A program made the position numbers and the translations under genes. The notes under the pieces are model-generated. The model saw nothing but the letters and a program-made list of their open reading frames with translations, was not told the DNA's origin and made no database searches. DNA of 64,000 nucleotides from Impatiens glandulifera (Eukaryota; Streptophyta; Magnoliopsida; Ericales; Balsaminaceae), in the NCBI RefSeq assembly GCF_907164915.1, contig NC_061862.1, positions 127,729,641 to 127,793,640 on the forward strand. Direction: 5' to 3'. Shown here piece after piece: positions 1-64,000 of this stretch (the first letter of the stretch is position 1; each line of letters opens with the position of its first letter).

Positions 1-70
1 ACAGAAATTATAAACCTTATATATAATATATATATATATATTATGGATGATGTTATTTTCTGAAAAACAG

Positions 71-1379
71 GTGAGGGTTTGATCAGCATTAATTTCCCGG
101 GATGCCCTGAGACTTTCGAGTCGGAATCTGAGTCGATGTTCATGGGTAGACAGAGCAGTGACGAAAAGTCGGAGGGTCGTGAAGGAAGAGACTCGCACCA
201 AAAGGTTCATCGTGTTCGCAAGGGAGACATCGTTGCTATTCCAAGCGGCGTGGCTTATTGGTGCTTCAACGACGGGACTCAAGATCTTGTAGCCGTCGCA
301 GTAAACGATCTTAACCAAAACGTAAACCAGCTCGACCAGCAGTTCAGAGTAAGTATATCATATCTTCTTTTGAGAATAAAAAAAAAATTCGTCAAGTTTT
401 TATTAGTGGAATGACTTAATTTCTGTTTCTAGTCGTTCTATATGGCCGGTGGAATGCCAAAACAACAACGACAAACTAGATTTACTGCTCATGAAGCTGA
501 AAAGAAAGAATACTTCGAGAATATTCTAGAACATTTCGACACGGAGTTGATGGCCGAAGCCCTAGAGATGCCTGTGGAGCTCATGCGAAAGATCCAACAA
601 GGAGAGCAATCGAAGAAGGGATTCATCGTTACTGTTCGCGAGGGCATGCGCATGATCAAGCCAGACGAGAGGGAACAACAAAACGGCTTGGAAGAGTCTT
701 CATGGTGTAGCATGAAGATCCGACACAACTTGGAATCTCGCCAACAATCCGACGTCTACTCCCGTCAAGGAGGCCGTCTCTACGTCGTCAACCAGAACAA
801 GCTCCCTCTTCTCCGCCTCCTCGACATGAGCGCAGAGAAGGGCGAAGTATTCCCGGTAAGTAGTACGAATAAGGCTGCCCTAGACTAAAAATAATGATTA
901 TGTTGACCTAAACGAGCTGCGAAGGAAAAGGCCAAGGCCGGCTCTGTATGTAATATTCATTTTTGTCTCCAAAAATACATCATGAATCCACAATTTTATG
1001 TATTCAGAACGCGATGTACAGCCCAAGTTGGAATATGAACGGACACTCCGTGGTATACGTGACAAAGGGAGAGGCCGAGGTAAGCATTGTGGACCAGAGC
1101 GGACAAGCAATAATGAACGAACGCGTGCGCGAAGGAGACATGTTTGTCTGCCCTCAATTCTTCATGGTTACAAGTCAGGCTGGAAAGGAAGGATTCGAGT
1201 GGGTGGCATTCAAGACAACTAGCTCTCCGATGAAGAGTCCCTTGGCTGGTTACACTTCGGTGATGAGGGCTATGCCTCTTCAAGTAATTGTTAACTCCTA
1301 CCAAGTGTCTACTAGCCAGGCTAAAGATCTCAAGTATAATACTGGCCGACAGACCATGTTTCTCAAACCTAAGGCTTGA
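71..1379 (+). CDS. 11S globulin seed storage protein, exons 2-4 (5' partial)
   Basis: Vacuolar seed storage protein of the legumin/cruciferin family (cupin fold, hexamer of paired acidic and basic chains). Exons are 71-348, 433-855 and 1008-1379; introns of 84 and 152 bp have GTAAGT donors and AG acceptors. Exon 1 lies left of the window; the intron-1 acceptor is at 69-70. Family landmarks are FPGCPETF in exon 2 (interchain cysteine), the processing site NGLEESSWCSMKIRHN in exon 3 (asparaginyl endopeptidase cuts N-G; the cysteine pairs with the acidic chain), and a basic-chain cupin domain starting NAMYSPSWNMNGHS. The frame is open to TGA at 1377-1379. Joined to an exon 1 like that of the right copy, the protein would be 459 residues, normal for the family. 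The variable region before the cleavage site is short. Expression would need the upstream promoter, which is not visible. Confidence 0.96.
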
Positions 1380-1496
1380 ATCTCTTCTTAAACATGTGTT
1401 TCTGGATGTAACTAGTGTGTGTATGAGCTAGTATGTAGCAATAGCTAGTAAGCAGCGTTTACAATGCTTTTGTTTTTTGTTTTTTTCAAAAGGATG

Positions 1497-1502
1497 AATA
1501 AA
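1497..1502 (+). terminator. Polyadenylation signal of the left 11S gene
   Basis: AATAAA lies 118 bp after the stop codon, downstream of a T-rich stretch and followed by ATATATCATG. The same arrangement follows the right copy at 61182-61187. This is a normal plant near-upstream element; the cleavage site itself cannot be read. Confidence 0.7.
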
Positions 1503-1720
1503 ATATATCATGATGAGCTTGATATTATATATTATGTGTATGCCCCCTTTCTTTTCCTTTTTTTGTAATGGGTTAGGAGTTTCCAACTTCTATAACATAT
1601 TACTTTATGGTCACAAAATTAGAAGAAAATACTACATATTATATATAGTATCATAATCCTAACCACATTTTTTCAATCAAAATATTAGTTAGTACCCATT
1701 CAGAAATATGGAGTCAAAAT

Positions 1721-2239
1721 ATTCTTGGTAGACACCAAGAGTTTATTAGTATCATTACAAAAAATAACTCTATTTTATACTATTTGACTTGAATTTTTAT
1801 TTATTTATAAGAACTATTAAATTATTATAAATTTAAAATACCTTAGATATATAAATTTATAAAAACTATTACGAAGTTCAGAAAATTTTAAATTATTTAC
1901 TAATAAGATATAATAAAATATTAATATTGAATAAAATTAAAATTATTATTTCAATAATTTATTATATATTATAATGTTTAATAGAGTATATCATTGATTG
2001 AATATTTATGTGTGAAAAAATGTTGATTGATATTTAGTTAAGATAATTTTATGTCCAGGTTAATGTATACAATGTATTGTGTAAATTTTGAATAGATAAA
2101 CCATAGTTGATGTTATTTTTTTAAAAACATTAAATGTGATAGATTTTTTTTTCCGTGTTTTTGTGATTAATAGATTTTATATAAATAATAAAAACATAAA
2201 TGGCTCGATTTTGGTAGGAGAAAAATATGAAAATTTAGT
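1721..2239. other. AT-rich intergenic stretch, nothing recognised
   Basis: Mostly runs of A and T, without open frames, repeats or RNA genes that I can support. It begins exactly where similarity to the right 11S copy ends. Confidence 0.7.
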
Positions 2240-2644
2240 GTTGTGCAAAAAAAACCGGAAAACCAATAAGCTAACTGAATCGATAGTTAACCGGTTTCAT
2301 TTTAACGGTTTATTGATTAACCGGTTTAACCGTTCGATTTTCGGTTAGATTAAATTGTAATATTTAATAATCTATAAATCTTTTTATTTTTAAATTTTAA
2401 ATTATAATTTTTATAAAATTGTTTTTTAAAACACATTATACTTTATATAAAATTTTACAAAAATAAATTAAAAACAAACTAAAATTATTTCATTAAAATA
2501 TGTAAAATTATTTTTATAACGATACAATAACGTGGAATTATAAATTAACAATATCAAAATAGTTAAACAAATAAAAACTTGATGTCTTTAATATTCTCTT
2601 CAACAGATCCGACAAATTCGAAACCCTAGAAAGAGAGAGAAAAG

Positions 2645-3006
2645 CTCTGGAGATTTTTAAGGAAGCGCGATCGGTACAAGCGACACAACTCGGCACGACG
2701 GCAAGATAGGCACATTCACGAAACGATCGACATAGGCGTCACAATATTGTATTTGAGTCGGAAGTCATAAAATCGGCGCCGAAATTAGCATTGATTAAAG
2801 GAAGTGCGATCGGTATAGGAGGCACGACATGATCGTCATGGGCGGCACAATAGGCACAGGCGACACAACCCGATCTACACGGACAACACACTATTGTATT
2901 AATAAAAGGAGGTGCAATCGGTACAGGCGGCACGACACAATCAGCACGGTAGGCACAATAGGCACAGATGACACGACCCGATCTTCACGGACGACACGAT
3001 ATTGTC
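2645..3006 (+). repeat. 5' UTR monomers of LINE copy 1
   Basis: About three imperfect repeats of roughly 105 bp begin near 2651, 2799 and 2906. Each opens with AAGGARGYGCRATCGGTA, continues with GGCACGACA and CACAATAGGCACA motifs, and ends with an ACACTATTGTAT or ATATTGTC segment. The same words occur at 30890-31090 before the second LINE ORF1. Tandem promoter monomers upstream of ORF1 are known from some L1 elements; a promoter role here is inference. Confidence 0.6.
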
Positions 3007-3340
3007 TAGCGACGTTTTGTTGTGCAGTGGCTTTGACTGTTATTTCTGGTTTTTGATTTCTTTTAGCTACTTTTTTGGGATCTGTTGGTTGTCATTTACT
3101 ATGCAGTTTGCTCCTCAATCAGGCTAGTCTGGGTTGGGTGACTTTGCTGGCTCCTTTATTGTAATTTGATGCTACTAATTACTATTGTTGATTTCTAATG
3201 CGGGTCTGAATTGTTGATAGTTGCTAAGGCATTTCGTTGTCTACTGCGCAGGTTGAGCCACGACGAGCCTCCGCTCGACCAGCCTCCGCTCGACTAGCCT
3301 CCTCAACCGAACTAAAAGCATAAGGAAAAATAAAGAGAAT

Positions 3341-4700
3341 CTAGAGAAATTGGCTGAAAGGGATGGCACTTCTTCTAGGTGTCCGACCGGTCACAACGCT
3401 ACTAATGCAGATGACGTTGACTTCAATCCAACTATTGCATCGACCACTCACATGGCTGGTCTATCAACCAGTCGCGCCCATCTCCCGACTCATCTCCCAA
3501 CTGGCCATGACGCCCCTCCCTTGACCGGTCATGTATCCTCCACCCCGACCGTCATGGCTGCTGTCAACTAAACCAATAGCGCTACTCCTTCAATAAGCCA
3601 TGTCGCTGCCACCCTGACCGGTCATGATGTTGTTTTTCCAGTCGGGCTCACCTCAGCCACTACGGCATGTCACGACATCCCCACCCCGACCGCTCAAATC
3701 CCCGATAAGTCGTGGACCATGGGACGAAATGAAATCGCAAATATGGAGGGCATTAGGAACCAAATTATCAAATCCCTCACCCAGTTCCAAAGGCATGAAC
3801 TTGTCATTACCAATGAAAAGAGCGAGCAAATCATTTGCCAATTCAAAATCCGATTCGAGCAAGATTGGAACTCATTCGACAAAACCGAATACGAGGAAAT
3901 CGTTCTGTGATCAGTTAGTGTCATGAGGGAGTTCTACAAGTGCCCCAAAACCTATGCATACACTACACAAACAAATGCAAACCAAATATGGCAAACCAAT
4001 AAGGTTTGGGGGAAAATAGGACACTTAATGGAGGCAAGCTCAATGTAGATACTAGCCTAAAAATTAAAACACTCGAACACCCACTCTAAATCGAACTCTC
4101 CCTAGAAATTGAAGAGGAATGCATCAACGATTGGAAGCGAGTTGTCGTCGGTCACTTTATGGGCACCCACAAGGCCCCATTCCGAGCAATCAATGCCGCC
4201 CTTTTCACACAATGGAGCGAAAATGGACTTAAAAAAGTCAAAGTCAACGACTTTGGCTATTTCTTCCTCACTTTTGGCACGGAGACCGAAGCCCAAGCCA
4301 TTGCCGACTCAGATTTCACATTCATGTTCAGCTTATGTTTCAAGCTTTCCAAATAGAATGAAGAAATGGACGTCAATAGCAAACCTCCACAATCTGAACA
4401 AGTGTGGGTGAGACTAAGAAACATTCCACTGCACCTTTGTAATACCAAAGCACTTGCCTACCTCACCGGACTCATTGGAAAGCCGCTTAAGCTCGATCCC
4501 AATTTTGACTCGTTAAACGAGTCACGTTTTCTCTTGTTTGCATTGAGATTGATTCAATGAGTACAAAACCAGAAAAATTCGAGTGAAGATGCCGGAATGG
4601 AAACATGGCTATCATTGAGGTCATGTACGAGCAGTCGGAAAAAGAGGATGGAGAAAAGCAAAAGAAACCCGTGGCCACCCCCGAACAAGAGAATCTCAAG
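3341..4700 (+). pseudogene. LINE ORF1 (DUF4283 / zinc-finger type), broken
   Basis: Plant LINE ORF1 proteins bind the element's RNA and usually have a DUF4283 domain followed by a CCHC knuckle. A low-complexity Thr/Pro/His-rich N-terminal part runs 3350-3571 with in-frame continuation to 3910. After a frameshift, 4159-4560 holds a DUF4283-like stretch (GLKKVKVNDFGYFFLTF, then QVWVRLRNIPLHLCNTKALA and LTGLIGKPLKLDPNF). A further shift gives VTFSLVCIEID, a typical continuation, from about 4520. A Lys/Glu-rich, stop-containing tail follows to about 5100. Several stops and shifts make it non-functional. The domain call rests on these motifs; no ORF2 follows. Confidence 0.6.
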
Positions 4701-5812
4701 GTGGTTAAGAAACCCTATATCTAAATCCTGAAAGCAAATGAAAACCACAACAAACACGTGAACGAGAACCAAACTAATACCGATCCCACTAAGCCTGAAA
4801 CTGAGGCCCTTTTCCCACTAATTAGGTTCGAAAAGCCCGACGTCGATGTGGATGATAGCGAAAGCTAAAACATATTAAAAACCATGAGCTTCGAAACCAA
4901 AAAAAGCCACAACGTTGTTAAAGAAACCACCTTAAGGGAAACAACTCATACGCTCAACACCAAACTCAAGCCCAAAAGAAAAAAGTGACAAGAGAAGCTA
5001 GCGAAGACGAAGATGCCGGAACTCTATCCAGAAATATATCCCAAAAAGACATAAGGGTGACAAGAAAGAAGGAAAGAAAAAATAAGGGCAGAGACAAGAG
5101 AGACGAGTCCGAGGAAATCAACCCTTATCGTCTTGTTTTAGTTGAATGATTGTTAGTTTCATTCCTTATTCACTTTTGTACTATGATTTCATGTTAGTGT
5201 GGGTTTCTTAGGCTAATTGTGGATTCCTTATGACCATCGTGTGCTGACTTTGAGCGAGTTGTTGTAAGCTCAATTTCAGCTCTTGTACTCTTTTTACCCT
5301 TTTCGGGTCTTTTTAATTAATGGCTTAAGCCATTTCTCAAAAAAAAAAACATTTGCTTCATGTTTTTAACTTTCTACCCAACCCTTGGTTGGTCAAAACT
5401 AATCGACATAATATATTTGAATTTTCTCAGGAACATAAAAAAGCTAACAAAATAGCTATAAAATATATTATATTATTATAATAAAATTATATATTATAAT
5501 ATATTATTAAATATATCAATAAAATATATTATATTATAATAGAGGAAAGTATGAGAATAGTATAATAGGAAAGTGCAAACAATAATTAATAAAAACATTT
5601 TATAAATTTATTACTTAATTTAAAAAATTGAATTATCGGTTCCTGGTTAAACCCGGTTAACCGATCGAAACCGACCAAACTAGTAGAACCAGAACCGGTA
5701 AAACTGATATCATTAATGGTCGGTTAACCAGTTTGTAAAATAAGAGGCAAAATCGGTCTTAACCGGAACCGTTTAACCGGTTAACCGGTCGGTTGAACCC
5801 TCCTATATAAAT

Positions 5813-5870
5813 TCGGATGGTAAAATTTCTCTTTTCCAAAGAGAAAACGCGAGTTCGATTCCCGCTATCC
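5813..5870 (+). pseudogene. Plastid-derived tRNA-Gly(GCC) fragment (NUPT)
   Basis: From GGATGGTAAAATTTCTC to GTTCGATTCCCGCTATCC the sequence follows plastid trnG-GCC, with an intact T-arm, but lacks the first dozen bases of the 5' acceptor arm. The anticodon-loop region reads TTTTCCAA where the plastid gene has TTTGCCAA, so the anticodon has changed. It abuts the ACCGGTT-rich block. The truncation argues against a functional tRNA; it looks like an old nuclear insertion of plastid DNA. Confidence 0.75.
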
Positions 5871-6810
5871 AAATAATTCGAAAAACTTTTCAAATTAATG
5901 ATTTTTTAGATGTAAAAATGGTGTTTTGTAATAGTACTCTTTCCAACTGAAACAACATTAAAATAAATTCTTTGTAACTAATTGAGTAATATTAAAAATA
6001 TTTGTAATATAATCTTCAATGTTACCGAAATCAAATCATATTTCTGAAATTGCAAATTCTGTATTTATATTTTTAACTAAAAATGAGCCATTTTTGTTTG
6101 AACCTATATTATTCAAAATATTATTAATATTATAATATATATTACAACATTATTTGAATTGAAGATTTTATTTCTATTATATTTTATTTTACAACTTAAT
6201 TTATAATAATCAATAAAATATTATTTATTAATGACTTGTGTACGCGTTTTAATTTCGCCTCATTGAACTATTTTCTCTCTCGACGTCCCAAATAGAATAT
6301 GTTTTCTTTTGTACGCGAAATTTTATATCATCTTATGTGTCTACAAATTTTAGAGTTCATCTAACGTCTTTTGTTTTAGGGCATGAAATAATATAATTCT
6401 AAGATAGATTTATCCATTCATATGCTCTATCTTTAAGAATATTTTGTGCGATCCAAAATTTGTCGGTCTCATGTCTTACCTATCTTTTCGAGTGCTCCGT
6501 CCATGAAGGGGACGCATCGAAAGACTTAAATGGTAAACAAAACTCGTGCACTTTTTAGAAAAAGTTTTTTTTGCGAAAGTTATTATATAGAACCACGCGA
6601 CTTACATTCCTTTCAATCTCACAAAAAGTAGATAAAAAAACTATCCATATAAGATTTTGTCATATCTGTTTTAGAAACCAAAGTAAAATTCTATATCATA
6701 AACTTCTTTTGATTGGCCCTTACATGTTTCAAATTATTACGTTAACAAAACGTAGTAAGTAGATTAGTTTTAATATTTATCGTTTTAGTTTACTTCAAAA
6801 AGAAACTAAA
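5871..6810. other. AT-rich intergenic stretch, nothing recognised
   Basis: No supported gene, RNA or repeat. Short frames near 6571 have no family resemblance and atypical composition. Confidence 0.6.
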
Positions 6811-7232
6811 GGGTCCGGTGCTTGGTTATGCATGAGAAATGGGCTGCAACAACTATGTCTTATGCGTCTATCCTGTGGGATAATCTCTACTCGAATGTAG
6901 TTGTCCATTTGTTTGTGAAGTTACGCTACACATTTGCATTAGGAGTTCAAAATTTTTTTGTTTGTGTATTCTTTAACCTTGTATCTAATCTAGGAGTAAC
7001 CCTAGATTATGCATGGATTTAGGGTTCGGTGCTTGGTTATGCATTAGAAATGGGCCGCAATAACTATGTCTTATGCGTCTATCCCGTGGGATAGTCTCTA
7101 CTCAAATGTAGTTGGCCATTTGTTTGTGAAGTTACGCTACACATTTGCATTAGGAGTTCAAAATTCTTTTGTTTGTGTAAGCCTTAACCTTGTATCTAAT
7201 CTAGAAGGAGTAACCCTAGCTTTAATTAGATT
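6811..7232 (+). repeat. 211 bp tandem duplication, two copies
   Basis: Copies start at 6811 (GGGTCCGGTGCTTGGTTATG) and 7022 (GGGTTCGGTGCTTGGTTATG) and run in parallel to about 7021 and 7232. Both share ATGTCTTATGCGTCTATC and TTTGTTTGTGAAGTTACGC. They differ at several positions, so the duplication is not recent. No coding function recognised. Confidence 0.85.
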
Positions 7233-7554
7233 CCAATAAAGGTTGGCATCAAACCATTATAATTCTCTTGATTTCTATTTATCGTGTGTTGAGTAAATTT
7301 TAATGAGATACCCTATGCTTAGTCTAGAGATGATTTTGGACTCTTATTAGGTTGTCCTATACTAAAGAAGATGAAATAGAACATTGAATGCACTCATTGG
7401 GCACAAATGTGAACCATAATGTGAATTCTCACTTTGCCAATTTGATTGGAAGTTTGTTTGTTGATCTGAAATGTGAATCCTTGTATGAAAATAACTTCAC
7501 CAGTATGTTGGGATGTTGATTAAAGAACAAAGAGGGGAGTTGGAGACATGAAGT

Positions 7555-8300
7555 ATGTAACAACCGAAATCAAGAATTTTCCCAAAAAGTTGGAAAATCC
7601 TAAGAGTTTATGTCGAACATATTTTTAGAAACACTTCACACTTGATTTCAGAACTTTTCAGGGATACAAAAATCATAATATGACTCCGCAAAAATGAGTG
7701 TTTTTTTCTTAAAGTGTTTCGAAAATTCTGAAAATTTCTAGGGACGTCAAAAATAATTTTATGAAGCTAATACAAAAATATCACATTCGTTCGGGCTACG
7801 AAGCTCAAGATATGAGCGTTTCAAATAATTAAATTTTCAAACAAGTCCCAAAAAATTATAGAAAAATAATATTATTGTTGAAAATAATATTTTTGACCAT
7901 CATTGAGTTTTTGAAAATTTTCTAAAATCATATCTTGAGCTCCAATTGAAGAAACAAGGATGTTTGGTATAAAATGAACCAAACAAGCACTAAGAAAAAT
8001 CCCAAAAAATTGGAAATTAAAACATTATATCAAAAATTGGAAAAATATAATGTTTTGGGGTCGAATTGAACGTAAATAGTAGTTTAGGGATCAAATTAAT
8101 TTGGATTTATTGAAAATAATTTAAATATGGATGTTTTTGGTCTAAATTGCAAAAATGCTATTAATTGGAGGGTCAATTTAATTCAGAATTAAATAATTAA
8201 TTATGAATTAAAGTTTCTTGGCAAATTTAAAAGGATGAAGAGCGTATGGGCCTTTTTAAACATCCTTAAGAAGTTTAGGAATTCGGAAAATCGAAAAGGA
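7555..8300 (+). mobile_element. Gypsy-type LTR remnant (tentative)
   Basis: The wording (GAAATCAAGAATTTTCCC, CTTTTCAGGGATAC, GGGCTACGAAGCTCAAGATATG, then 'rest of sequence omitted' style A/T runs with repeated AAATTTTC) resembles LTRs of plant chromovirus (Tekay/Del-like) elements. A candidate start TGTAACAACC is at 7557. I see no matching second LTR, primer site or coding domain, so this is a solo or decayed remnant at best. Confidence 0.3.
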
Positions 8301-10139
8301 GGAAACTGTTCATCGTCCTCCTAGTTGTTTGCTTCATGCTGTCGACGTTTGCTTCTTCTACTCCATGGATGCTCAGGAGATTCTCCGAAGACCATACAAG
8401 TGAAGTCGTCTCAGAGTCATCTCTTCCTCGTCGCCTTGCTGCTTGTTTGGAATATTGTTAGAATCTAAAGTCAAAGAACATAGCCAAACTATGTTCTTCC
8501 GATATGGACTTCAGACCGACTCTCTAGCCTCGTTGTTGCTTCTAAAGATTGGAGATCATCACTACGGAAGCTCATTAACCTAATAAACATCCTAAAGATA
8601 CACTTCGTCGCACATGAATGAAGAACATAGCAATCAAAAAAGGATTCCTCTACATATCAAAAATAAAAATGGCAGTTACCTCTTGTAACTCGTCGTTCGT
8701 CTAAGAATTATCCCCACAAATAATGTAGGAGCTCTCTTCATCGTCAATAACTTCGATTGCGCCTTCGATGCGTCGAGAGACGGTCTGGAATGCTTCTGAA
8801 GATTTTGCCGACAGTTCTTCCTATAACGACCAATGTTTGAAGATTCCAACGAGTTTTAGAAACTGAGAAAAGATGCTAGTGAAGACCTAGCCTCTTCATA
8901 ACTAAAACTCAATCTAACATAGGACTTTAACAACTAGATTAACCAAGCATCAAACAATTATTCAAACAACTCTTCAACAAATTAATCATACAGTATGAAT
9001 TCAACTCAACGTCGACATCAGTGTACAAAATCGACGCCTTGAATGAATTATAATAACATTAGAACAAAAGTCCTACCTAAAGAATACATAAAAACTATAA
9101 GAACCGGAGTTGGACTTGGACTCGTCGGAGAAAACTGAAATCTCGTCGGATTCGCTTTCCCTTTGTTCTTCCTTTAGTTACTTTCTCTCCAAGTTTACTC
9201 TCTCTCTAATGTATGTCAAAAACTTTGCACATGGATTCACCATGAGCTCAAATTAATGAGATAACACCATTATATACCCTTAGGCAAGGGTAACTTAGGA
9301 ATTCGAATTTCAGGAAAACATGTAACTTAGTTAATGAGTTGAACCGACTTATTTTCCTACTCGGTTGAGTCTGGGATAAATTACTTCTTGTACGTAACCG
9401 GTTAGGCTACACCTTGAGCATTTATTTAAGCTAGATAGACAAGTGTAGACTGAGTTATCCTTTTTTAATGTCATGCATTTTTATGTTCCAGTTTTCAGCT
9501 GGATTAGTTCAACTGAAACTTCAAATGACCATAACACTTGATTCAAATCATCATTGAAGATGATCCATGATGCGTTGAAAAGGTTTGTTTGTCAGCTATA
9601 ACATTCATATTTGACAAAATTTTAAGACTCGCCGCAAATCCATGCAATTCTTAATGGAACGCCAGTGATCTTGAAATAAACAGTTGAGCTTGCGGGCGAC
9701 CTAGCGTGGGATGTAGGTAGAATCATGAGTGCTATTGGTATTATAAGAAATATAACTTAATCACCTTCCCAATAGTGTTTAATTTTCTCCAAATTGTTGA
9801 GCAAATCAAAAAATATAATTTTTTTAAAGTCACATCATGCTTCAGTTCGCTCAATGAATAGAGTGGGTGAACTTCCATTAGATTGTACGACTAAATTGAC
9901 CACCTTAACCATCGAATGAAGATGTGGACCATTTCCATTCGAATGGTCAGCATTTAGCTTTCTAACCGTAGGTCAAAATCCAAATTGGAAGTACCATAGC
10001 TTTAGTTTTGAATTATACATCGTAGACATGTTTAGTTTGATCCTATCTTGGTCGTATTATCTTGTACCACCGACTCCGAAGGGTTAACAACTTCAACTCC
10101 ATTTTGGTTACAAACAAAATTTGTAGAGGACTTTTCAGC
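8300..10139. other. Decayed repeat-like sequence without genes
   Basis: A moderately GC-rich stretch (8280-8900) with many CTTCGTCG-type words and stops in all frames, then AT-rich DNA. It may be internal or UTR sequence of an old LTR element, but no domain, terminus or target duplication supports that. Confidence 0.4.
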
Positions 10140-11273
10140 TTTCAAAAACATCTAAGATCAGATAATTTTTAACCGGACAAAGAACTTAACCAGTCTCAAA
10201 ATTCTTTTTGCAGGTACTGCACCGGACCGGTTGAGACAATCTGTCTCAAAGAATCTGGACAATCAAGAAAAACGGTTTTACTCTCCCAACCGGATCGGCT
10301 GAGATTAAAACCGCATGAATCATCCTTTCCGGCCGGCTTAATATATCGAAGATCTTAAGGCCAACGGGAAAGTGTTTAAATTGATAAAATCTGTGAAAGA
10401 TGACGTAATGAATATCTTGGAAATGAACATAAGAAAGGATCCTTGATCTCTATCAGAAGCATACAAAAAAAGCAATGATGATTAATTGTCCAAAATCACA
10501 AGCAATCTCCTAGTACAGGCGGCTACCCTCGTGCATGGCTGCCACATGTACAAAAAGCAAGGCTACCTACTCTAGTCGGTTCAGCTGACCAATCAATACA
10601 TGAAAGAGAAATATGACCGTTGTCATATCCTCTATATAAAGGAATCCAAGAGCAGTAAACACATATACAACGCGCGCGAGCTAGAAGCAACTCAATATTC
10701 ATACAATCAAGCCCAAAAAGACATCATGAGTTCATATAGCTCTTCTAATTCAAAGTGAAATAGTCGTAACATAAATCTGTGTATTTTACCTTGTGTAAAA
10801 GTATTACATCATTGTGTGAGTGGTGTAACCGATGAGCAGTAAATAAGACTCGATCAGAGTGTATTGTAAAATATTCCAGTTAGTGAATATCTTTCTCGCT
10901 GTTTGAGAAGAAGGGGTGACGTAGGAGAGTTTGCTCCGAACATCCATAAAAATCTATCTCGTACTCTTCATTTTACTTTCTGACTTACTTACTCTAACCG
11001 AACCAAAATATTATTCACTCAAACCGAACCGGCTTTCTCTCCACCTTAACCGACTCTCCTAATACCTTCCAAACCTAATCGCGTATATTGCTTCAGATTG
11101 AAACAAACATTTCTGCCCTTGAACTCGGTTCAAGAGTCTGTGACAATCTGTGTAGTGTTAAGAGCAGTTCTAGTCTTCAACCGGATTATTTCCAATTGGT
11201 GTGTGTGTTGTTTTGTAAGCGATCTATCTTTAGCCGGACCACGGTCCCCTATCGGCGATCCCGATCTTAATAA
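10140..11273 (+). repeat. 5' LTR of element A (left end unresolved)
   Basis: Contains the shared LTR modules in order: CCAAT-like GACCAATCA (10587-10595), palindrome ATATGACCGTTGTCATAT (10611-10628), TATATAAA (10633-10640), the R-region stem-loop plus GGGGTGACGTAGGAG (10891-10950), the hairpin CTTGAACTCGGTTCAAG (11118-11134), and a 3' end GGCGATCCCGATCTTAATA. The start could not be placed; its U3 has no minisatellite and does not match the 3' LTR start, so the two LTRs may have been brought together by recombination. Confidence 0.6.
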
Positions 11274-11274
11274 T

Positions 11275-11286
11275 TGGTATCAGAGC
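11275..11286 (+). other. Primer-binding site of element A
   Basis: TGGTATCAGAGC, complementary to the 3' end of plant initiator tRNA-Met, starts two bases after the LTR end. This is the usual primer site of Copia-type elements. Confidence 0.85.
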
Positions 11287-11318
11287 AGGAATCTTAACAC
11301 TCAAGCAACCGAAAGAAG

Positions 11319-12445
11319 ATGGGAAGCATGACCCACAACGATAGGCCACCTATGCTAAACAACGAGGCGTTTAGCGGTTAGAAGGTTCAAATGTATTTAC
11401 ATCTGTTCACGTTGGATGATGAAATGAGCACCATCCTAAAGGAAGGTCCGATAAAAATCGAGAAAGAGAAAGGTGAATGAACGGCTGAAGATAGGAGAAG
11501 AAACAAGCTAAACAACCATTACATGAGACATATCTTCAAATATCTAGATATAAACACTTTCGAGAAAGTCATAGAATGCAAAATGGGAAAAGAAGTATGG
11601 GAAAAGTTGATCCAACTGTTTGAAGGTAGTGAACAAATAAAGGAGAACCAGAAAGAGCATAAGGCTCTAATGACTATTGAAAGTAAGGGCTAATGGGCAG
11701 ATAGCGATTCGGACTACTCATCATCCAGCGACAGTGATGATAAAGTTGATACCTGCTTCACGGCTAAGAAAGAATCTGAGGTATTTGATATCTCCTTTGA
11801 TGATTTTACCCGAGATGATTTAATTGTTGCACTCAATGACATGGTCATTAAGTACAGAAAAATGTCAAAATCCCTTAATCAAACTATTTCAAAAAGCATG
11901 TCTGATAGTTCAAGTTGTTCATCTCAAATCAAAGAGGTTGATGTTTTAATAAGTGAGATCTCATCTGTGAATGAGAAGCTCAAGGAAGAAATTACAAGCT
12001 GCAATGATTTAACTTCAAAGGATGAGATAATCTATGTAAAGCCAACTTCAAGCTAGCTGAAACCTGAGAGAAGGACAACTAGTTTGTATGAAAAAAAAAA
12101 CTTAACCGAAAGTCAAGAGATGTTTACCAAAAATCATCATTTAAAGTTAAATCATCAGCATATTACATACACACAACGGAAAATCCATCAAAATAATCAA
12201 AATATGGATTCCCAAGGGACTAATAAGCCACGGACCCAAAGAAAAATGGGGACCAGATTTTCTATTGTCTATGAATGTAGGTAAATCAAGATAAAATCTT
12301 GGAAGAGTCAACATTGCATACGGACCGGCTGTTGACGGACACTTCATATGAAGGGAACAAGAATGAAGTGGCTATCATCCTCACAAAGCCACTTCTCGAG
12401 TTTAAGTTTTCTTCCCTTAGAAATATTTTAGGATTGTTAGATTAC
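11319..12445 (+). pseudogene. Copia-type gag fused to the last codons of pol, broken (element A)
   Basis: Starts MGSMTHNDRPPMLNNEAFSG, the N-terminal gag region (DUF4219/UBN2 type: a 'RPPML.NNEAF..W' opening), with a stop where tryptophan is expected. It continues DDEMSTILKEGPIKI and EKVIECKMGKEVWEKL. The middle of gag with the CCHC knuckle is missing. From about 11700 the C-terminal gag region follows (SDSDDKVDTCFTAKKESEVF, then a coiled-coil-like segment 11841-12056). After more stops, 12358-12445 reads NEVAIILTKPLLEFKFSS, the C-terminal end of Copia reverse transcriptase/RNase H. Protease, integrase and catalytic RT are absent. Virus-like particle assembly from this copy is not possible. 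Confidence 0.75.
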
Positions 12446-12633
12446 AATAATTCCTAAACTGATTTAAATTTTAAAACCGGCCAACAATTACAAGTTTTGA
12501 ATATTTATTCTAAATAATCAAAAAATGAGAAATTGTTAGAATTTTCCTCAAACTTTCTCAATCGGCCAAATAAATACAACTTCTTTAAAACCGGCCAACA
12601 ATTACGAGTTTTGAATATTTATTCTAAATAATC

Positions 12634-12647
12634 AAAAAGGAAGAAAT
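12634..12647 (+). other. Polypurine tract of element A
   Basis: AAAAAGGAAGAAAT directly precedes the TGTTAG start of the 3' LTR. Two degraded tract-like copies lie upstream (near 12518-12533), see findings on repeated purine tracts. Confidence 0.75.
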
Positions 12648-13459
12648 TGTTAGAACTTATGAAAAGTTTAATGAATAGATAAAACTAAGTTCAAATAAAT
12701 ATGTTAAACCACTAAGTCATATCAAGTATATTGATTGGTTTAAATATAACAAGAATGTCTTGTAGTGTAGTGGTAAGCATCCATGCCTGTCACACAGGTC
12801 ACTAGGGATCAAATCTCACCGGATGTAAATATTATTTTAAATTTAGCAAAATACTGAAATCTCCATGTAAGCGAGATCGGCTTGGAAATATATATCGGTT
12901 CGGTAGATTGACCAATAGTCCAACTTCGGTTCGGAAATGGAGATCGGTCAACCGAGACTTAATGAAGCATGGTGGGTCATTAATGAGCTCCGGTCATTAA
13001 AGAGTTCCGATTATTAAATGAGTTGTTCGGGTTGATTAAATGAGTTGCTCCAGTCATTTAATTTCCCTCAGCTCTAGCTAATAAATACCTTCAACATTCC
13101 AGTTTCTTGGGAATATTCCGTTCTGTCTTGTGTTCTTCATTTTATTTTCCGGCTTACTTACTCTAACCGAACCGAAACACTATTCACTCTAACTAATCTG
13201 GCTTTCCCTTAATTCAAATTGAATCGGTTTTCTCTCCACCTTAACTAACTTTTCATAATACCTTCCAAACCGAATTGTGTGAGTTGCTTCAAATTGAAAC
13301 ATACATTTCCGACCTTGAACTCGGTTCAAGAGTCTAACAATCTGTGTAGTGTTAAGAGTGGTTCTAATCTTTAACCGCATTAGTACAAGTGTGTTGTTGT
13401 TGTAAGCGATCTACCTTTAGCAGGACCCCGGTCCCCTATCGGCGATCCCGATCCTAACA
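12648..13459 (+). repeat. 3' LTR of element A, internally deleted
   Basis: Begins TGTTAGAACTTATG, as in element B, and ends GATCCTAACA. It carries a tRNA-Asp-like segment at 12757-12827 and the hairpin CTTGAACTCGGTTCAAG near 13314-13330. The stretch from the second minisatellite through the TATA box and R stem-loop, about 800 bp in element B, is missing between TTCTTGGGAATATTCC and GTTCTGTCTTGTG. Confidence 0.8.
12757..12827 (+). pseudogene. tRNA-Asp(GTC)-like sequence inside the LTR
   Basis: GTAGTGTAGTGGTAAGCAT matches the D-arm/box A of nuclear tRNA-Asp; GCCTGTCACACAGGTCAC matches its anticodon arm with GTC; GGGATCAAATCTC is a degenerate T-arm/box B. Acceptor-stem halves do not pair well, so it is not a functional tRNA. 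Element B LTRs keep only the first part (GTAGCGTAGTGGGAAGCT at about 32416 and 35631), followed by a deletion. Confidence 0.65.
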
Positions 13460-14160
13460 TAATCCAAGACTGGCATCATGTCTACATGTGCATATTTTAA
13501 TTCCTTTGGGCTAGCGGTCTGATCCATTAACTTCCATTGATTCTCCCTTGACTCGTCTGGTTCAACTCAGTTATTGACATTTTTTCCATAAACTTGTATG
13601 CTTGTTCTTTATGGTGTTTTATGGTTGAATATTGATCATAGGATCATTTAGAAACTATTTGGATAATATTGAACTAATCAATTGGTCTTCAAAACAATAA
13701 TTCAAATTCAAATTCAAAATTTTAAAATCCAAAAACTGGGTTGGCTGTTCGTGGGCTAATTCTGCTGAATCACAACCTAGAAAGCATCTCAACATTATTG
13801 TAATGATGTTGGGAATCTCTTTGATCATGTTTGATCCATCCCGATAATGTTTGATCAAAATCAAAAATATCAAAATAAATGAAATGTTTTGAGTTCATGA
13901 TTTGGCCAAAACGAACAGTTAATGTTCATGTTTTGGTAACAATCAAGTATATAAGATATTTGGAAGATATTAGATAGCTCATTTCTCCTCTAAACAACCT
14001 TAAAATCAAAAATGTAATTTTAGATCAAAAACTATTTTGAACGATTTGATCATCATCCATTTTGATTGATACCTTGAGATGATAATCAATATATTCCTAT
14101 GAGATTTATGAAGCTAACCAAACCTTTAGATCAATAATCCAACCTAAAAAATGAATTAAA
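13460..14160. other. AT-rich sequence right of element A, nothing recognised
   Basis: No supported gene. A reverse frame at 13655-13873 has low complexity and no known motif. Confidence 0.5.
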
Positions 14161-14434
14161 AATGAAATTAGAATCTTGATGATCGAGGCTGGTTAGCATA
14201 TGACCGAGACATCCGACTGAAGGTCCTCGGTTCGGAACAAATCCTAGGACCGAGAAATTCGAACCTTTATGTCCGATAATTTCAATAGGATCGAGAAGTC
14301 CGACCAATGTTCTTGAGTTAGGACCGAGAGGTCCAACCTAGGACCAAGGATTCTAAAACCTAGGACCGAAGATTCCAGAACCTAGGACCAAGAGGTCTAA
14401 AACTAGGACCGAGGAATCTTGACCCAAGACTGAG

Positions 14435-15816
14435 TGTTAGGATTAGTGATAATTATAGATAAGTGGGATATTAATATAGTTGAAAACTTAAGAAACTTTC
14501 AATTAGATTTTAGTCTTGTTAAAGATTAAGAATCTGTTTCTATTCTTCACAAATCTTCGTAAGCTCTTGAACGACTTTAAGTGCGGAAATACTTGCTCGA
14601 TTTGAAGCGACAGATAAACGATTGAACGATGAAGAAAATAAATAATACACGGAGTTTTATGAATGTTCGGAGATAAAACATATACCCCTTCTCTATTTCC
14701 AGAAGGTTTTTCACTAAAAAACTTTGATTCATATAGACACTACACAAACCCAGTCAGATACACATGACTTAGTAACTACCTATATCTGAACATCTAGCTT
14801 GCACTTTGTTGAACAGACAAATCCTGTTCAACTTACAATACTGAAATTTCATATAGAAAAAATAGTAGGTGAATTATAGAATAGACTTAGAGCTCATAAC
14901 ACTTTAGCAGTTCGTAATTCGTGTGATTGTTCAAGGAAGCGATTGATTCGCCATTGTACTCTAATCACCTTTTATATTGAAGACTCAACAACGGTCGAAT
15001 CTTCCTATTGGATACGTGTCTGAATTCCATTGGACATACGCTAAGTTTATGGTAATGTACATAAGAATATATTCGTTGGTTCGTGGCGTACCGGATTGTG
15101 CTAGAGAATATTTGCTAGAATGTGGTGTACTGGATATTATAAGACTTGGATTGGAGGAATATTTGAGTACGTGACAGATAAACAGTTATAGTGTGTTAAG
15201 CTATCTTGGCAGACGAATGATATCAAACACTATTGATTGCTAAGTAGATGAGATGAATAGATAAGCGGACGCTTCTTCAGACGGTTGCTGAAGCAAAACA
15301 TCTGCTCACACTTCTTTAGACTACATGTATTTATAAGCTAGATGTCTGCTTGCGTACTTCTTCAGACTACACATCTGATGAAGTTAGACGTCTGCTCGTG
15401 CACTTCTTCAGACTATACGTCTGATGAAGTTAAACGTTTGCTCGTGCATTTCTTTAAACTGCACGTCTGTAGAAGCTATACGTCTACTCACACACTTCTT
15501 CAGACTTCACGTCTGATGAAGTTAGACATCTGCTCGCGCACTTCTTCAGACTACACATCTGATGAAGTTAGACGTCTGCTCGCTCACTTCTTCAAACTTC
15601 ACGTCTGATAAAGTGAGACGTCTGATAGAAGGAAGACGTCTTCAGACGTTCCTACGCAAAGACAATTTACACAACTTAGTTTTATTCAGAAAATATCATT
15701 AAAACTATATTGTATTGATTAAACTTATTGACGTATGTTTATTTAAACATTTTTCCTTAATTAATTATTTCTCTTTTAATTAATTTTCCTTTTTCTTTAT
15801 TTAACTTAATCTAACA
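14435..15816 (-). mobile_element. Solo LTR of the CAGACG family
   Basis: Runs TGTTAGGATT to ATCTAACA on the plus strand; read on the minus strand it starts TGTTAGATTAAGTTAAATAA, matching the LTR start at 26578. It is flanked by CTGAG (14430-14434) and TTGAG (15817-15821), a 5 bp target duplication with one mismatch. No purine tract or primer site adjoins it, so it is a solo LTR left by recombination. It contains the family minisatellite at about 15340-15650 and the R motif as reverse complement near 14650-14710. Confidence 0.8.
15340..15650. repeat. CAGACG/CTTCTTCAGAC minisatellite in the solo LTR
   Basis: Units of about 60 bp alternate CACTTCTTCAGACTACACATC with CTGATGAAGTTAGACGTCTG. Complementary words such as CAGACGT and ACGTCTG make each unit able to fold back. 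The 88-codon frame across it is a by-product of the repeat. Confidence 0.8.
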
Positions 15817-16040
15817 TTGAGAATTTATAAACCCGGAACTAAGGGACTTAGCCTAGAGCTAACTCGAGACCGTGAGGTTGATACACCTCGACCAAGAAAC
15901 TTATCCTAGAGCTAACCTAGGACCAATGGGTTTATACACCCAAATTGTAATCTTAGCCTAGGATCGAGAGTCCATAGCACCCAGACCGGGGGTCTCTAGA
16001 CCCCAAACGATAAAAACAGACCCGAGGCTTAGGACTCTGG

Positions 16041-18093
16041 TCTAAAGACCTGTTTGGTTCCACTTTTCAAAACCCAAAATTATTTTTGTAATTTTGGGAC
16101 ACCAAACTATTTTATAATATTCCGAAAAATTAGAAAATGATTTCAAAATATTTTTGGGATATTTCCACAAAAAAATATTATTACTAAGGTATGTTTATTA
16201 TTTATTTGTAATCCCTAACACCCTTAAAATGATTGATGTTCTTCAAGTATAAATCCTCCCTAATTATCATCAACAACATGTGCCAGTATTTTAAATATTG
16301 TTGTTGCAATATTTTAAATAACGCTAAAATTTAGAACATGACTAATACAAGAATAATAATTGGTTAAAACTCAAACGTTATACAAACGATTTTCAAAAGT
16401 TAACTTTATAAGTAGAGACCATTTTTAAAACGGGTATGGAGAATGGAGCGTGAAAAACTCTTTTCCAAGTATCATCAAACTATGAACTAAAAGAAAACTC
16501 TAGTCAATACGTTTATACAAGTATGTCAACTTTTATGGATTTTTAAAAATTAATTGGGGACTCTGTCTCAAAATAAGTAATATTTTAAATTAATTATGTT
16601 TAATTAATTTAAGATAAATTATTTCTAAAAAATAAAATTGTGATTTGATTAACATAAATTCTAAAATTATTTAAAATTGAACCCCGAAATTAATTATTTT
16701 TTAATTAATAATAAATTTCGAAAGTAGTTAGGAATTATTTTAAAATATTTTTAAAATAATGTTTTATTTTAAAAAGAAAAGTCTTGACACGCAACTCGAT
16801 GTTGAAATTTCACAAATCTCAAGCTTTTCACATAAATCGAAATAAAGGGTGTTTCCGGGGGTTATAATCATATTTATTCAAAGGTGATTTAATAATGTTT
16901 TTATGAGTTAAACTGATTTATTTATTTATTTCCTATTTTACCTGATTTTGAGATTAGTGCTACTTGTTACTCGTGTCACCATGTAAAATCAAGTATATTT
17001 GAACTCATGTTAATTTGCTAAGAAAATGTTAGGAAGTCCCATCTAAACTAAAAAAAATATAAGAATACGATCTTATAAAGAAATCAAATAAACTATAATA
17101 TACTTATAACCAAATTCACTAAATTAAGAGCTTCATTTGAGGTAATTGCTTGTCACTTATAAAAGATTAATCGTTTTCATTCTGTGATGGAGTTTATCGT
17201 AGATTATTGTCTTTAATGGTTCAATTAATTTAGTAGTGATTCAACACTATAATCACAACTTAACGAACTTGTCGGTACCTAAATTACTATTACTGGTCTG
17301 AATGAACAATTTTAATTAAAGAAGTTCAATAAATAAAAAATGACAACTTTTTATTAAAAATCACAAAAATAAAAGAATTTGAAAAAGAGAGAGTATTGAT
17401 TTTTTTTTGTTTGTAAGTACGTGGTATTTTAGAATTATCGAAAAATCAAACATATATAGAAGGATGGACTTAGAGAAAAAACTATTAATCTTCACAATAA
17501 AATTTATTTTCAATTCCCACAAACAATACAAAATAAAATCCAAATTTCAAAAGTAAAATTCGATATAATTCAATTACATTAAGTGCATTGAGTAACTTTA
17601 ATGCATTTGACATTCTAACGACAAAGATTTTTAAAGACCATTTTTAAGCATGGTTTGGATTCAATTTCAAATATTCAACAAAACACTCTATTTTGTTATT
17701 TATTTCCAATATGAAAAAAATCACTACTTTTGATTTTATTTTGAGACATACCGATTATTTTGTATTTTCATTTACATTCATATAATGGAAGTCAATTATA
17801 TATTATTAATTCCAACAATCTCCTACATGAATGAAAATTGAAAGAATAACATGGTGATATGTTCAACAGTTGAATCTTACCTATGATAAGTAGGTGTTAC
17901 TCTTTGAACTTTCCCTTATGGAAAGTATATAAATTTTTATTCGCTCATTAGTAAACTCGATGTCTTACACTATTTTTATTTTGTATAAATAATTACACAC
18001 TTTCACATATAATCTTCCTGATAAATGTCAAGATATCATGGTTGTGTCCGTTTTGGTAATGAAACACATGCCTCATTTTGTGAGAGGGTCTAG
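16041..18093. other. AT-rich repeat debris without genes
   Basis: Begins with LTR-like wording (TTCCACTTTTCAAAACCC, AATTTTGGGACACC) and then featureless A/T-rich DNA. The stretch from about 17810 to 18096 appears to continue at 23545 on the other side of the CACTA element. Confidence 0.4.
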
Positions 18094-20574
18094 AATCACG
18101 ACAACAAATTAGACATCCGCCGACGCTTAAAAAGACTTCTGCCGACGTTTAAAAGCGTCGCCAAAGATATCACCGACGCTTAAATAAGCGTTGGTAAAAT
18201 TAAAATAAGCGTCGCCAAAACCATATATTTTTGAATTAATTTTTATCCCATTATTTTTTCGATTTTTTTGTTTTATTTTTTTATTCGGTTTATATTTTTT
18301 CTCCAGATTTTCTTTTCTGTTTTGCATGCAATTATATTTTCATTTTTTTACCGTTATTATTTATATATTTTAATAATTATTTTCAAATTTAAACAAAAAT
18401 ATGAAAACCATTAAATACATCCTAAAGTTATGTCTATTCATTGCATTTACACCATCTATAATTAAAATATTGAAAGCATTAACACTTATATTGTATTACA
18501 AATTAGAAACAAAATAATATTGAATGAAATCATTCACATTATTTTTCTTAATCCAATTAAATACAAACAAAATAATATAAAGATGTTAGGGCATAACAAA
18601 AAAATTTATCATGCAATAAAATATAACTCATCAAAATCACCATTATTATACTTATTTATAATAAACTAATTTAATCATTAAATTGATATCAAACATATAT
18701 ATTTTATCATAATAATTTATTTGAATTCACACAATTGCCTAATAAATTATTATGCACATGACTTTTAAAATAAGATAAAACCTTCTATTAAAGTCATAAA
18801 GTCAAGTACATTATTTTAGAATAAAAAAGTTAAAAGAAAAGTATAATTTATAATAAATTAATTAATATATATTTTTGAACATGGTCACAAGACACTTTTA
18901 TTCATATTAACAACTTAAAATAGATTTTAGCAAGCAAACATGCTAGAATGGGAATAGAAACATAGTGGTAAGACATTTTTTGTCACCATCTTCATCTCTT
19001 ATACTCTATCTTTATATTATTTATTTATTGGATATTTTGTTAGTCTACTTTCTCATTATTTAATAACTCTTACTTATCCCATACTAATTTTCTTATTTGT
19101 AAAATGTACTCTACATTTATATTTCTTTAATAAGAAAAGAAAACAAATATCAAAAACTATGTAGATGAGAGATATATATCACATACCTTTGAATCCATTG
19201 TTCGATGTATGATAAGAAATCTGTAATAAAATGAATAAAATTAGTACTTAAATTAAATATTTAAGAGCATCAATATTACATATTTGTTTTAAGAATGCTC
19301 AAATGGAAACCAGAAAAACTCAAATCGATCCTAAATTAGGAATAACTCAGCGAACACTTGGCAATTATGTGTGCAAAAGATCTCATTATATTATTTCTAG
19401 TAATTGTATATAAAGAGACAATGAAAACGATAGCATATCAAAATGTGGTTAGCCTATAAATTAATAATAACAAATGACAATAAAGATAATTCAAGTAAGA
19501 AGAAAGACTAATCTTATGATGAATCTTACTTTTCAAATCAGATTTGTAAGGCTAATTATGAACCTGTGTATGTAAGTGAATAACTATGTTAATAATAAAA
19601 TTTGTGTTACAGATCCAATGAACTTTTAATATGAAATTATTAATCTTGATATCAGATCAGTTCATGATACCAAGACAATATTGTATTCCATTCTTATTCT
19701 CATCCCTATTGATATAGTTGCTAACATATTAATTTATGAAATCATAAAACAAAATTTTAATTTAATACATATTATAATTTATAACGTACTAACTCGAAAC
19801 ACTCTTTAGATCTTATTGAGATTCAATAGTTCAACAAAAATCAAACTACTACGAGCTAAAATCATGCATTAGATATGATTAATTAAAAGAATAACTCCTA
19901 ATTCTTTCTATTCTAATACTTTATTGTCTCTTACAACCTAAATAAGTATTCCTAAAATAAACTTGTATTATTAAATTAAAATTAATTGACTCAAAGTATT
20001 TCACATGTAAATATATATAAAACATGTTTATGTATAAAGAAAGTCAATCAATTTCAATTTAATCTATATTTATTGATGAACTATTTTATTGATTGAAATT
20101 TCAATTTAATGTTCATGTTTTATCTAGTCAGGAACCACCTCAGTATAAAACACAAACATAATAAAATAACATATATATATATGTAGATTCTTGTTGGATT
20201 GTTTATTTAGAAACAATTGTTGATAAATAATAAAAATTACCTAAAAAATTATTGATGCAACAAAAAACGACTGTTCTGATTTTCGGCCCATAACCCTCGA
20301 GGACACGTACATGTCATGCCATTTGTCTAGGTCAGTAATTCTGTTTGCTGACCAAATCTAGAAAATGTACTAAAAATATTTATCATATTAGTGTGAATGT
20401 AGCATCGATAACATAAAAAGTTTATACTTAAACTGACAGTAGTAGATGGCGTGGATAACGTGGACAAAGGATAATATCAGAATAAACATCATTAATTATT
20501 ATTACTAGTTGAAAGTCAGTAGAGTCAAGAAAAAGCAAATTGTGAGTAATTGTTGAATAATTTAAATAGAGTGT

Positions 20575-21890
20575 ACCACCACCACCTGTACTTTCTTCAT
20601 CTTCTGACACACTGACGATTGTCCAAGGGTCACATGAGTTTAGTGAAAATCAAACAACTTTGTCTCTGAAAAAAAAAAGATAAAATAAATACTTGTTCCT
20701 CAAATCAGAATCGAACAACATAAATGGGGAACTGACACTATTAAACAAGTAGAGCCACAACCCAAAAATAAACATTCTAATATGTAAAACCCACTTGGCT
20801 ATTAGAAAGTTCGACAACTGTAAGACAAACGAAGAAAAAGAAAAAGAAAAACGGTTTTACCTGTGCCCTGCATGTTTGAACAACAAGCCTTGTGGATAAC
20901 TTGAAGATCATGATCCACTGGTTTCCTGCTTCTTACCAATTTGGAACATGAATGGAATTTATCAGTGCAGATAACTAGAATTGTGAATTAGACTATGAAT
21001 TAGTAGAAAATCTAGAAATGAAATGTAACATCAACTTCCCATAAAGAATCAAATCATAATAGCATAAGAAAGGCAAAAATTCAAAATGTGCACAAGAAAA
21101 AGAGCAAGGAATTCATATAACTCAAACTCTCCCACAAAAAAATAATTTAAAATAAGACTCAGATCTACGAAATTTGATTTATTCACTTTGGCAACTAGAT
21201 GTGCCATTAAAAAACATGTATGCAACTGCCTAGCATAAGAAATAAAAAAACTAAAAAGAATCAGTGCACAATTTAGTAGATTAGGCTTTAGACCTTTTCA
21301 ATATCCCACAAGTTCAAAATATCGTTTTCTGTTGAACTGCCAAAAACAGATGACTTGTTTGGAGACCACTGCAAAAAAAAACAATAATAATAAACCATTG
21401 AAACAGTTGTCAGAAACTATTGTAAAAATCAACCTGCAATTCATTTATTATTAGAAGCTATTGTTCGACAGATAAATCAACAAAAAAAGAATAACTGATC
21501 ATATATTGCAAACCTGTACACAAAGAACAACAGCATCATGACCCTCAAATACATGAACATGTGATCCAACCCCTCCGGACTTAAGATTTCGACGGTCAAA
21601 CATGCGTATGGTATAATCAACCGATCTGTTGAATACCATGCAAATTAAATGAAACTCGGAATCAAAAACTATAGAAAATACTCAGCAACACATCAATGAA
21701 GTTACACCCTCATGTACAGAAAGTAGAAATGTGTATATGAACTTGCGTTAACTTAACTTCTAACAGATTCACTGAAAAATCACATAATGGCAAGGAAATT
21801 ACATACCCCGTCAGAATAAAATTAACATTGTGTGGATTCCAATCAACACAGTGAAGGTTAGCATCGTGAGCTTTCTCAACTTCCAGAAGT
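20575..21890 (-). pseudogene. MSI4: Captured MSI4/FVE-type WD40 gene fragment, five exons
   Basis: MSI4/FVE is a nuclear WD40 protein of chromatin-silencing complexes controlling flowering time. Five blocks on the minus strand follow its C-terminal half in order: 21807-21890 (VEKAHDANLHCVDWNPHNVN), 21514-21625 (IRMFDRRNLKSGGVGS, then VFEGHDAVVLCVQ), 21294-21368 (WSPNKSSVFGSSTENDILN), 20861-20945 (IGKKQETSGS, stop, PQGLLFKHAGHR) and 20575-20665 (DKVV, stop, then CDPWTIVSVSEDEESTGGGG). Junctions keep GT donors and mostly AG acceptors, so genomic DNA rather than mRNA was captured. In-frame stops and loss of the N-terminal half make it a pseudogene. It lies wholly inside the CACTA element. Family identity is strong; MSI4 versus its close paralogue MSI5 is not resolvable. 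Confidence 0.85.
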
Positions 21891-22449
21891 GACAAGTGAA
21901 TGCCATGGATAGATTAGGACTATAAGCAAAAGGTAAAGTTGTAATAATGTTGCATGTAAGGATTCAAGGATCTTAAACATGTATCCTTCCTTTTTAGCAA
22001 GGCAAGAAACATAATGAAATTATTGTAGACTATAAAGTAGGGTTCCAAATAAGTCATTCTCTTTGAGAAAAGTGGGGATTTTTTCCACCAAAATTGGCAG
22101 GCGGTCACATTATGTAGAAAACAGGAATTCACATTAAAATCTCTAAACCAGCTGAGCAAGGAAAGTTCAAACACGAAATCTCATTGAATCTCATTGATTG
22201 AAGTATTTTATCAAACATGTGGATGGAACAACATAAAGTAACAACTAATCAAACTGATAGTCGTCCAAATTGAAAGAAACATAAACCAATCTCGACTTAA
22301 AACCAAAACGTTAAAGCTAGATCGAATTGCTCTGAAACACCAGTAAAAATTGACCAACCAAATTTCTCAATAAACTCACTATGATTCATTACAGGTTTAT
22401 AGATATTTTTTACAACTTACCAAGAAATATGACGAAATGCGGGGTAAAC

Positions 22450-22720
22450 CCCTTATGCCTCCCTTCAAATCAATCTCCAACCAGTAGCGGAGAAGAGGAC
22501 TAGTAGCATTCGACTCGATCCTTAACCAGCAACAATGAAGACGACTCGATCTCAAATCGAGAGTCGGCTTGGGTCTGTTCTTTGCCGCCCACAGCCAAAT
22601 TAGGAGTTAGCTATTTTAGAAGCTCCTTCTCTTGTTCTCGGTTTTGGATTTCGTCGCTGCTCACGATAGTCATCTTCTTTGCAAGAGCCTCCGCGACGCT
22701 TCAGCAGAAGTAAGAGAGAA
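22450..22720 (-). other. GC-richer fragment of unknown origin inside the CACTA element
   Basis: Base composition differs sharply from its AT-rich surroundings. On the minus strand an ATG at about 22677 opens a frame of 20 codons (MTIVSSDEIQNREQEKELLK) ending in TAG. It could be a captured first exon or 5' region of a host gene, but I do not recognise it. Confidence 0.35.
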
Positions 22721-22729
22721 ACAAAACAA

Positions 22730-23415
22730 AATTGTTGAATTAGGTTAGAATAAAATATCTATATATTTAGTTTCATAAAAAATCTACAATATTAATTTAA
22801 TATAATATAATATAATATCAAATTTATATTTAATTTATATATATTTTTTAATTTAATTAAATTTAAATAATAATAATTAAAAGACATAGGATTGGTTATG
22901 TTATAAAAAATTAATAATTAAATTTTAATATTAATAAAGTTTTAAAATAAAATTTATTTATAAACAATTAAAATAATAAAATAAAATATTTGTAAAGTTT
23001 AAAAATATTAAAATTTTTAGTGACTAAATTATAAGGTTGTCAACAAATATATATAAAAAACAAAAATAAAATAAAATAATTGTATTAGGTTAGATTCAAA
23101 TATCTATATATTTAGTTTCATAAACAATCTAAAATATTAATTTAATATAATATAATATAATATCTAATTTATATTTAGTTTATATATATATTTTTTAATT
23201 TAATTAAATTTAAATAATAATAAATTAAAAGACATAAGGTTAGTTATGTTATAAAAAGTTAATAATTAAATTTTAATATTAATAAAGTTTTAAATAAAAT
23301 TTATTTATAAAAAATTAAAATAATGAAATAAAATATTTATAAAGTTAAAAATATTAAAATTTTAAGTGAATAAATTATAAAGTTGTCAACAAGTATATAT
23401 AAAAAAAACAAAAAA
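22730..23415. repeat. Tandem duplication of about 345 bp, two copies
   Basis: Copy 1 begins ATTGTTGAATTAGGTTAGA (22729) and copy 2 ATTGTATTAGGTTAGATTC (about 23079). Both continue with ATCTATATATTTAGTTTCAT, long TAATATAATATAATAT runs, and AAGGTTGTCAACAA or AAGTTGTCAACAA. Very AT-rich and non-coding, close to the right CACTA terminus. Confidence 0.85.
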
Positions 23416-23544
23416 ATAATAATAAAGGTTGTTAGTATATATTTTAAAGATTGACAAAACCTTTTTTATTCTCTTGACTTTTACCCACGATTAATATGCG
23501 TGGGCATATAAGCGTTGCCGAAATTATATTTTGTTGTAGTGAAT

Positions 23545-25150
23545 TGAGCTAATCAATTCCTTAAAAGAGACCACATTTCTCACTGACATAGGTAAAGAGT
23601 CAATAAAAGCAATGTGCTTACCCTTGTCAAAATATTTATCATTTGATTATAAGATTAATCCATCACAATAATCTTAAAAGTTAATACAACTAGGTTGTCC
23701 TATTGAACATAATTCTTAAGATCTCTAGTTTACATATGTTGAGTTATTCATCATCCTTAAAAGACTTTCAAACTAACTCTCTATTCAATAATTTTGCTGG
23801 TAGATTCGCAATGTTATCTTTGATTTTTTTAATGTTAAAAACTAGCATGACCCCCACATCTATGACCTTCATTTTAACTTAAGGCGTTTTAAGTTAGACT
23901 CGAATTCATGACATTTGGCCTTTTAAGAATCACATTTTCAACTTGAGCTACCTTAGTGTGTTACAATATTATATTTGACCTCACATAATAAAATGTGAGA
24001 ACAGTATTAGGGAATATAGTCTAATGATATATGTCTAAAATGTGTATGTGTAGACTTACCATTGACTTTAAACTTGTCAAATTACAAATTTATATTACAA
24101 TAATTATAAATCTTTTATACATACTTATATAATCTTGAAATACATCTTCTAATATAAATATAGTTAATCGTACATGTTTAACATTAATATGTTTTTTATG
24201 AAAATATATTGATTCACTTGCTAACTAGTACAAAAAATGTAATTGAACTATTATGTATTGTGTAAACAATTACATATTTTCTTAAAAGTTGTTATTCAAC
24301 ACATGTCAAAAATTTATGAATTTAGATTTATCGTTAATGTATAATCATACTTTTCTTAGAAGATTTCCACACATGTAGTTCCATTTCAAGTGCAACCTAT
24401 TCACTTGTAGATTTAAAGTCGTCAATATTTAATAACATCAATATATCGTTTTATAACAACATGATATCTCGTGTACTATAAATCACATCGTTAGATAATT
24501 TAATCATTTTTTTTTGTAATTCTCAATGATAAAAATATCGTATACAAAAATGTACTTAATTAAATAACAACTTTATTACCTTCAAGATATTGACTTAAAT
24601 CCACTTAAAATTATAGTGTGATCAAATTTTAATACCAATATTATAAAACTTGTTATAACTTTAAATCTTTTTATTATTCTATTGTATAAAATATTTTTAA
24701 AGACATTAGTTCTACAGATTTATATGAAAATAATGAAATGGAAAATGTGTTTCTTGATTTCAAACCTTCAAGTTTGAAAGATCGAATTGAACACCAACTA
24801 CATAAATATAAATAAGATTTTTTTTGTTATGTTGTATCTCTTTGTTAAGTTGAACAATTTTAACTTTCTAGAGAACACATTTCTTTAACAATAGATTCAT
24901 ATATTCTTTCTCTTAATGTACACAATAATATTTTGTGTTATTATCAATAATATTTGCCCGACACTCATGTTAATACTTTGTGTTATACATTCTGTTATTT
25001 CAATTAAGAGTTTTTTGGATAAAATATTAGCACACAATACTTTATCAACTTTTCTTTCGTTATACTAATTATATTTATACAACGAATAAGATGAATATTC
25101 ATGTAAATATTTAATAAAAAAAAATTCATCACATGATTTATATAAAAAGA
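23545..25150. other. AT-rich stretch right of the CACTA element
   Basis: The first few hundred bases may be the second half of sequence interrupted by the CACTA insertion (its partner ends at 18096). No gene or terminus can be supported. Confidence 0.45.
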
Positions 25151-25179
25151 TTAAAATATTTATTCATATATAAATCATT

Positions 25180-26430
25180 CATTAGGTTGAGCCGCATCTT
25201 ATATTTACTGCTGAGCATATGCTTTTGGTGGTTAAAGAGCAGACGTCTCTTCACTCCGAACGAGCAACAGCAGACGTCTGTTGAGGAAAGAAGATTTTTA
25301 GCACTTCAATATGTTGTGAGCAGATTCTTACATCTGAAGTGCATCAGCTAATCCATTTTGTTGAGAAAGAGTTTTTCCCCTATTGCGTTTTAGCAGCAGC
25401 CTCCATCTGCTCAAAGGGAACCATCTAAAGCGGCTTTCCCTACGTCCGAACAGATGCAGACCCTGTTTGCTGAGGGGGAACCCTCTAAAGCTGTTGAGTA
25501 GACGACCAAGGTCGCAGTTCAGACCATCTTATCAGACGGGAAGGCGTCTGAAGAGAAACGGTTTGCCTCTTTAAAGTCTAATCGACCCTCTCCTTCAAGA
25601 ACTAATAAGTCCCACTATGATAAGTTTTTTCGTTCTGAAGAATTATCGAGTTTTGTAAAGGAATTGCGCGATGAATCGAAGGAGCAGGCGGTGAGTCTCG
25701 GGAAATAGTCAATGTGCCTCAAGTTTTATCTCCAAATAAAGAAACAAAGCAATCCATTCAAGTAAGTTTTCATCCTGAACCTATTCGCTCTATTCCAGTC
25801 GGTTCCCACATCGTCTCTTCTGCCCACTCTTCTTCTGAGGAGGCTTCTCCGGGAATGACGAATTTTTGCAAGTTCTTTTTGGATATTTTTACGCCGATGC
25901 AGCTTAGCATCCATTCTATTGTTAATAGATTGGTGATTCTGGAAGAGCGAACTATTGAGGCATCCCTATCTCAATATGATGCGAACAAAGAAATTGAGAA
26001 GACTTCGTGTGATGTATCGAAGCTCATGGATCAAATGAACATGATGAATTCTACTTTGCTAAATAGTAATCTCCATCTCCACACAGAGACAAAGTCTGTC
26101 ATAGAAACTCCCACTCTCCAGATTGTCAAAATATCCAAATCCCTCAAGTCTGCTGAAGCTGAGCGCATATAAGATGTTGATGTAGTCGCTCATCGTTTTC
26201 AGGCTGAAGAAGATGCGGCTACTAAAGCTGCTAGAAGCCTTATTGTTGTTAACCTTGACAATGTTAAAAGGAGGGAATGTAGTATTCGAGGGGGAACAAG
26301 CAATCGGGGTGTACTTGCTCTAGGAGAAACCCAAATCAAAGAGGAGATCAAGAAGGCCATGGAGTAGGTCAAGGAAAGAAGAAGAAATGGAAAGAACTTC
26401 TCCTTAAAGAATTAAATGACTTTGAAGAAG
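25180..26430 (+). pseudogene. Extra (non-pol) gene of the CAGACG element, C-terminal part
   Basis: Same class as the long genes at 47471 and 53033: Ser/Pro/Glu-rich linkers, then a helical block (25714-26172; HSIVNRLVILEERTIEASLS, ending KSLKSAEAERI) and a C-terminal part with 'HRFQAEEDAATKAAR', comparable to ARKFQAKEDALGNAE in element E and ARKLQH / RLQANEDAKAKAS in element D. There are several stops and shifts. No enzyme motif is visible. I assign the class by shared layout and position just before the purine tract, not by known function. Confidence 0.55.
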
Positions 26431-26563
26431 AACAAAAATGAAAAAGGGTAGGATCTTGATCTTAAACTTTGCATATCTTATGTAATTTATATTTATAAAT
26501 ATATTGGGTTATTTTAAACTTTTGTGTTTTTAACTAGATTTTAAACTTAGTTTTAACATCATC

Positions 26564-26577
26564 AAAAAGAGGGAAAT
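26564..26577 (+). other. Polypurine tract of the CAGACG element
   Basis: AAAAAGAGGGAAAT, directly before the LTR start TGTTGGATTAAG. Confidence 0.7.
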
Positions 26578-28165
26578 TGTTGGATTAAGTTAAATAAATA
26601 AAAGTGAAAATTAATTAAAAGAGAAAAAATTAATTAAGGAAAAAATGTTTAATAAACTTCAGATGGTTGACATAGTTGACATAGATTAAATCAATACGAC
26701 ATAGTTGACATAGATTTAATGATGTGGTCTGAACAAAACTAAGTTGTGTATATTATCTTTGCACAAGTACAACTCAAAAGACGTATGTCTTCAGATGCAA
26801 TCTGAAGTAAGCACAAGCAGACGAAGTGTAAACTTGTACAGATGGGTAGTCTGAAGAAGTGCACGAGCAGACAAAGTCTAAACTTCTATATATGGGTAGT
26901 CTGAAGAAGTGTGTGAGGAGACGAAGTCTGAACTTCTACGGGCGGGTAGTCTGAAGAAGTGCTCGAGTAGACGAAGTCTAAACTTCTACAGACGGGTAGT
27001 CTGAAGAAGTGCAAGTGTAAAGGAGGTCTAAACTTCTATAGACGGGTAGTCTGAAGAAGTGCGTGAGCAGATGATGTCTGAACTTCTACAGACGGGTAGT
27101 CTGAAGAAGTGCACGAGCAGACGAAGTATGAACTTCTACTAACAGGTAGTGTGAAGATGTGCGCAAGCAGCTGAAGTTTGAACTTCTACAGACGGGTAGT
27201 CTAAAGAAGTGCGGGAGAAAACATCTTTCTTCAGCAACCGTCGAAAGAAGCATCTAATGCATTTCTTCAGCAGCCGTCTGAAGAAGCATCTAATTATCTA
27301 CTCAGCTCATCAGCTTGACAATTACAGTATTCATCATCAATTGTCTGCCAAGACATCTTAACACGCTATAACTGTTTGTCTGCCACGTATTCAAATATTC
27401 CACCAACTCATGTTCTGTGATGTCCCGTACACTACGTTCTTATGAATATTCTGTAATATGATTCGACACGCCACAATTAAACGCATATTCTCTAATGTAC
27501 GATCTCATACTCCTAACGTGCGTCCAACGGATAGCTAACACGTGTCCAAAAGAAGATTCGACCACTGGTGCACTTCAATATAAAAGGTGATCCAAGGACA
27601 ACGACGAATCACTAAGACTCTTGTGTAAACACGAACGCTCACTCGAACACTCTCTCATGAACACTTTGCTCGAATTAAGAATTACTAAGAGATGTGTTTA
27701 CTCTAGCTCCAAGAACATTCTGTAATTCATCTACTGTTCTTTTTGTGTGAAATTTCAATATTATAAGTTGAACAAGGTTTGCCTGTTGAACAGAGTGTTA
27801 ACTAAAAGTTCAAAAATAGGCAATTATTAAGTCTTGTGTGTTTGACTGAGTTTGTGTAGTGTCTATACAAATCAAATACTTCTAGTGAATATCCTTTTAA
27901 AAACAGAAGAAGGGGTGACGCATGAGTTTTATCTCGGAACATCCATAAAACTCCGTGTATTATTTACTTTCCACATTGTTCAATCGTTTATTTTCCGCTT
28001 CAAATCGAATTAATTTCAGCATTTGATTCCATTCAAGAGCTTGCGATGATTTGTGAAAAATATAAACATATTCTTAATTTCTAACAAGATTAAAATCGAA
28101 TTAAAAGTTTAAGTTGTCAACTATATTCAGACCCCCCCTCTCTATTGTCGACACCGATCTTAACA
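26578..28165 (+). repeat. 3' LTR of the CAGACG element
   Basis: Runs from TGTTGGATTAAGTTAAATAA to CCGATCTTAACA (1,588 bp). It contains a minisatellite (26800-27230), GAAGATTCGACCACTGG at the position of the conserved promoter palindrome (about 27552), and the R motif GGGGTGACGCATGAG followed by GGAACATCCATAAA (27908-27950). The minus-strand solo LTR at 14435-15816 is the same family. Confidence 0.85.
26800..27230 (+). repeat. 60 bp minisatellite in the CAGACG LTR
   Basis: About seven units built from TAGTCTGAAGAAGTGCACGA, GCAGACGAAGTCTGAACTTC and TACAGACGGG. Words CAGACG / AGTCTG and GAAGAAGT / ACTTC are partly complementary, allowing fold-back within a unit. Unit-to-unit divergence is about 5-15% by eye. 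Confidence 0.85.
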
Positions 28166-30341
28166 ATAGATAAAGTAAGTAATGTAGTTTATAGATATAA
28201 AGTATAAATGTAGACATAATTACCTTTAAATGGTGATTAATTTGAAATACAAAATCAATGTATTGATGTTCAAGATTTTGGTGACCAATGTTTAAAGTTC
28301 ATCTCTAAGGTGGTGATGAAAGATGGAGTTTTGGAAAAGAAAATGATAGATGAATGATGAAAATGAAGAACAAGGTAAGAAAATTATAGAGAAAAGATGG
28401 AGATGGATTAAAGGAAAATGAAGAAAAAGAATAATTGATAGTTCAAAAATAATTTCAATTTATGTCATTCAATCTACACTAGTTCTCACAATACACATCC
28501 AAATTGTTAGTGGAAACACTAATGTAGTATAATTTTTTTAATGGATTAGTGCAAATATTAGTGCACACTAATATTAGAGATTTTTACCTAAGAGTTCAAA
28601 AATATTTACAATTTATGCTATTCGATCTGCACTAGTTCTCGCAATACAAATCCAAATTATTAGTGCAAACACTAATGTAGTATAATTTTTTAAATGGGTT
28701 AGTGAAAATATTTGTGCACACTTATATAGGGGATTTCTACCTGAGAGTTCAAAAATAATTACAATTTATGCCATTCGATATACACTAATTCTCGCAATAC
28801 ACATCCAAATTATTAGTGCAAACGCTAATGTAGTATAAATTTCTAAATATGTAAGTAAAAATATTAGTGCACACTAATATAAGGGATTTCTAAATGATAG
28901 TTAAAAAATAATTATAATTTATCTCATTCGATCTACACTAATTCTCACAATACACATCCAAATTTTTAATGCAAACTCTAATGCAGTATAATTTTCTAAA
29001 TGGGTTAGTGCAAATATTAGTGCACACTAATATAAGTTATTTTCATCCGATAGTTTATAAATAATTTAAATTTATGTCATTCGATATGCACTAGTTCTCG
29101 CAATACACATTCAAATTGTTAGTGCAAACGCTAATGTAGTATAATTTTCTAAATGGATTAGTGAAAATATTATTGCACACAAATATAAAAGATTTTTACC
29201 CGAGAGTTCAAAAATAATTATAATTTATGTCATTCGATCTGCAATAGTTCTCGTAATACGCATCCAAATTGTTAATGCAAACGATAATGCAGTATAATTT
29301 TCTAAATGTGTTAGTGCAAATATTAGTGCACACTAATATAGGGATTTCTACCTGAGAGGTCATAAATAATTAAAATTTATGACATTCGATATGCACAATT
29401 TCTTGCAATACACATTCAAATTGTTAGTGCAAGCGCAAATTCAGTATAATTTTTATAAACTATGTTTACCTTCATGGTTTTCAAAAATATAAATTTATAT
29501 ACCTTACTGCAAATGTTATTGCGAAAAGATCATGAAAGAATTTATTTAATAGTTATAGCTCTTACGTTTGCACTAATGAGTATGAAAACGTTTGAAAATA
29601 TATTTTAAGTATAAATATATATGACATACTGCAAATGTAACTGCAAACAATTTATGAATAATTATTTATAATAGGAATAACAAATACCTTTGCACTGATG
29701 GGTATAAAAACATTTGAAAATATATTCTAAGTATAAATTTAAATAAATTAATGAAAATCCTATTGCGAAAGGATTTTGAATATTTAAAAAGATATTAAAA
29801 AGATAAAATACTAGTGTAATATATTGTGCAATGATATTCTATCATAGTATTGCAGATTTAGTTGCGAAAAGATTATTTATTTGTGTTACTTTCATATATA
29901 GTATAAATTTAGTTAGCAAAACCATTACAGTTATTTTATATTTATATTTGCAACCAAAACAAACATATATGTATATTATTTGATATTATAGTTAATAGAA
30001 ATATAACTTATTGTTAAATATTTTACAAACATTAAAACTTAATTTATTTTGCGAAAATATTTGAATTGTCCATCGTTTTTCTAATTACTATATTTGTTGC
30101 AGACTTATATTTATAAAACTTTCGAAAAAATATTACATTTTTTCATTTATAGTGATATATTTTTCAATATATATTTTTCTTATTTTATCTTATGTAAAAA
30201 TACATTGTTATTGTAATAATTAATGCAGTTTTTGCAATTGTGAATTATTTCAATGCAATGTCAAATACCATTCGTAAAATTTAGAATTAATAAATTATAT
30301 ATTGCAAAAAAATGTTACAAGTCGACAGTTTTTTTTTAGTG
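28166..30341. mobile_element. CACTA-like, tandem-repeat-rich sequence (right end only)
   Basis: The right edge reads TTTTTTTTTAGTG at 30329-30341; its complement CACTAAAAAAAAACTG resembles CACTA tips. TTGCGAAAAG, TTGCAAAT and TTAGTGCA words recur through 28440-30330, as in subterminal regions of such elements. A left tip is not seen; the CAGACG LTR ends at 28165 and may have replaced or interrupted it. No coding sequence. Confidence 0.35.
28441..29460. repeat. Tandem repeat of about 153 bp, seven copies
   Basis: Copies begin at about 28442, 28590, 28748, 28903, 29056, 29208 and 29362 with GTTCAAAAATAATTACAATT. Each contains CATTCGATCTACACTAGTTC, ACATCCAAATTGTTAGTGCA and ATTAGTGCACACTAATATA. 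The last has an inverted repeat TTAGTG-CA-CACTAA. A shorter repeat of about 121 bp follows at 29490-29770. Confidence 0.85.
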
Positions 30342-30889
30342 TTTATGGTTGTTTAATAAGAACATGTATTGAGGCTATATTGAGGCGGTCGATAATGATG
30401 TTGATAATGGGTAATGAAAATTGAAAGCATTGGGATTACTTAATAAGAACCGCTCCAATAATTGTTGTTGTTAAGCAATCACAACTGCCCATAAAACGGT
30501 TGATTGATATTTCTCGTTTAAGCAATGCTTATAAAGACCCTACATACATATGTCATGATAGTCTTTGGTGCGGATACATTATTCAATACCAATCGGTAGT
30601 GTGAAATTAACAAATAATAAGTCAATAAATTGAGACGATTTAGTTAAACTAAATGACAAACTATTTTGGAAGCCACTAAACCTAAGTGAATAGTGGTCAA
30701 ACCTCTAAACATAGACCATATTTATGATTACAATTTTAAAACTGCATAATTTAGTTGTAATGAAATGAAACTTATATATCTATCATAATATCTATATTAG
30801 TTATGAGTTTTTTAATTATTGAATTAAAATATGTTTGAAAAATACAAATAATAACAATAGGAAAATTATTATATATTTTTTTCTTAGCG
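30342..30889. other. Short intergenic stretch, nothing recognised
   Basis: AT-rich, without supported genes or repeats, between the CACTA-like end and the second LINE. Confidence 0.5.
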
Positions 30890-31225
30890 GCATGATAGGC
30901 ACAGGCAAAAAGGCACGGACGACACGATATTGTCTTCCACCGTAAGTCATCAAATTAAAATTGGAATTACCATTAATCAAAGGAAGAGTCATCGACACAA
31001 GTAACACGACACGATCGACACAGGCAACACAATAGTCACAGGTGGCACGGGACGATCGACACGGGCATTCCGGTATTATCTTGCACCGTTCATTAAGTGT
31101 TGCTAGTCTAGGGTTTCTTGTACATTTGTAAGCGTCGTTAGATTTTGCCATCAATTGCGGTTTACTTTTGATCATCTCTTAGGGTTTCTGCAATTAATTT
31201 GTTATATTACTTTGTCTCTGCCATT

Positions 31226-32294
31226 ATGGGGAAGGGGAAGAATAAAAGTAATAAATCAAAAGAAGTTAGAGATTTTGTGTTGGAAGGAATTAAGGAAGCA
31301 AAAGAATTTGAAAGAATTTCTGAAGAAGTTATCAAAGAACAGAAGAATACCAACACAATTAAGCAATCTGCTCCAACTAATGCTGGGAAAATTTCTATTG
31401 AAAATAATGCAGAAAAACAAACAGATAATGAAGGAGCTTGAAAGATACGCTATAATGAAAGAGCTAATCTGTTTGGGCTCAAGAATCAGATTACAAAGCT
31501 CCTTATGCATGCCAAAAGGGGAGAAATTGTCATTAATAAGGAGAAAGAACAATAAATTACAATTCAACTCAACACCCACTATCTTCAATACTGGAATCTG
31601 TTGAAAAAAGAAGAATATGAAAAAATTGTTCAATGGTTAGTTGCTACAATGAAGGAACTAATGAAGGCTCCCAAATCTAAGTCATATACTATCAGGATCA
31701 ACTCGACATGGAAAACTAATGAAGTCTGGAAGAACAACAATGCAAAAAAGTCAGAAGATCATTCTTATAAAGGGAAAATCTACTTGGGCAATACACAGAC
31801 AAAAGTGGAGGTACTGAATTCTCCATTTGAATTTAAATTGCCTACTGAAGTAGAGGAAAACTATATAAAGAAATGTGAAAATGTAGTTATGGGAAACTAA
31901 ATAGGGAAAAATAGAGTATCATTCCCAATTACTAAAGATGCACTGTTGAAACAATGGGAAGGAAAAGGGTTGGAGAAGATTTCAGCAAATGTCCATGATT
32001 TACATTTCCTTAAATTCAAGAAGGGATCTAATCTGGAGGAAATTATAGAAAATAGACAAACATATATAGGATCCAATTGTATGAAGTTAGAAAAATGGTC
32101 TAAAGACTTGAACCTATTGTTTAAGCCAAAAAAATGCACAGATATGGTTCAAGCTCTGGAATATACCTGTACATATGTACAATTCTGAAGCCCTTAGTCA
32201 TTTTACAGATTTATTAGGTAGACCATTATACATGAATCCAGTTACTGAAGGAGGAGAGCACCTAACATTTGCTAGAATTAACATTGAGGTGCAT
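31226..32294 (+). pseudogene. LINE ORF1 with DUF4283-type domain, first half
   Basis: Starts MGKGKNKSNKSKEVRDF; the frame is shared through 32188 apart from stops at 31439, 31553 and 31898. It holds a basic N-terminus, KIYLGNTQTKVEVLNSPFEF, then FPITKDALLKQWEGKGLEKI and LHFLKFKKGSNLEEIIENRQ, typical of the DUF4283 fold. After a shift near 32150 it reads WNIPVHMYNSEALSHFTDLL and GRPLYMNPVTEGGEHLTFAR, the conserved end of the domain. It breaks at 32294 where element B is inserted and resumes at 39228 (ILEAHCQKV). RNA-binding role is known for the family. Confidence 0.7.
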
Positions 32295-32510
32295 TGTTAG
32301 AAAATAATTATTAGAACTTATGAAAAGTTTAATGAATAGATAAACTAAGTTCAAATATATATGTTAAACCGCTAAGTTATATCAAGAATATTAATTGGTT
32401 TAAATATAACAAGAAGGTGATGTAGCGTAGTGGGAAGCTGAGCAAAATACTGAAATCTCTATGTAGGCAAGATCGGTTCGGTAGTTCGACTTCAATTCGA
32501 AGTGGAGTGC

Positions 32511-32770
32511 GGTCAACCGGAGTTCAATCAACCGGTTCGGTCAACAAGAGTTCAGTCAACCGGTTCGGTCAAACGGAGTTCAGTCAACCGGTTTGGTCAA
32601 CAAGAGTTCAGTCAACCAGTTCAGTAACCAATTCAGTCAACCAGAGTTTAGTCAACTGGTTCGATCAACCAGAGTTCAGTCAACCGGTTCAGTCAACCGG
32701 AGGTTAGTCAACCGATTCGGTCGACCGGAGTTCAGTCAAACAGTACAGTCAACCGGTTCGGTCAAACGAC
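32511..32770 (+). repeat. GTCAACCGG minisatellite of the element B LTR
   Basis: Units of about 22-44 bp alternate TTCAGTCAACCGGTTCGGTC with AACAAGAG or AACCAGAG. The palindromic core AACCGGTT recurs in most units. The same block is in the other two LTR copies at 35720-35965 and 37636-37905, with different unit numbers and order. Frames across it are repeat artefacts. Confidence 0.9.
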
Positions 32771-32849
32771 ACTTAATGAAGCATGAGCTCCAGTCTTTTT
32801 ATTGCTCTCAGCTTCGGCTAATAAATACCTTCAGCATTCTCAGGTTTGA

Positions 32850-33020
32850 GATAAAATCTGGACAGATTCAACATTTGTGCAGAAATCCGGACAGGTTCAA
32901 CCGTTATGCAGAAATCCGGACAAGTTCAACCTTTGTACAGAAATCCGGACAAGTTCAACTTTGGTGCAGAATTCAGACAGGTTCAAACTATGTGTAGAAA
33001 TCCGGACAGGTTCAAGTTCA
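32850..33020 (+). repeat. 30 bp minisatellite of the element B LTR
   Basis: Five to six units of GAAATCCGGACAGGTTCAAC plus CTTTGTGCA. Equivalent blocks: 36050-36195 and 37990-38140. Confidence 0.85.
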
Positions 33021-33154
33021 GGACCAGTTGAGTTGCAAACCGAAAAGTGTCTGGCTAGTTCAATCCATTGAAAATTCTAAGAGCTAATGTACATCTTCAA
33101 CGAGCAGATTATTCAAAACATATGAATATATTGAAGATAACGTGTTAAGACTAA

Positions 33155-33300
33155 CAAAATATTCCTTGGGAATATGTAAATGTAGAAACTAGGCATGGGG
33201 CAAGATAATGATTACAATATTCCTTGGGAATATATAAGAGAAGAAACCAGGCATGGGGCAGGATAATGATTACAATATTCCTTGGGAATATGTAAGAGAG
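33155..33300 (+). repeat. 57 bp repeat with a palindromic core in the element B LTR
   Basis: Three units, each with the inverted repeat ATATTCC-TTG-GGAATAT followed by GTAARAGWAGAAACCAGGCA and TGGGGCAAGATAATGATTAC. Equivalent blocks: 36325-36465 and 38267-38410. Confidence 0.85.
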
Positions 33301-33432
33301 AAAAACGACTGGCTTATGCATGTCTTCCATATGTCCAAACTGGTTTATGCATGTCTGCCATGTGTCAACCGGCACGACTTCCAGCGACCAATCTCCTGGA
33401 GAGAGAAAAGATGACCGTTGTCATCTTTTCAC

Positions 33433-33440
33433 TATAAAAG
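33433..33440 (+). promoter_or_regulatory. LTR promoter of element B (TATA box with upstream palindrome)
   Basis: TATAAAAG follows GATGACCGTTGTCATC by seven bases and GACCAATC by about 40. The same order precedes the TATA boxes of element A (10633) and of both D LTRs (about 43907 and 56880). It fits a CCAAT-plus-TATA Pol II promoter. Confidence 0.7.
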
Positions 33441-34093
33441 GAAGTTGTATCATTTCAAGAAAAAAAGACCCTCGCGCGAACACGTAAATATGCGTGAGAT
33501 CTATACGAAAAAGCTTATTCAAGAGAGAAGAAGCAGAAAACGAAAGATCTTACGCATAAGTGATTGAAATTCTGAAAGCAGTTTGTGTATTGTTTGTGTA
33601 TTTTACTATTGAGTAAAAGTGTAATGTATTACATTGTTGTAATTGGTGTAACCGACGAGTAGTGATAAAGACTCGTTCGGCATTATGTGAGTGTTGTAAC
33701 ATTTCATCATTTAAGAAGAAGGGGTGACGTATGAGAGTTTCCTCCGAACATCCATAAAAAATGTTGTCTTGTGTTATTTTCTTTATTTCCGGCTTACTCA
33801 CTCTAAACTGAACTATCACTTACTTCAAACCAAACCGATCCATTTCTCCATTCAAACAAACTCCTTATAAACCTCATCCAAATCAAACTTTGAGTGTTGT
33901 TTCAAGCTGAAATAGACATTTCCTCCCTTGAACCCGGTTCAAGAGTCTGTGACTGTTTGTGCAGTGTTAAGAAGCGGTTTTAGTCTCTAACCAGACTATC
34001 ACCAACTTGTGTTTGTATTGTTGTGGTGTTGTAAGCGTTGTCCCTTTAATACCGGAACCCTGTTACTCCAAGGGTGATCCCGATCCTAACAAG

Positions 34094-34105
34094 TGGTATC
34101 AGAGC
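34094..34105 (+). other. Primer-binding site of element B
   Basis: TGGTATCAGAGC, two bases after the 5' LTR end; complementary to initiator tRNA-Met. Confidence 0.9.
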
Positions 34106-34136
34106 GAGGTTCTTAACACTCAAGCAACTAAAAAAG

Positions 34137-35270
34137 ATGGGAATTATGACCCACATTGATAGGCCACTTATGCTAAACATTGAGGCGTTTAGCAGCTGGA
34201 AGGTTCAGATATATTTACATCTGATCACGTTGGATGATGAAATGAGCACCATCCTAAAGGAGGGTCCGATAAAGATTAACAAGGAGAACGGTGAATGGAC
34301 GACTGAAGATAGAAGAAGAAACAACCTAGACAACCATTGCATGTGACATATTTTCAAATCTTTGGACTACAACACTTTCGAGAAAGTCATGGAATGCAAA
34401 ACGGGAAAAGTTGATTCAACTGTTTGAAGGTAGTGATCAAATAAAGGAGAACCAGAAAGAGCAGAAGACTCTAATGGCTGCTGAAAGCAAGGGAAAATGA
34501 GCCGATAGCGATTCGGGCGACTCATCATCCAACGATAGTGATGATAAAGTTGAAACCTGCTTCACGGCTAAGAAAGAATCTGAGGTATTTGATCTCTCCT
34601 TTTCTGATTTTACCCGAAATGATCTAATTGCTGCACTCAATGACATGGTCATTAAGTACATAAAACTGTCAAAATCTCTTAATCAAACTATTTCAAAAAG
34701 CAAGTCTAATAGTTCAGGTTGTTCATCTCAAATCAAAGAGGTTGATGTTTCAATAAGTGAGATCTCATCTAAGAATGAGAAGCTCAAGGAAGAAATTACA
34801 AGCGGTAATGATATAACTTCAAAGGATGAGATGATTTATGTAAAGTCAACTTCAAGCTGGCTGAAACCTGAGAGAAGGGCAGCCAGTTTGTATGGCAAAG
34901 AAAAACTTGACCTAAAGTCAAGAGATGTTTACGGAAAATCATCCTTTAAAGTTAAATCATCAGCAGATAGATATACTATACATACACACAATTGAAAGTC
35001 CATCAAAATAATTAAAGTGTGGATTCCCAAGGGATTAATAAGCCACGGACCCAAAGAAAAATGGGGACCAGATTTTCTATTGTCTATGAATGTAGGTACA
35101 TCAAGACAAAATCTTGGAAGAGACAACATTGCATCCGGGCCGGCTGTTGACGAACACATCACATGAAGGGAACAAGCATGAAGTGGCTAACATCCTCACA
35201 AAGCCACTTCTCGAGTCTAAGTTTTCTTCCCTTAAAAATATTTTAGGATTGTTAGATTACAAAATTTCTC
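34137..35270 (+). pseudogene. Copia-type gag plus pol tail, broken (element B)
   Basis: Opens MGIMTHIDRPLMLNIEAFSS and W, the gag N-terminal motif with the tryptophan retained, then DDEMSTILKEGPIKINKENG. Stops and a shift follow near 34345-34430. The CCHC-knuckle region is missing. The C-terminal gag part (SDDKVETCFTAKKESEVFDL; 34645-34995, SKSLNQTISKSKSNSSGCSS) is intact for 116 codons and coiled-coil-like, and continues KVWIPKGLISHGPK near 35020. It then jumps to KHEVANILTKPLLESKFSSL (about 35176-35245), the end of Copia RT/RNase H. The joint layout equals element A, so both descend from one deleted ancestor. Confidence 0.8.
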
Positions 35271-35488
35271 ATACAAAATTCTTCTTCAAATAAAGTTCTC
35301 CATAAACCAAACCGTTTTTCCAAAAACCGGCCAAACAAATATAAGTTCTTTAATAAACCGGCCATACATTACAAGTTTTGAATATTTATTCTAAATAATC
35401 AAAAAGGGAGAAATTGTTAGAAAAATTAAGTAAGTTAATTTTTAAACCAGCCAACGATTACAAGTTTGAATATTTATTCTAAATAATC

Positions 35489-35502
35489 AAAAAGGGAGAA
35501 AT
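35489..35502 (+). other. Polypurine tract of element B
   Basis: AAAAAGGGAGAAAT immediately before the 3' LTR start. A second tract of the same sequence followed by TGTTAGAAAAATTAAG lies at about 35400-35414, 89 bp upstream. Confidence 0.8.
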
Positions 35503-37280
35503 TGTTAGAAAATAATTGTTAGAACTTATGAAAAATTTAATAAATAGATAAAACAAAGTTCAAATATATATGTTAAACTGTTAAGTTATATCAAGTATAT
35601 TAATTGGTATAAATATAACAAGAAGGTAATGTAACGTAGTGGGAAGCTGAGCAAAATACCGAAATCTCTATGTAGGCAAGATCGGTTCGGTAGTTCGACT
35701 TCGGTTCGAAGTGGAGTTCGGTCAATCGGAGTTCAGTCAACCGGTTCAGTCAACAAGAGTTTACTCAACCGGTTCTGTCAACCGGAGTTCAGTCAACCGG
35801 TTCGGTCAACAAGAGTTCAGTCAACCGGTTCAGTCAACCGAAGTTCAGTCGACCGGTTCGGTCAACCAGAGTTCAGTCAACCGGTTCAGTCAACCGGAGT
35901 TCAGTCAACCAGTTCGGTCAACCAGAGTTCAGTCAAACAGTTCACTCAACCGGTTCGGTCAAACTACACTTAATGAAGCATGAGCTCCGGTCATTTAATA
36001 GCTCTCAGCTCTGGCTCATAAATACCTTCAGCATTCTCAGGTTTGAGATAAAATTCGGACAGGTTCAACCTTTCGTGCAGAAATTAGGACAGGTTCAACC
36101 TTTGTGCAGAAATCCGGACAGGTTAAACTTTGGTGCAGAAATCCAGACAGGTTTAACCTATGTGCAAAAATCTGGACAGGTTCAAGTTCAGAACCGGTTG
36201 AGTTGTAAACCGAAAGTGTCCGACTAGTTCAATCCATTGAAAATCCTAAGAGCTACGTACATCTTCAACGGGCAGATTATTCAAAAGATATGAATATCTT
36301 AAAGATAACATGTTAAGACAAATAAAATATTCCTTGGGAATATGTAAAAGTAGAAACCATGCATGGGGCAAGATAATGATTAAAATATTCCTTGAGAATA
36401 TGTAAGAGAAGAAACCAGGCATGGGGCAAGATAATGATTACAATATTCCTTGGGAATATGTAAGAGAGAAATACGACCGGCTTATGCATGTCTGCCATGT
36501 GTCCAAACTGGTTTATGCATGTCTGCCATGTGTCAACCGGCACAACTTCCAGTGACCAATCTCCTGGAGAGTGAAAGGATGACCGTTGTCATCTTTTCAC
36601 TATAAAAGGAATCTGAATCATTTCAAGAAATAAAAACCCTCGCGCGAACACGTAAATACGCGTGAGATCTATACGAAAAAGGTTATTCAAGAGAGAAGAA
36701 ACAGAAAACGAAAGATCTTACGCATAAGTGATTGAAATTCTAAAAGCAGTTTGTGTATTGTGTGTGTATTTTAATATTAAGTAAAATTGTAGTGTATTAC
36801 ATCATTGTGAGTGGTGTAACCGACGAGTAGTGATTAAGACTCATTCGGCATTGTGTGAGTGTTGTAACATTCAAGTTAGTGAAAATCCTTCTCATCATTT
36901 GAGAAGAAGGGGTGACGTAGGAGAGTTTGCTCTGAACATCCATAAAAAATCTTGTCTTGTGTTATTTTCTTTATTTTCGGCTTACTCACTCTAAACCGAA
37001 CTATCACTTACTTCAAACCGAACCGATCCATTTCTCCATTCTAACCGACTCCTTATAATACTCATCCAAATCAAACTTTGAGTGTTGCTTCAAGCTGAAA
37101 TAGACATTTCCGCCCTTGAACCCAGTTCAAGAGTCTGTGACAGTTTGTGCAGTGTTAAGAAGCGGTTTAGTCTCTAACCGGACTATCACCAACTAGTGTG
37201 TGTGTATTGTTGTGGTGTTGTAAACATCCTCCCTTTAAAACCGGAACCCCGGTCCTCTAAGGGCGATCCCGATCCTAACA
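35503..37280 (+). repeat. 3' LTR of element B
   Basis: Same modules as the 5' LTR: minisatellites at 35720-35965, 36050-36195 and 36325-36465, palindrome 36578-36593, TATA box about 36601, R stem-loop 36886-36945, end GATCCTAACA. It is followed by TTCAT, a mutated copy of the target TGCAT. Confidence 0.9.
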
Positions 37281-39222
37281 TTCATCTTAGAAGCACACTG
37301 CCAAAAAGTATGACAGTAGTAGATAGAAAAGGAAAATCTACTGTCAAGGAAATCACTAATGAGTGAAGGCTAGACAGATATTCTTTCTGCAATACTTTCC
37401 AACATGCAAGCCCAAAATGTGATTTGGCTAAGGAAGAAGATCAGAAAATTCATAATAATCAGAAAGTAAAGATGCAAGAAATCGATACCAATGTGCCTAT
37501 TTTTAAAGAGCAAAATGTGGTTTAAAAATAGGAAACAGAAGATAAAGAAAATTATGTACAAGAAGAAAGCAATACGAAATCTCTATGTAGGAAAGATCGG
37601 TTCGGTAGTTCGACTTCGGTTCGAAGTGGAGTTCGTTCAACCGGAGTTCAATCAACCGGTTCGGTCAACAAGAGTTCAGTCAACCGGTTCGGTCAACAAG
37701 AGTTTAGTCAACCGGTTCTGTCAACAAGAGTTCAGTCAACCGGTTCGGTCAACCGGAGTTTAGTCAACCGGTTCGGTCAACCAGAGTTCAGTCAACCGGT
37801 TCGGTCAACCAGAGTTCAGTCAACCGGTTCAGTCAATCGGAGTTCAGTCAACCGGTTCGGTCAACCGGAGTTCATTCAAACAGTTCAGTCCACCAGTTCG
37901 GTCAAACGACACTTAATGAAGCATGAGCTCCGGTCATTTAATCGCTCTCAGCTCCGGCTCATAAATACCTTCAGCATTCTTAGGTTTGAGATAAAATCCG
38001 GACAGGTTCAACCTTCGTGTAAAATTCAGGACAGGTTCAGCCTTTATGCAGAAATCCGGACAGGTTCAACCTTTGTGCAGAAATCCGGACAGGTTCAACT
38101 TTGGTGCAGAAATCCGTACAGGTTCAAGTTCAGGACCGGTTGAGTTGCAAACCGAAAGTGTTCGACTAGTTCAATCCATTGAAAATCCTAAGAGCTACGT
38201 ACATCTTCAACGGGCAGATTATTCAAAAGATATGAATATCTTGAAGATAACGTGTTAAGACAAACAAAATATTCCTTGGGAATATGTAAAAGTAGAAACC
38301 AAGCATGGGGCAAGATAATGATTACAATATTCCTTGGGAATATGTAAGAGAAGAAACCAGGCATGGGGCATGATAATGATTACAATATTCCTTAGGAATA
38401 TGTAAGAGAGAAAAACGATCGGCTTATGCATGTCTTCCATGTGTCCAAACTGGTTTATGCATGTCTGCCATGTGTCAACCGGCACAGCATCCAGCGACCA
38501 ATCTCCTGGAGAGAGAAAAATTTACCGTTGTCATCTTTTCACTATAAAAGGAATCTGAATCATTTCAAAAATAAAAACCCTCGCGCGAACACATAAATAC
38601 GCATGAGATCTATACGAAAAAGCTTATTTAAGAGAGAAGAAACAGAAAACAAAAGATCTTACGCATAAGTGATTGAAATTCTAAAAGTAGTTTATGTATT
38701 GTGTGTGTATTTTACTATTGAGTAAATGTGTAGTGTATTACATCATTGTGAGTGGTGTAACCGACGAGTAGTGATTAAGACTCGTTCGGCATTGTGTGAG
38801 TGTTGTAACATTCAAGTTAGTGAAAATCCTTCTCATCATCTGAGAAGAAGGGGTGACGTAGGAGAGTTTGCTCCGAACATCCATAAAAAATCTTGTCTTG
38901 TGTTATTTTCTTTATTTCCGGCTTACTCACTCTAAACCGAACTATCACTTACTTCAAACCAAACTGATTCATTTCTCCATTCTAACCGACTCCTTATAAA
39001 CCCCATCCAAATCAAACTTTGAGTGTTGCTTTAAATTGAAATAGACATTTCCGCCCTTGAACCCAGTTCATGAGTTTGTGACAGTTTGTGCAGTGTTAAG
39101 AAGTAGTTTTAGTCTCTAACCGGACAATCACCAACCAGTGTGTGTGTATTGTTGTGGTGTTGTAAGCGTTCTCCATTTAAAACCGGAACCCCGGTCCTCC
39201 AAGGGCGATCCCGATCCTAACA
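37281..39222 (+). repeat. Second copy of a 1.94 kb tandem duplication (LINE piece plus partial LTR)
   Basis: 37281-37579 repeats the LINE sequence found at 39223-39523; 37580-39222 repeats the 3' LTR from about 35664 to 37280. The junction GCAATACGAAATCTCTATG joins LINE 'ATACGAAG' to LTR 'ACCGAAATC' through a shared CGAA. So a unit from within the 3' LTR into the LINE was duplicated head to tail after element B had inserted. Confidence 0.9.
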
Positions 39223-39227
39223 TGCAT

Positions 39228-40000
39228 CCTAGAAGCACACTGTCAAAAAGTATGACAGTAGTAGACAGAAATGGAAAATCTACTGTCATGGAAATCACTT
39301 ATGAGTGAAGGCCAGACAGATACTCTTTCTGCAATACTTTCCAACATGCAAGCCCAAAATGTGATTTGGCTAAGGAAGAAGATCATAAAATTCATAATGG
39401 TCAAAAAGTAATGATGCAGGAAAACGATACAAATGTGCCTATTTTTAAAGAGCAAAATGTGGTTAAAAAATAGGAAACAGAAGATAAAGAAAATTATGTA
39501 CAAGAAGAAAGCAATACGAAGAAGGAGATGGATCCTCAACCTAATCATGTGGAAGAGATAGTTGATGATTCTCAATCAAATCAAGTTGAAGTGGTTGCTG
39601 ATGAAAACAGAGAGGAAGATACTCAGGTTAATCAAGAGGAAGAAGAGAATGTCAATGTATATATAAAGGAATCTAAAGCTGTTGAGGTTTCCAAAGATGA
39701 AGCTAAAGGAATTAAAGACAATGATTTCGAAATTCAAGTTGAGAACAACAAGGTGAAAAGCTCAGAAATTCTGAAGAAAAATTATTTCTATCAAAATAAG
39801 AACAAGTTCATATAAAAAAAGAAATCAAAATGAGAATATGAAGTATTTATCAACCTTTTCAGTTCATCCCTCGTTCATTGCAAGAGGAAGAGGAAGGGGA
39901 AGAGGAAGGACAAGGGGAAGAGGAAGACAATATGTTGAAATATCAGGTTGATATGGAAATAAAAATCCTGATTGGGATAATTAGGATTTGATACAGTTTG
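39228..40000 (+). pseudogene. LINE ORF1, second half (acidic tail and Arg/Gly-rich end)
   Basis: Resumes ORF1 right of element B. After stops near 39303 and 39470, an open stretch at 39528-39815 encodes an acidic segment (QVNQEEEENVNVYIKESKAV). It ends in a short Arg/Gly-repeat encoded by repeated GAGGAAGAGGAAGGGGAAG (39870-39930). Such basic tails fit RNA-binding ORF1 proteins. No ORF2 follows before the T-rich 3' UTR (to about 40150). Confidence 0.55.
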
Positions 40001-40150
40001 TAATCTTTGTTTGTAATCTTTATTTCTTTATGTTTGATTGCTACTAACCAGATTCTTTAGGATCGTTTGATTGTCATCTTATAATCCTAGCTAAGACTTG
40101 TCTAGCTTTGATTTTTGAACTTCCCATTTTTGAGATTTTAATATATTTTT

Positions 40151-40678
40151 TTTAAAAAAGAAAAAAATATGCTAAATTGATTTATATACAAATCTTTTTT
40201 ATTATTATTGTACTAATTAAAAAATAGATATATTTAGTATGATTTGTGTGAACGAATAACTGAATGGAATTGGCTAATAATCGAAATCAAGAGTTGTGAT
40301 ATTTACCTAAACCAATATTTCCTGTGTTTTAATCCAAACACTCACCCCGGGCATTGGTTACTTTAAACTTTCTTCTGACAAATTTATTTTGTTGTGATTT
40401 TTATTTTTTTTTATTTAAACTCACATATCTTATTACTTATATATTTTATAATGTTGATACAATTACCGGTAATGTTTTTTTAATATTTTTTAAGGGTTAA
40501 TTTGCACTTATAGGCAATTTGAAGGACTTATAATTTCAAACTTAAGTTTCTACTCATCATCTAAACTCACACCTTAAATTAATTATTTCGTCCATGAAAA
40601 AAACAATAAACTTTAAAACATGAATGAACTAATAAATTAATACAACTCAATAAATGGAGGGAAGGAATATCAAAATAA
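40151..40678. other. AT-rich intergenic stretch, nothing recognised
   Basis: No supported gene or repeat between the LINE 3' end and the next CACTA-like terminus. Confidence 0.5.
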
Positions 40679-41624
40679 CACTACAAGAAAATAGTGTATT
40701 TGAGCTGAAATTTACTGACGAAATATGTAATTTGTTATGTTTTTTTAAATTGAGTGTTGCTAATATTGCGACGAATAATTATTAGTCGAAAAGTTTTGCG
40801 ACAAATTTACCACTATATTTGTTTTAGTCGGAAAAAGTTTGCAACAGGATTTGTTCCTACTCACCATCCAAATTAATTTATCAAATATTCGTTGCAAATT
40901 TTATTTTTAAAATATTTTATAATTTTATTTTTTACCTTATTGTTATTATATAATATTTAAATAAATTACATTGAATCAAATAAAATAAACAATTATCTAT
41001 TATCTCAAAATTTAAATAAAACCAAATAATATATAAATGACTGAACAAAGTTTCATTTTCAAACATATATCAATAAAGAATGAACAAAACTCGAAGTTGC
41101 AATAAATTTATATCTAATTTAAAATAAATTATAAAACTTTTATTAACTTCAATTCAACACAATTATCCGTTCAAAATAAAAATAATAAATAACTAGTGCA
41201 TACCTAATAATAAAAAATTAACTATAATTTCAAATAACTAGACAATAAAATAAAAATAATTAGTAAAATTAAAATTTATACATTATCATTGTCAGTATTA
41301 ACTTACATATCATTCATTAACTTACATTGAATTGATGTCAATTAGATAGCATAATCCGACCATCTGCAATCAATTTGCATCGATACCAATCAGTTAACAT
41401 AATTTGTCCATCCTACAATCAATTGGCATAAAAAACTTAATTCAGTGGGAGTTTTAATAGTTGAGGTTAGACTAAGAAAGATCACAATCAATGGCTTATT
41501 TAAAAAAAATAATCTTTAGATGTAACATTCAAGAAACAATTTTCAATTGACTAGAACTAAACAGAAGAAACTACCTTTAACATGCTCTTCTAAAATAGAT
41601 CATCCTTTTGTTTCATCCCTCACT

Positions 41625-41875
41625 TCACAATAACTTCTCTATGATAATTGTTAAAGTCGATTTCAGAACAGCACCAATGATGACATCTTTCTTCTCCCCA
41701 TTCTTGAAGATTACGATGGTTATAATGTTTTTTATTCCATATCGAGTTGTAATCAAAGGGCTCTCATCTATGTTCACCTTGAAGCACTTCAGTTTGCCAG
41801 CATACTACTTGACCAATTCATCAATCATAGGTGGTACCCAAAACAGAAGTATTATATCCAAGTATTAGTGATTCC
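41625..41875 (-). pseudogene. Captured thioredoxin m-type fragment lacking its active site
   Basis: Chloroplast m-type thioredoxins reduce target disulfides through a WCGPC site. Minus-strand reading: FWVPPMIDELVK, stop, [59 protein letters not shown], then TGA at 41627-41625, the natural end of the family. The family normally has FWAPWCGPCRMIAP before the ID.EL motif; here the bases coding for WCGPCRMIA are gone, and one in-frame stop is present. It lies close to the left CACTA tip. Upstream exons (transit peptide) are absent. Confidence 0.8.
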
Positions 41876-42339
41876 TAATCTCCATCTGTCATAATCAGAA
41901 AAATAAGATGCAATGAAGATTTCCAATATATATGGGTTATTGTAAGAGAATTGATACAAAAAATTTGTTAAAACATGTGTATTAGTTTACATTCTCCCTA
42001 TATTCTCTCAATTATTTCATGTAAAAAAACACTAATGTTTACATTCTCCCTATATTCTCTCAATTATTTCATGTAAAAAACACTAACTGTCAGTGTGATG
42101 AATTAAAATTCGTAATTTAATGAATTTAGTTATCATTTTACCATGAAGGAATTCTTACAGTCCGCCCACTACACTTGGAATATTAGTTAAATGTACATTT
42201 ACAAGATATATGTCATTCGAGTAAAGTTCCTTCTTCTTCATCAAGAAAATTTAATGGAAAACTCTTTCCATCCAAGAAACACATAAAGTATAAATTATAC
42301 ATGTTTCTTCAGATAAGCTATATGAAGTGTGTAAATAAC

Positions 42340-42656
42340 CTGTAGTGCAGAGCGGATCAATTCTTCAACATAATCCATAGTGGCTCCTTTTACAAAATCG
42401 ACGAAAATATTATTTATCACTAACTTGGCTCCACTCTTTCAACAATCCTATATTTACATAATGATTAAGTTTATTAGGCTATGTTATTAACTTGTAAAAA
42501 AACTATATTCAAGTAGGTACACGCTTAAAAACTAATGATCTTAATTGATTTTATCATCTAGTGATACTAAAATCTAGAGCATCAACATGCTTCTATTTCT
42601 AACTTTAGGAGTTTATCCTCCCCGAAGACCTCAACTGGCTGCAACTCTTTCAACCT
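42340..42656 (-). pseudogene. Captured ISCA2-type Fe-S assembly gene fragment
   Basis: Mitochondrial ISCA2 helps mature 4Fe-4S clusters. Minus-strand exon 42340-42440 reads [20 protein letters not shown] then [11 protein letters not shown], ending at a CAG|GT donor; the family has the pattern 'VKGA.(V/I)DY.EELIR.AF.V'. A second block at about 42605-42656 (RLKELQPVEVFGEDK after TTGCAG) fits the upstream 'VRRLKELQ' exon. The exon with the C-terminal CSCKSSF motif is not found on the downstream side, and a stop (TGA) interrupts the 5' part of the first exon. Identity is likely but based on one well-matching exon. Confidence 0.6.
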
Positions 42657-42865
42657 CTGCAAGGTGAAAATTGAACTGATTTTATACATTTTTATGATAA
42701 GGATACTCGATCACAAGTCACAAGTCAAAGGTTAGTTCCAGAAAGTAAACACTTGCAATTCCTCTTAAGCAATAAATTTCAAGTTCAATTTCAACATTTA
42801 TAGTTGATTCAATTCTTGACAATGAAGAACACTTTTCATTCATCTTAGAAAATTATTTAAATCAG

Positions 42866-44347
42866 TTATGTTATCAAAACTTCTAGATAAACATACCAAA
42901 TTTTTCATACAAATTTTTTCTTTCAAAACTCTCTCATAAAATTAAACCATTTTTAATCGGACAATAAATATAAGCTCTTTAAATCGGCCAACGATTGCAG
43001 GGTTTTAAATATGTAACTTAAATAATCAAAAATGGAGAAATTGTTAGATAAATTAGATAGTTAATTAATAAGTAATTAACTATCTAAAGAACTTAATCAA
43101 ACTCAACCTTTTGTGCAGGAAAAGCAAAGAGCGGTCACATTCTCAAATTGGCCGGTCAAACCGATATCATAGAAGCAACACAAACCGGAACTCCCAAAAT
43201 TAATCCATCTTATAAGTTTCAGAAGAAGACCGGTTCGTCTGAAATTCAGGATCAGTGAATTTTTTCTTAAAGATCGGTTCCCTCTCCTTGGCAGTAGGAC
43301 CGGTCAACCGGTCAAAGCAACAAACCGATATGATGTCCGGTCAAGCTCGTCCCACATAGCTAAAGGAAGGTGAAGAAATCAATGGTATCCCCTAATGATG
43401 ACTTCTCCATCAATCATCCTGTCTTCTTCTCTATCTCGACGGGGTTGGTTCAATTCCTGGAAATTCTAAATGACCGTACAATTCTTACGGGAAGATTAAT
43501 CAAGATCAAATCAAAGATATGGAACTGTTGGAAGTTTCCATTTTGTTGCAATAAGTTCTCTTTGGGAATAGGCAGAAGGAGATTTTCAAATATGCAGACT
43601 GTGTTATTTCCTATTTGATACAAGTCTGTTGATAGACTGTAAACTGTAGAAGACTGCCAAAGTGAACAGATATACCTATTTTGGTATAAGTCCAAAAGCA
43701 GCCTCCAAGGAGCAAGAATATGTCCAACCGACCAGCTGTTAAACTCAATAAAAAATAAATGGCCGGCTGTATTGTTTCTTGGGAAGCATCAAGCGCATTT
43801 AATGCATTTCAGCTTCTTTTGACTAACCAATCAGATTCAAGAATTATCTTGCAGGTATCCGTTGAAAGAAAAATATGATTGTTGTCATATTTCCATTATA
43901 AAAGGAGAAGCTGATGAACAAAAGCAAGGTTACAAGTGAAATCACAATTATAGAACAGTCTTTCAGAGAGCTACAAAAGGCTATTAAGTCTACTATTCTA
44001 CATTTCAATTTGACATATTATAAAGTGTGATTGAATATTCTTAGTGAATATCCTTCTCAAGGTTTGAGAAGAAGGGGTGACGTAGGAGTTTTATCTCCGA
44101 ACATCCATAAATTTTGTGTTGTGTTCTTCCTTTATTCCATTCATCCTTATTATCCAATACGTGTGTGTTGTTTCAAGTTGAAACAAACTACTTACGCACT
44201 TGAACTCTGTTCAAAAAGTTTGTGACAACTTGTGTAGTGTTGAGACCGGTACTAATTGCTAACCGGATTAGTACCAACCATTGTGAGTGTGTATGCGTTC
44301 TCCTTTAGCCGGACCCCGGTCTTCTATCGGCGATCCCGATCCTATAA
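42866..44347 (+). mobile_element. Element D, 3' end only (copy A: internal end plus LTR)
   Basis: 42866-43041 is the last part of the internal region (AATTGGCC / TCGGCCAACGATTGCAGG words and a weak purine tract AAAATGGAGAAAT); the LTR runs 43042-44347 (TGTTAGATAAATTAGATAG to GATCCTATAA). It duplicates 55845-57419. Copy A has lost about 86 bp before TTTGACATATT. LTR modules present: ATATGATTGTTGTCATAT (43873-43890), TATAAAAGG (43907-43915), R stem-loop (44050-44110). Confidence 0.8.
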
Positions 44348-45181
44348 AAAACAACACATTTTATTTGATAATTCAGTGCCTTGGTTCCCTTAAGCATTTC
44401 CACAAACAACTTAATGGAAATAACAATCATACTCAAGTACTCAACCCAAACCGAGATCCACTAACAGAGAACAAGTAGTCCAATTAAATAAACATACCAA
44501 ACAGTGGATATACACATATGAACATTAGACAAACCCTAATGAAAATACCCAAAATGAAGGAAACTAACCATCTTCGGTCTTCACCATTCGCCTTTAGACG
44601 ATTCTCGACAAATTTTGTACGAGCTTTGGTGCGGGCTTGTTTTGGGGCCACGTTGTTGAAAGAGAGATGTGCACCGATCACAAAGAGGGAGGCTACGGTA
44701 ACAATACTACTACATACATTCATCGTCAATCCAATTAACATAAATTGTGTATCCAAGTCTAATTTTAGTAATAGAGTGTTAGATGATAATCCATAGGACG
44801 AAAGACAAACCGACCGACCTATCACAACTTTCTTTAGAGGAGTTTTGTAGATGATAATTCATAGGAAGGAGATGAAGTCCCAATTAGAGTGAAAATAGTT
44901 GTTGAGATAGAGGAAGCCGATGGATGACGAAGGTCTCAAGGAAAATAAGGAGATATATGTGGGAACTAAAATTATGGACGAATGAAGGTAGGACTGTTTC
45001 CACGGAATTTTTGACTCCCAAACATTATCCACATAGTTTTTGACGCTCAAATATGTTATTTTATTTTATATTATTTATAAATTAATTTTATATATTATAT
45101 ATATTTTTGTGTTTAAAATTATTTGATTTTATTTATTTTATTATTTAAGGAAGATTATATTTTATATTTATATAAATTAAG
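44348..45181. repeat. Segment X, copy A, right of LTR D
   Basis: Near-identical to 57420-58334. In both copies X starts exactly at the end of a D LTR (AAAACAACACATTTTATTTG), so LTR plus X were duplicated together. Copy A breaks off at 45181, where element E begins. X holds the gene fragment at 44569-44825. Confidence 0.85.
44569..44825 (-). pseudogene. Exon of an unidentified membrane-protein gene, copy A
   Basis: On the minus strand the frame encodes a hydrophobic segment FMLIGLTMNVCSSIVTVASL and FVIG, then LSFNNVAPKQARTKARTKF and VENRLKANGEDRRW, a basic tail. It ends at a splice donor G|GTTAGT (44568-44563). One membrane helix followed by a charged tail is all I can say; I do not recognise the family. 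The reading frame has a stop 16 codons upstream of 44825. The copy at 57642-57907 differs by a few codons and an extra QK in the basic part. Confidence 0.45.
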
Positions 45182-45186
45182 TAGTC

Positions 45187-46494
45187 ATGCGTGCTCTTCC
45201 AAGGGAATGGGACATAAAGACTATGGCAATGAGAGAATCCAAGGATCTGAATAAGATCTCTCTCTTCGATCTCTTCGCTGACCTCAAGGCCTATGAGTTC
45301 GAGCTGAACTGTAGGATGGAAGAAGATCAACCCTCGTCCGTTATTATTGCCAAGGCGTTGGTGATTGCTGAAGAGCCACCAACTTCTCCGGACGTGAAGA
45401 TGGCAGCTCAGAAGCTGAGCAGCGATGCCATGTCTCTCATTGTGAAGAAGTTTGGCGACTTCATGAAGAAGAGCAACTCTAACTCAAACTCTTCAAATTC
45501 TAATGATAATAGAAAATCTAAAGCTAATGTTACTTGTTTTAATTGTGGTATTAAAGGTCATTATGCATCGGAATACCGGAAGCAAAAGCGTGAAGATGCC
45601 AAGGAAGACGGAAAAGAGCTGAAGGCTCTTATGGCCGGTGACGGAAAGAACAGAGGAAGCTGCCGTGGCTCGTACTTCTCATCTAGTGAATGCGATGAAG
45701 AAGACGTGGCTTGCTTCATGGCCAGAGAAGATGAGGAAGGAACTCAGGAAACTGAGGTATTTGATTTCTCCTCCGAAAAGTTTTCAAGGGAACAACTGGT
45801 AACTGCACTAGATGAAATGGTCATCGAGTACAAAAATCTAGCAGAATCTCTAAATGAAACTAAATCTTCATCAGATTTAAATGAACCAAATTTGACTAAA
45901 GAGAAAGAATCACATGCTTTTGAAAAGAAAATTGAAGAAATCTCATTTGAAAATGAGATGCTCAAAGAACAGATTCAAACTCTTTCATCTGAAAACAAAA
46001 GGCTTAACTATGTTGTCTGTGCATGGACAAGGTCTGGTGATGCTGTCAGATATCAAATCAGCATGTTGAAACCTGCTGGATCTAGATCTGGATTGGGATT
46101 TGATAGCAATGATCCTAACCTGTACTGCAAAAAGTCAAAGCCAAATGACAAACTTAAGCCAATAAGTTTTGTCAAAGGAAGTATGACTGACATTGAATCT
46201 GATCATATTCATGAAGAAGTGGCTTTTAAAAATGAAATAGTTTATGTTCCACCAACTGTTAGCTTGCTTAAGAATAAGCTTGAAAAGGCTAATAAGTATG
46301 GTAACTTAAAACCTGACTCTAAGTCAATGAGTTTTAAAAGAAAACCTTCTTCAAAAGTCAAAGGATCAGTGGCTAGCAGGAAGTCATCTGCTAAGTCAAA
46401 ATATTATGCATTAATCACAACACAAAATGGGAAATCCATCAGAATAACTCAAATATGGATTCCTAAGGGACTAATTGATCGAGGACCCAATTGA
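45187..46494 (+). CDS. Copia-type gag, 5'-truncated, 435 codons (element E)
   Basis: The gag polyprotein packages element RNA. Residues 1-75 (MRALPREWDIKTMAMRESKD, then LFADLKAYEFEL) are the end of the UBN2 gag domain. A CCHC-type knuckle follows at about residue 116 (CFNCGIKGHYASEY), with the last cysteine replaced by tyrosine. The C-terminal half is acidic and coiled-coil-like (QLVTALDEMVIEYKNLAESL; IEEISFENEMLKEQIQTLSS), matching the parts kept in elements A and B. It ends QIWIPKGLIDRGPN, stop, where the protease would begin. The N-terminal third of gag is cut off at the junction with segment X; the ATG used here is internal to the original frame. Confidence 0.75.
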   Translation: MRALPREWDIKTMAMRESKDLNKISLFDLFADLKAYEFELNCRMEEDQPSSVIIAKALVIAEEPPTSPDVKMAAQKLSSDAMSLIVKKFGDFMKKSNSNSNSSNSNDNRKSKANVTCFNCGIKGHYASEYRKQKREDAKEDGKELKALMAGDGKNRGSCRGSYFSSSECDEEDVACFMAREDEEGTQETEVFDFSSEKFSREQLVTALDEMVIEYKNLAESLNETKSSSDLNEPNLTKEKESHAFEKKIEEISFENEMLKEQIQTLSSENKRLNYVVCAWTRSGDAVRYQISMLKPAGSRSGLGFDSNDPNLYCKKSKPNDKLKPISFVKGSMTDIESDHIHEEVAFKNEIVYVPPTVSLLKNKLEKANKYGNLKPDSKSMSFKRKPSSKVKGSVASRKSSAKSKYYALITTQNGKSIRITQIWIPKGLIDRGPN

Positions 46495-46779
46495 GTATGG
46501 GTACCAAGATTTATAAATAGTTTATTTTGTAGGTGATACAGGAGGATAGCTGGAAGGAAGCTAGAAGAGTACTCATTTGAGTAGACAGCTTGGAAGATCA
46601 ACAATGCCACTTGCCATTCTGGAAGATTAATTGTTTTTTATTTGTTAAAAATATTTTTGGTCTTTGGACCACAAAAATTGTTTATAAAACTCTTTTGTCC
46701 ATATTCATTTTTTTTGAGAAGGAAAATTTCTTTGGAATTAAAGATATTCTCTAGACGAATATCTTTAATCGGTCTAATT

Positions 46780-47110
46780 AGATAAGGAGGTCTAAAAGAA
46801 AAGTATGTATTTAGACGTGTTTTTGTTCACAATACATACATCTAAGTCTATATGTTGAGATTTTATATCCACGCAATTAGACGGACACGTCTAATAGACG
46901 TTAGGCGTTTTTACGTCTTGAGCAAAAGGATGCTCACGTCTAATAAACACACGTCTAACACGTGGTGTTTATGCGGAATTAAACGTACACGTCTAATAAA
47001 CATTAGACGGATTTGTTATAAACACGGAATTAGACGTATGCGTCTAATACACTCATCCGTCTAATAGACGCTGTGTTATTTGTGAAGTAAGAAAAACGTC
47101 TAACTACGTG
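46780..47110. repeat. TTAGACG/CGTCTAA repeats upstream of the extra gene of element E
   Basis: At least nine copies of CGTCTAA or TTAGACG in both orientations, e.g. AATTAGACGGACACGTCTAA and TTAGACGTATGCGTCTAA. The same word builds the LTR minisatellites of this family, here inside the element between gag and the extra gene. Confidence 0.75.
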
Positions 47111-47343
47111 CCGATTAGACTGATCAGGGACAAATGTCACACGCTAAGAGCTATCTACTTTTCCCGCTCAAAATATCGAACAGTCATCTCTTAATAACAT
47201 GAAGACACGTGTCTATCAAGTTTAGAGAAAATGACTAATATACCATCATTTTTAATGATTACTTCTTGAAAAAGGACGTCTAACATTTATTAATGGGCCA
47301 TAGCCCTAGAATAGACGGTTATTCAGTATTTCCATATTTCATC

Positions 47344-47350
47344 TATATAA
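47344..47350 (+). promoter_or_regulatory. Internal promoter of the extra gene of element E
   Basis: TATATAA lies 121 bp before the ATG at 47471. The interval is CT- and AT-rich (CTTTCAATCTCTCG, TTTCTCTCACTAAAACTCTC), typical of plant 5' leaders. The gene therefore looks able to be transcribed on its own and not only from the LTR. Inference from sequence context. Confidence 0.5.
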
Positions 47351-47470
47351 GGACATTCCTACATGATTTTGAAAACTTTCAATCTCTCGAAATTTATAAG
47401 AACCCTAGTTTTCTTGCATTTCTCTCACTAAAACTCTCTGAAATATCATATTGATTCATATTCTCTCAAA

Positions 47471-50400
47471 ATGTTGAAGAAAATCACGCTCGGTCACTGT
47501 ACTTTGCAGGTGGACTTTCCATCGGTGTATTCCTTTGATCAGCCGGAGGTGGTGAAGATGTTCCAAACCCTAGAATATTTTGGGTTGAGGAAATATCTGG
47601 GCGGACCGTTCATCTTCTATGAAGATGAAGTTCGCGAGTTCTTCAAAACGGCAGTTATGGTGGATGATTCCATCGTAGCAACTGTTGACGGAAAGGAGAT
47701 CTCTTTTGATGAAGCGGTGTATGCGGAGTTCTTTGAACTTCCAACGGAGGGTCATCTGTTCGACCTGGTGCTCTCTTCTGAAGTCATGGAGGAAATGAAG
47801 ACCTCCTTCTCCGCTGACAGTTCTTAGATCCATGTGAATGGATATAAGAAGGTATTCAAACCCCACTTTATTCTCCTAAACGACGTGGTGGCGAAGGCGC
47901 TGCAAGGGAAGTCCGGCTCTTTCAATCTCTATAGTCAAGACCGTTTTGACTATATGTGCGCCATCTCTAAAGGAATCCAAGTAAACTGGGGTCATACCCT
48001 ATTTCAGAATCTATGTTACTCCATCAGCCAGACAAATAAGGAGAGTATCACCTATGCGGCTCAACTGAGCCACCTGTTGAAGTTTTTGGGGGTTCCTGTT
48101 GGTGAACCGGCGCAGATTAACTCTGCAAGAGTTTTTACTGCCTCTACGGTAGCCAGCACTCTGTTGAGGGTGAAGAACAACCTAGAGTTTGCTTCTGGGT
48201 CCTTTAGTTTCCAGACTGATGGAAGGCCTTCCACCCGATCAAAGCCCTTTGCTTCTGTTATGTCAACAGGGGCAAAGAGAACCAGAACTGCGAATGAATC
48301 GGAGGCCAGTTCCTCCAGCATGAAGAGTCCAAGTCAGAAGGACACGGAATCTGTCGATTCAAGGGTGAAGCAAGGTCTAGGCGTACTTGCTGCAACCCCG
48401 ATGACATCATTATCTACTCCCTCAACCTTCTTGAGGAAACCTTCAAGGTCTTGTGCCTCAAAGGAGAAGAAGACAAAGGCGCCCCGCGCGTCTAAATCCG
48501 CTAAGGTAACGTCTTCTAAGTCTTTGGCTTCTGTGCCAAAATTTGTTGTTCCCGAAGTGGAACAAGCTGAATCTGTTTTCTCTCCCTTGAGAGAATCTGC
48601 TGAAGGGCCTGCTGTTGAGTCAGCCGGTCCAAATGTTGAATCTATTAACAGGGCGGAGTCCCCTGTTACTCGATCTGATTAGGTAGCCGCCGGTGCTACA
48701 GAGTCGTCTATACCAGAACAAGGTGTTGTTTCTACCATTGTTGTTGGTGAACCCTTCATTCCTGCTTCCAAGGATTCCTTGGTAGTCGGAAAAATTCTTT
48801 GTAGAGAGCTTCCTGTTGAGCTCTGTTTGAAACCTCAATCGGCCTTCGAACTGTTGCGGGCCAGGAAAGGGACACAAGGAATTGTTATTGGTGAACCAAG
48901 ACCAGCTCCAAAACCTGTAGAGGTTGTTGGAAAATGGAAGTCCATTGCGTTTCAGGATCCTGAGAAGGTATCTGAAGCAAGAGGTATTGTTGATCTCATT
49001 CTGGATCAAATAAAAGTTCTCTCCTCTGAAAAATTAGAAATCTATGATTCCTGGCGTACTGAGAGGCTGTCATCTAAGTACAACGACTCTCTGTCCAATG
49101 CTGCCATATCAAAAGAATGGAAGAAGAGAGTAGCAAATGAGAAGAAGGTCCTGAAGTGGGCAAGAACTTCAGATGTGGGTGAAGCATTAAACAAAAGAGA
49201 ACTGGTGGAAGCTTGCATTCTTGGAAAAGCCCTGTTTCCAATCTATGAAGCCAGGAAAGCAAACTTCAACCCTGACGCAAAAGGAGCTGATGTTGAGGTC
49301 AAAGTGTTAAAGAAGTTGAATGATATCATGGAAATCTATGTTTCTGCTGCTTCCAGATACATTCATGGCGCCGATTGTTCTGGTGCAAAACCGTTTAACG
49401 AAGAAGAGGACATGGACATCCCAAACGCTGATGAATCAGATGCTGTTCTCCTGATCGAATTCGGGAATATTTCTGCCGAAGAGAGACGCATTCAAGATCA
49501 TCCAATTCAAGAGCTTCCTAATAAAGATGGAGAAATGATGAATGTTCAAGAGCCTGAACAAGCTCTTGAGACAAATGTTGAAGAAGTAATCGTGGAAGAT
49601 GTAGTTGAGGAGGCTTCGAAAGCTCCTATTGAAGAAGATGTGCTTGTAACCCCTGTTGCGAGAACATAAGGTTCTCAAGAGAAACTGGCTGAGGTAACTC
49701 AGCCAGAGACCGCAAGAACTAAGGGGGAACCCTCTAGAGAAAAAGGTGATGAAGAAGAAAGTTCCTCGTCTGAGGAGGAACAGGATAAGCAACCAAAGTT
49801 TGTTAAGACCTACCTATTTCCTGATGGTGTTGTGGGAAGTGTTCATGAAAACATAACCACTCCCCGTCACTATTCTGGAAGTTTGCTCAAAAGATTTGAA
49901 AGAGCACAAAGAGAAGTTGGCGATGAAGAAGTTCAAGAGAAAGCGGCTAAGGATGCTGAAGTTAATCAGCCTGAGCAATCCTTGCAGGTTCATACAAACT
50001 TTGAGCCTATTCAAAGTATGGTTGTTGAATCTGAAGAAGTGTCTTGTCACGAAGGTTCATCTGCTGGAGGAAATAAATTGTTAAGATCTATGAGGTCTAT
50101 GCTTTCCTCAATGCAGAAGACTATGCGTCAGTCAATGATTTCCAGGGAAGAGGAAAGAACGAATTTCAGCAACATGTTCAAGATCCTAACTGAGCTGGAT
50201 AAGACCCTGAAGATGAATACTTATGAGACCCATGTCTCGAATGTAAAGTTTTCAAAATTTCAACAGAAAAGCTTCAACCACCAAACTGAAATTTTTGACA
50301 TTGAGAGGCACATCAATGACGAACGCCACAAGGAAACCCTGGATGAACTCAGACTGGTAAAGAATCAGCTGGTAGAAATGCAGGGTTGCATGAACAGAAA

Positions 50401-50815
50401 TGACAATGAACGACAAGCTTTTGCCGAGAACCTTGCCAGAAAGTTTCAAGCAAAGGAAGATGCTTTAGGCAATGCTGAAGGTGCCCAACCTCGACCAAAT
50501 CAAGGTGAGTCTAGCAGGAGGAATGATAGTGTGTCAACCGGGACCAGATCCAGGCGGGCCCCAATCTCTGATGACAATCCTAGGCCAACCAAGAGAGGTG
50601 GTGGTCGAAGTGGTTCTGAGCGTGGTGGTATAAGTGGTGGCGGCCGAGGTAGGCTGTCCAATGTTGATCAAGGTGGACGTGGGAGTGTTGCTGAGCGTGG
50701 AAGAAGATCGAATGCAGGAGGTCGTGGTGGTCGCGGCTATCCTCATTTCATGAACATGCTTCCCGGGCAAGAAATGAGTCCAACCGATCCTCGAGTAAAA
50801 AGGGAAGAACAATGA
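47471..50815 (+). pseudogene. Long extra gene of element E, 1,114 codons with three in-frame stops
   Basis: One frame runs from ATG 47471 to TGA 50813-50815, interrupted only by TAG 47825-47827, TAG 48680-48682 and TAA 49667-49669 (codons 119, 404, 733). Residues 1-240 form a compact N-terminal domain (MLKKITLGHCTLQVDFPSVY; LLNDVVAKALQGKSGSFNLY; GIQVNWGHTLFQNLCYSI). Residues 250-400 are Ser/Lys/Thr-rich. A helical block follows at 437-640 (VDLILDQIKVLSSEKLEIYD; WKKRVANEKKVLKWARTSDV). Acidic linkers lead to a coiled coil at about 864-1020 (SMRSMLSSMQKTMRQSM) and an RGG-rich tail at 1041-1098. No gag, pol or envelope motif. I recall similar predicted proteins in repeats of other asterids, unverified. 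Possible roles (RNA binding, chaperone, targeting) are inference. Element D and the CAGACG element carry relatives. Confidence 0.7.
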
Positions 50816-50980
50816 TCTCTCTTTTCTTTTACTCTGTTTAACTTTATAGAACATGGTTTTTGATAAGCTTTTCGAATACTGGTTCTTTTGAATGGTTGGT
50901 GTAAGTGAACAAGTTGTTTGTTTATTTATTGGATGAATGCATGTCTTGTTATATGTATGCAGGTTTGCAATTTCTTCATC

Positions 50981-50994
50981 AAAAAGGGGGAAAT
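50981..50994 (+). other. Polypurine tract of element E
   Basis: AAAAAGGGGGAAAT, directly before the LTR start TGTTGGGTCAAATT. Confidence 0.8.
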
Positions 50995-53032
50995 TGTTGG
51001 GTCAAATTATTTTGACTAAGTATTGAAATAATTTACCCACTAATATTTTGATGATGAAATAATTTATAAGTCTTGATACAGGTGTATTAAGACAACATGT
51101 TATTAGACTTGGATCTAATGAGGGTTATTAGACCGATTTTGATCTCCATTCGCATAAAATTAGACGCCTGTCTAATGAAATTAGACATGAGTCTAATGGA
51201 ATTAGACGTGAGTCTAATAGAATTAGACGTACAGTCTAACTCACCGGAGTTAGACGTGTAAAGAATTAGATGGGTAGTTTAATGAATACACGGAATTAGA
51301 CGTGAGTCTATTAGAATTAGACGTACAGTCTAACTCATCGGAGTTAGACTTGTAAGTCTAATACACGTGTAAAGAATTAGACGGGTAGTCTAATGAATAC
51401 GCGGAATTAGACGTGAGTCTAATAGAATTAGACGTACAGTCTAACTCATCGGAGTTAGACGTGTAAGTCTAATAGATGTAAAGAATTAGACGGGTTGTCT
51501 AATTAAGTGAAAGTTAGACGTGGGTCTAACTCCTTCAGATTAGTCTGAAGTAGAACCGGAATTAGACGGGGCAGTCTAACTCAGTGGAGTTAGACGTGCT
51601 GGTCTAATGGTTATGATATAATTAGACGGGTTGTCTAATTAAGTGAAAGTTAGACATGGGTCTAACTCCTTCAGATTAGTCTGAAGTAGAACCGGAATTA
51701 GACGGGACAGTCTAACTCAGTGGAGTTAGACGTGCCGGTCTAATGGTTATGATATAATTAGACGGGTTGTATAATTAAGTGAAAGTTAGACGTGGGTCTA
51801 ACTCCTTCAGATTAGTCTGAAGTAGAACCGGAATTAGACGGGGCAGTCTAACTCAGTGGAGTTAGACGTGTCTGTCTAATGGTTATGTTATAATTAGACG
51901 GGTTGTCTAATTAATTGAAAGTTAGACGTGGGTCTAACTCCTTCAGACAAGTCTGAGGTAGAACCGGAATTAGACGTGTAGTCTAACTCAGTGGAGTTAG
52001 ACGTACCCGTCTAATGGTTATGTAAATTAGATGCGAGTCTAATTATATTAGACCAGGCAGTCTAATAGACGTTTTTCATTAGAAGGAGTTGACTTATTTC
52101 ATTAGACTGATTTTCCCAAATCCGTCTTACTGAAATACGTCTAATGCTCTGTTCAAGCAGTACGCTTGAATCTAGCATTTCTCCTACCCACGTGCTATAG
52201 CTGTACCCTACTTCTGCTCCACTTTCCTGTGAAGATTAGTACAACAGCTATATGCATCCAATCAAGGAATGCCACGTAAGGGAATTTTCCTCACATTACC
52301 CGTTTTGCAGTTACATCCCTGATGGAATATTCGGCGCACTACCAGTTCGGTACGGCCACGATCTTTGTGCTTAGAACCTGATGTGTACAATGGAGGCTTT
52401 CCAATGAAAGGGCGCCACGTATTATTCTTGAAGATTCGACCGTTAGCCCCTGCTCAGTATTTAATCAATCCTTAGAGCAACGGACGAAGCAACGACTTTA
52501 TCAATTCAACAAATCTTACGAACAAGCATTCTGATTTTGCAGAGAGAGAATACTCAGTCATCTTGCTTATTGAACCTATTCTGTGAAGCTTCTTTCTGAT
52601 TGTACTGTGTGTAAATCGAGAGAGAGAGCTAAAATCAAAACACCATTAGCTGAGTGATATTCTTCATTTTCTTGTAATTGAACAGAAAGTGTTTTGTTCA
52701 ATAGTGAGCTAAGTGTGTGTGCAAACTGTATTTGATTCTCATCATATAGTGAATCCTTCTGGTGGTTGGAAGAAGAGGTGACGTATGAGAGTTTCTCCGA
52801 ACATCCATAAACAAACTGTTGTGTTCTTCATTTTCTGTCATCTTTTCATATTTCATCTTGTGCTTCAATCCCAAGTAAACAATTCCGCCTTGAATCTGTT
52901 TCAAGTGTTTACACAAGTTTGCGTACAATAGAAAGAGATATTAATCCCTAACAGGATTTTTATCAAACCGTTTTTCATAAGTCTTCATCATTAGCCAGAC
53001 CCCCGTCTCTATTGATAATGCCGATCCTATCA
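50995..53032 (+). repeat. LTR of element E (TTAGACG family)
   Basis: TGTTGGGTCAAATTATTTTG to GATCCTATCA. Contains palindromic minisatellites at 51150-52080, GATTCGACCGTTAGC where other families have the promoter palindrome (52435), the R stem-loop CCTTCTGGTGGTTGGAAGAA followed by GAGGTGACGTATGAGAG (52753-52800) and the U5 hairpin CTTGAATCTGTTTCAAG (52889-52905). A sister LTR is at 61878-63575. Immediately right, ATTTCTAACAAGTG could be a second LTR-end/primer-site remnant. Confidence 0.8.
51150..52080 (+). repeat. Hairpin minisatellites of the element E LTR
   Basis: 51160-51490 has units of GGAATTAGACGTGAGTCTAA and TTAGACGTACAGTCTAACTC. From 51490 four units of about 140 bp follow (ATTAGACGGGTTGTCTAATT, GTTAGACGTGGGTCTAACTC, TTCAGATTAGTCTGAAG, GAGTTAGACGTGCCGGTCTA). 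Nearly every word is an inverted repeat TTAGAC-N6-GTCTAA. Confidence 0.9.
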
Positions 53033-55701
53033 ATTTCTAACAAGTGAACTGATGGAACTCACCGGGAAGAAAAAAAACTTGCGGTTCGAATTTCGGTTTT
53101 TGTGTGACATCGTCTCCAAGGTACTTCAGGCCAGGGGCGGTAAGTTCGATAGCATCACGCGGTTGAAGTTCAAGATGTTGGCCGACATTCTTCTGGATGA
53201 CCGGATAAACTGTGCGAACATTCTATTCGAGATCCTATGCGAGATGGTATCTCCCAAAACCAATCGGTCTTTGGGCTACGCTATGTAGATCGGAAAGGTT
53301 TTGCTTCATCTCAACGTCCCAACCGGGCCAGGTATCATCTTATCTAATAGAAAAATTATAAACTCGGTCAATATCGAGAAAAGTTTTGTTAGATCCGGTA
53401 AGGCTAAAGTGACGAAGGCTAAGGAGCCCAAGGTGAAAGAAACGAAGGAGAAAATCAAGAAAGGTAAATGACCGGTGCCTTTGCAATCGGCTGGTGAGGA
53501 AACCGACAGCGAGGCAACAGAAACCGCTCCCATGCTCTCCAGACCGATAAACCGCGAAGTCACTCCCATCAACATCCAGTCTCGTGTTGAGTCTATCCCC
53601 ACTCCGGTCGAGCCTCAGACTCATGCCGAGTCTATCCCCTCTCCGGTCAATCCACAGACTCGTGTCGAGTCTACGGCCATCACGGATAGCCGATCCAGAT
53701 CCAAGGAAACTTCTATCCCTAAGGTAAATATCCCTATCTCAACTACTATTCTTGTGCCTAGGGATCCTATTACAAAACCGGTTGAGTCTGCAGTTTTAGA
53801 GGCTCAACTGAGAGTTTCATAAATTATTGATGACGTTGTGGAGAAGTCAATCGGTTGGATGAAACCGATGTGACCGGTAAGATTGTTGAGACTGGCCAGA
53901 ATGATGAAACTGACCGGGCAAGTTATGCGAATGAAGTCGATAAGTCGGCCGAACATAATAAAGAAGAAAGAATTATAGCCGAGCAGCCTCCGGTGCATGA
54001 AAGCAGTCATACCGGGAAAGATTAAACCGGTCTAATTAATGAGGAAACTATTCTGACCATTCCAATCCTAAATCTTATTCTAGAAAAGGCGGCTGATACA
54101 ATCATTCCGGATTTTGTTGAAACACCGGATTCTCGTATGGCCAATGCTGAAGCAGAAAAGATTATTGATAATGTCTTCAAGACGGTTGAAGAGAGAGCAT
54201 ATGTATTATCCGACTCTTATTATTCATGGGCAAAAGTAAGATTGAAGGTAAATTTTAAAGACATTCTCCCGGACTGTCCTGAAGAAAGTAAGTGGTCAAC
54301 CTTAGTGTCATTGGAGGAAACTATGCTTGATCTTGTTAAAACCATGTCCGTACCGGTTGCTATGACAAGAACGAACCTGATTGAGGCAAATGCTAAGTTG
54401 AAGGTGTTGTCCTCAGTTATTGATAAAGGAGATCAGGATACTATTCAAGGTGAAGTAGTCGAAATGGATAAGATCGTGCTCAATGCCTTAAAAATAGTTA
54501 AAGAAAACTTAATCGCCGAAATATCCAAGTATGAAGAAACGACCAAAATGGATGAAGAACCGCCTAAATCCACTCCGGTTGAAGAAGACGATATTCACCA
54601 AAAAGAAAAACAACCTGAGAAATCGTGCTACGAGGTCGGCCAATCTTCTAAATTGGTAGGGGCTCCATATCAAACCGGTCAACCGGAATCTCCGATCAAA
54701 TCTCCCGAAGAAAAAGAAGAGAACCGAGATGGGGCAACTGCTACTCCGTCCGCCAATAAATCGGCCAAGACTCCATCGGGTAATTTTTCTAACCGAAGTA
54801 AGTCAAGAGAAGAGAGTTTTCATAAACCGGCTGGAACAGAACTATCTCTTCGCGCCGACTCTCCTCCTCCGATGCAACCTCAATCAATCGGCTCGGTGGT
54901 TCCATTTTCAGAAGAACGCATGAAGTCTAACATGGAGGAAATGATTCGAGAATCCATGGCTCGGGCTTCCTCCACCGACTCTAAGCTTTCACATGTTGAA
55001 GAGGTAACCTCTCAGACTTTTTCATCGGTGAAACTTATTTCTTTACATCTATATGTGCTGATAAAGAACCAAGAGGTTGCAAACGAAGAAAGAATGTCAT
55101 TGGATGAAGAGGCTGCCCGGTAGCTTCAAGCTAATGAGGATGCAAAAGCCAAGGCGTCTGAGTGTGATAACGAGCAGATGGCTCGAAAGCTTCAACATTA
55201 ACTTATTCAAGAGCAAATCGATGAAAAAAGAGAGAAATATACTTCTCCAATTGCCAAAAAGACAAAAGCACAAACCAACAAAAGAAAGAGGGTCCAAGAG
55301 TCGGCAGCAGCAGCTCCACCGGTTGTAAATCTTGCCGCTCGCTCAGAAAACTTGAATCGTGGGGAAGAAGAAGAGAAGGATGGTGAACCCTTGAATCAAA
55401 GAAAATGTTGATCCAGAGCTACCATTCAACCAATCCCAGCAGTACCAATTCAATCTTTTCCTTCCAGTGCTCGATCAGACCGAGGAACTCATGGAGATTC
55501 GGTTGACAATGTTGTTTAGAGTCAAAGAAATCCCACATTCAATATTCATGTTAAACCGACAAGACCCTCACGGTCACCCGACTTTCTTGGTCAACCAACA
55601 AGGAGTTCCCAAATAGTTTTCGATCCTACTGCACCGGAAAGGGGCTTCACAACACGTTACTTCACCGACTTGATCAATAATCCGGATGGAGGCAGCCACT
55701 A
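53033..55701 (+). pseudogene. Extra gene of element D, 5'-truncated and frameshifted
   Basis: Homologous in layout to the gene at 47471. 53052-53288 (RFLCDIVSKVLQARGGKFDS; INCANILFEILCEMV) aligns with the second part of its N-terminal domain (LNDVVAKALQGKSGSFNLYS; VNWGHTLFQNLCYSI). Stops at 53286, 53469 and 53820 and a frameshift before 54137 follow. 54137-55123 is the helical block and linker (EERAYVLSDSYYSWAKVRLK; LVKTMSVPVAMTRTNLIEAN) with a coiled coil near its end. The tail (LQANEDAKAKASECDNEQMA) runs on with stops to TAA 55699-55701. The first 120 or so codons are missing because element E abuts at 53032. Confidence 0.65.
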
Positions 55702-55844
55702 AAATTCCATCCTTATGCTTATATTTATTAAGACTACTACTTTGGGAAATTATGAATATTTTTGGGAACTTATGAATATTTTGGAAACTTATATTATTCG
55801 ATTTTAGTTTTAAATTACTGGTTTTGATAATTTTAATTAAAAAT

Positions 55845-56022
55845 ATCAAAAAGGGAGAAATTACTAGATAAACTTACAAATTTTTTCATACAAAATTTTT
55901 TTCTCAAAACTCTCTCCTAAAATTAAACCATTTTCAACCGGCCAATAAATATAAGCTTTTTGAACCGGCCAACGATTGCAGGGTTTTGAATATTTAACTT
56001 AAATAATCAAAAAGAGAGAAAT
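55845..56022 (+). repeat. Duplicated purine-tract module before LTR D (copy B)
   Basis: AAAAAGGGAGAAATTACTAG at 55848-55867 and AAAAAGAGAGAAATTGTTAG at 56009-56028 are two tract-plus-LTR-start copies about 160 bp apart. Between them lie CCGGCCAATAAATATAAGC and CCGGCCAACGATTGCAGG. Elements A and B show the same serial arrangement. Confidence 0.7.
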
Positions 56023-57419
56023 TGTTAGATAAATTAGATAGTTAATTAATAAGTAATTAACTATCTAAAGAACTTAATCAAACTCAACCTTTTGTGTAGG
56101 AAAAGCCAGGAGCGGTCACATTCTAAAATTGGCCGGTCAAACCGATATCATAGAAGTAGCACAAACCGGAACTCCCAAAATTAATCCATCTTATAAGTTT
56201 AAACAGAAGACCGGTTCGGCTTAAATTTAGGATCGATGAACTTTTTCTTAAAGATCGGTTTACTCTCCTTGGCGGTAGGACTGATTAACCGGTCAAATGA
56301 ACAAACCGATATGATGTCCGGTCAAGCTCGCCCCACATAGCTAAAGGAATGTGAAGAAAGCAATGGTATCCCCTAATGATGACTTCTACATCAATCATCA
56401 TGTCTTCTTCTCTATCTCGACGGGGTTGGTTAAATTCTTAGAAAATCATAAATGACCGTACAATCCTAACGGGAAGATTAATCAAGATCATATCAAAGAT
56501 ATGGAACTGCTGGAAGTTTCTATTTCGATGTAATAAGTTCTCTTTGGGAATAGGCAGAAGGAGATTTTCAAATATGCAGACTGTGTTATTTCCTATTTGA
56601 TACAAGTCTGTTGATAGACTGTAAAATGTAGAAGACTGCCAAACTGAAAAGATATGCCTATTTCGGTATAAGTCCAAAACCAGCCTCCAAGGAGCAGGGA
56701 TCTGTCCAACCGACCAGCTGTTAAACTCAATAAAAGACAAACTGGCCGGCTTTATTCTTTCTTGGGAAGCATCAACCGCATTTAATGCATTTCAGCTTCT
56801 TTTGACCAACCAATCAGATTCAAGGATTACCTTGTAGGTATCCGTTGAAAGAGAAATATGATCGTTGTCATATCTCCATTATAAAAGGAGTAGCTGAAGA
56901 ACATAAGCAAGGTTACAAGTGAAGTCACAATTACAGAACAGTCTTTTAGAGAGCTACAAAAGGCTATTAAGTCTACTGTTCTACATTTCAATTTGTTCAA
57001 GAGTATCAAAGTGTATTACAATTCCATTCATTCTGTGTGAGAGTTATAAGTCAATAGCGAGCAGTAAATAAGCCTCGGCTATTTGACATATTGTAAAGTG
57101 TGATTGAATACTTTTAGTGAATATCCTTCGCAAGATTTGAGAAGAATGGTGACGTAAGAGTTTTATCTCCGAACATCCATAAATCTTGTGTTGTGTTCTT
57201 CCTTTATTCTATTCATCCTTATTATCCAATAAGTGTGTGTTGCTTCAAGTTGAAACAAACTACTTTCGCACTTGAACTCGGTTCAAGAAGTTTGTGACAA
57301 CTTGTGTAGTGTTGAGACCAGTATTAATCTCTAACCGGATTAGTATAAACCGTTGTGAGTGTGTAAGCGTTCTCCTTTTGTCGGACCCCGGTCCTTTATC
57401 GGCGATCCCGATCCTATCA
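56023..57419 (+). repeat. 3' LTR of element D (copy B)
   Basis: TGTTAGATAAATTAGATAG to GATCCTATCA, 1,397 bp. Modules: ATATGATCGTTGTCATAT (56856-56873), TATAAAAGG about 56880, R region (57125-57185, here with GAATGGTGACGTAAGAG), U5 hairpin CTTGAACTCGGTTCAAG (57271-57287). No minisatellite. Copy A at 43042-44347 is slightly shorter. Confidence 0.85.
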
Positions 57420-58334
57420 AAAACAACACATTTTATTTGATAATTCAGTGCCTTGGTTCCCTTAAGCATTTCCCCAAATAGGTGAATGGAAATAACAATC
57501 ATACTCAAGTACTTAACCCAAACCGAGATCCACTAACAGTGGACAAGTAGTCCAATTAAATAAACATACCAGACAGTGGATATACACATATGAACATTAG
57601 ACAAACTTTAATGAAAATACCTAAAAATGATGGAAATTAACCATCTTCGGTCTTCACCATTCGCCTTTAGACGATTCTCGACAAATTTTTTACGAGCTTT
57701 GGTGCGGGCTTTTTGTGCTTGTTGTGGGGCCACGTTGTTGAAAGAGAGACGTGCACCGATCACAAAGAGGGAGGCTACGGTAACAATACTACTACATACA
57801 TTCATCGTCAATCCAATTAACATAAAGTGTGTATCCAAGTCTAATTTTAGTAATAGAGTGTTAGATGATAATCCATAGGAAGAAAGACAAATCGACCGAC
57901 CTATCACAACTATCTTTAGAGGAGTTTTGTAGATGGTAATCCATAGAAAGGAGATGAAGTCCCAATTGTAGTGAAAGCAGCGGTTGACATAGAGGAAGCG
58001 CGGGGGGTGATGAAGGTCTCAAGAAAAATGAGGAGATATGTGTGGTTAAATGTGGGAACTAAAATTAGGCGCGAATGAAGGTAAGACTGTTTCCACGGGA
58101 TTTTTGACGCCCCCAACATTATCCACATAGTTTTCTACGCCCAAATATTATCCACTTAGTTTTCGATAACCCAGAGTCTAAGTATTATCCACATAGTTTT
58201 TTAATCTTAAATATGTTATTTTATATTATTTATAAATTAATTTTATATATTATATATCATTTTTGTGTTTAAAATTATTTGATTTTATTTATTTTATTAT
58301 TTAAGGAAGATAATATTTTATATTTATATAAATT
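57420..58334. repeat. Segment X, copy B
   Basis: Second copy of 44348-45181 with about 70 bp extra near 58140-58190. Unlike copy A it continues into the AT-rich sequence leading to the probable right CACTA tip (58334-58890). Confidence 0.85.
57642..57907 (-). pseudogene. Exon of an unidentified membrane-protein gene, copy B
   Basis: Same exon as at 44569-44825: hydrophobic FMLIGLTMNVCSSIVTVASL, then NNVAPQQAQKARTKARKKF and ENRLKANGEDRRW, ending at a weakened donor G|GTTAATT. Slightly longer basic part (QAQKARTKARKK). Function unknown. Confidence 0.45.
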
Positions 58335-59100
58335 AATTAGTTATTATTTAATTTATAATTATATTATATATTATTCACGATTTTGGCTATGATAATATTA
58401 AACATATTATTTATAAATTAATTTTATATACATAATATATTAATTTTAATTTTATTTATATTTATTTTATTATTAAAGTAAGATATTATATATATATAGA
58501 TATTACATATTATCTACGGATTTTGCTACGACAAACTTTTTAAAAAAAAGTTAAAGATAATTATATTTTATTATTTATGTATGTTTTTATTTTTTCTATA
58601 TAAGGTAAAACATAACATTGAATACGGCGTCAAAAATTTCCAGAGGAATTTTCATTTAGTTATTTTTTCACAATTTTTGCTACGTAAATTTATATTTTAA
58701 TTTAGAGATAATTATAGATCATAGATAAATATCTTTGTTTTTGCGACAAACTTTTATTTATTTATTAATATTTGCGATGGTTTATATTTTTTGTGGATTA
58801 AACCGTCGCAATATCCGTCGAATATTTCCGACGTTAAATATACGTCGGTAATTATTCTTCGCTAATTAAATGCTTTTTTTTAATGTAATAACATTCATAT
58901 TTCACGTAATAATAATAATAATAATAAGCTTTTTACTTGTATGAATTTTTTAAATAATTTTAATCTAATCAAATATTATTTTATAGTTTCTTAAAAACAC
59001 TACGCCTAAACACGAATTTGCAATAATTTTGGGTGAGTTTTAAGAAAGTTAATTAGTCAAATTGAAATATTAATTAAGTATAATAAATAAATCCCCAAAG
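58335..59100. other. AT-rich stretch before the 11S promoter
   Basis: Up to about 58890 this carries GTCGCAATAT/GCGACAAA words assigned to the probable CACTA right end. From 58891 to 59100 there is an ATA-repeat (58903-58926) and plain AT-rich DNA. Confidence 0.5.
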
Positions 59101-59382
59101 CCATGCAACCTTCCACATGAGTAAAGAGATTCTTCAGCCAGATGTTTGTGACATGCAGATACAACAAACAAAATTCGGAATATTAACAGTTAATGTCATC
59201 AGGTGGCTATGTTTTGCCGAGACAAGTCGGCAAGTCGCCACATCCCCATTTTAACATGCAAACCAAACACACCAGCGGCCAGACGTCCCATCTCCACTTA
59301 TTATAAAAAGGACATTCTCGGCCCTAAAAAGATCACACCAACATATCTCCATTTCCCAGTACTCAAGAGAAGCTAGCTAGCC
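59101..59382 (+). promoter_or_regulatory. Seed-type promoter of the right 11S gene
   Basis: TATAAAAA at 59302-59309, 74 bp before the ATG. Three RY cores CATGCA lie at 59102-59107, 59152-59157 and 59255-59260; CAAACAC (napin-type element) at 59264-59270. RY motifs bind B3 factors of the ABI3/FUS3/LEC2 group in seed storage genes, so seed-specific expression is expected. Start context GCCATGGCT is favourable. Confidence 0.75.
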
Positions 59383-61071
59383 ATGGCTAAAGGAAATACT
59401 CTATTAGCTTTCATCTGTGTCTTTGCATGCATCTCTCTCCTAGCCTCGGCTACCGATGAAAGAAGGCAAAGCCGGTTGACTCAGGCCCAGCAATGTCGTA
59501 TCCAACGGCTCACAGCTTCCCAACCTTCACAGAGGATCGATAACGAAGGTGGTTCGATCGAAATGTGGGAACAGAAGGACGATATGTTCCAATGCGCCGG
59601 CGTAGCAGCTTTTCGTTACACCGTAAAAGCTAACGGACTCTCTCTTCCTCACTACCACCCATCTCCCCGCCTACTCTTCATTGAAAAAGGTAACAGAAAT
59701 TATAAACCTTATATATAATATATATATATATATTATGGATGATGTTATTTTCTGAAAAACAGGTGAGGGTTTGATCAGCATTAATTTCCCGGGATGCCCT
59801 GAGACTTTCGAGTCGGAATCTGAGTCGATGTTCATGGGTAGACAGAGCAGTGACGAAAAGTCGGAGGGTCGTGAAGGAAGAGACTCGCACCAAAAGGTTC
59901 ATCGTGTTCGCAAGGGAGACATCGTTGCTATTCCAAGCGGCGTGGCTTATTGGTGCTTCAACGACGGGACTCAAGATCTTGTAGCCGTCGCAGTAAGCGA
60001 TCTTAACCAAAACGTAAACCAGCTCGACCAGCAGTTCAGAGTAAGTATATCATATCTTCTTTTGAGAATAAAAAAAAAATTCGTCAAGTTTTTATTAGTG
60101 GAATGACTTAATTTCTGTTTCTAGTCGTTCTATATGGCCGGTGGAATGCCAAAACAACAACGACAAACTAGATTTACTGCTCATGAAGCTGAAAAGAAAG
60201 AATACTTCGAGAATATTCTAGAACATTTCGACACGGAGTTGATGGCCGAAGCCCTAGAGATGCCTGTGGAGCTCATGCGAAAGATCCAACAAGGAGAGCA
60301 ATCGAAGAAGGGATTCATCGTTACTGTTCGCGAGGGCATGCGCATGATCAAGCCAGACGAGAGGGAACAACAAAACGGCTTGGAAGAGTCTTCATGATGT
60401 AGCATGAAGATCCGACACAACTTGGAATCTCGCCAACAATCCGACGTCTACTCCCGTCAAGGAGGCCGTCTCTACGTTGTCAACCAGAACAAGCTCCCTC
60501 TTCTCCGCCTCCTCGACATGAGCGCAGAGAAGGGCGAAGTATTCCCGGTAAGTAGTACGAATAATGCTGCCCTAGACTAAAAATAATGATTATGTTGACC
60601 TAAACGAGCTGCGAAGGAAAAGGCCAAGGCCGGCTCTGTATGTAATATTCATTTTTGTCTCCAAAAATACATCATGAATCCACAATTTTATGTATTCAGA
60701 ACGCGATGTACAGCCCAAGTTGGAATATGAACGGACACTCCGTGGTATACGTGACAAAGGGAGAGGCCGAGGTACGCATTGTGGACCAGAGCGGACAAGC
60801 AATAATGAACGAACGCGTGCGCGAAGGAGACATGTTTGTCTGCCCTCAATTCTTCGTGGTTACAAGTCAGGCTGGAAAGGAAGGATTCGAGTGGGTGGCA
60901 TTCAAGACAACTAGCTCTCCGATGAAGAGTCCCTTGGCTGGTTACACTTCGGTGATGAGGGCTATGCCTCTTCAAGTAATTGTTAACTCCTACCAAGTGT
61001 CTACTAGCCAGGCTAAAGATCTCAAGTATAATACTGGCCGACAGACCATGTTTCTCAAACCTAAGGCTTGA
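59383..61071 (+). pseudogene. 11S globulin seed storage gene with premature stop (right copy)
   Basis: Complete four-exon gene: 59383-59689, 59763-60040, 60125-60547, 60700-61071; introns of 73, 84 and 152 bp. Starts MAKGNTLLAFICVFACISLL and ASA, a signal peptide with likely cleavage before TDERR. LTQAQQCRIQRL and FQCAG hold the acidic-chain cysteine pair; FPGCPETF holds the interchain cysteine. In exon 3, TGG (Trp, as in the left copy) is TGA at 60395-60397, so translation stops at codon 286, right after NGLEESS. The whole basic chain, with its interchain cysteine CSMK, is lost although its reading frame is otherwise open to 61071. Other coding changes versus the left copy: N to S (near 59996), S to R (60774), M to V (60856). 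Readthrough would be needed for a 459-residue product; a promoter and polyadenylation signal remain. Confidence 0.93.
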
Positions 61072-61428
61072 ATCTCTTCTTAAACATGTGTTTCTGGATG
61101 TAACTAGTGTGTGTATGAGCTAGTATGTAGCAATAGCTAGTAAGCAGCGTTTACTATGCTTTTTTTTTTTTCAAAAGGATAAATAAAATATATCATGATG
61201 AGCTTGATATTATATATTATGTGTATGCCCCCTTTCTTTTCCTTTTTGTAATGGGATAGGATTTTCCAATTTCTATAACATATTTACTTTGTGGTCACAA
61301 AACTAGAAGAAAATACTACATATTATATATAGTATCATAATCCTAACCATATTTTTTCAATCAAAATATTAGTCACATTTTTCAATAAAAATATTAGTTA
61401 GTACCCATTCAGAAATATGGAGTCAAAA
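59693..61428 (+). repeat. Right copy of the 11S gene duplication
   Basis: Matches 1-1720. Near its end the right copy repeats about 26 bp (ATATTAGTCACATTTTTCAA then AATATTAGTTAG), and the T-run after 61155 differs in length. Similarity ends after GGAGTCAAAA at 61428. Confidence 0.95.
61182..61187 (+). terminator. Polyadenylation signal of the right 11S gene
   Basis: AATAAA 111 bp after the stop codon at the position equivalent to 1497-1502. Confidence 0.7.
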
Positions 61429-61877
61429 AAATCAACCTCCGTGGATGAACGCTTAAATTTTCTCACAAATATTTGCGTGACTCAAGATGATAATTCCTAT
61501 GGACGAACCCTTAGGTTTTCTCACCAATGTGTTTACTCAACTCGACATTCTCATTTTCACTTTACCGAGCACTATTCGCGCTAGTACTTCCCTCATATAC
61601 TAATATATGTTATATTTTAAGCCATAACTCACCCTCCGTTGTATGTCGGCAAAAGTGACCCATCCGTCTTTTTCATGACGTCTGTAATGACTCATTTACG
61701 ACTTGGAGAGAATAAAATACTCCATTTATTTTCCAATATCTTGATGATGTTTCTTTATGCTAGTATCATCAATAGAATATAGCATATTTAAAGACTATTG
61801 AGGAACTAGGTGCAACATTTATAGAACATTTCAGCACGTATCTCAACCTGGAACGACCAAAGAAGAAGTTAAAAAAC
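61429..61877. other. Intergenic stretch, nothing recognised
   Basis: Two loosely similar phrases (ACGCTTAAATTTTCTCAC at 61450 and ACCCTTAGGTTTTCTCACC at 61506) suggest a small duplication; no gene supported. Confidence 0.5.
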
Positions 61878-63575
61878 TGTTAGATCAAATTTAATTTGAT
61901 TAACGCTATTTTGATTATGTATGAGAAAAACTTAACTATTATTAAAAGTTGAATAAATAAAGCTAAGTCGTCTAATTATTTCTATGCAGATGCATCAGAT
62001 CTGGCTAACATAGACGTGGTCTAAGCAGGCTAATTAGACATTTTACGTAGTTAGACGTGTCAATCTAACAGATACGTAGTTAGACTTACCAGTCTAAAAA
62101 ATATGTAGTTAGACGTTCCAGTCTAATAGATACGTAGTTAGACATGACAGTCTAACAGATACGTAGTTAGACGCGTCAGTCTAACAGATACATAGTTAGA
62201 CGCGCTAGTCTAACAGATACGTAGTTAGACGCGCCAGTCTAACAAATATGTAGTTAGACGCGCCAGTCTAACAGATACGTAGTTAGACACGTCAGTCTAA
62301 CAGATACGTAGTTAGACGCGCCAGTCTAACAGATACGTAGTTAGACGTGCCAGTCTAACAAATACGTAGTTAGACGTGCCAATTTAACAAATACGTAGTT
62401 AGACGTGCCAATCTAACAGATATGTAGTTAGACGTTCCAGTCTAACAGATATGTAGTTAGACGAGACAATCTAACATATACGTAGTTAGACGTGTCAGTC
62501 TAACAGAAACGTAGTTAAACGTGTCAGTCTAACAGATACGTAGTTAGACGTGCATGTCTAATAGACAGGTAGTTAGACGTTGGCGTCAAACTCCTTCAGA
62601 TTAATCTGAAGTGATGTGAAGTTAAACGTTATAGCCTAACTCCATTAGACGTGGTAGCCTAATGGAACTCGTTGTTTGACGTTGGCGTCTAACTCCCTTG
62701 GACTTGGCAGTCTAATGGAGCACGTCTAATGCCTCGCTTCAGCAGCCGTTTGAAGTTAGCATACGTCTACCTAAGATCAACTAGTTGTATGCTACTCCTG
62801 CTCCACTTTCTCTTGTAGACCAGTACGCCAGTTATTTGCATCTAATTAACGAACGCCACGTACGCGAATATTCCTCCCACTACTTGTTCAGTAGATGATA
62901 GTTGCAGAAGGATATCCGGCACACAACCATTCAGTATGGCCACGTTCCATGAGCACAGAGTCTATTGTACTCTATCCTTTAAGCAACCATCCTATGGGCG
63001 CATGCCACGTGTCCATGAAGAAGATTCGACCGTTGATGTCCTTCTACTACAAATAGATGCTCAAGGACAACAAACGAATCTCTCGGTCTACCATTTATTG
63101 AATTGAATTCTTCTTACTCATTTTGCTCTTGCACTTACTGATTGTACATCATTTTCTAAGTTAAAAAGAGGATCAAAAACACTGTTTAGATGAGAGATAT
63201 TCTGATCATATTATAAGTTGAACATAGTTTGTTCTGTTCAATAGAGTGTTAACTATTCAGTACGTTGTATTTGATTCAAAGAAGTTTAGTGAAATCATTA
63301 CGGTTGTTGAAAGAATGGGTGACGTAGGAGAGTTAGCTCCGAACATCCATAAACAACTTTCTGTGTTCTTTACTTTCAGTCCTTACAATCTTATTGGTTC
63401 AAAAATTCAAACAAAAACAAACAGTTCCGCACTTGAATCGTTTTCAAGAGTTTGTGAAGGGTTGCGAAGAATAGAAAGTGATATTAATCACTTGCATGAT
63501 TTCTATCAATCCATTTATCCGAAGTTGTTATCAATAGTCAGACCCCCATCTCTATTGGTTATACCGATCCTATCA
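61878..63575 (+). repeat. 5' LTR of a second TTAGACG-family element
   Basis: TGTTAGATCAAATTTAATTT to GATCCTATCA. Contains the 29 bp minisatellite (62044-62580), GATTCGACCGTTGATG (about 63026), R region with TGGGTGACGTAGGAGAG (63316-63333) and TCCGAACATCCATAAA, and the U5 hairpin CTTGAATCGTTTTCAAG (63432-63448). A primer-site start ATTGGTAT follows, so this is a 5' LTR whose internal part lies beyond the next insertion. Confidence 0.8.
62044..62580 (+). repeat. 29 bp hairpin minisatellite, about 18 units
   Basis: Unit ACGTAGTTAGACGTGCCAGT plus CTAACAGAT. Each contains the inverted repeat TTAGAC-N6-GTCTAA; variation is concentrated in the six-base loop (GTGCCA, GCGCCA, GTGTCA, GCGCTA), while stems are mostly kept. 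Confidence 0.9.
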
Positions 63576-63584
63576 ATTGGTATT
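63576..63584 (+). other. Primer-binding site broken by an LTR insertion
   Basis: ATTGGTAT is the start of the tRNA-Met-type site TTGGTATCAGAGC. It is cut after TTGGTAT by TGTTAAGATCGGGATCGCC, the end of another LTR in reverse orientation. Confidence 0.75.
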
Positions 63585-64000
63585 TGTTAAGATCGGGATC
63601 GCCGATAGAGGACCGAAGTTCGGTTAAAAGAGACCTCTTACAACAAACACAACGGTTGACGCTAATCCAGTTAAGAATTAATACCGATCTTAACACTACA
63701 CAGACTGTCACAAACTCTTGAACCAAGTTCAAGGGCGGAAATGTTTGTTTCAGTCTGAAGCAACAAACATTGATCGGTTAAAAAAGAGAGTAGAGAAGGA
63801 TCAGTTAGAATAAAGGGAAGCCGGTTCGGTTAGTTTGGTGACCGAAAAATAAATGAAGAACACAATATACAGATTTTATGGATGTTCGGAGATGAAACTC
63901 CTACGTCACCCCTTCTTCTCAAATAATGAGAAGGATATTCACTAAGGAATATTTAACCACACAATACAACACACAATCGAATCTTATTTACTGCTCGATG
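63585..64000 (-). mobile_element. Reverse-oriented LTR running off the window
   Basis: On the minus strand it ends GGCGATCCCGATCTTAACA (63585-63603). It carries the U5 hairpin CTTGAACCAAGTTCAAG (63717-63733) and the R motif with stem-loop (63885-63942, TCCGAACATCCATAAA and GGGGTGACGTAGGAG). Closest to the element A/B type by its AACCGAACCGGCTTCCC wording. The rest is outside the window. Confidence 0.85.

Follow-up and report, generated by a model that had tools for sequence, protein, structure and literature searches.

A survey of SIRE elements reports extra ORFs downstream of pol and ahead of the 3' LTR in 74% of elements, sorts them into 19 groups that share little or no similarity, and asks whether they are functional (PMC6317226). 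The 3' extra ORF of SIRE and Sirevirus elements (eORF-3'F, or 'ENV-like') is described in several accounts (PMC6317226, PMC3414828, PMC2829016), and one of these gives the Sirevirus 5' LTR/PBS junction as CA/ATTGG + TATCAGAGC and places repeat boxes near the ENV gene (PMC2829016). Accessory ORFs are also described in Ty3/gypsy elements: an extra ORF of a sunflower Athila element has a match to Transposase_32 (PMC11728184), and TRP28 (PF04195) ORFs occur in Retand elements, a lineage that also has non-autonomous members (PMC11963269).

Here we describe element E, found in a window of 64,000 nucleotides of the Impatiens glandulifera genome (NC_061862.1, positions 127,729,641 to 127,793,640, forward strand), and the family to which it belongs, high-copy LTR elements of 10-11 kb that carry gag and one long gene and no pol. 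Gag-only non-autonomous LTR elements are known as TR-GAG; E resembles these in its LTRs, primer site, PPT, gag and lack of pol, but TR-GAG has gag as its only gene, whereas E adds a selected gene of 1,114 codons after gag. Relatives of the E gene share with the SIRE extra ORF a place 3' of pol; the differences are that pol is gone from E, that the relatives come as three tandem ORFs, and that a membrane segment is absent. TRP28 is likewise a conserved accessory family of the 3' region, but it is antisense, resides in Ty3/gypsy elements and belongs to another Pfam family (PMC11963269). Word searches of the open-access literature returned neither pol-less SIRE-like elements with an extra ORF nor tandem Transposase_32 ORFs in copia elements. 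As a whole, our results are best explained, with a probability of about 0.7, by a Sirevirus-like eORF3 that was kept by a pol-less derivative family and selected for the benefit of the element.

Anatomy of the pol-less E family

Ten further copies, chosen chiefly because their open frames are long, were compared with the copy in the window. Nine of the ten consist of a 5' LTR, whole or in part, gag, a spacer of ~1 kb, the long gene, a short linker and a 3' LTR, and the tenth (L019) aligns only from inside the gene through the 3' LTR; pol was found between gag and the long gene in none of the nine copies with both genes. The LTRs start with TGTTGGG and end with CCTATCA in most copies, and target duplications of 5 bp were read by eye in six of nine copies (two of the others were compared without their flanks and one has an LTR start that was not located). 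LTRs, a primer site (ATTGGTATCAGAGC), a PPT and target duplications, without pol, are the features of a non-autonomous LTR retrotransposon. A copia-type gag (PF14223) was detected in copies L013 and L017 (E=5.5e-24 in one). The LTR pairs differ by K2P 0.032-0.052 in eight of nine copies and by 0.12, over 238 sites, in the ninth (the pairs of L017 and L023 offer just 501 and 238 sites). At a substitution rate of 1.3e-8 per site and year, the eight copies are about 1.2-2 million years old.

The primer-site junction is a point of likeness to Sireviruses, being exact in six of the eight copies in which it was located and altered by one change in two (it was not located in L017). Another Sirevirus mark is a terminal PPT, AGGGGGAG, followed by AT/TG. 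The AT/TG attachment is present in all eight located copies of E, and the octamer AGGGGGAA, which has 7 of the 8 letters of AGGGGGAG, in four of them and in the window; the remaining four hold further changes. The multiple PPT copies that Sireviruses carry before the 3' LTR are represented by the terminal one only in the 175-base linker of the window. Sirevirus LTRs also have palindromic repeats built on a CGG-CCG core, which form CpG islands and are followed by a TATA box; the TATA box has no counterpart (no TATAWAD) in the window's 3' LTR, and no CGG-CCG core was found in the LTR repeats of E, which are AGACG-rich with a CpG o/e of 0.93. E, which has no pol for an RT/INT phylogeny and is placed from these sequence marks, is regarded as Sirevirus-like and is not filed as a member of the Sireviruses.

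The copy in the window is 5'-truncated and is without the 5' LTR, the leader and the first ~490 bases of gag (Table 1). The truncated 5' LTR of a second element, D, adjoins E gag at 45184-45187, and the 3' LTR of E ends at 53032 inside the D gene; the simplest reading of this layout would be an insertion of E into the D gene, followed by a deletion. Two collinear stretches of the D gene, 53019-53285 (E=6e-7) and 54026-55120 (E=4e-4), match a long-gene HMM that was built on I. glandulifera proteins together with three open copies of E, in agreement with the claim of the first-pass annotation that D holds a related gene. For the CAGACG element, of which the same was claimed, the match is weak (E=0.089, plus a second, still weaker collinear one). 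Of the three diverged non-autonomous families that were proposed together, that description stands for E only; the D copy in the window has its 5' part deleted.

Table 1. Features of elements E and D, in window positions.
Feature	Position	Strand	Basis or remark
Long gene, eORF3 relative	47471..50815	+	frame, copies, domain matches, dN/dS
Long gene, N-domain	47471-48115	+	limit set by analyst
Long gene, linker	48116-48778	+	limit set by analyst
Long gene, middle domain	48779-49450	+	limit set by analyst
Long gene, acidic part	49451-49990	+	limit set by analyst
Long gene, helical part	49991-50470	+	limit set by analyst
Long gene, basic RGG tail	50471-50812	+	limit set by analyst
E gag, 5'-truncated in window, CCHC knuckle, ends ..WIPKGLIDRGPN-stop	45187..46494	+	zf-CCHC E=5e-4
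E spacer: pol-start remnant, CpG-rich AGACG/CGTCT repeats, TATATAA, pyrimidine-rich leader	46495..47470	+	alignment, CpG o/e, TATA
E polypurine tract and AT attachment bases, AGGGGGAAAT, before 3' LTR	50985..50994	+	
E 3' LTR, TGTTGGG...CCTATCA, tandem repeats 51157-52049	50995..53032	+	
D 5' LTR-like repeat, right end truncated	42877..45185	+	91-93% to 55858-58341
D 3' LTR-like repeat	55858..58341	+	
Interrupted D gene, long-gene homologue	53019..55701 (53033 on; end from first-pass annotation)	+	

Pol-bearing relatives and the origin of the long gene

The long gene is a single frame that ends in a terminal stop and is crossed by in-frame stops at codons 119, 404 and 733 in the window copy. 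With the terminal stop included, this frame holds 4 stops, whereas each of the remaining five frames holds 31-99, and the mean over 500 shuffles is 66, with 39 as the lowest value. The earlier description, 1,114 codons interrupted by three in-frame stops, is confirmed. A search of the 654 Mb genome with the last 381 codons gave 3,782 candidate places, and all of the 108 that were scored, the window aside, match at 79-91% identity. Among 17 copies examined, which were partly chosen for open frames, the gene is fully open in three and broken or partial in 14.

The N-domain of an open copy (L015) aligns to positions 14-177 of the 177-position profile PF20167 (Transposase_32) with E=1.1e-4; its score of 22.6 bits, like that of 17.9 bits for L013, is under the Pfam cut-off of 45 bits. 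In a search of the genome with PF20167, 43 of the 150 places scored, out of 3,707 candidates, exceeded this cut-off. We read 5 kb upstream at two PF20167 places (loci L043 and L044), C2:38887013 at 53.0 bits, over the cut-off, and C5:14722438 at 41.4 bits, under it, each of which proved to be the third gene after pol. At both loci the 3' part of a copia pol, broken across frames, is followed by two shorter related genes and by the start of a long one. RVT_2 is recognised in the pol of L043 (E=1e-77), and the long-gene HMM finds all three genes there (E=7e-29, 6e-25 and 4e-33); at L044 the first of the three tandem genes is interrupted by a stop. Pol-bearing copia elements at these two loci thus carry, after pol, three tandem genes of one superfamily, a divergent Transposase_32 (PF20167). 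The Athila extra ORF is like the E gene in its Pfam family and in being the extra ORF of an LTR element; it differs in belonging to gypsy and not copia, in its length of 487 residues and in the presence of pol, and the E match lies below the Pfam cut-off.

The third gene and the E gene have the same order of parts and are 26-27% identical in alignment, the match outside the N-domain being weak (middle part, E=0.024). A tree of 12 N-domain rows sets E, D and gene 3 apart from genes 1 and 2 (support 96/95); the program flagged long branches for gene 1 and rows that are only partly filled. The gag of the L043 locus, taken from a further 1.1 kb (L046) that is separated from L043 by 1.2 kb not read, ends VWIPKGLINHGPN-stop, and pol continues in another frame to a protease motif. 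The gag of E, which matches it over 305 residues at 31% (tblastn E=2e-27), ends IWIPKGLIDRGPN-stop, with the same end motif and stop, and the idea that E gag was cut short was rejected on this ground. Furthermore, the DNA alignment of E with this locus crosses the gag end into the start of pol with a score of 89, the maximum of 300 shuffles being 37. The shared gag end and the alignment into the pol start therefore indicate that E kept gag as far as its own stop and lost pol and the first two genes; left in E are a gene related to the third one and what precedes it. The long gene had earlier been read as standing in the place of pol, a reading that gives way before two pol-bearing copia loci that have pol plus three tandem genes. 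We are highly confident that the long gene is a version of eORF3, the distal 3' extra ORF of a Sirevirus-like Ty1/copia lineage, retained after the loss of protease, integrase, RT, RNase H and the first two extra ORFs.

The location of the relatives 3' of pol is that of the ENV-like ORFs of Sireviruses, and an envelope-like or cell-to-cell movement protein could be read from it. However, the best 19-residue Kyte-Doolittle mean is 0.66-1.27 in three open E copies and genes 1-3 (gene 3 without its first ~36 codons), and 0.91-1.18 in the three open copies taken by themselves, below the usual membrane-segment threshold of 1.6. With no membrane-like segment the envelope identity was rejected, and we hold a role of this kind to be very improbable. 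Capture of a host gene seems still more remote. Some annotated proteins do combine an N-domain of this type with a plant enzyme (P0005 and a P450), but thousands of candidate places are present in the genome, three tandem relatives follow pol, and three protein searches, one of which scored the best 7,996 candidates sharing most words, returned I. glandulifera predictions as the sole matches. Capture was rejected on copy number and on the tandem relatives. Nor is the position of the gene unrelated from element to element, as the first-pass annotation had envisaged for a captured gene: its relatives occupy this 3' place in pol-bearing elements too.

Purifying selection on the long gene

The dN/dS of the long gene is 0.249 (range 0.19-0.53; 16 copies, 120 pairs), whereas the shifted frames give 0.878 and 1.314; the partial gene of L019 was left out of these and the following N/S counts. 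The value is far from the 1 that had been named earlier as speaking against a benefit to the elements. By part, dN/dS is lowest in the N-domain (0.115), followed by the helical part (0.177), the middle domain (0.196), the tail (0.321), the linker (0.409) and the acidic part (0.433). The corresponding value for gag is 0.394 in ten copies (shifted frames 0.906 and 0.689).

With an approach after PMC9073684, nonsynonymous and synonymous variants (N/S) were counted by minor count at two-state codons, as raw numbers and not per site. The long gene gave 115/54 among singletons, 30/32 at a minor count of two, 13/44 at three or four and 15/48 from five upwards; singletons differ from minor counts of at least 3 (28/92) at p=5e-14, with sites taken as independent. 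In the N-domain, 0 nonsynonymous variants face 23 synonymous ones at minor counts of at least 3. Shifted-frame ratios were 2.6 and 4.0 in singletons, 3.2 and 2.1 at two, and 6.3-8.3 above. The fall of N/S with frequency was not significant in gag (91/59 vs 8/8, p=0.43; gag and spacer counts come from the ten copies that hold them). Strong purifying selection clearly acts on the protein of the long gene. This selection, with its wrong-frame controls, supports the earlier claim of a benefit to the elements, and we judge it very likely that the protein is selected for such a benefit. Note that a fall of N/S is argued in PMC9073684 to need products that favour the copy that made them, a puzzle of cis action that the same paper raises for gag and pol of Sirevirus.

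The synonymous divergence of the gene, 0.30 when pooled and 0.11-0.46 in blocks, exceeds the total divergence of the spacer (0.066) and of gag (0.058) in the same copies, and transversions at four-fold sites are at 0.078 in the gene vs 0.0245 and 0.0187 in these two flanks, respectively. Singletons are about equally common in gene and flanks. Synonymous divergence is mostly even along the gene, and with heterogeneity at p<0.001 in 7 of 120 pairs only, mosaic exchange inside the gene was rejected as its source. The gene module may be older in history than its flanks, for example by exchange with other lineages. Since the gene is far more diverged than the flanks, a share of both the variation and the selection may have its source outside the pol-less family, and the cis-product argument of PMC9073684 therefore carries a caveat here.

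Taken to its end, an outside history would leave the gene inert in the pol-less family, with an open frame received from pol-bearing relatives, whether by descent or through repeated exchange, and a low dN/dS that reflects selection in those relatives. The excess divergence over the flanks in the same copies is as such a history would have it, and so are the 14 broken or partial copies. However, dN/dS is still 0.305 in the closest quartile of pairs by dS (it goes down to 0.217), the N-domain is devoid of nonsynonymous variants at the higher minor counts, and the evenness of synonymous divergence along the gene is unlike piecemeal exchange. We consider an inert gene rather improbable.

Promoter-like start and possible role of the protein

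TATATAA begins at -127 from the ATG of the long gene (window position 47344); the TATA box of the first-pass annotation, placed there 121 bp upstream, is present. TATAWAD is found at -130 to -80, a range chosen after the first boxes had been observed, in six of seven gene starts (E in the window and three genes each in L043 and L044), while the shuffle mean is 0.36 and 0 of 2000 shuffles reach six. The stretch from TATA to ATG differs by 0.087 vs 0.066 for the spacer, and so is not more conserved; TATAAGG is intact in eight of ten copies, no more than drift would leave. The spacer has a CpG o/e of 1.15 (gag 0.48, gene 0.56, LTR repeats 0.93) and AGACG/CGTCT palindromes at a level that 0 of 2000 single-base shuffles reach. 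Its repeats, which peak at 46795-47245 and resemble the LTR tandem repeats at 66-71%, recall the repeat boxes near the ENV gene of Sireviruses (PMC2829016). Judging from this arrangement, a TATA box after CpG-rich repeats, the long gene is probably transcribed from a promoter of its own.

If the gene is an eORF3 kept for the benefit of the element, E would move with pol supplied in trans by pol-bearing relatives, and the eORF3 protein would act preferentially for the copy that made it. Of the roles considered, the protein would most likely be an accessory on element RNA or chromatin and not an envelope; the conserved N-domain, the helical and acidic middle and the basic RGG tail suggest nucleic-acid binding, to which we give slightly less than even odds. 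The RGG-rich C-terminus described earlier is present, with 2-4 RGG per copy in 16 copies. Its RG arginines are conserved at 0.909 vs 0.900 for the remainder of the tail, and RGG was rejected as a specific conserved feature. The tail of the third gene of the pol-bearing element is basic and not RGG-rich, and RNA packaging through RGG, an early proposal for this gene, is not specifically supported. For the coiled coil that was proposed with it, a feature also of the ENV-like proteins of Sireviruses, a crude heptad test does not set the segment apart from shuffles, of which 90, 87 and 31 in 100 reach the score in the three open copies. AlphaFold2 models of the N-domain had mean pLDDT of 34.6 and 42.8, too low for use, and the best PDB sequence match, to the KH domain of far upstream element binding protein 1 (E=0.0046, profile positions 408-485), was taken as chance.

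Alternatively, the protein might be an anti-silencing or transcription factor that binds the CpG-rich repeats of its family, in the LTR and the spacer, and maintains the copy in an active state, by analogy with the VANDAL anti-silencing proteins named in PMC11728184. The mutual resemblance and CpG richness of the two sets of repeats fit such a factor, as do selection of a kind argued to need cis action and the ordinary conservation of the RGG arginines, which would be marks of an RNA role; but the protein has no recognised DNA-binding domain, and we regard this role as unlikely, if somewhat less so than an inert gene.

A pol-less family with gag and one extra ORF constitutes a natural experiment, in which the ORF is under clear purifying selection, and the puzzle of cis action in LTR elements, known for gag and pol of Sirevirus, now extends to an accessory gene. 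More speculatively, E could be a satellite retroelement with gag and one accessory gene, which would borrow pol and supply in cis, from its own promoter, a Transposase_32-type protein that recognises its own repeats or RNA. The extra ORFs would then be separately transcribed divergent paralogues, and Transposase_32 the common root of copia (Sirevirus-like) and gypsy (Athila) extra ORFs; we view this larger picture as possible, though doubtful. A profile of Transposase_32 and genes 1-3 allows a test of common origin for the scattered ORF groups. Within the genome, a 365-codon piece of the interrupted D gene has 140 matches.

Silent divergence and recurrent stops in the long gene

Among copies of element E, a pol-less LTR family, from elsewhere in the Impatiens glandulifera genome (L009-L034), silent-site divergence of the long gene was several-fold higher than the divergence of the spacer and gag within the same copies, and it was highest in the conserved domains of the gene and lowest in its linker. 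Premature stops recurred at codons 13, 24, 104 and 187, each in 2-3 separate copies and as TAG in most cases, a pattern that may reflect either recurrent mutation of methylated CAG sites or common descent.

Annotated proteins joined to the long-gene family

In the I. glandulifera annotation, three proteins (P0005, P0014 and P0015) join a piece of the long-gene family to a P450, a terpene synthase and an esterase; they are either gene-model fusions or genuine chimeras.

Other features of the window

Two copies of a sequence that, judged by eye, we take to resemble 11S seed-storage globulin genes share 98.6% identity and are separated by ~58 kb of repeat-rich DNA. Two further Sirevirus-type LTR/primer-site junctions each lie upstream of another gag-like frame, and tandem repeats occur at four places.

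Additional features and their positions in the window
Feature	Position	Repeat unit	Junction sequence
Globulin-like copy	1-1689		
Globulin-like copy	59693-61373		
Sirevirus-type junction	11273		ATTGGTATCAGAGC
Sirevirus-type junction	34097		GTGGTATCAGAGC
Tandem repeat	26773-27271	50 bp	
Tandem repeat	28432-29453	153 bp	
Tandem repeat	35660-38014	28 bp	
Tandem repeat	61928-62681	29 bp
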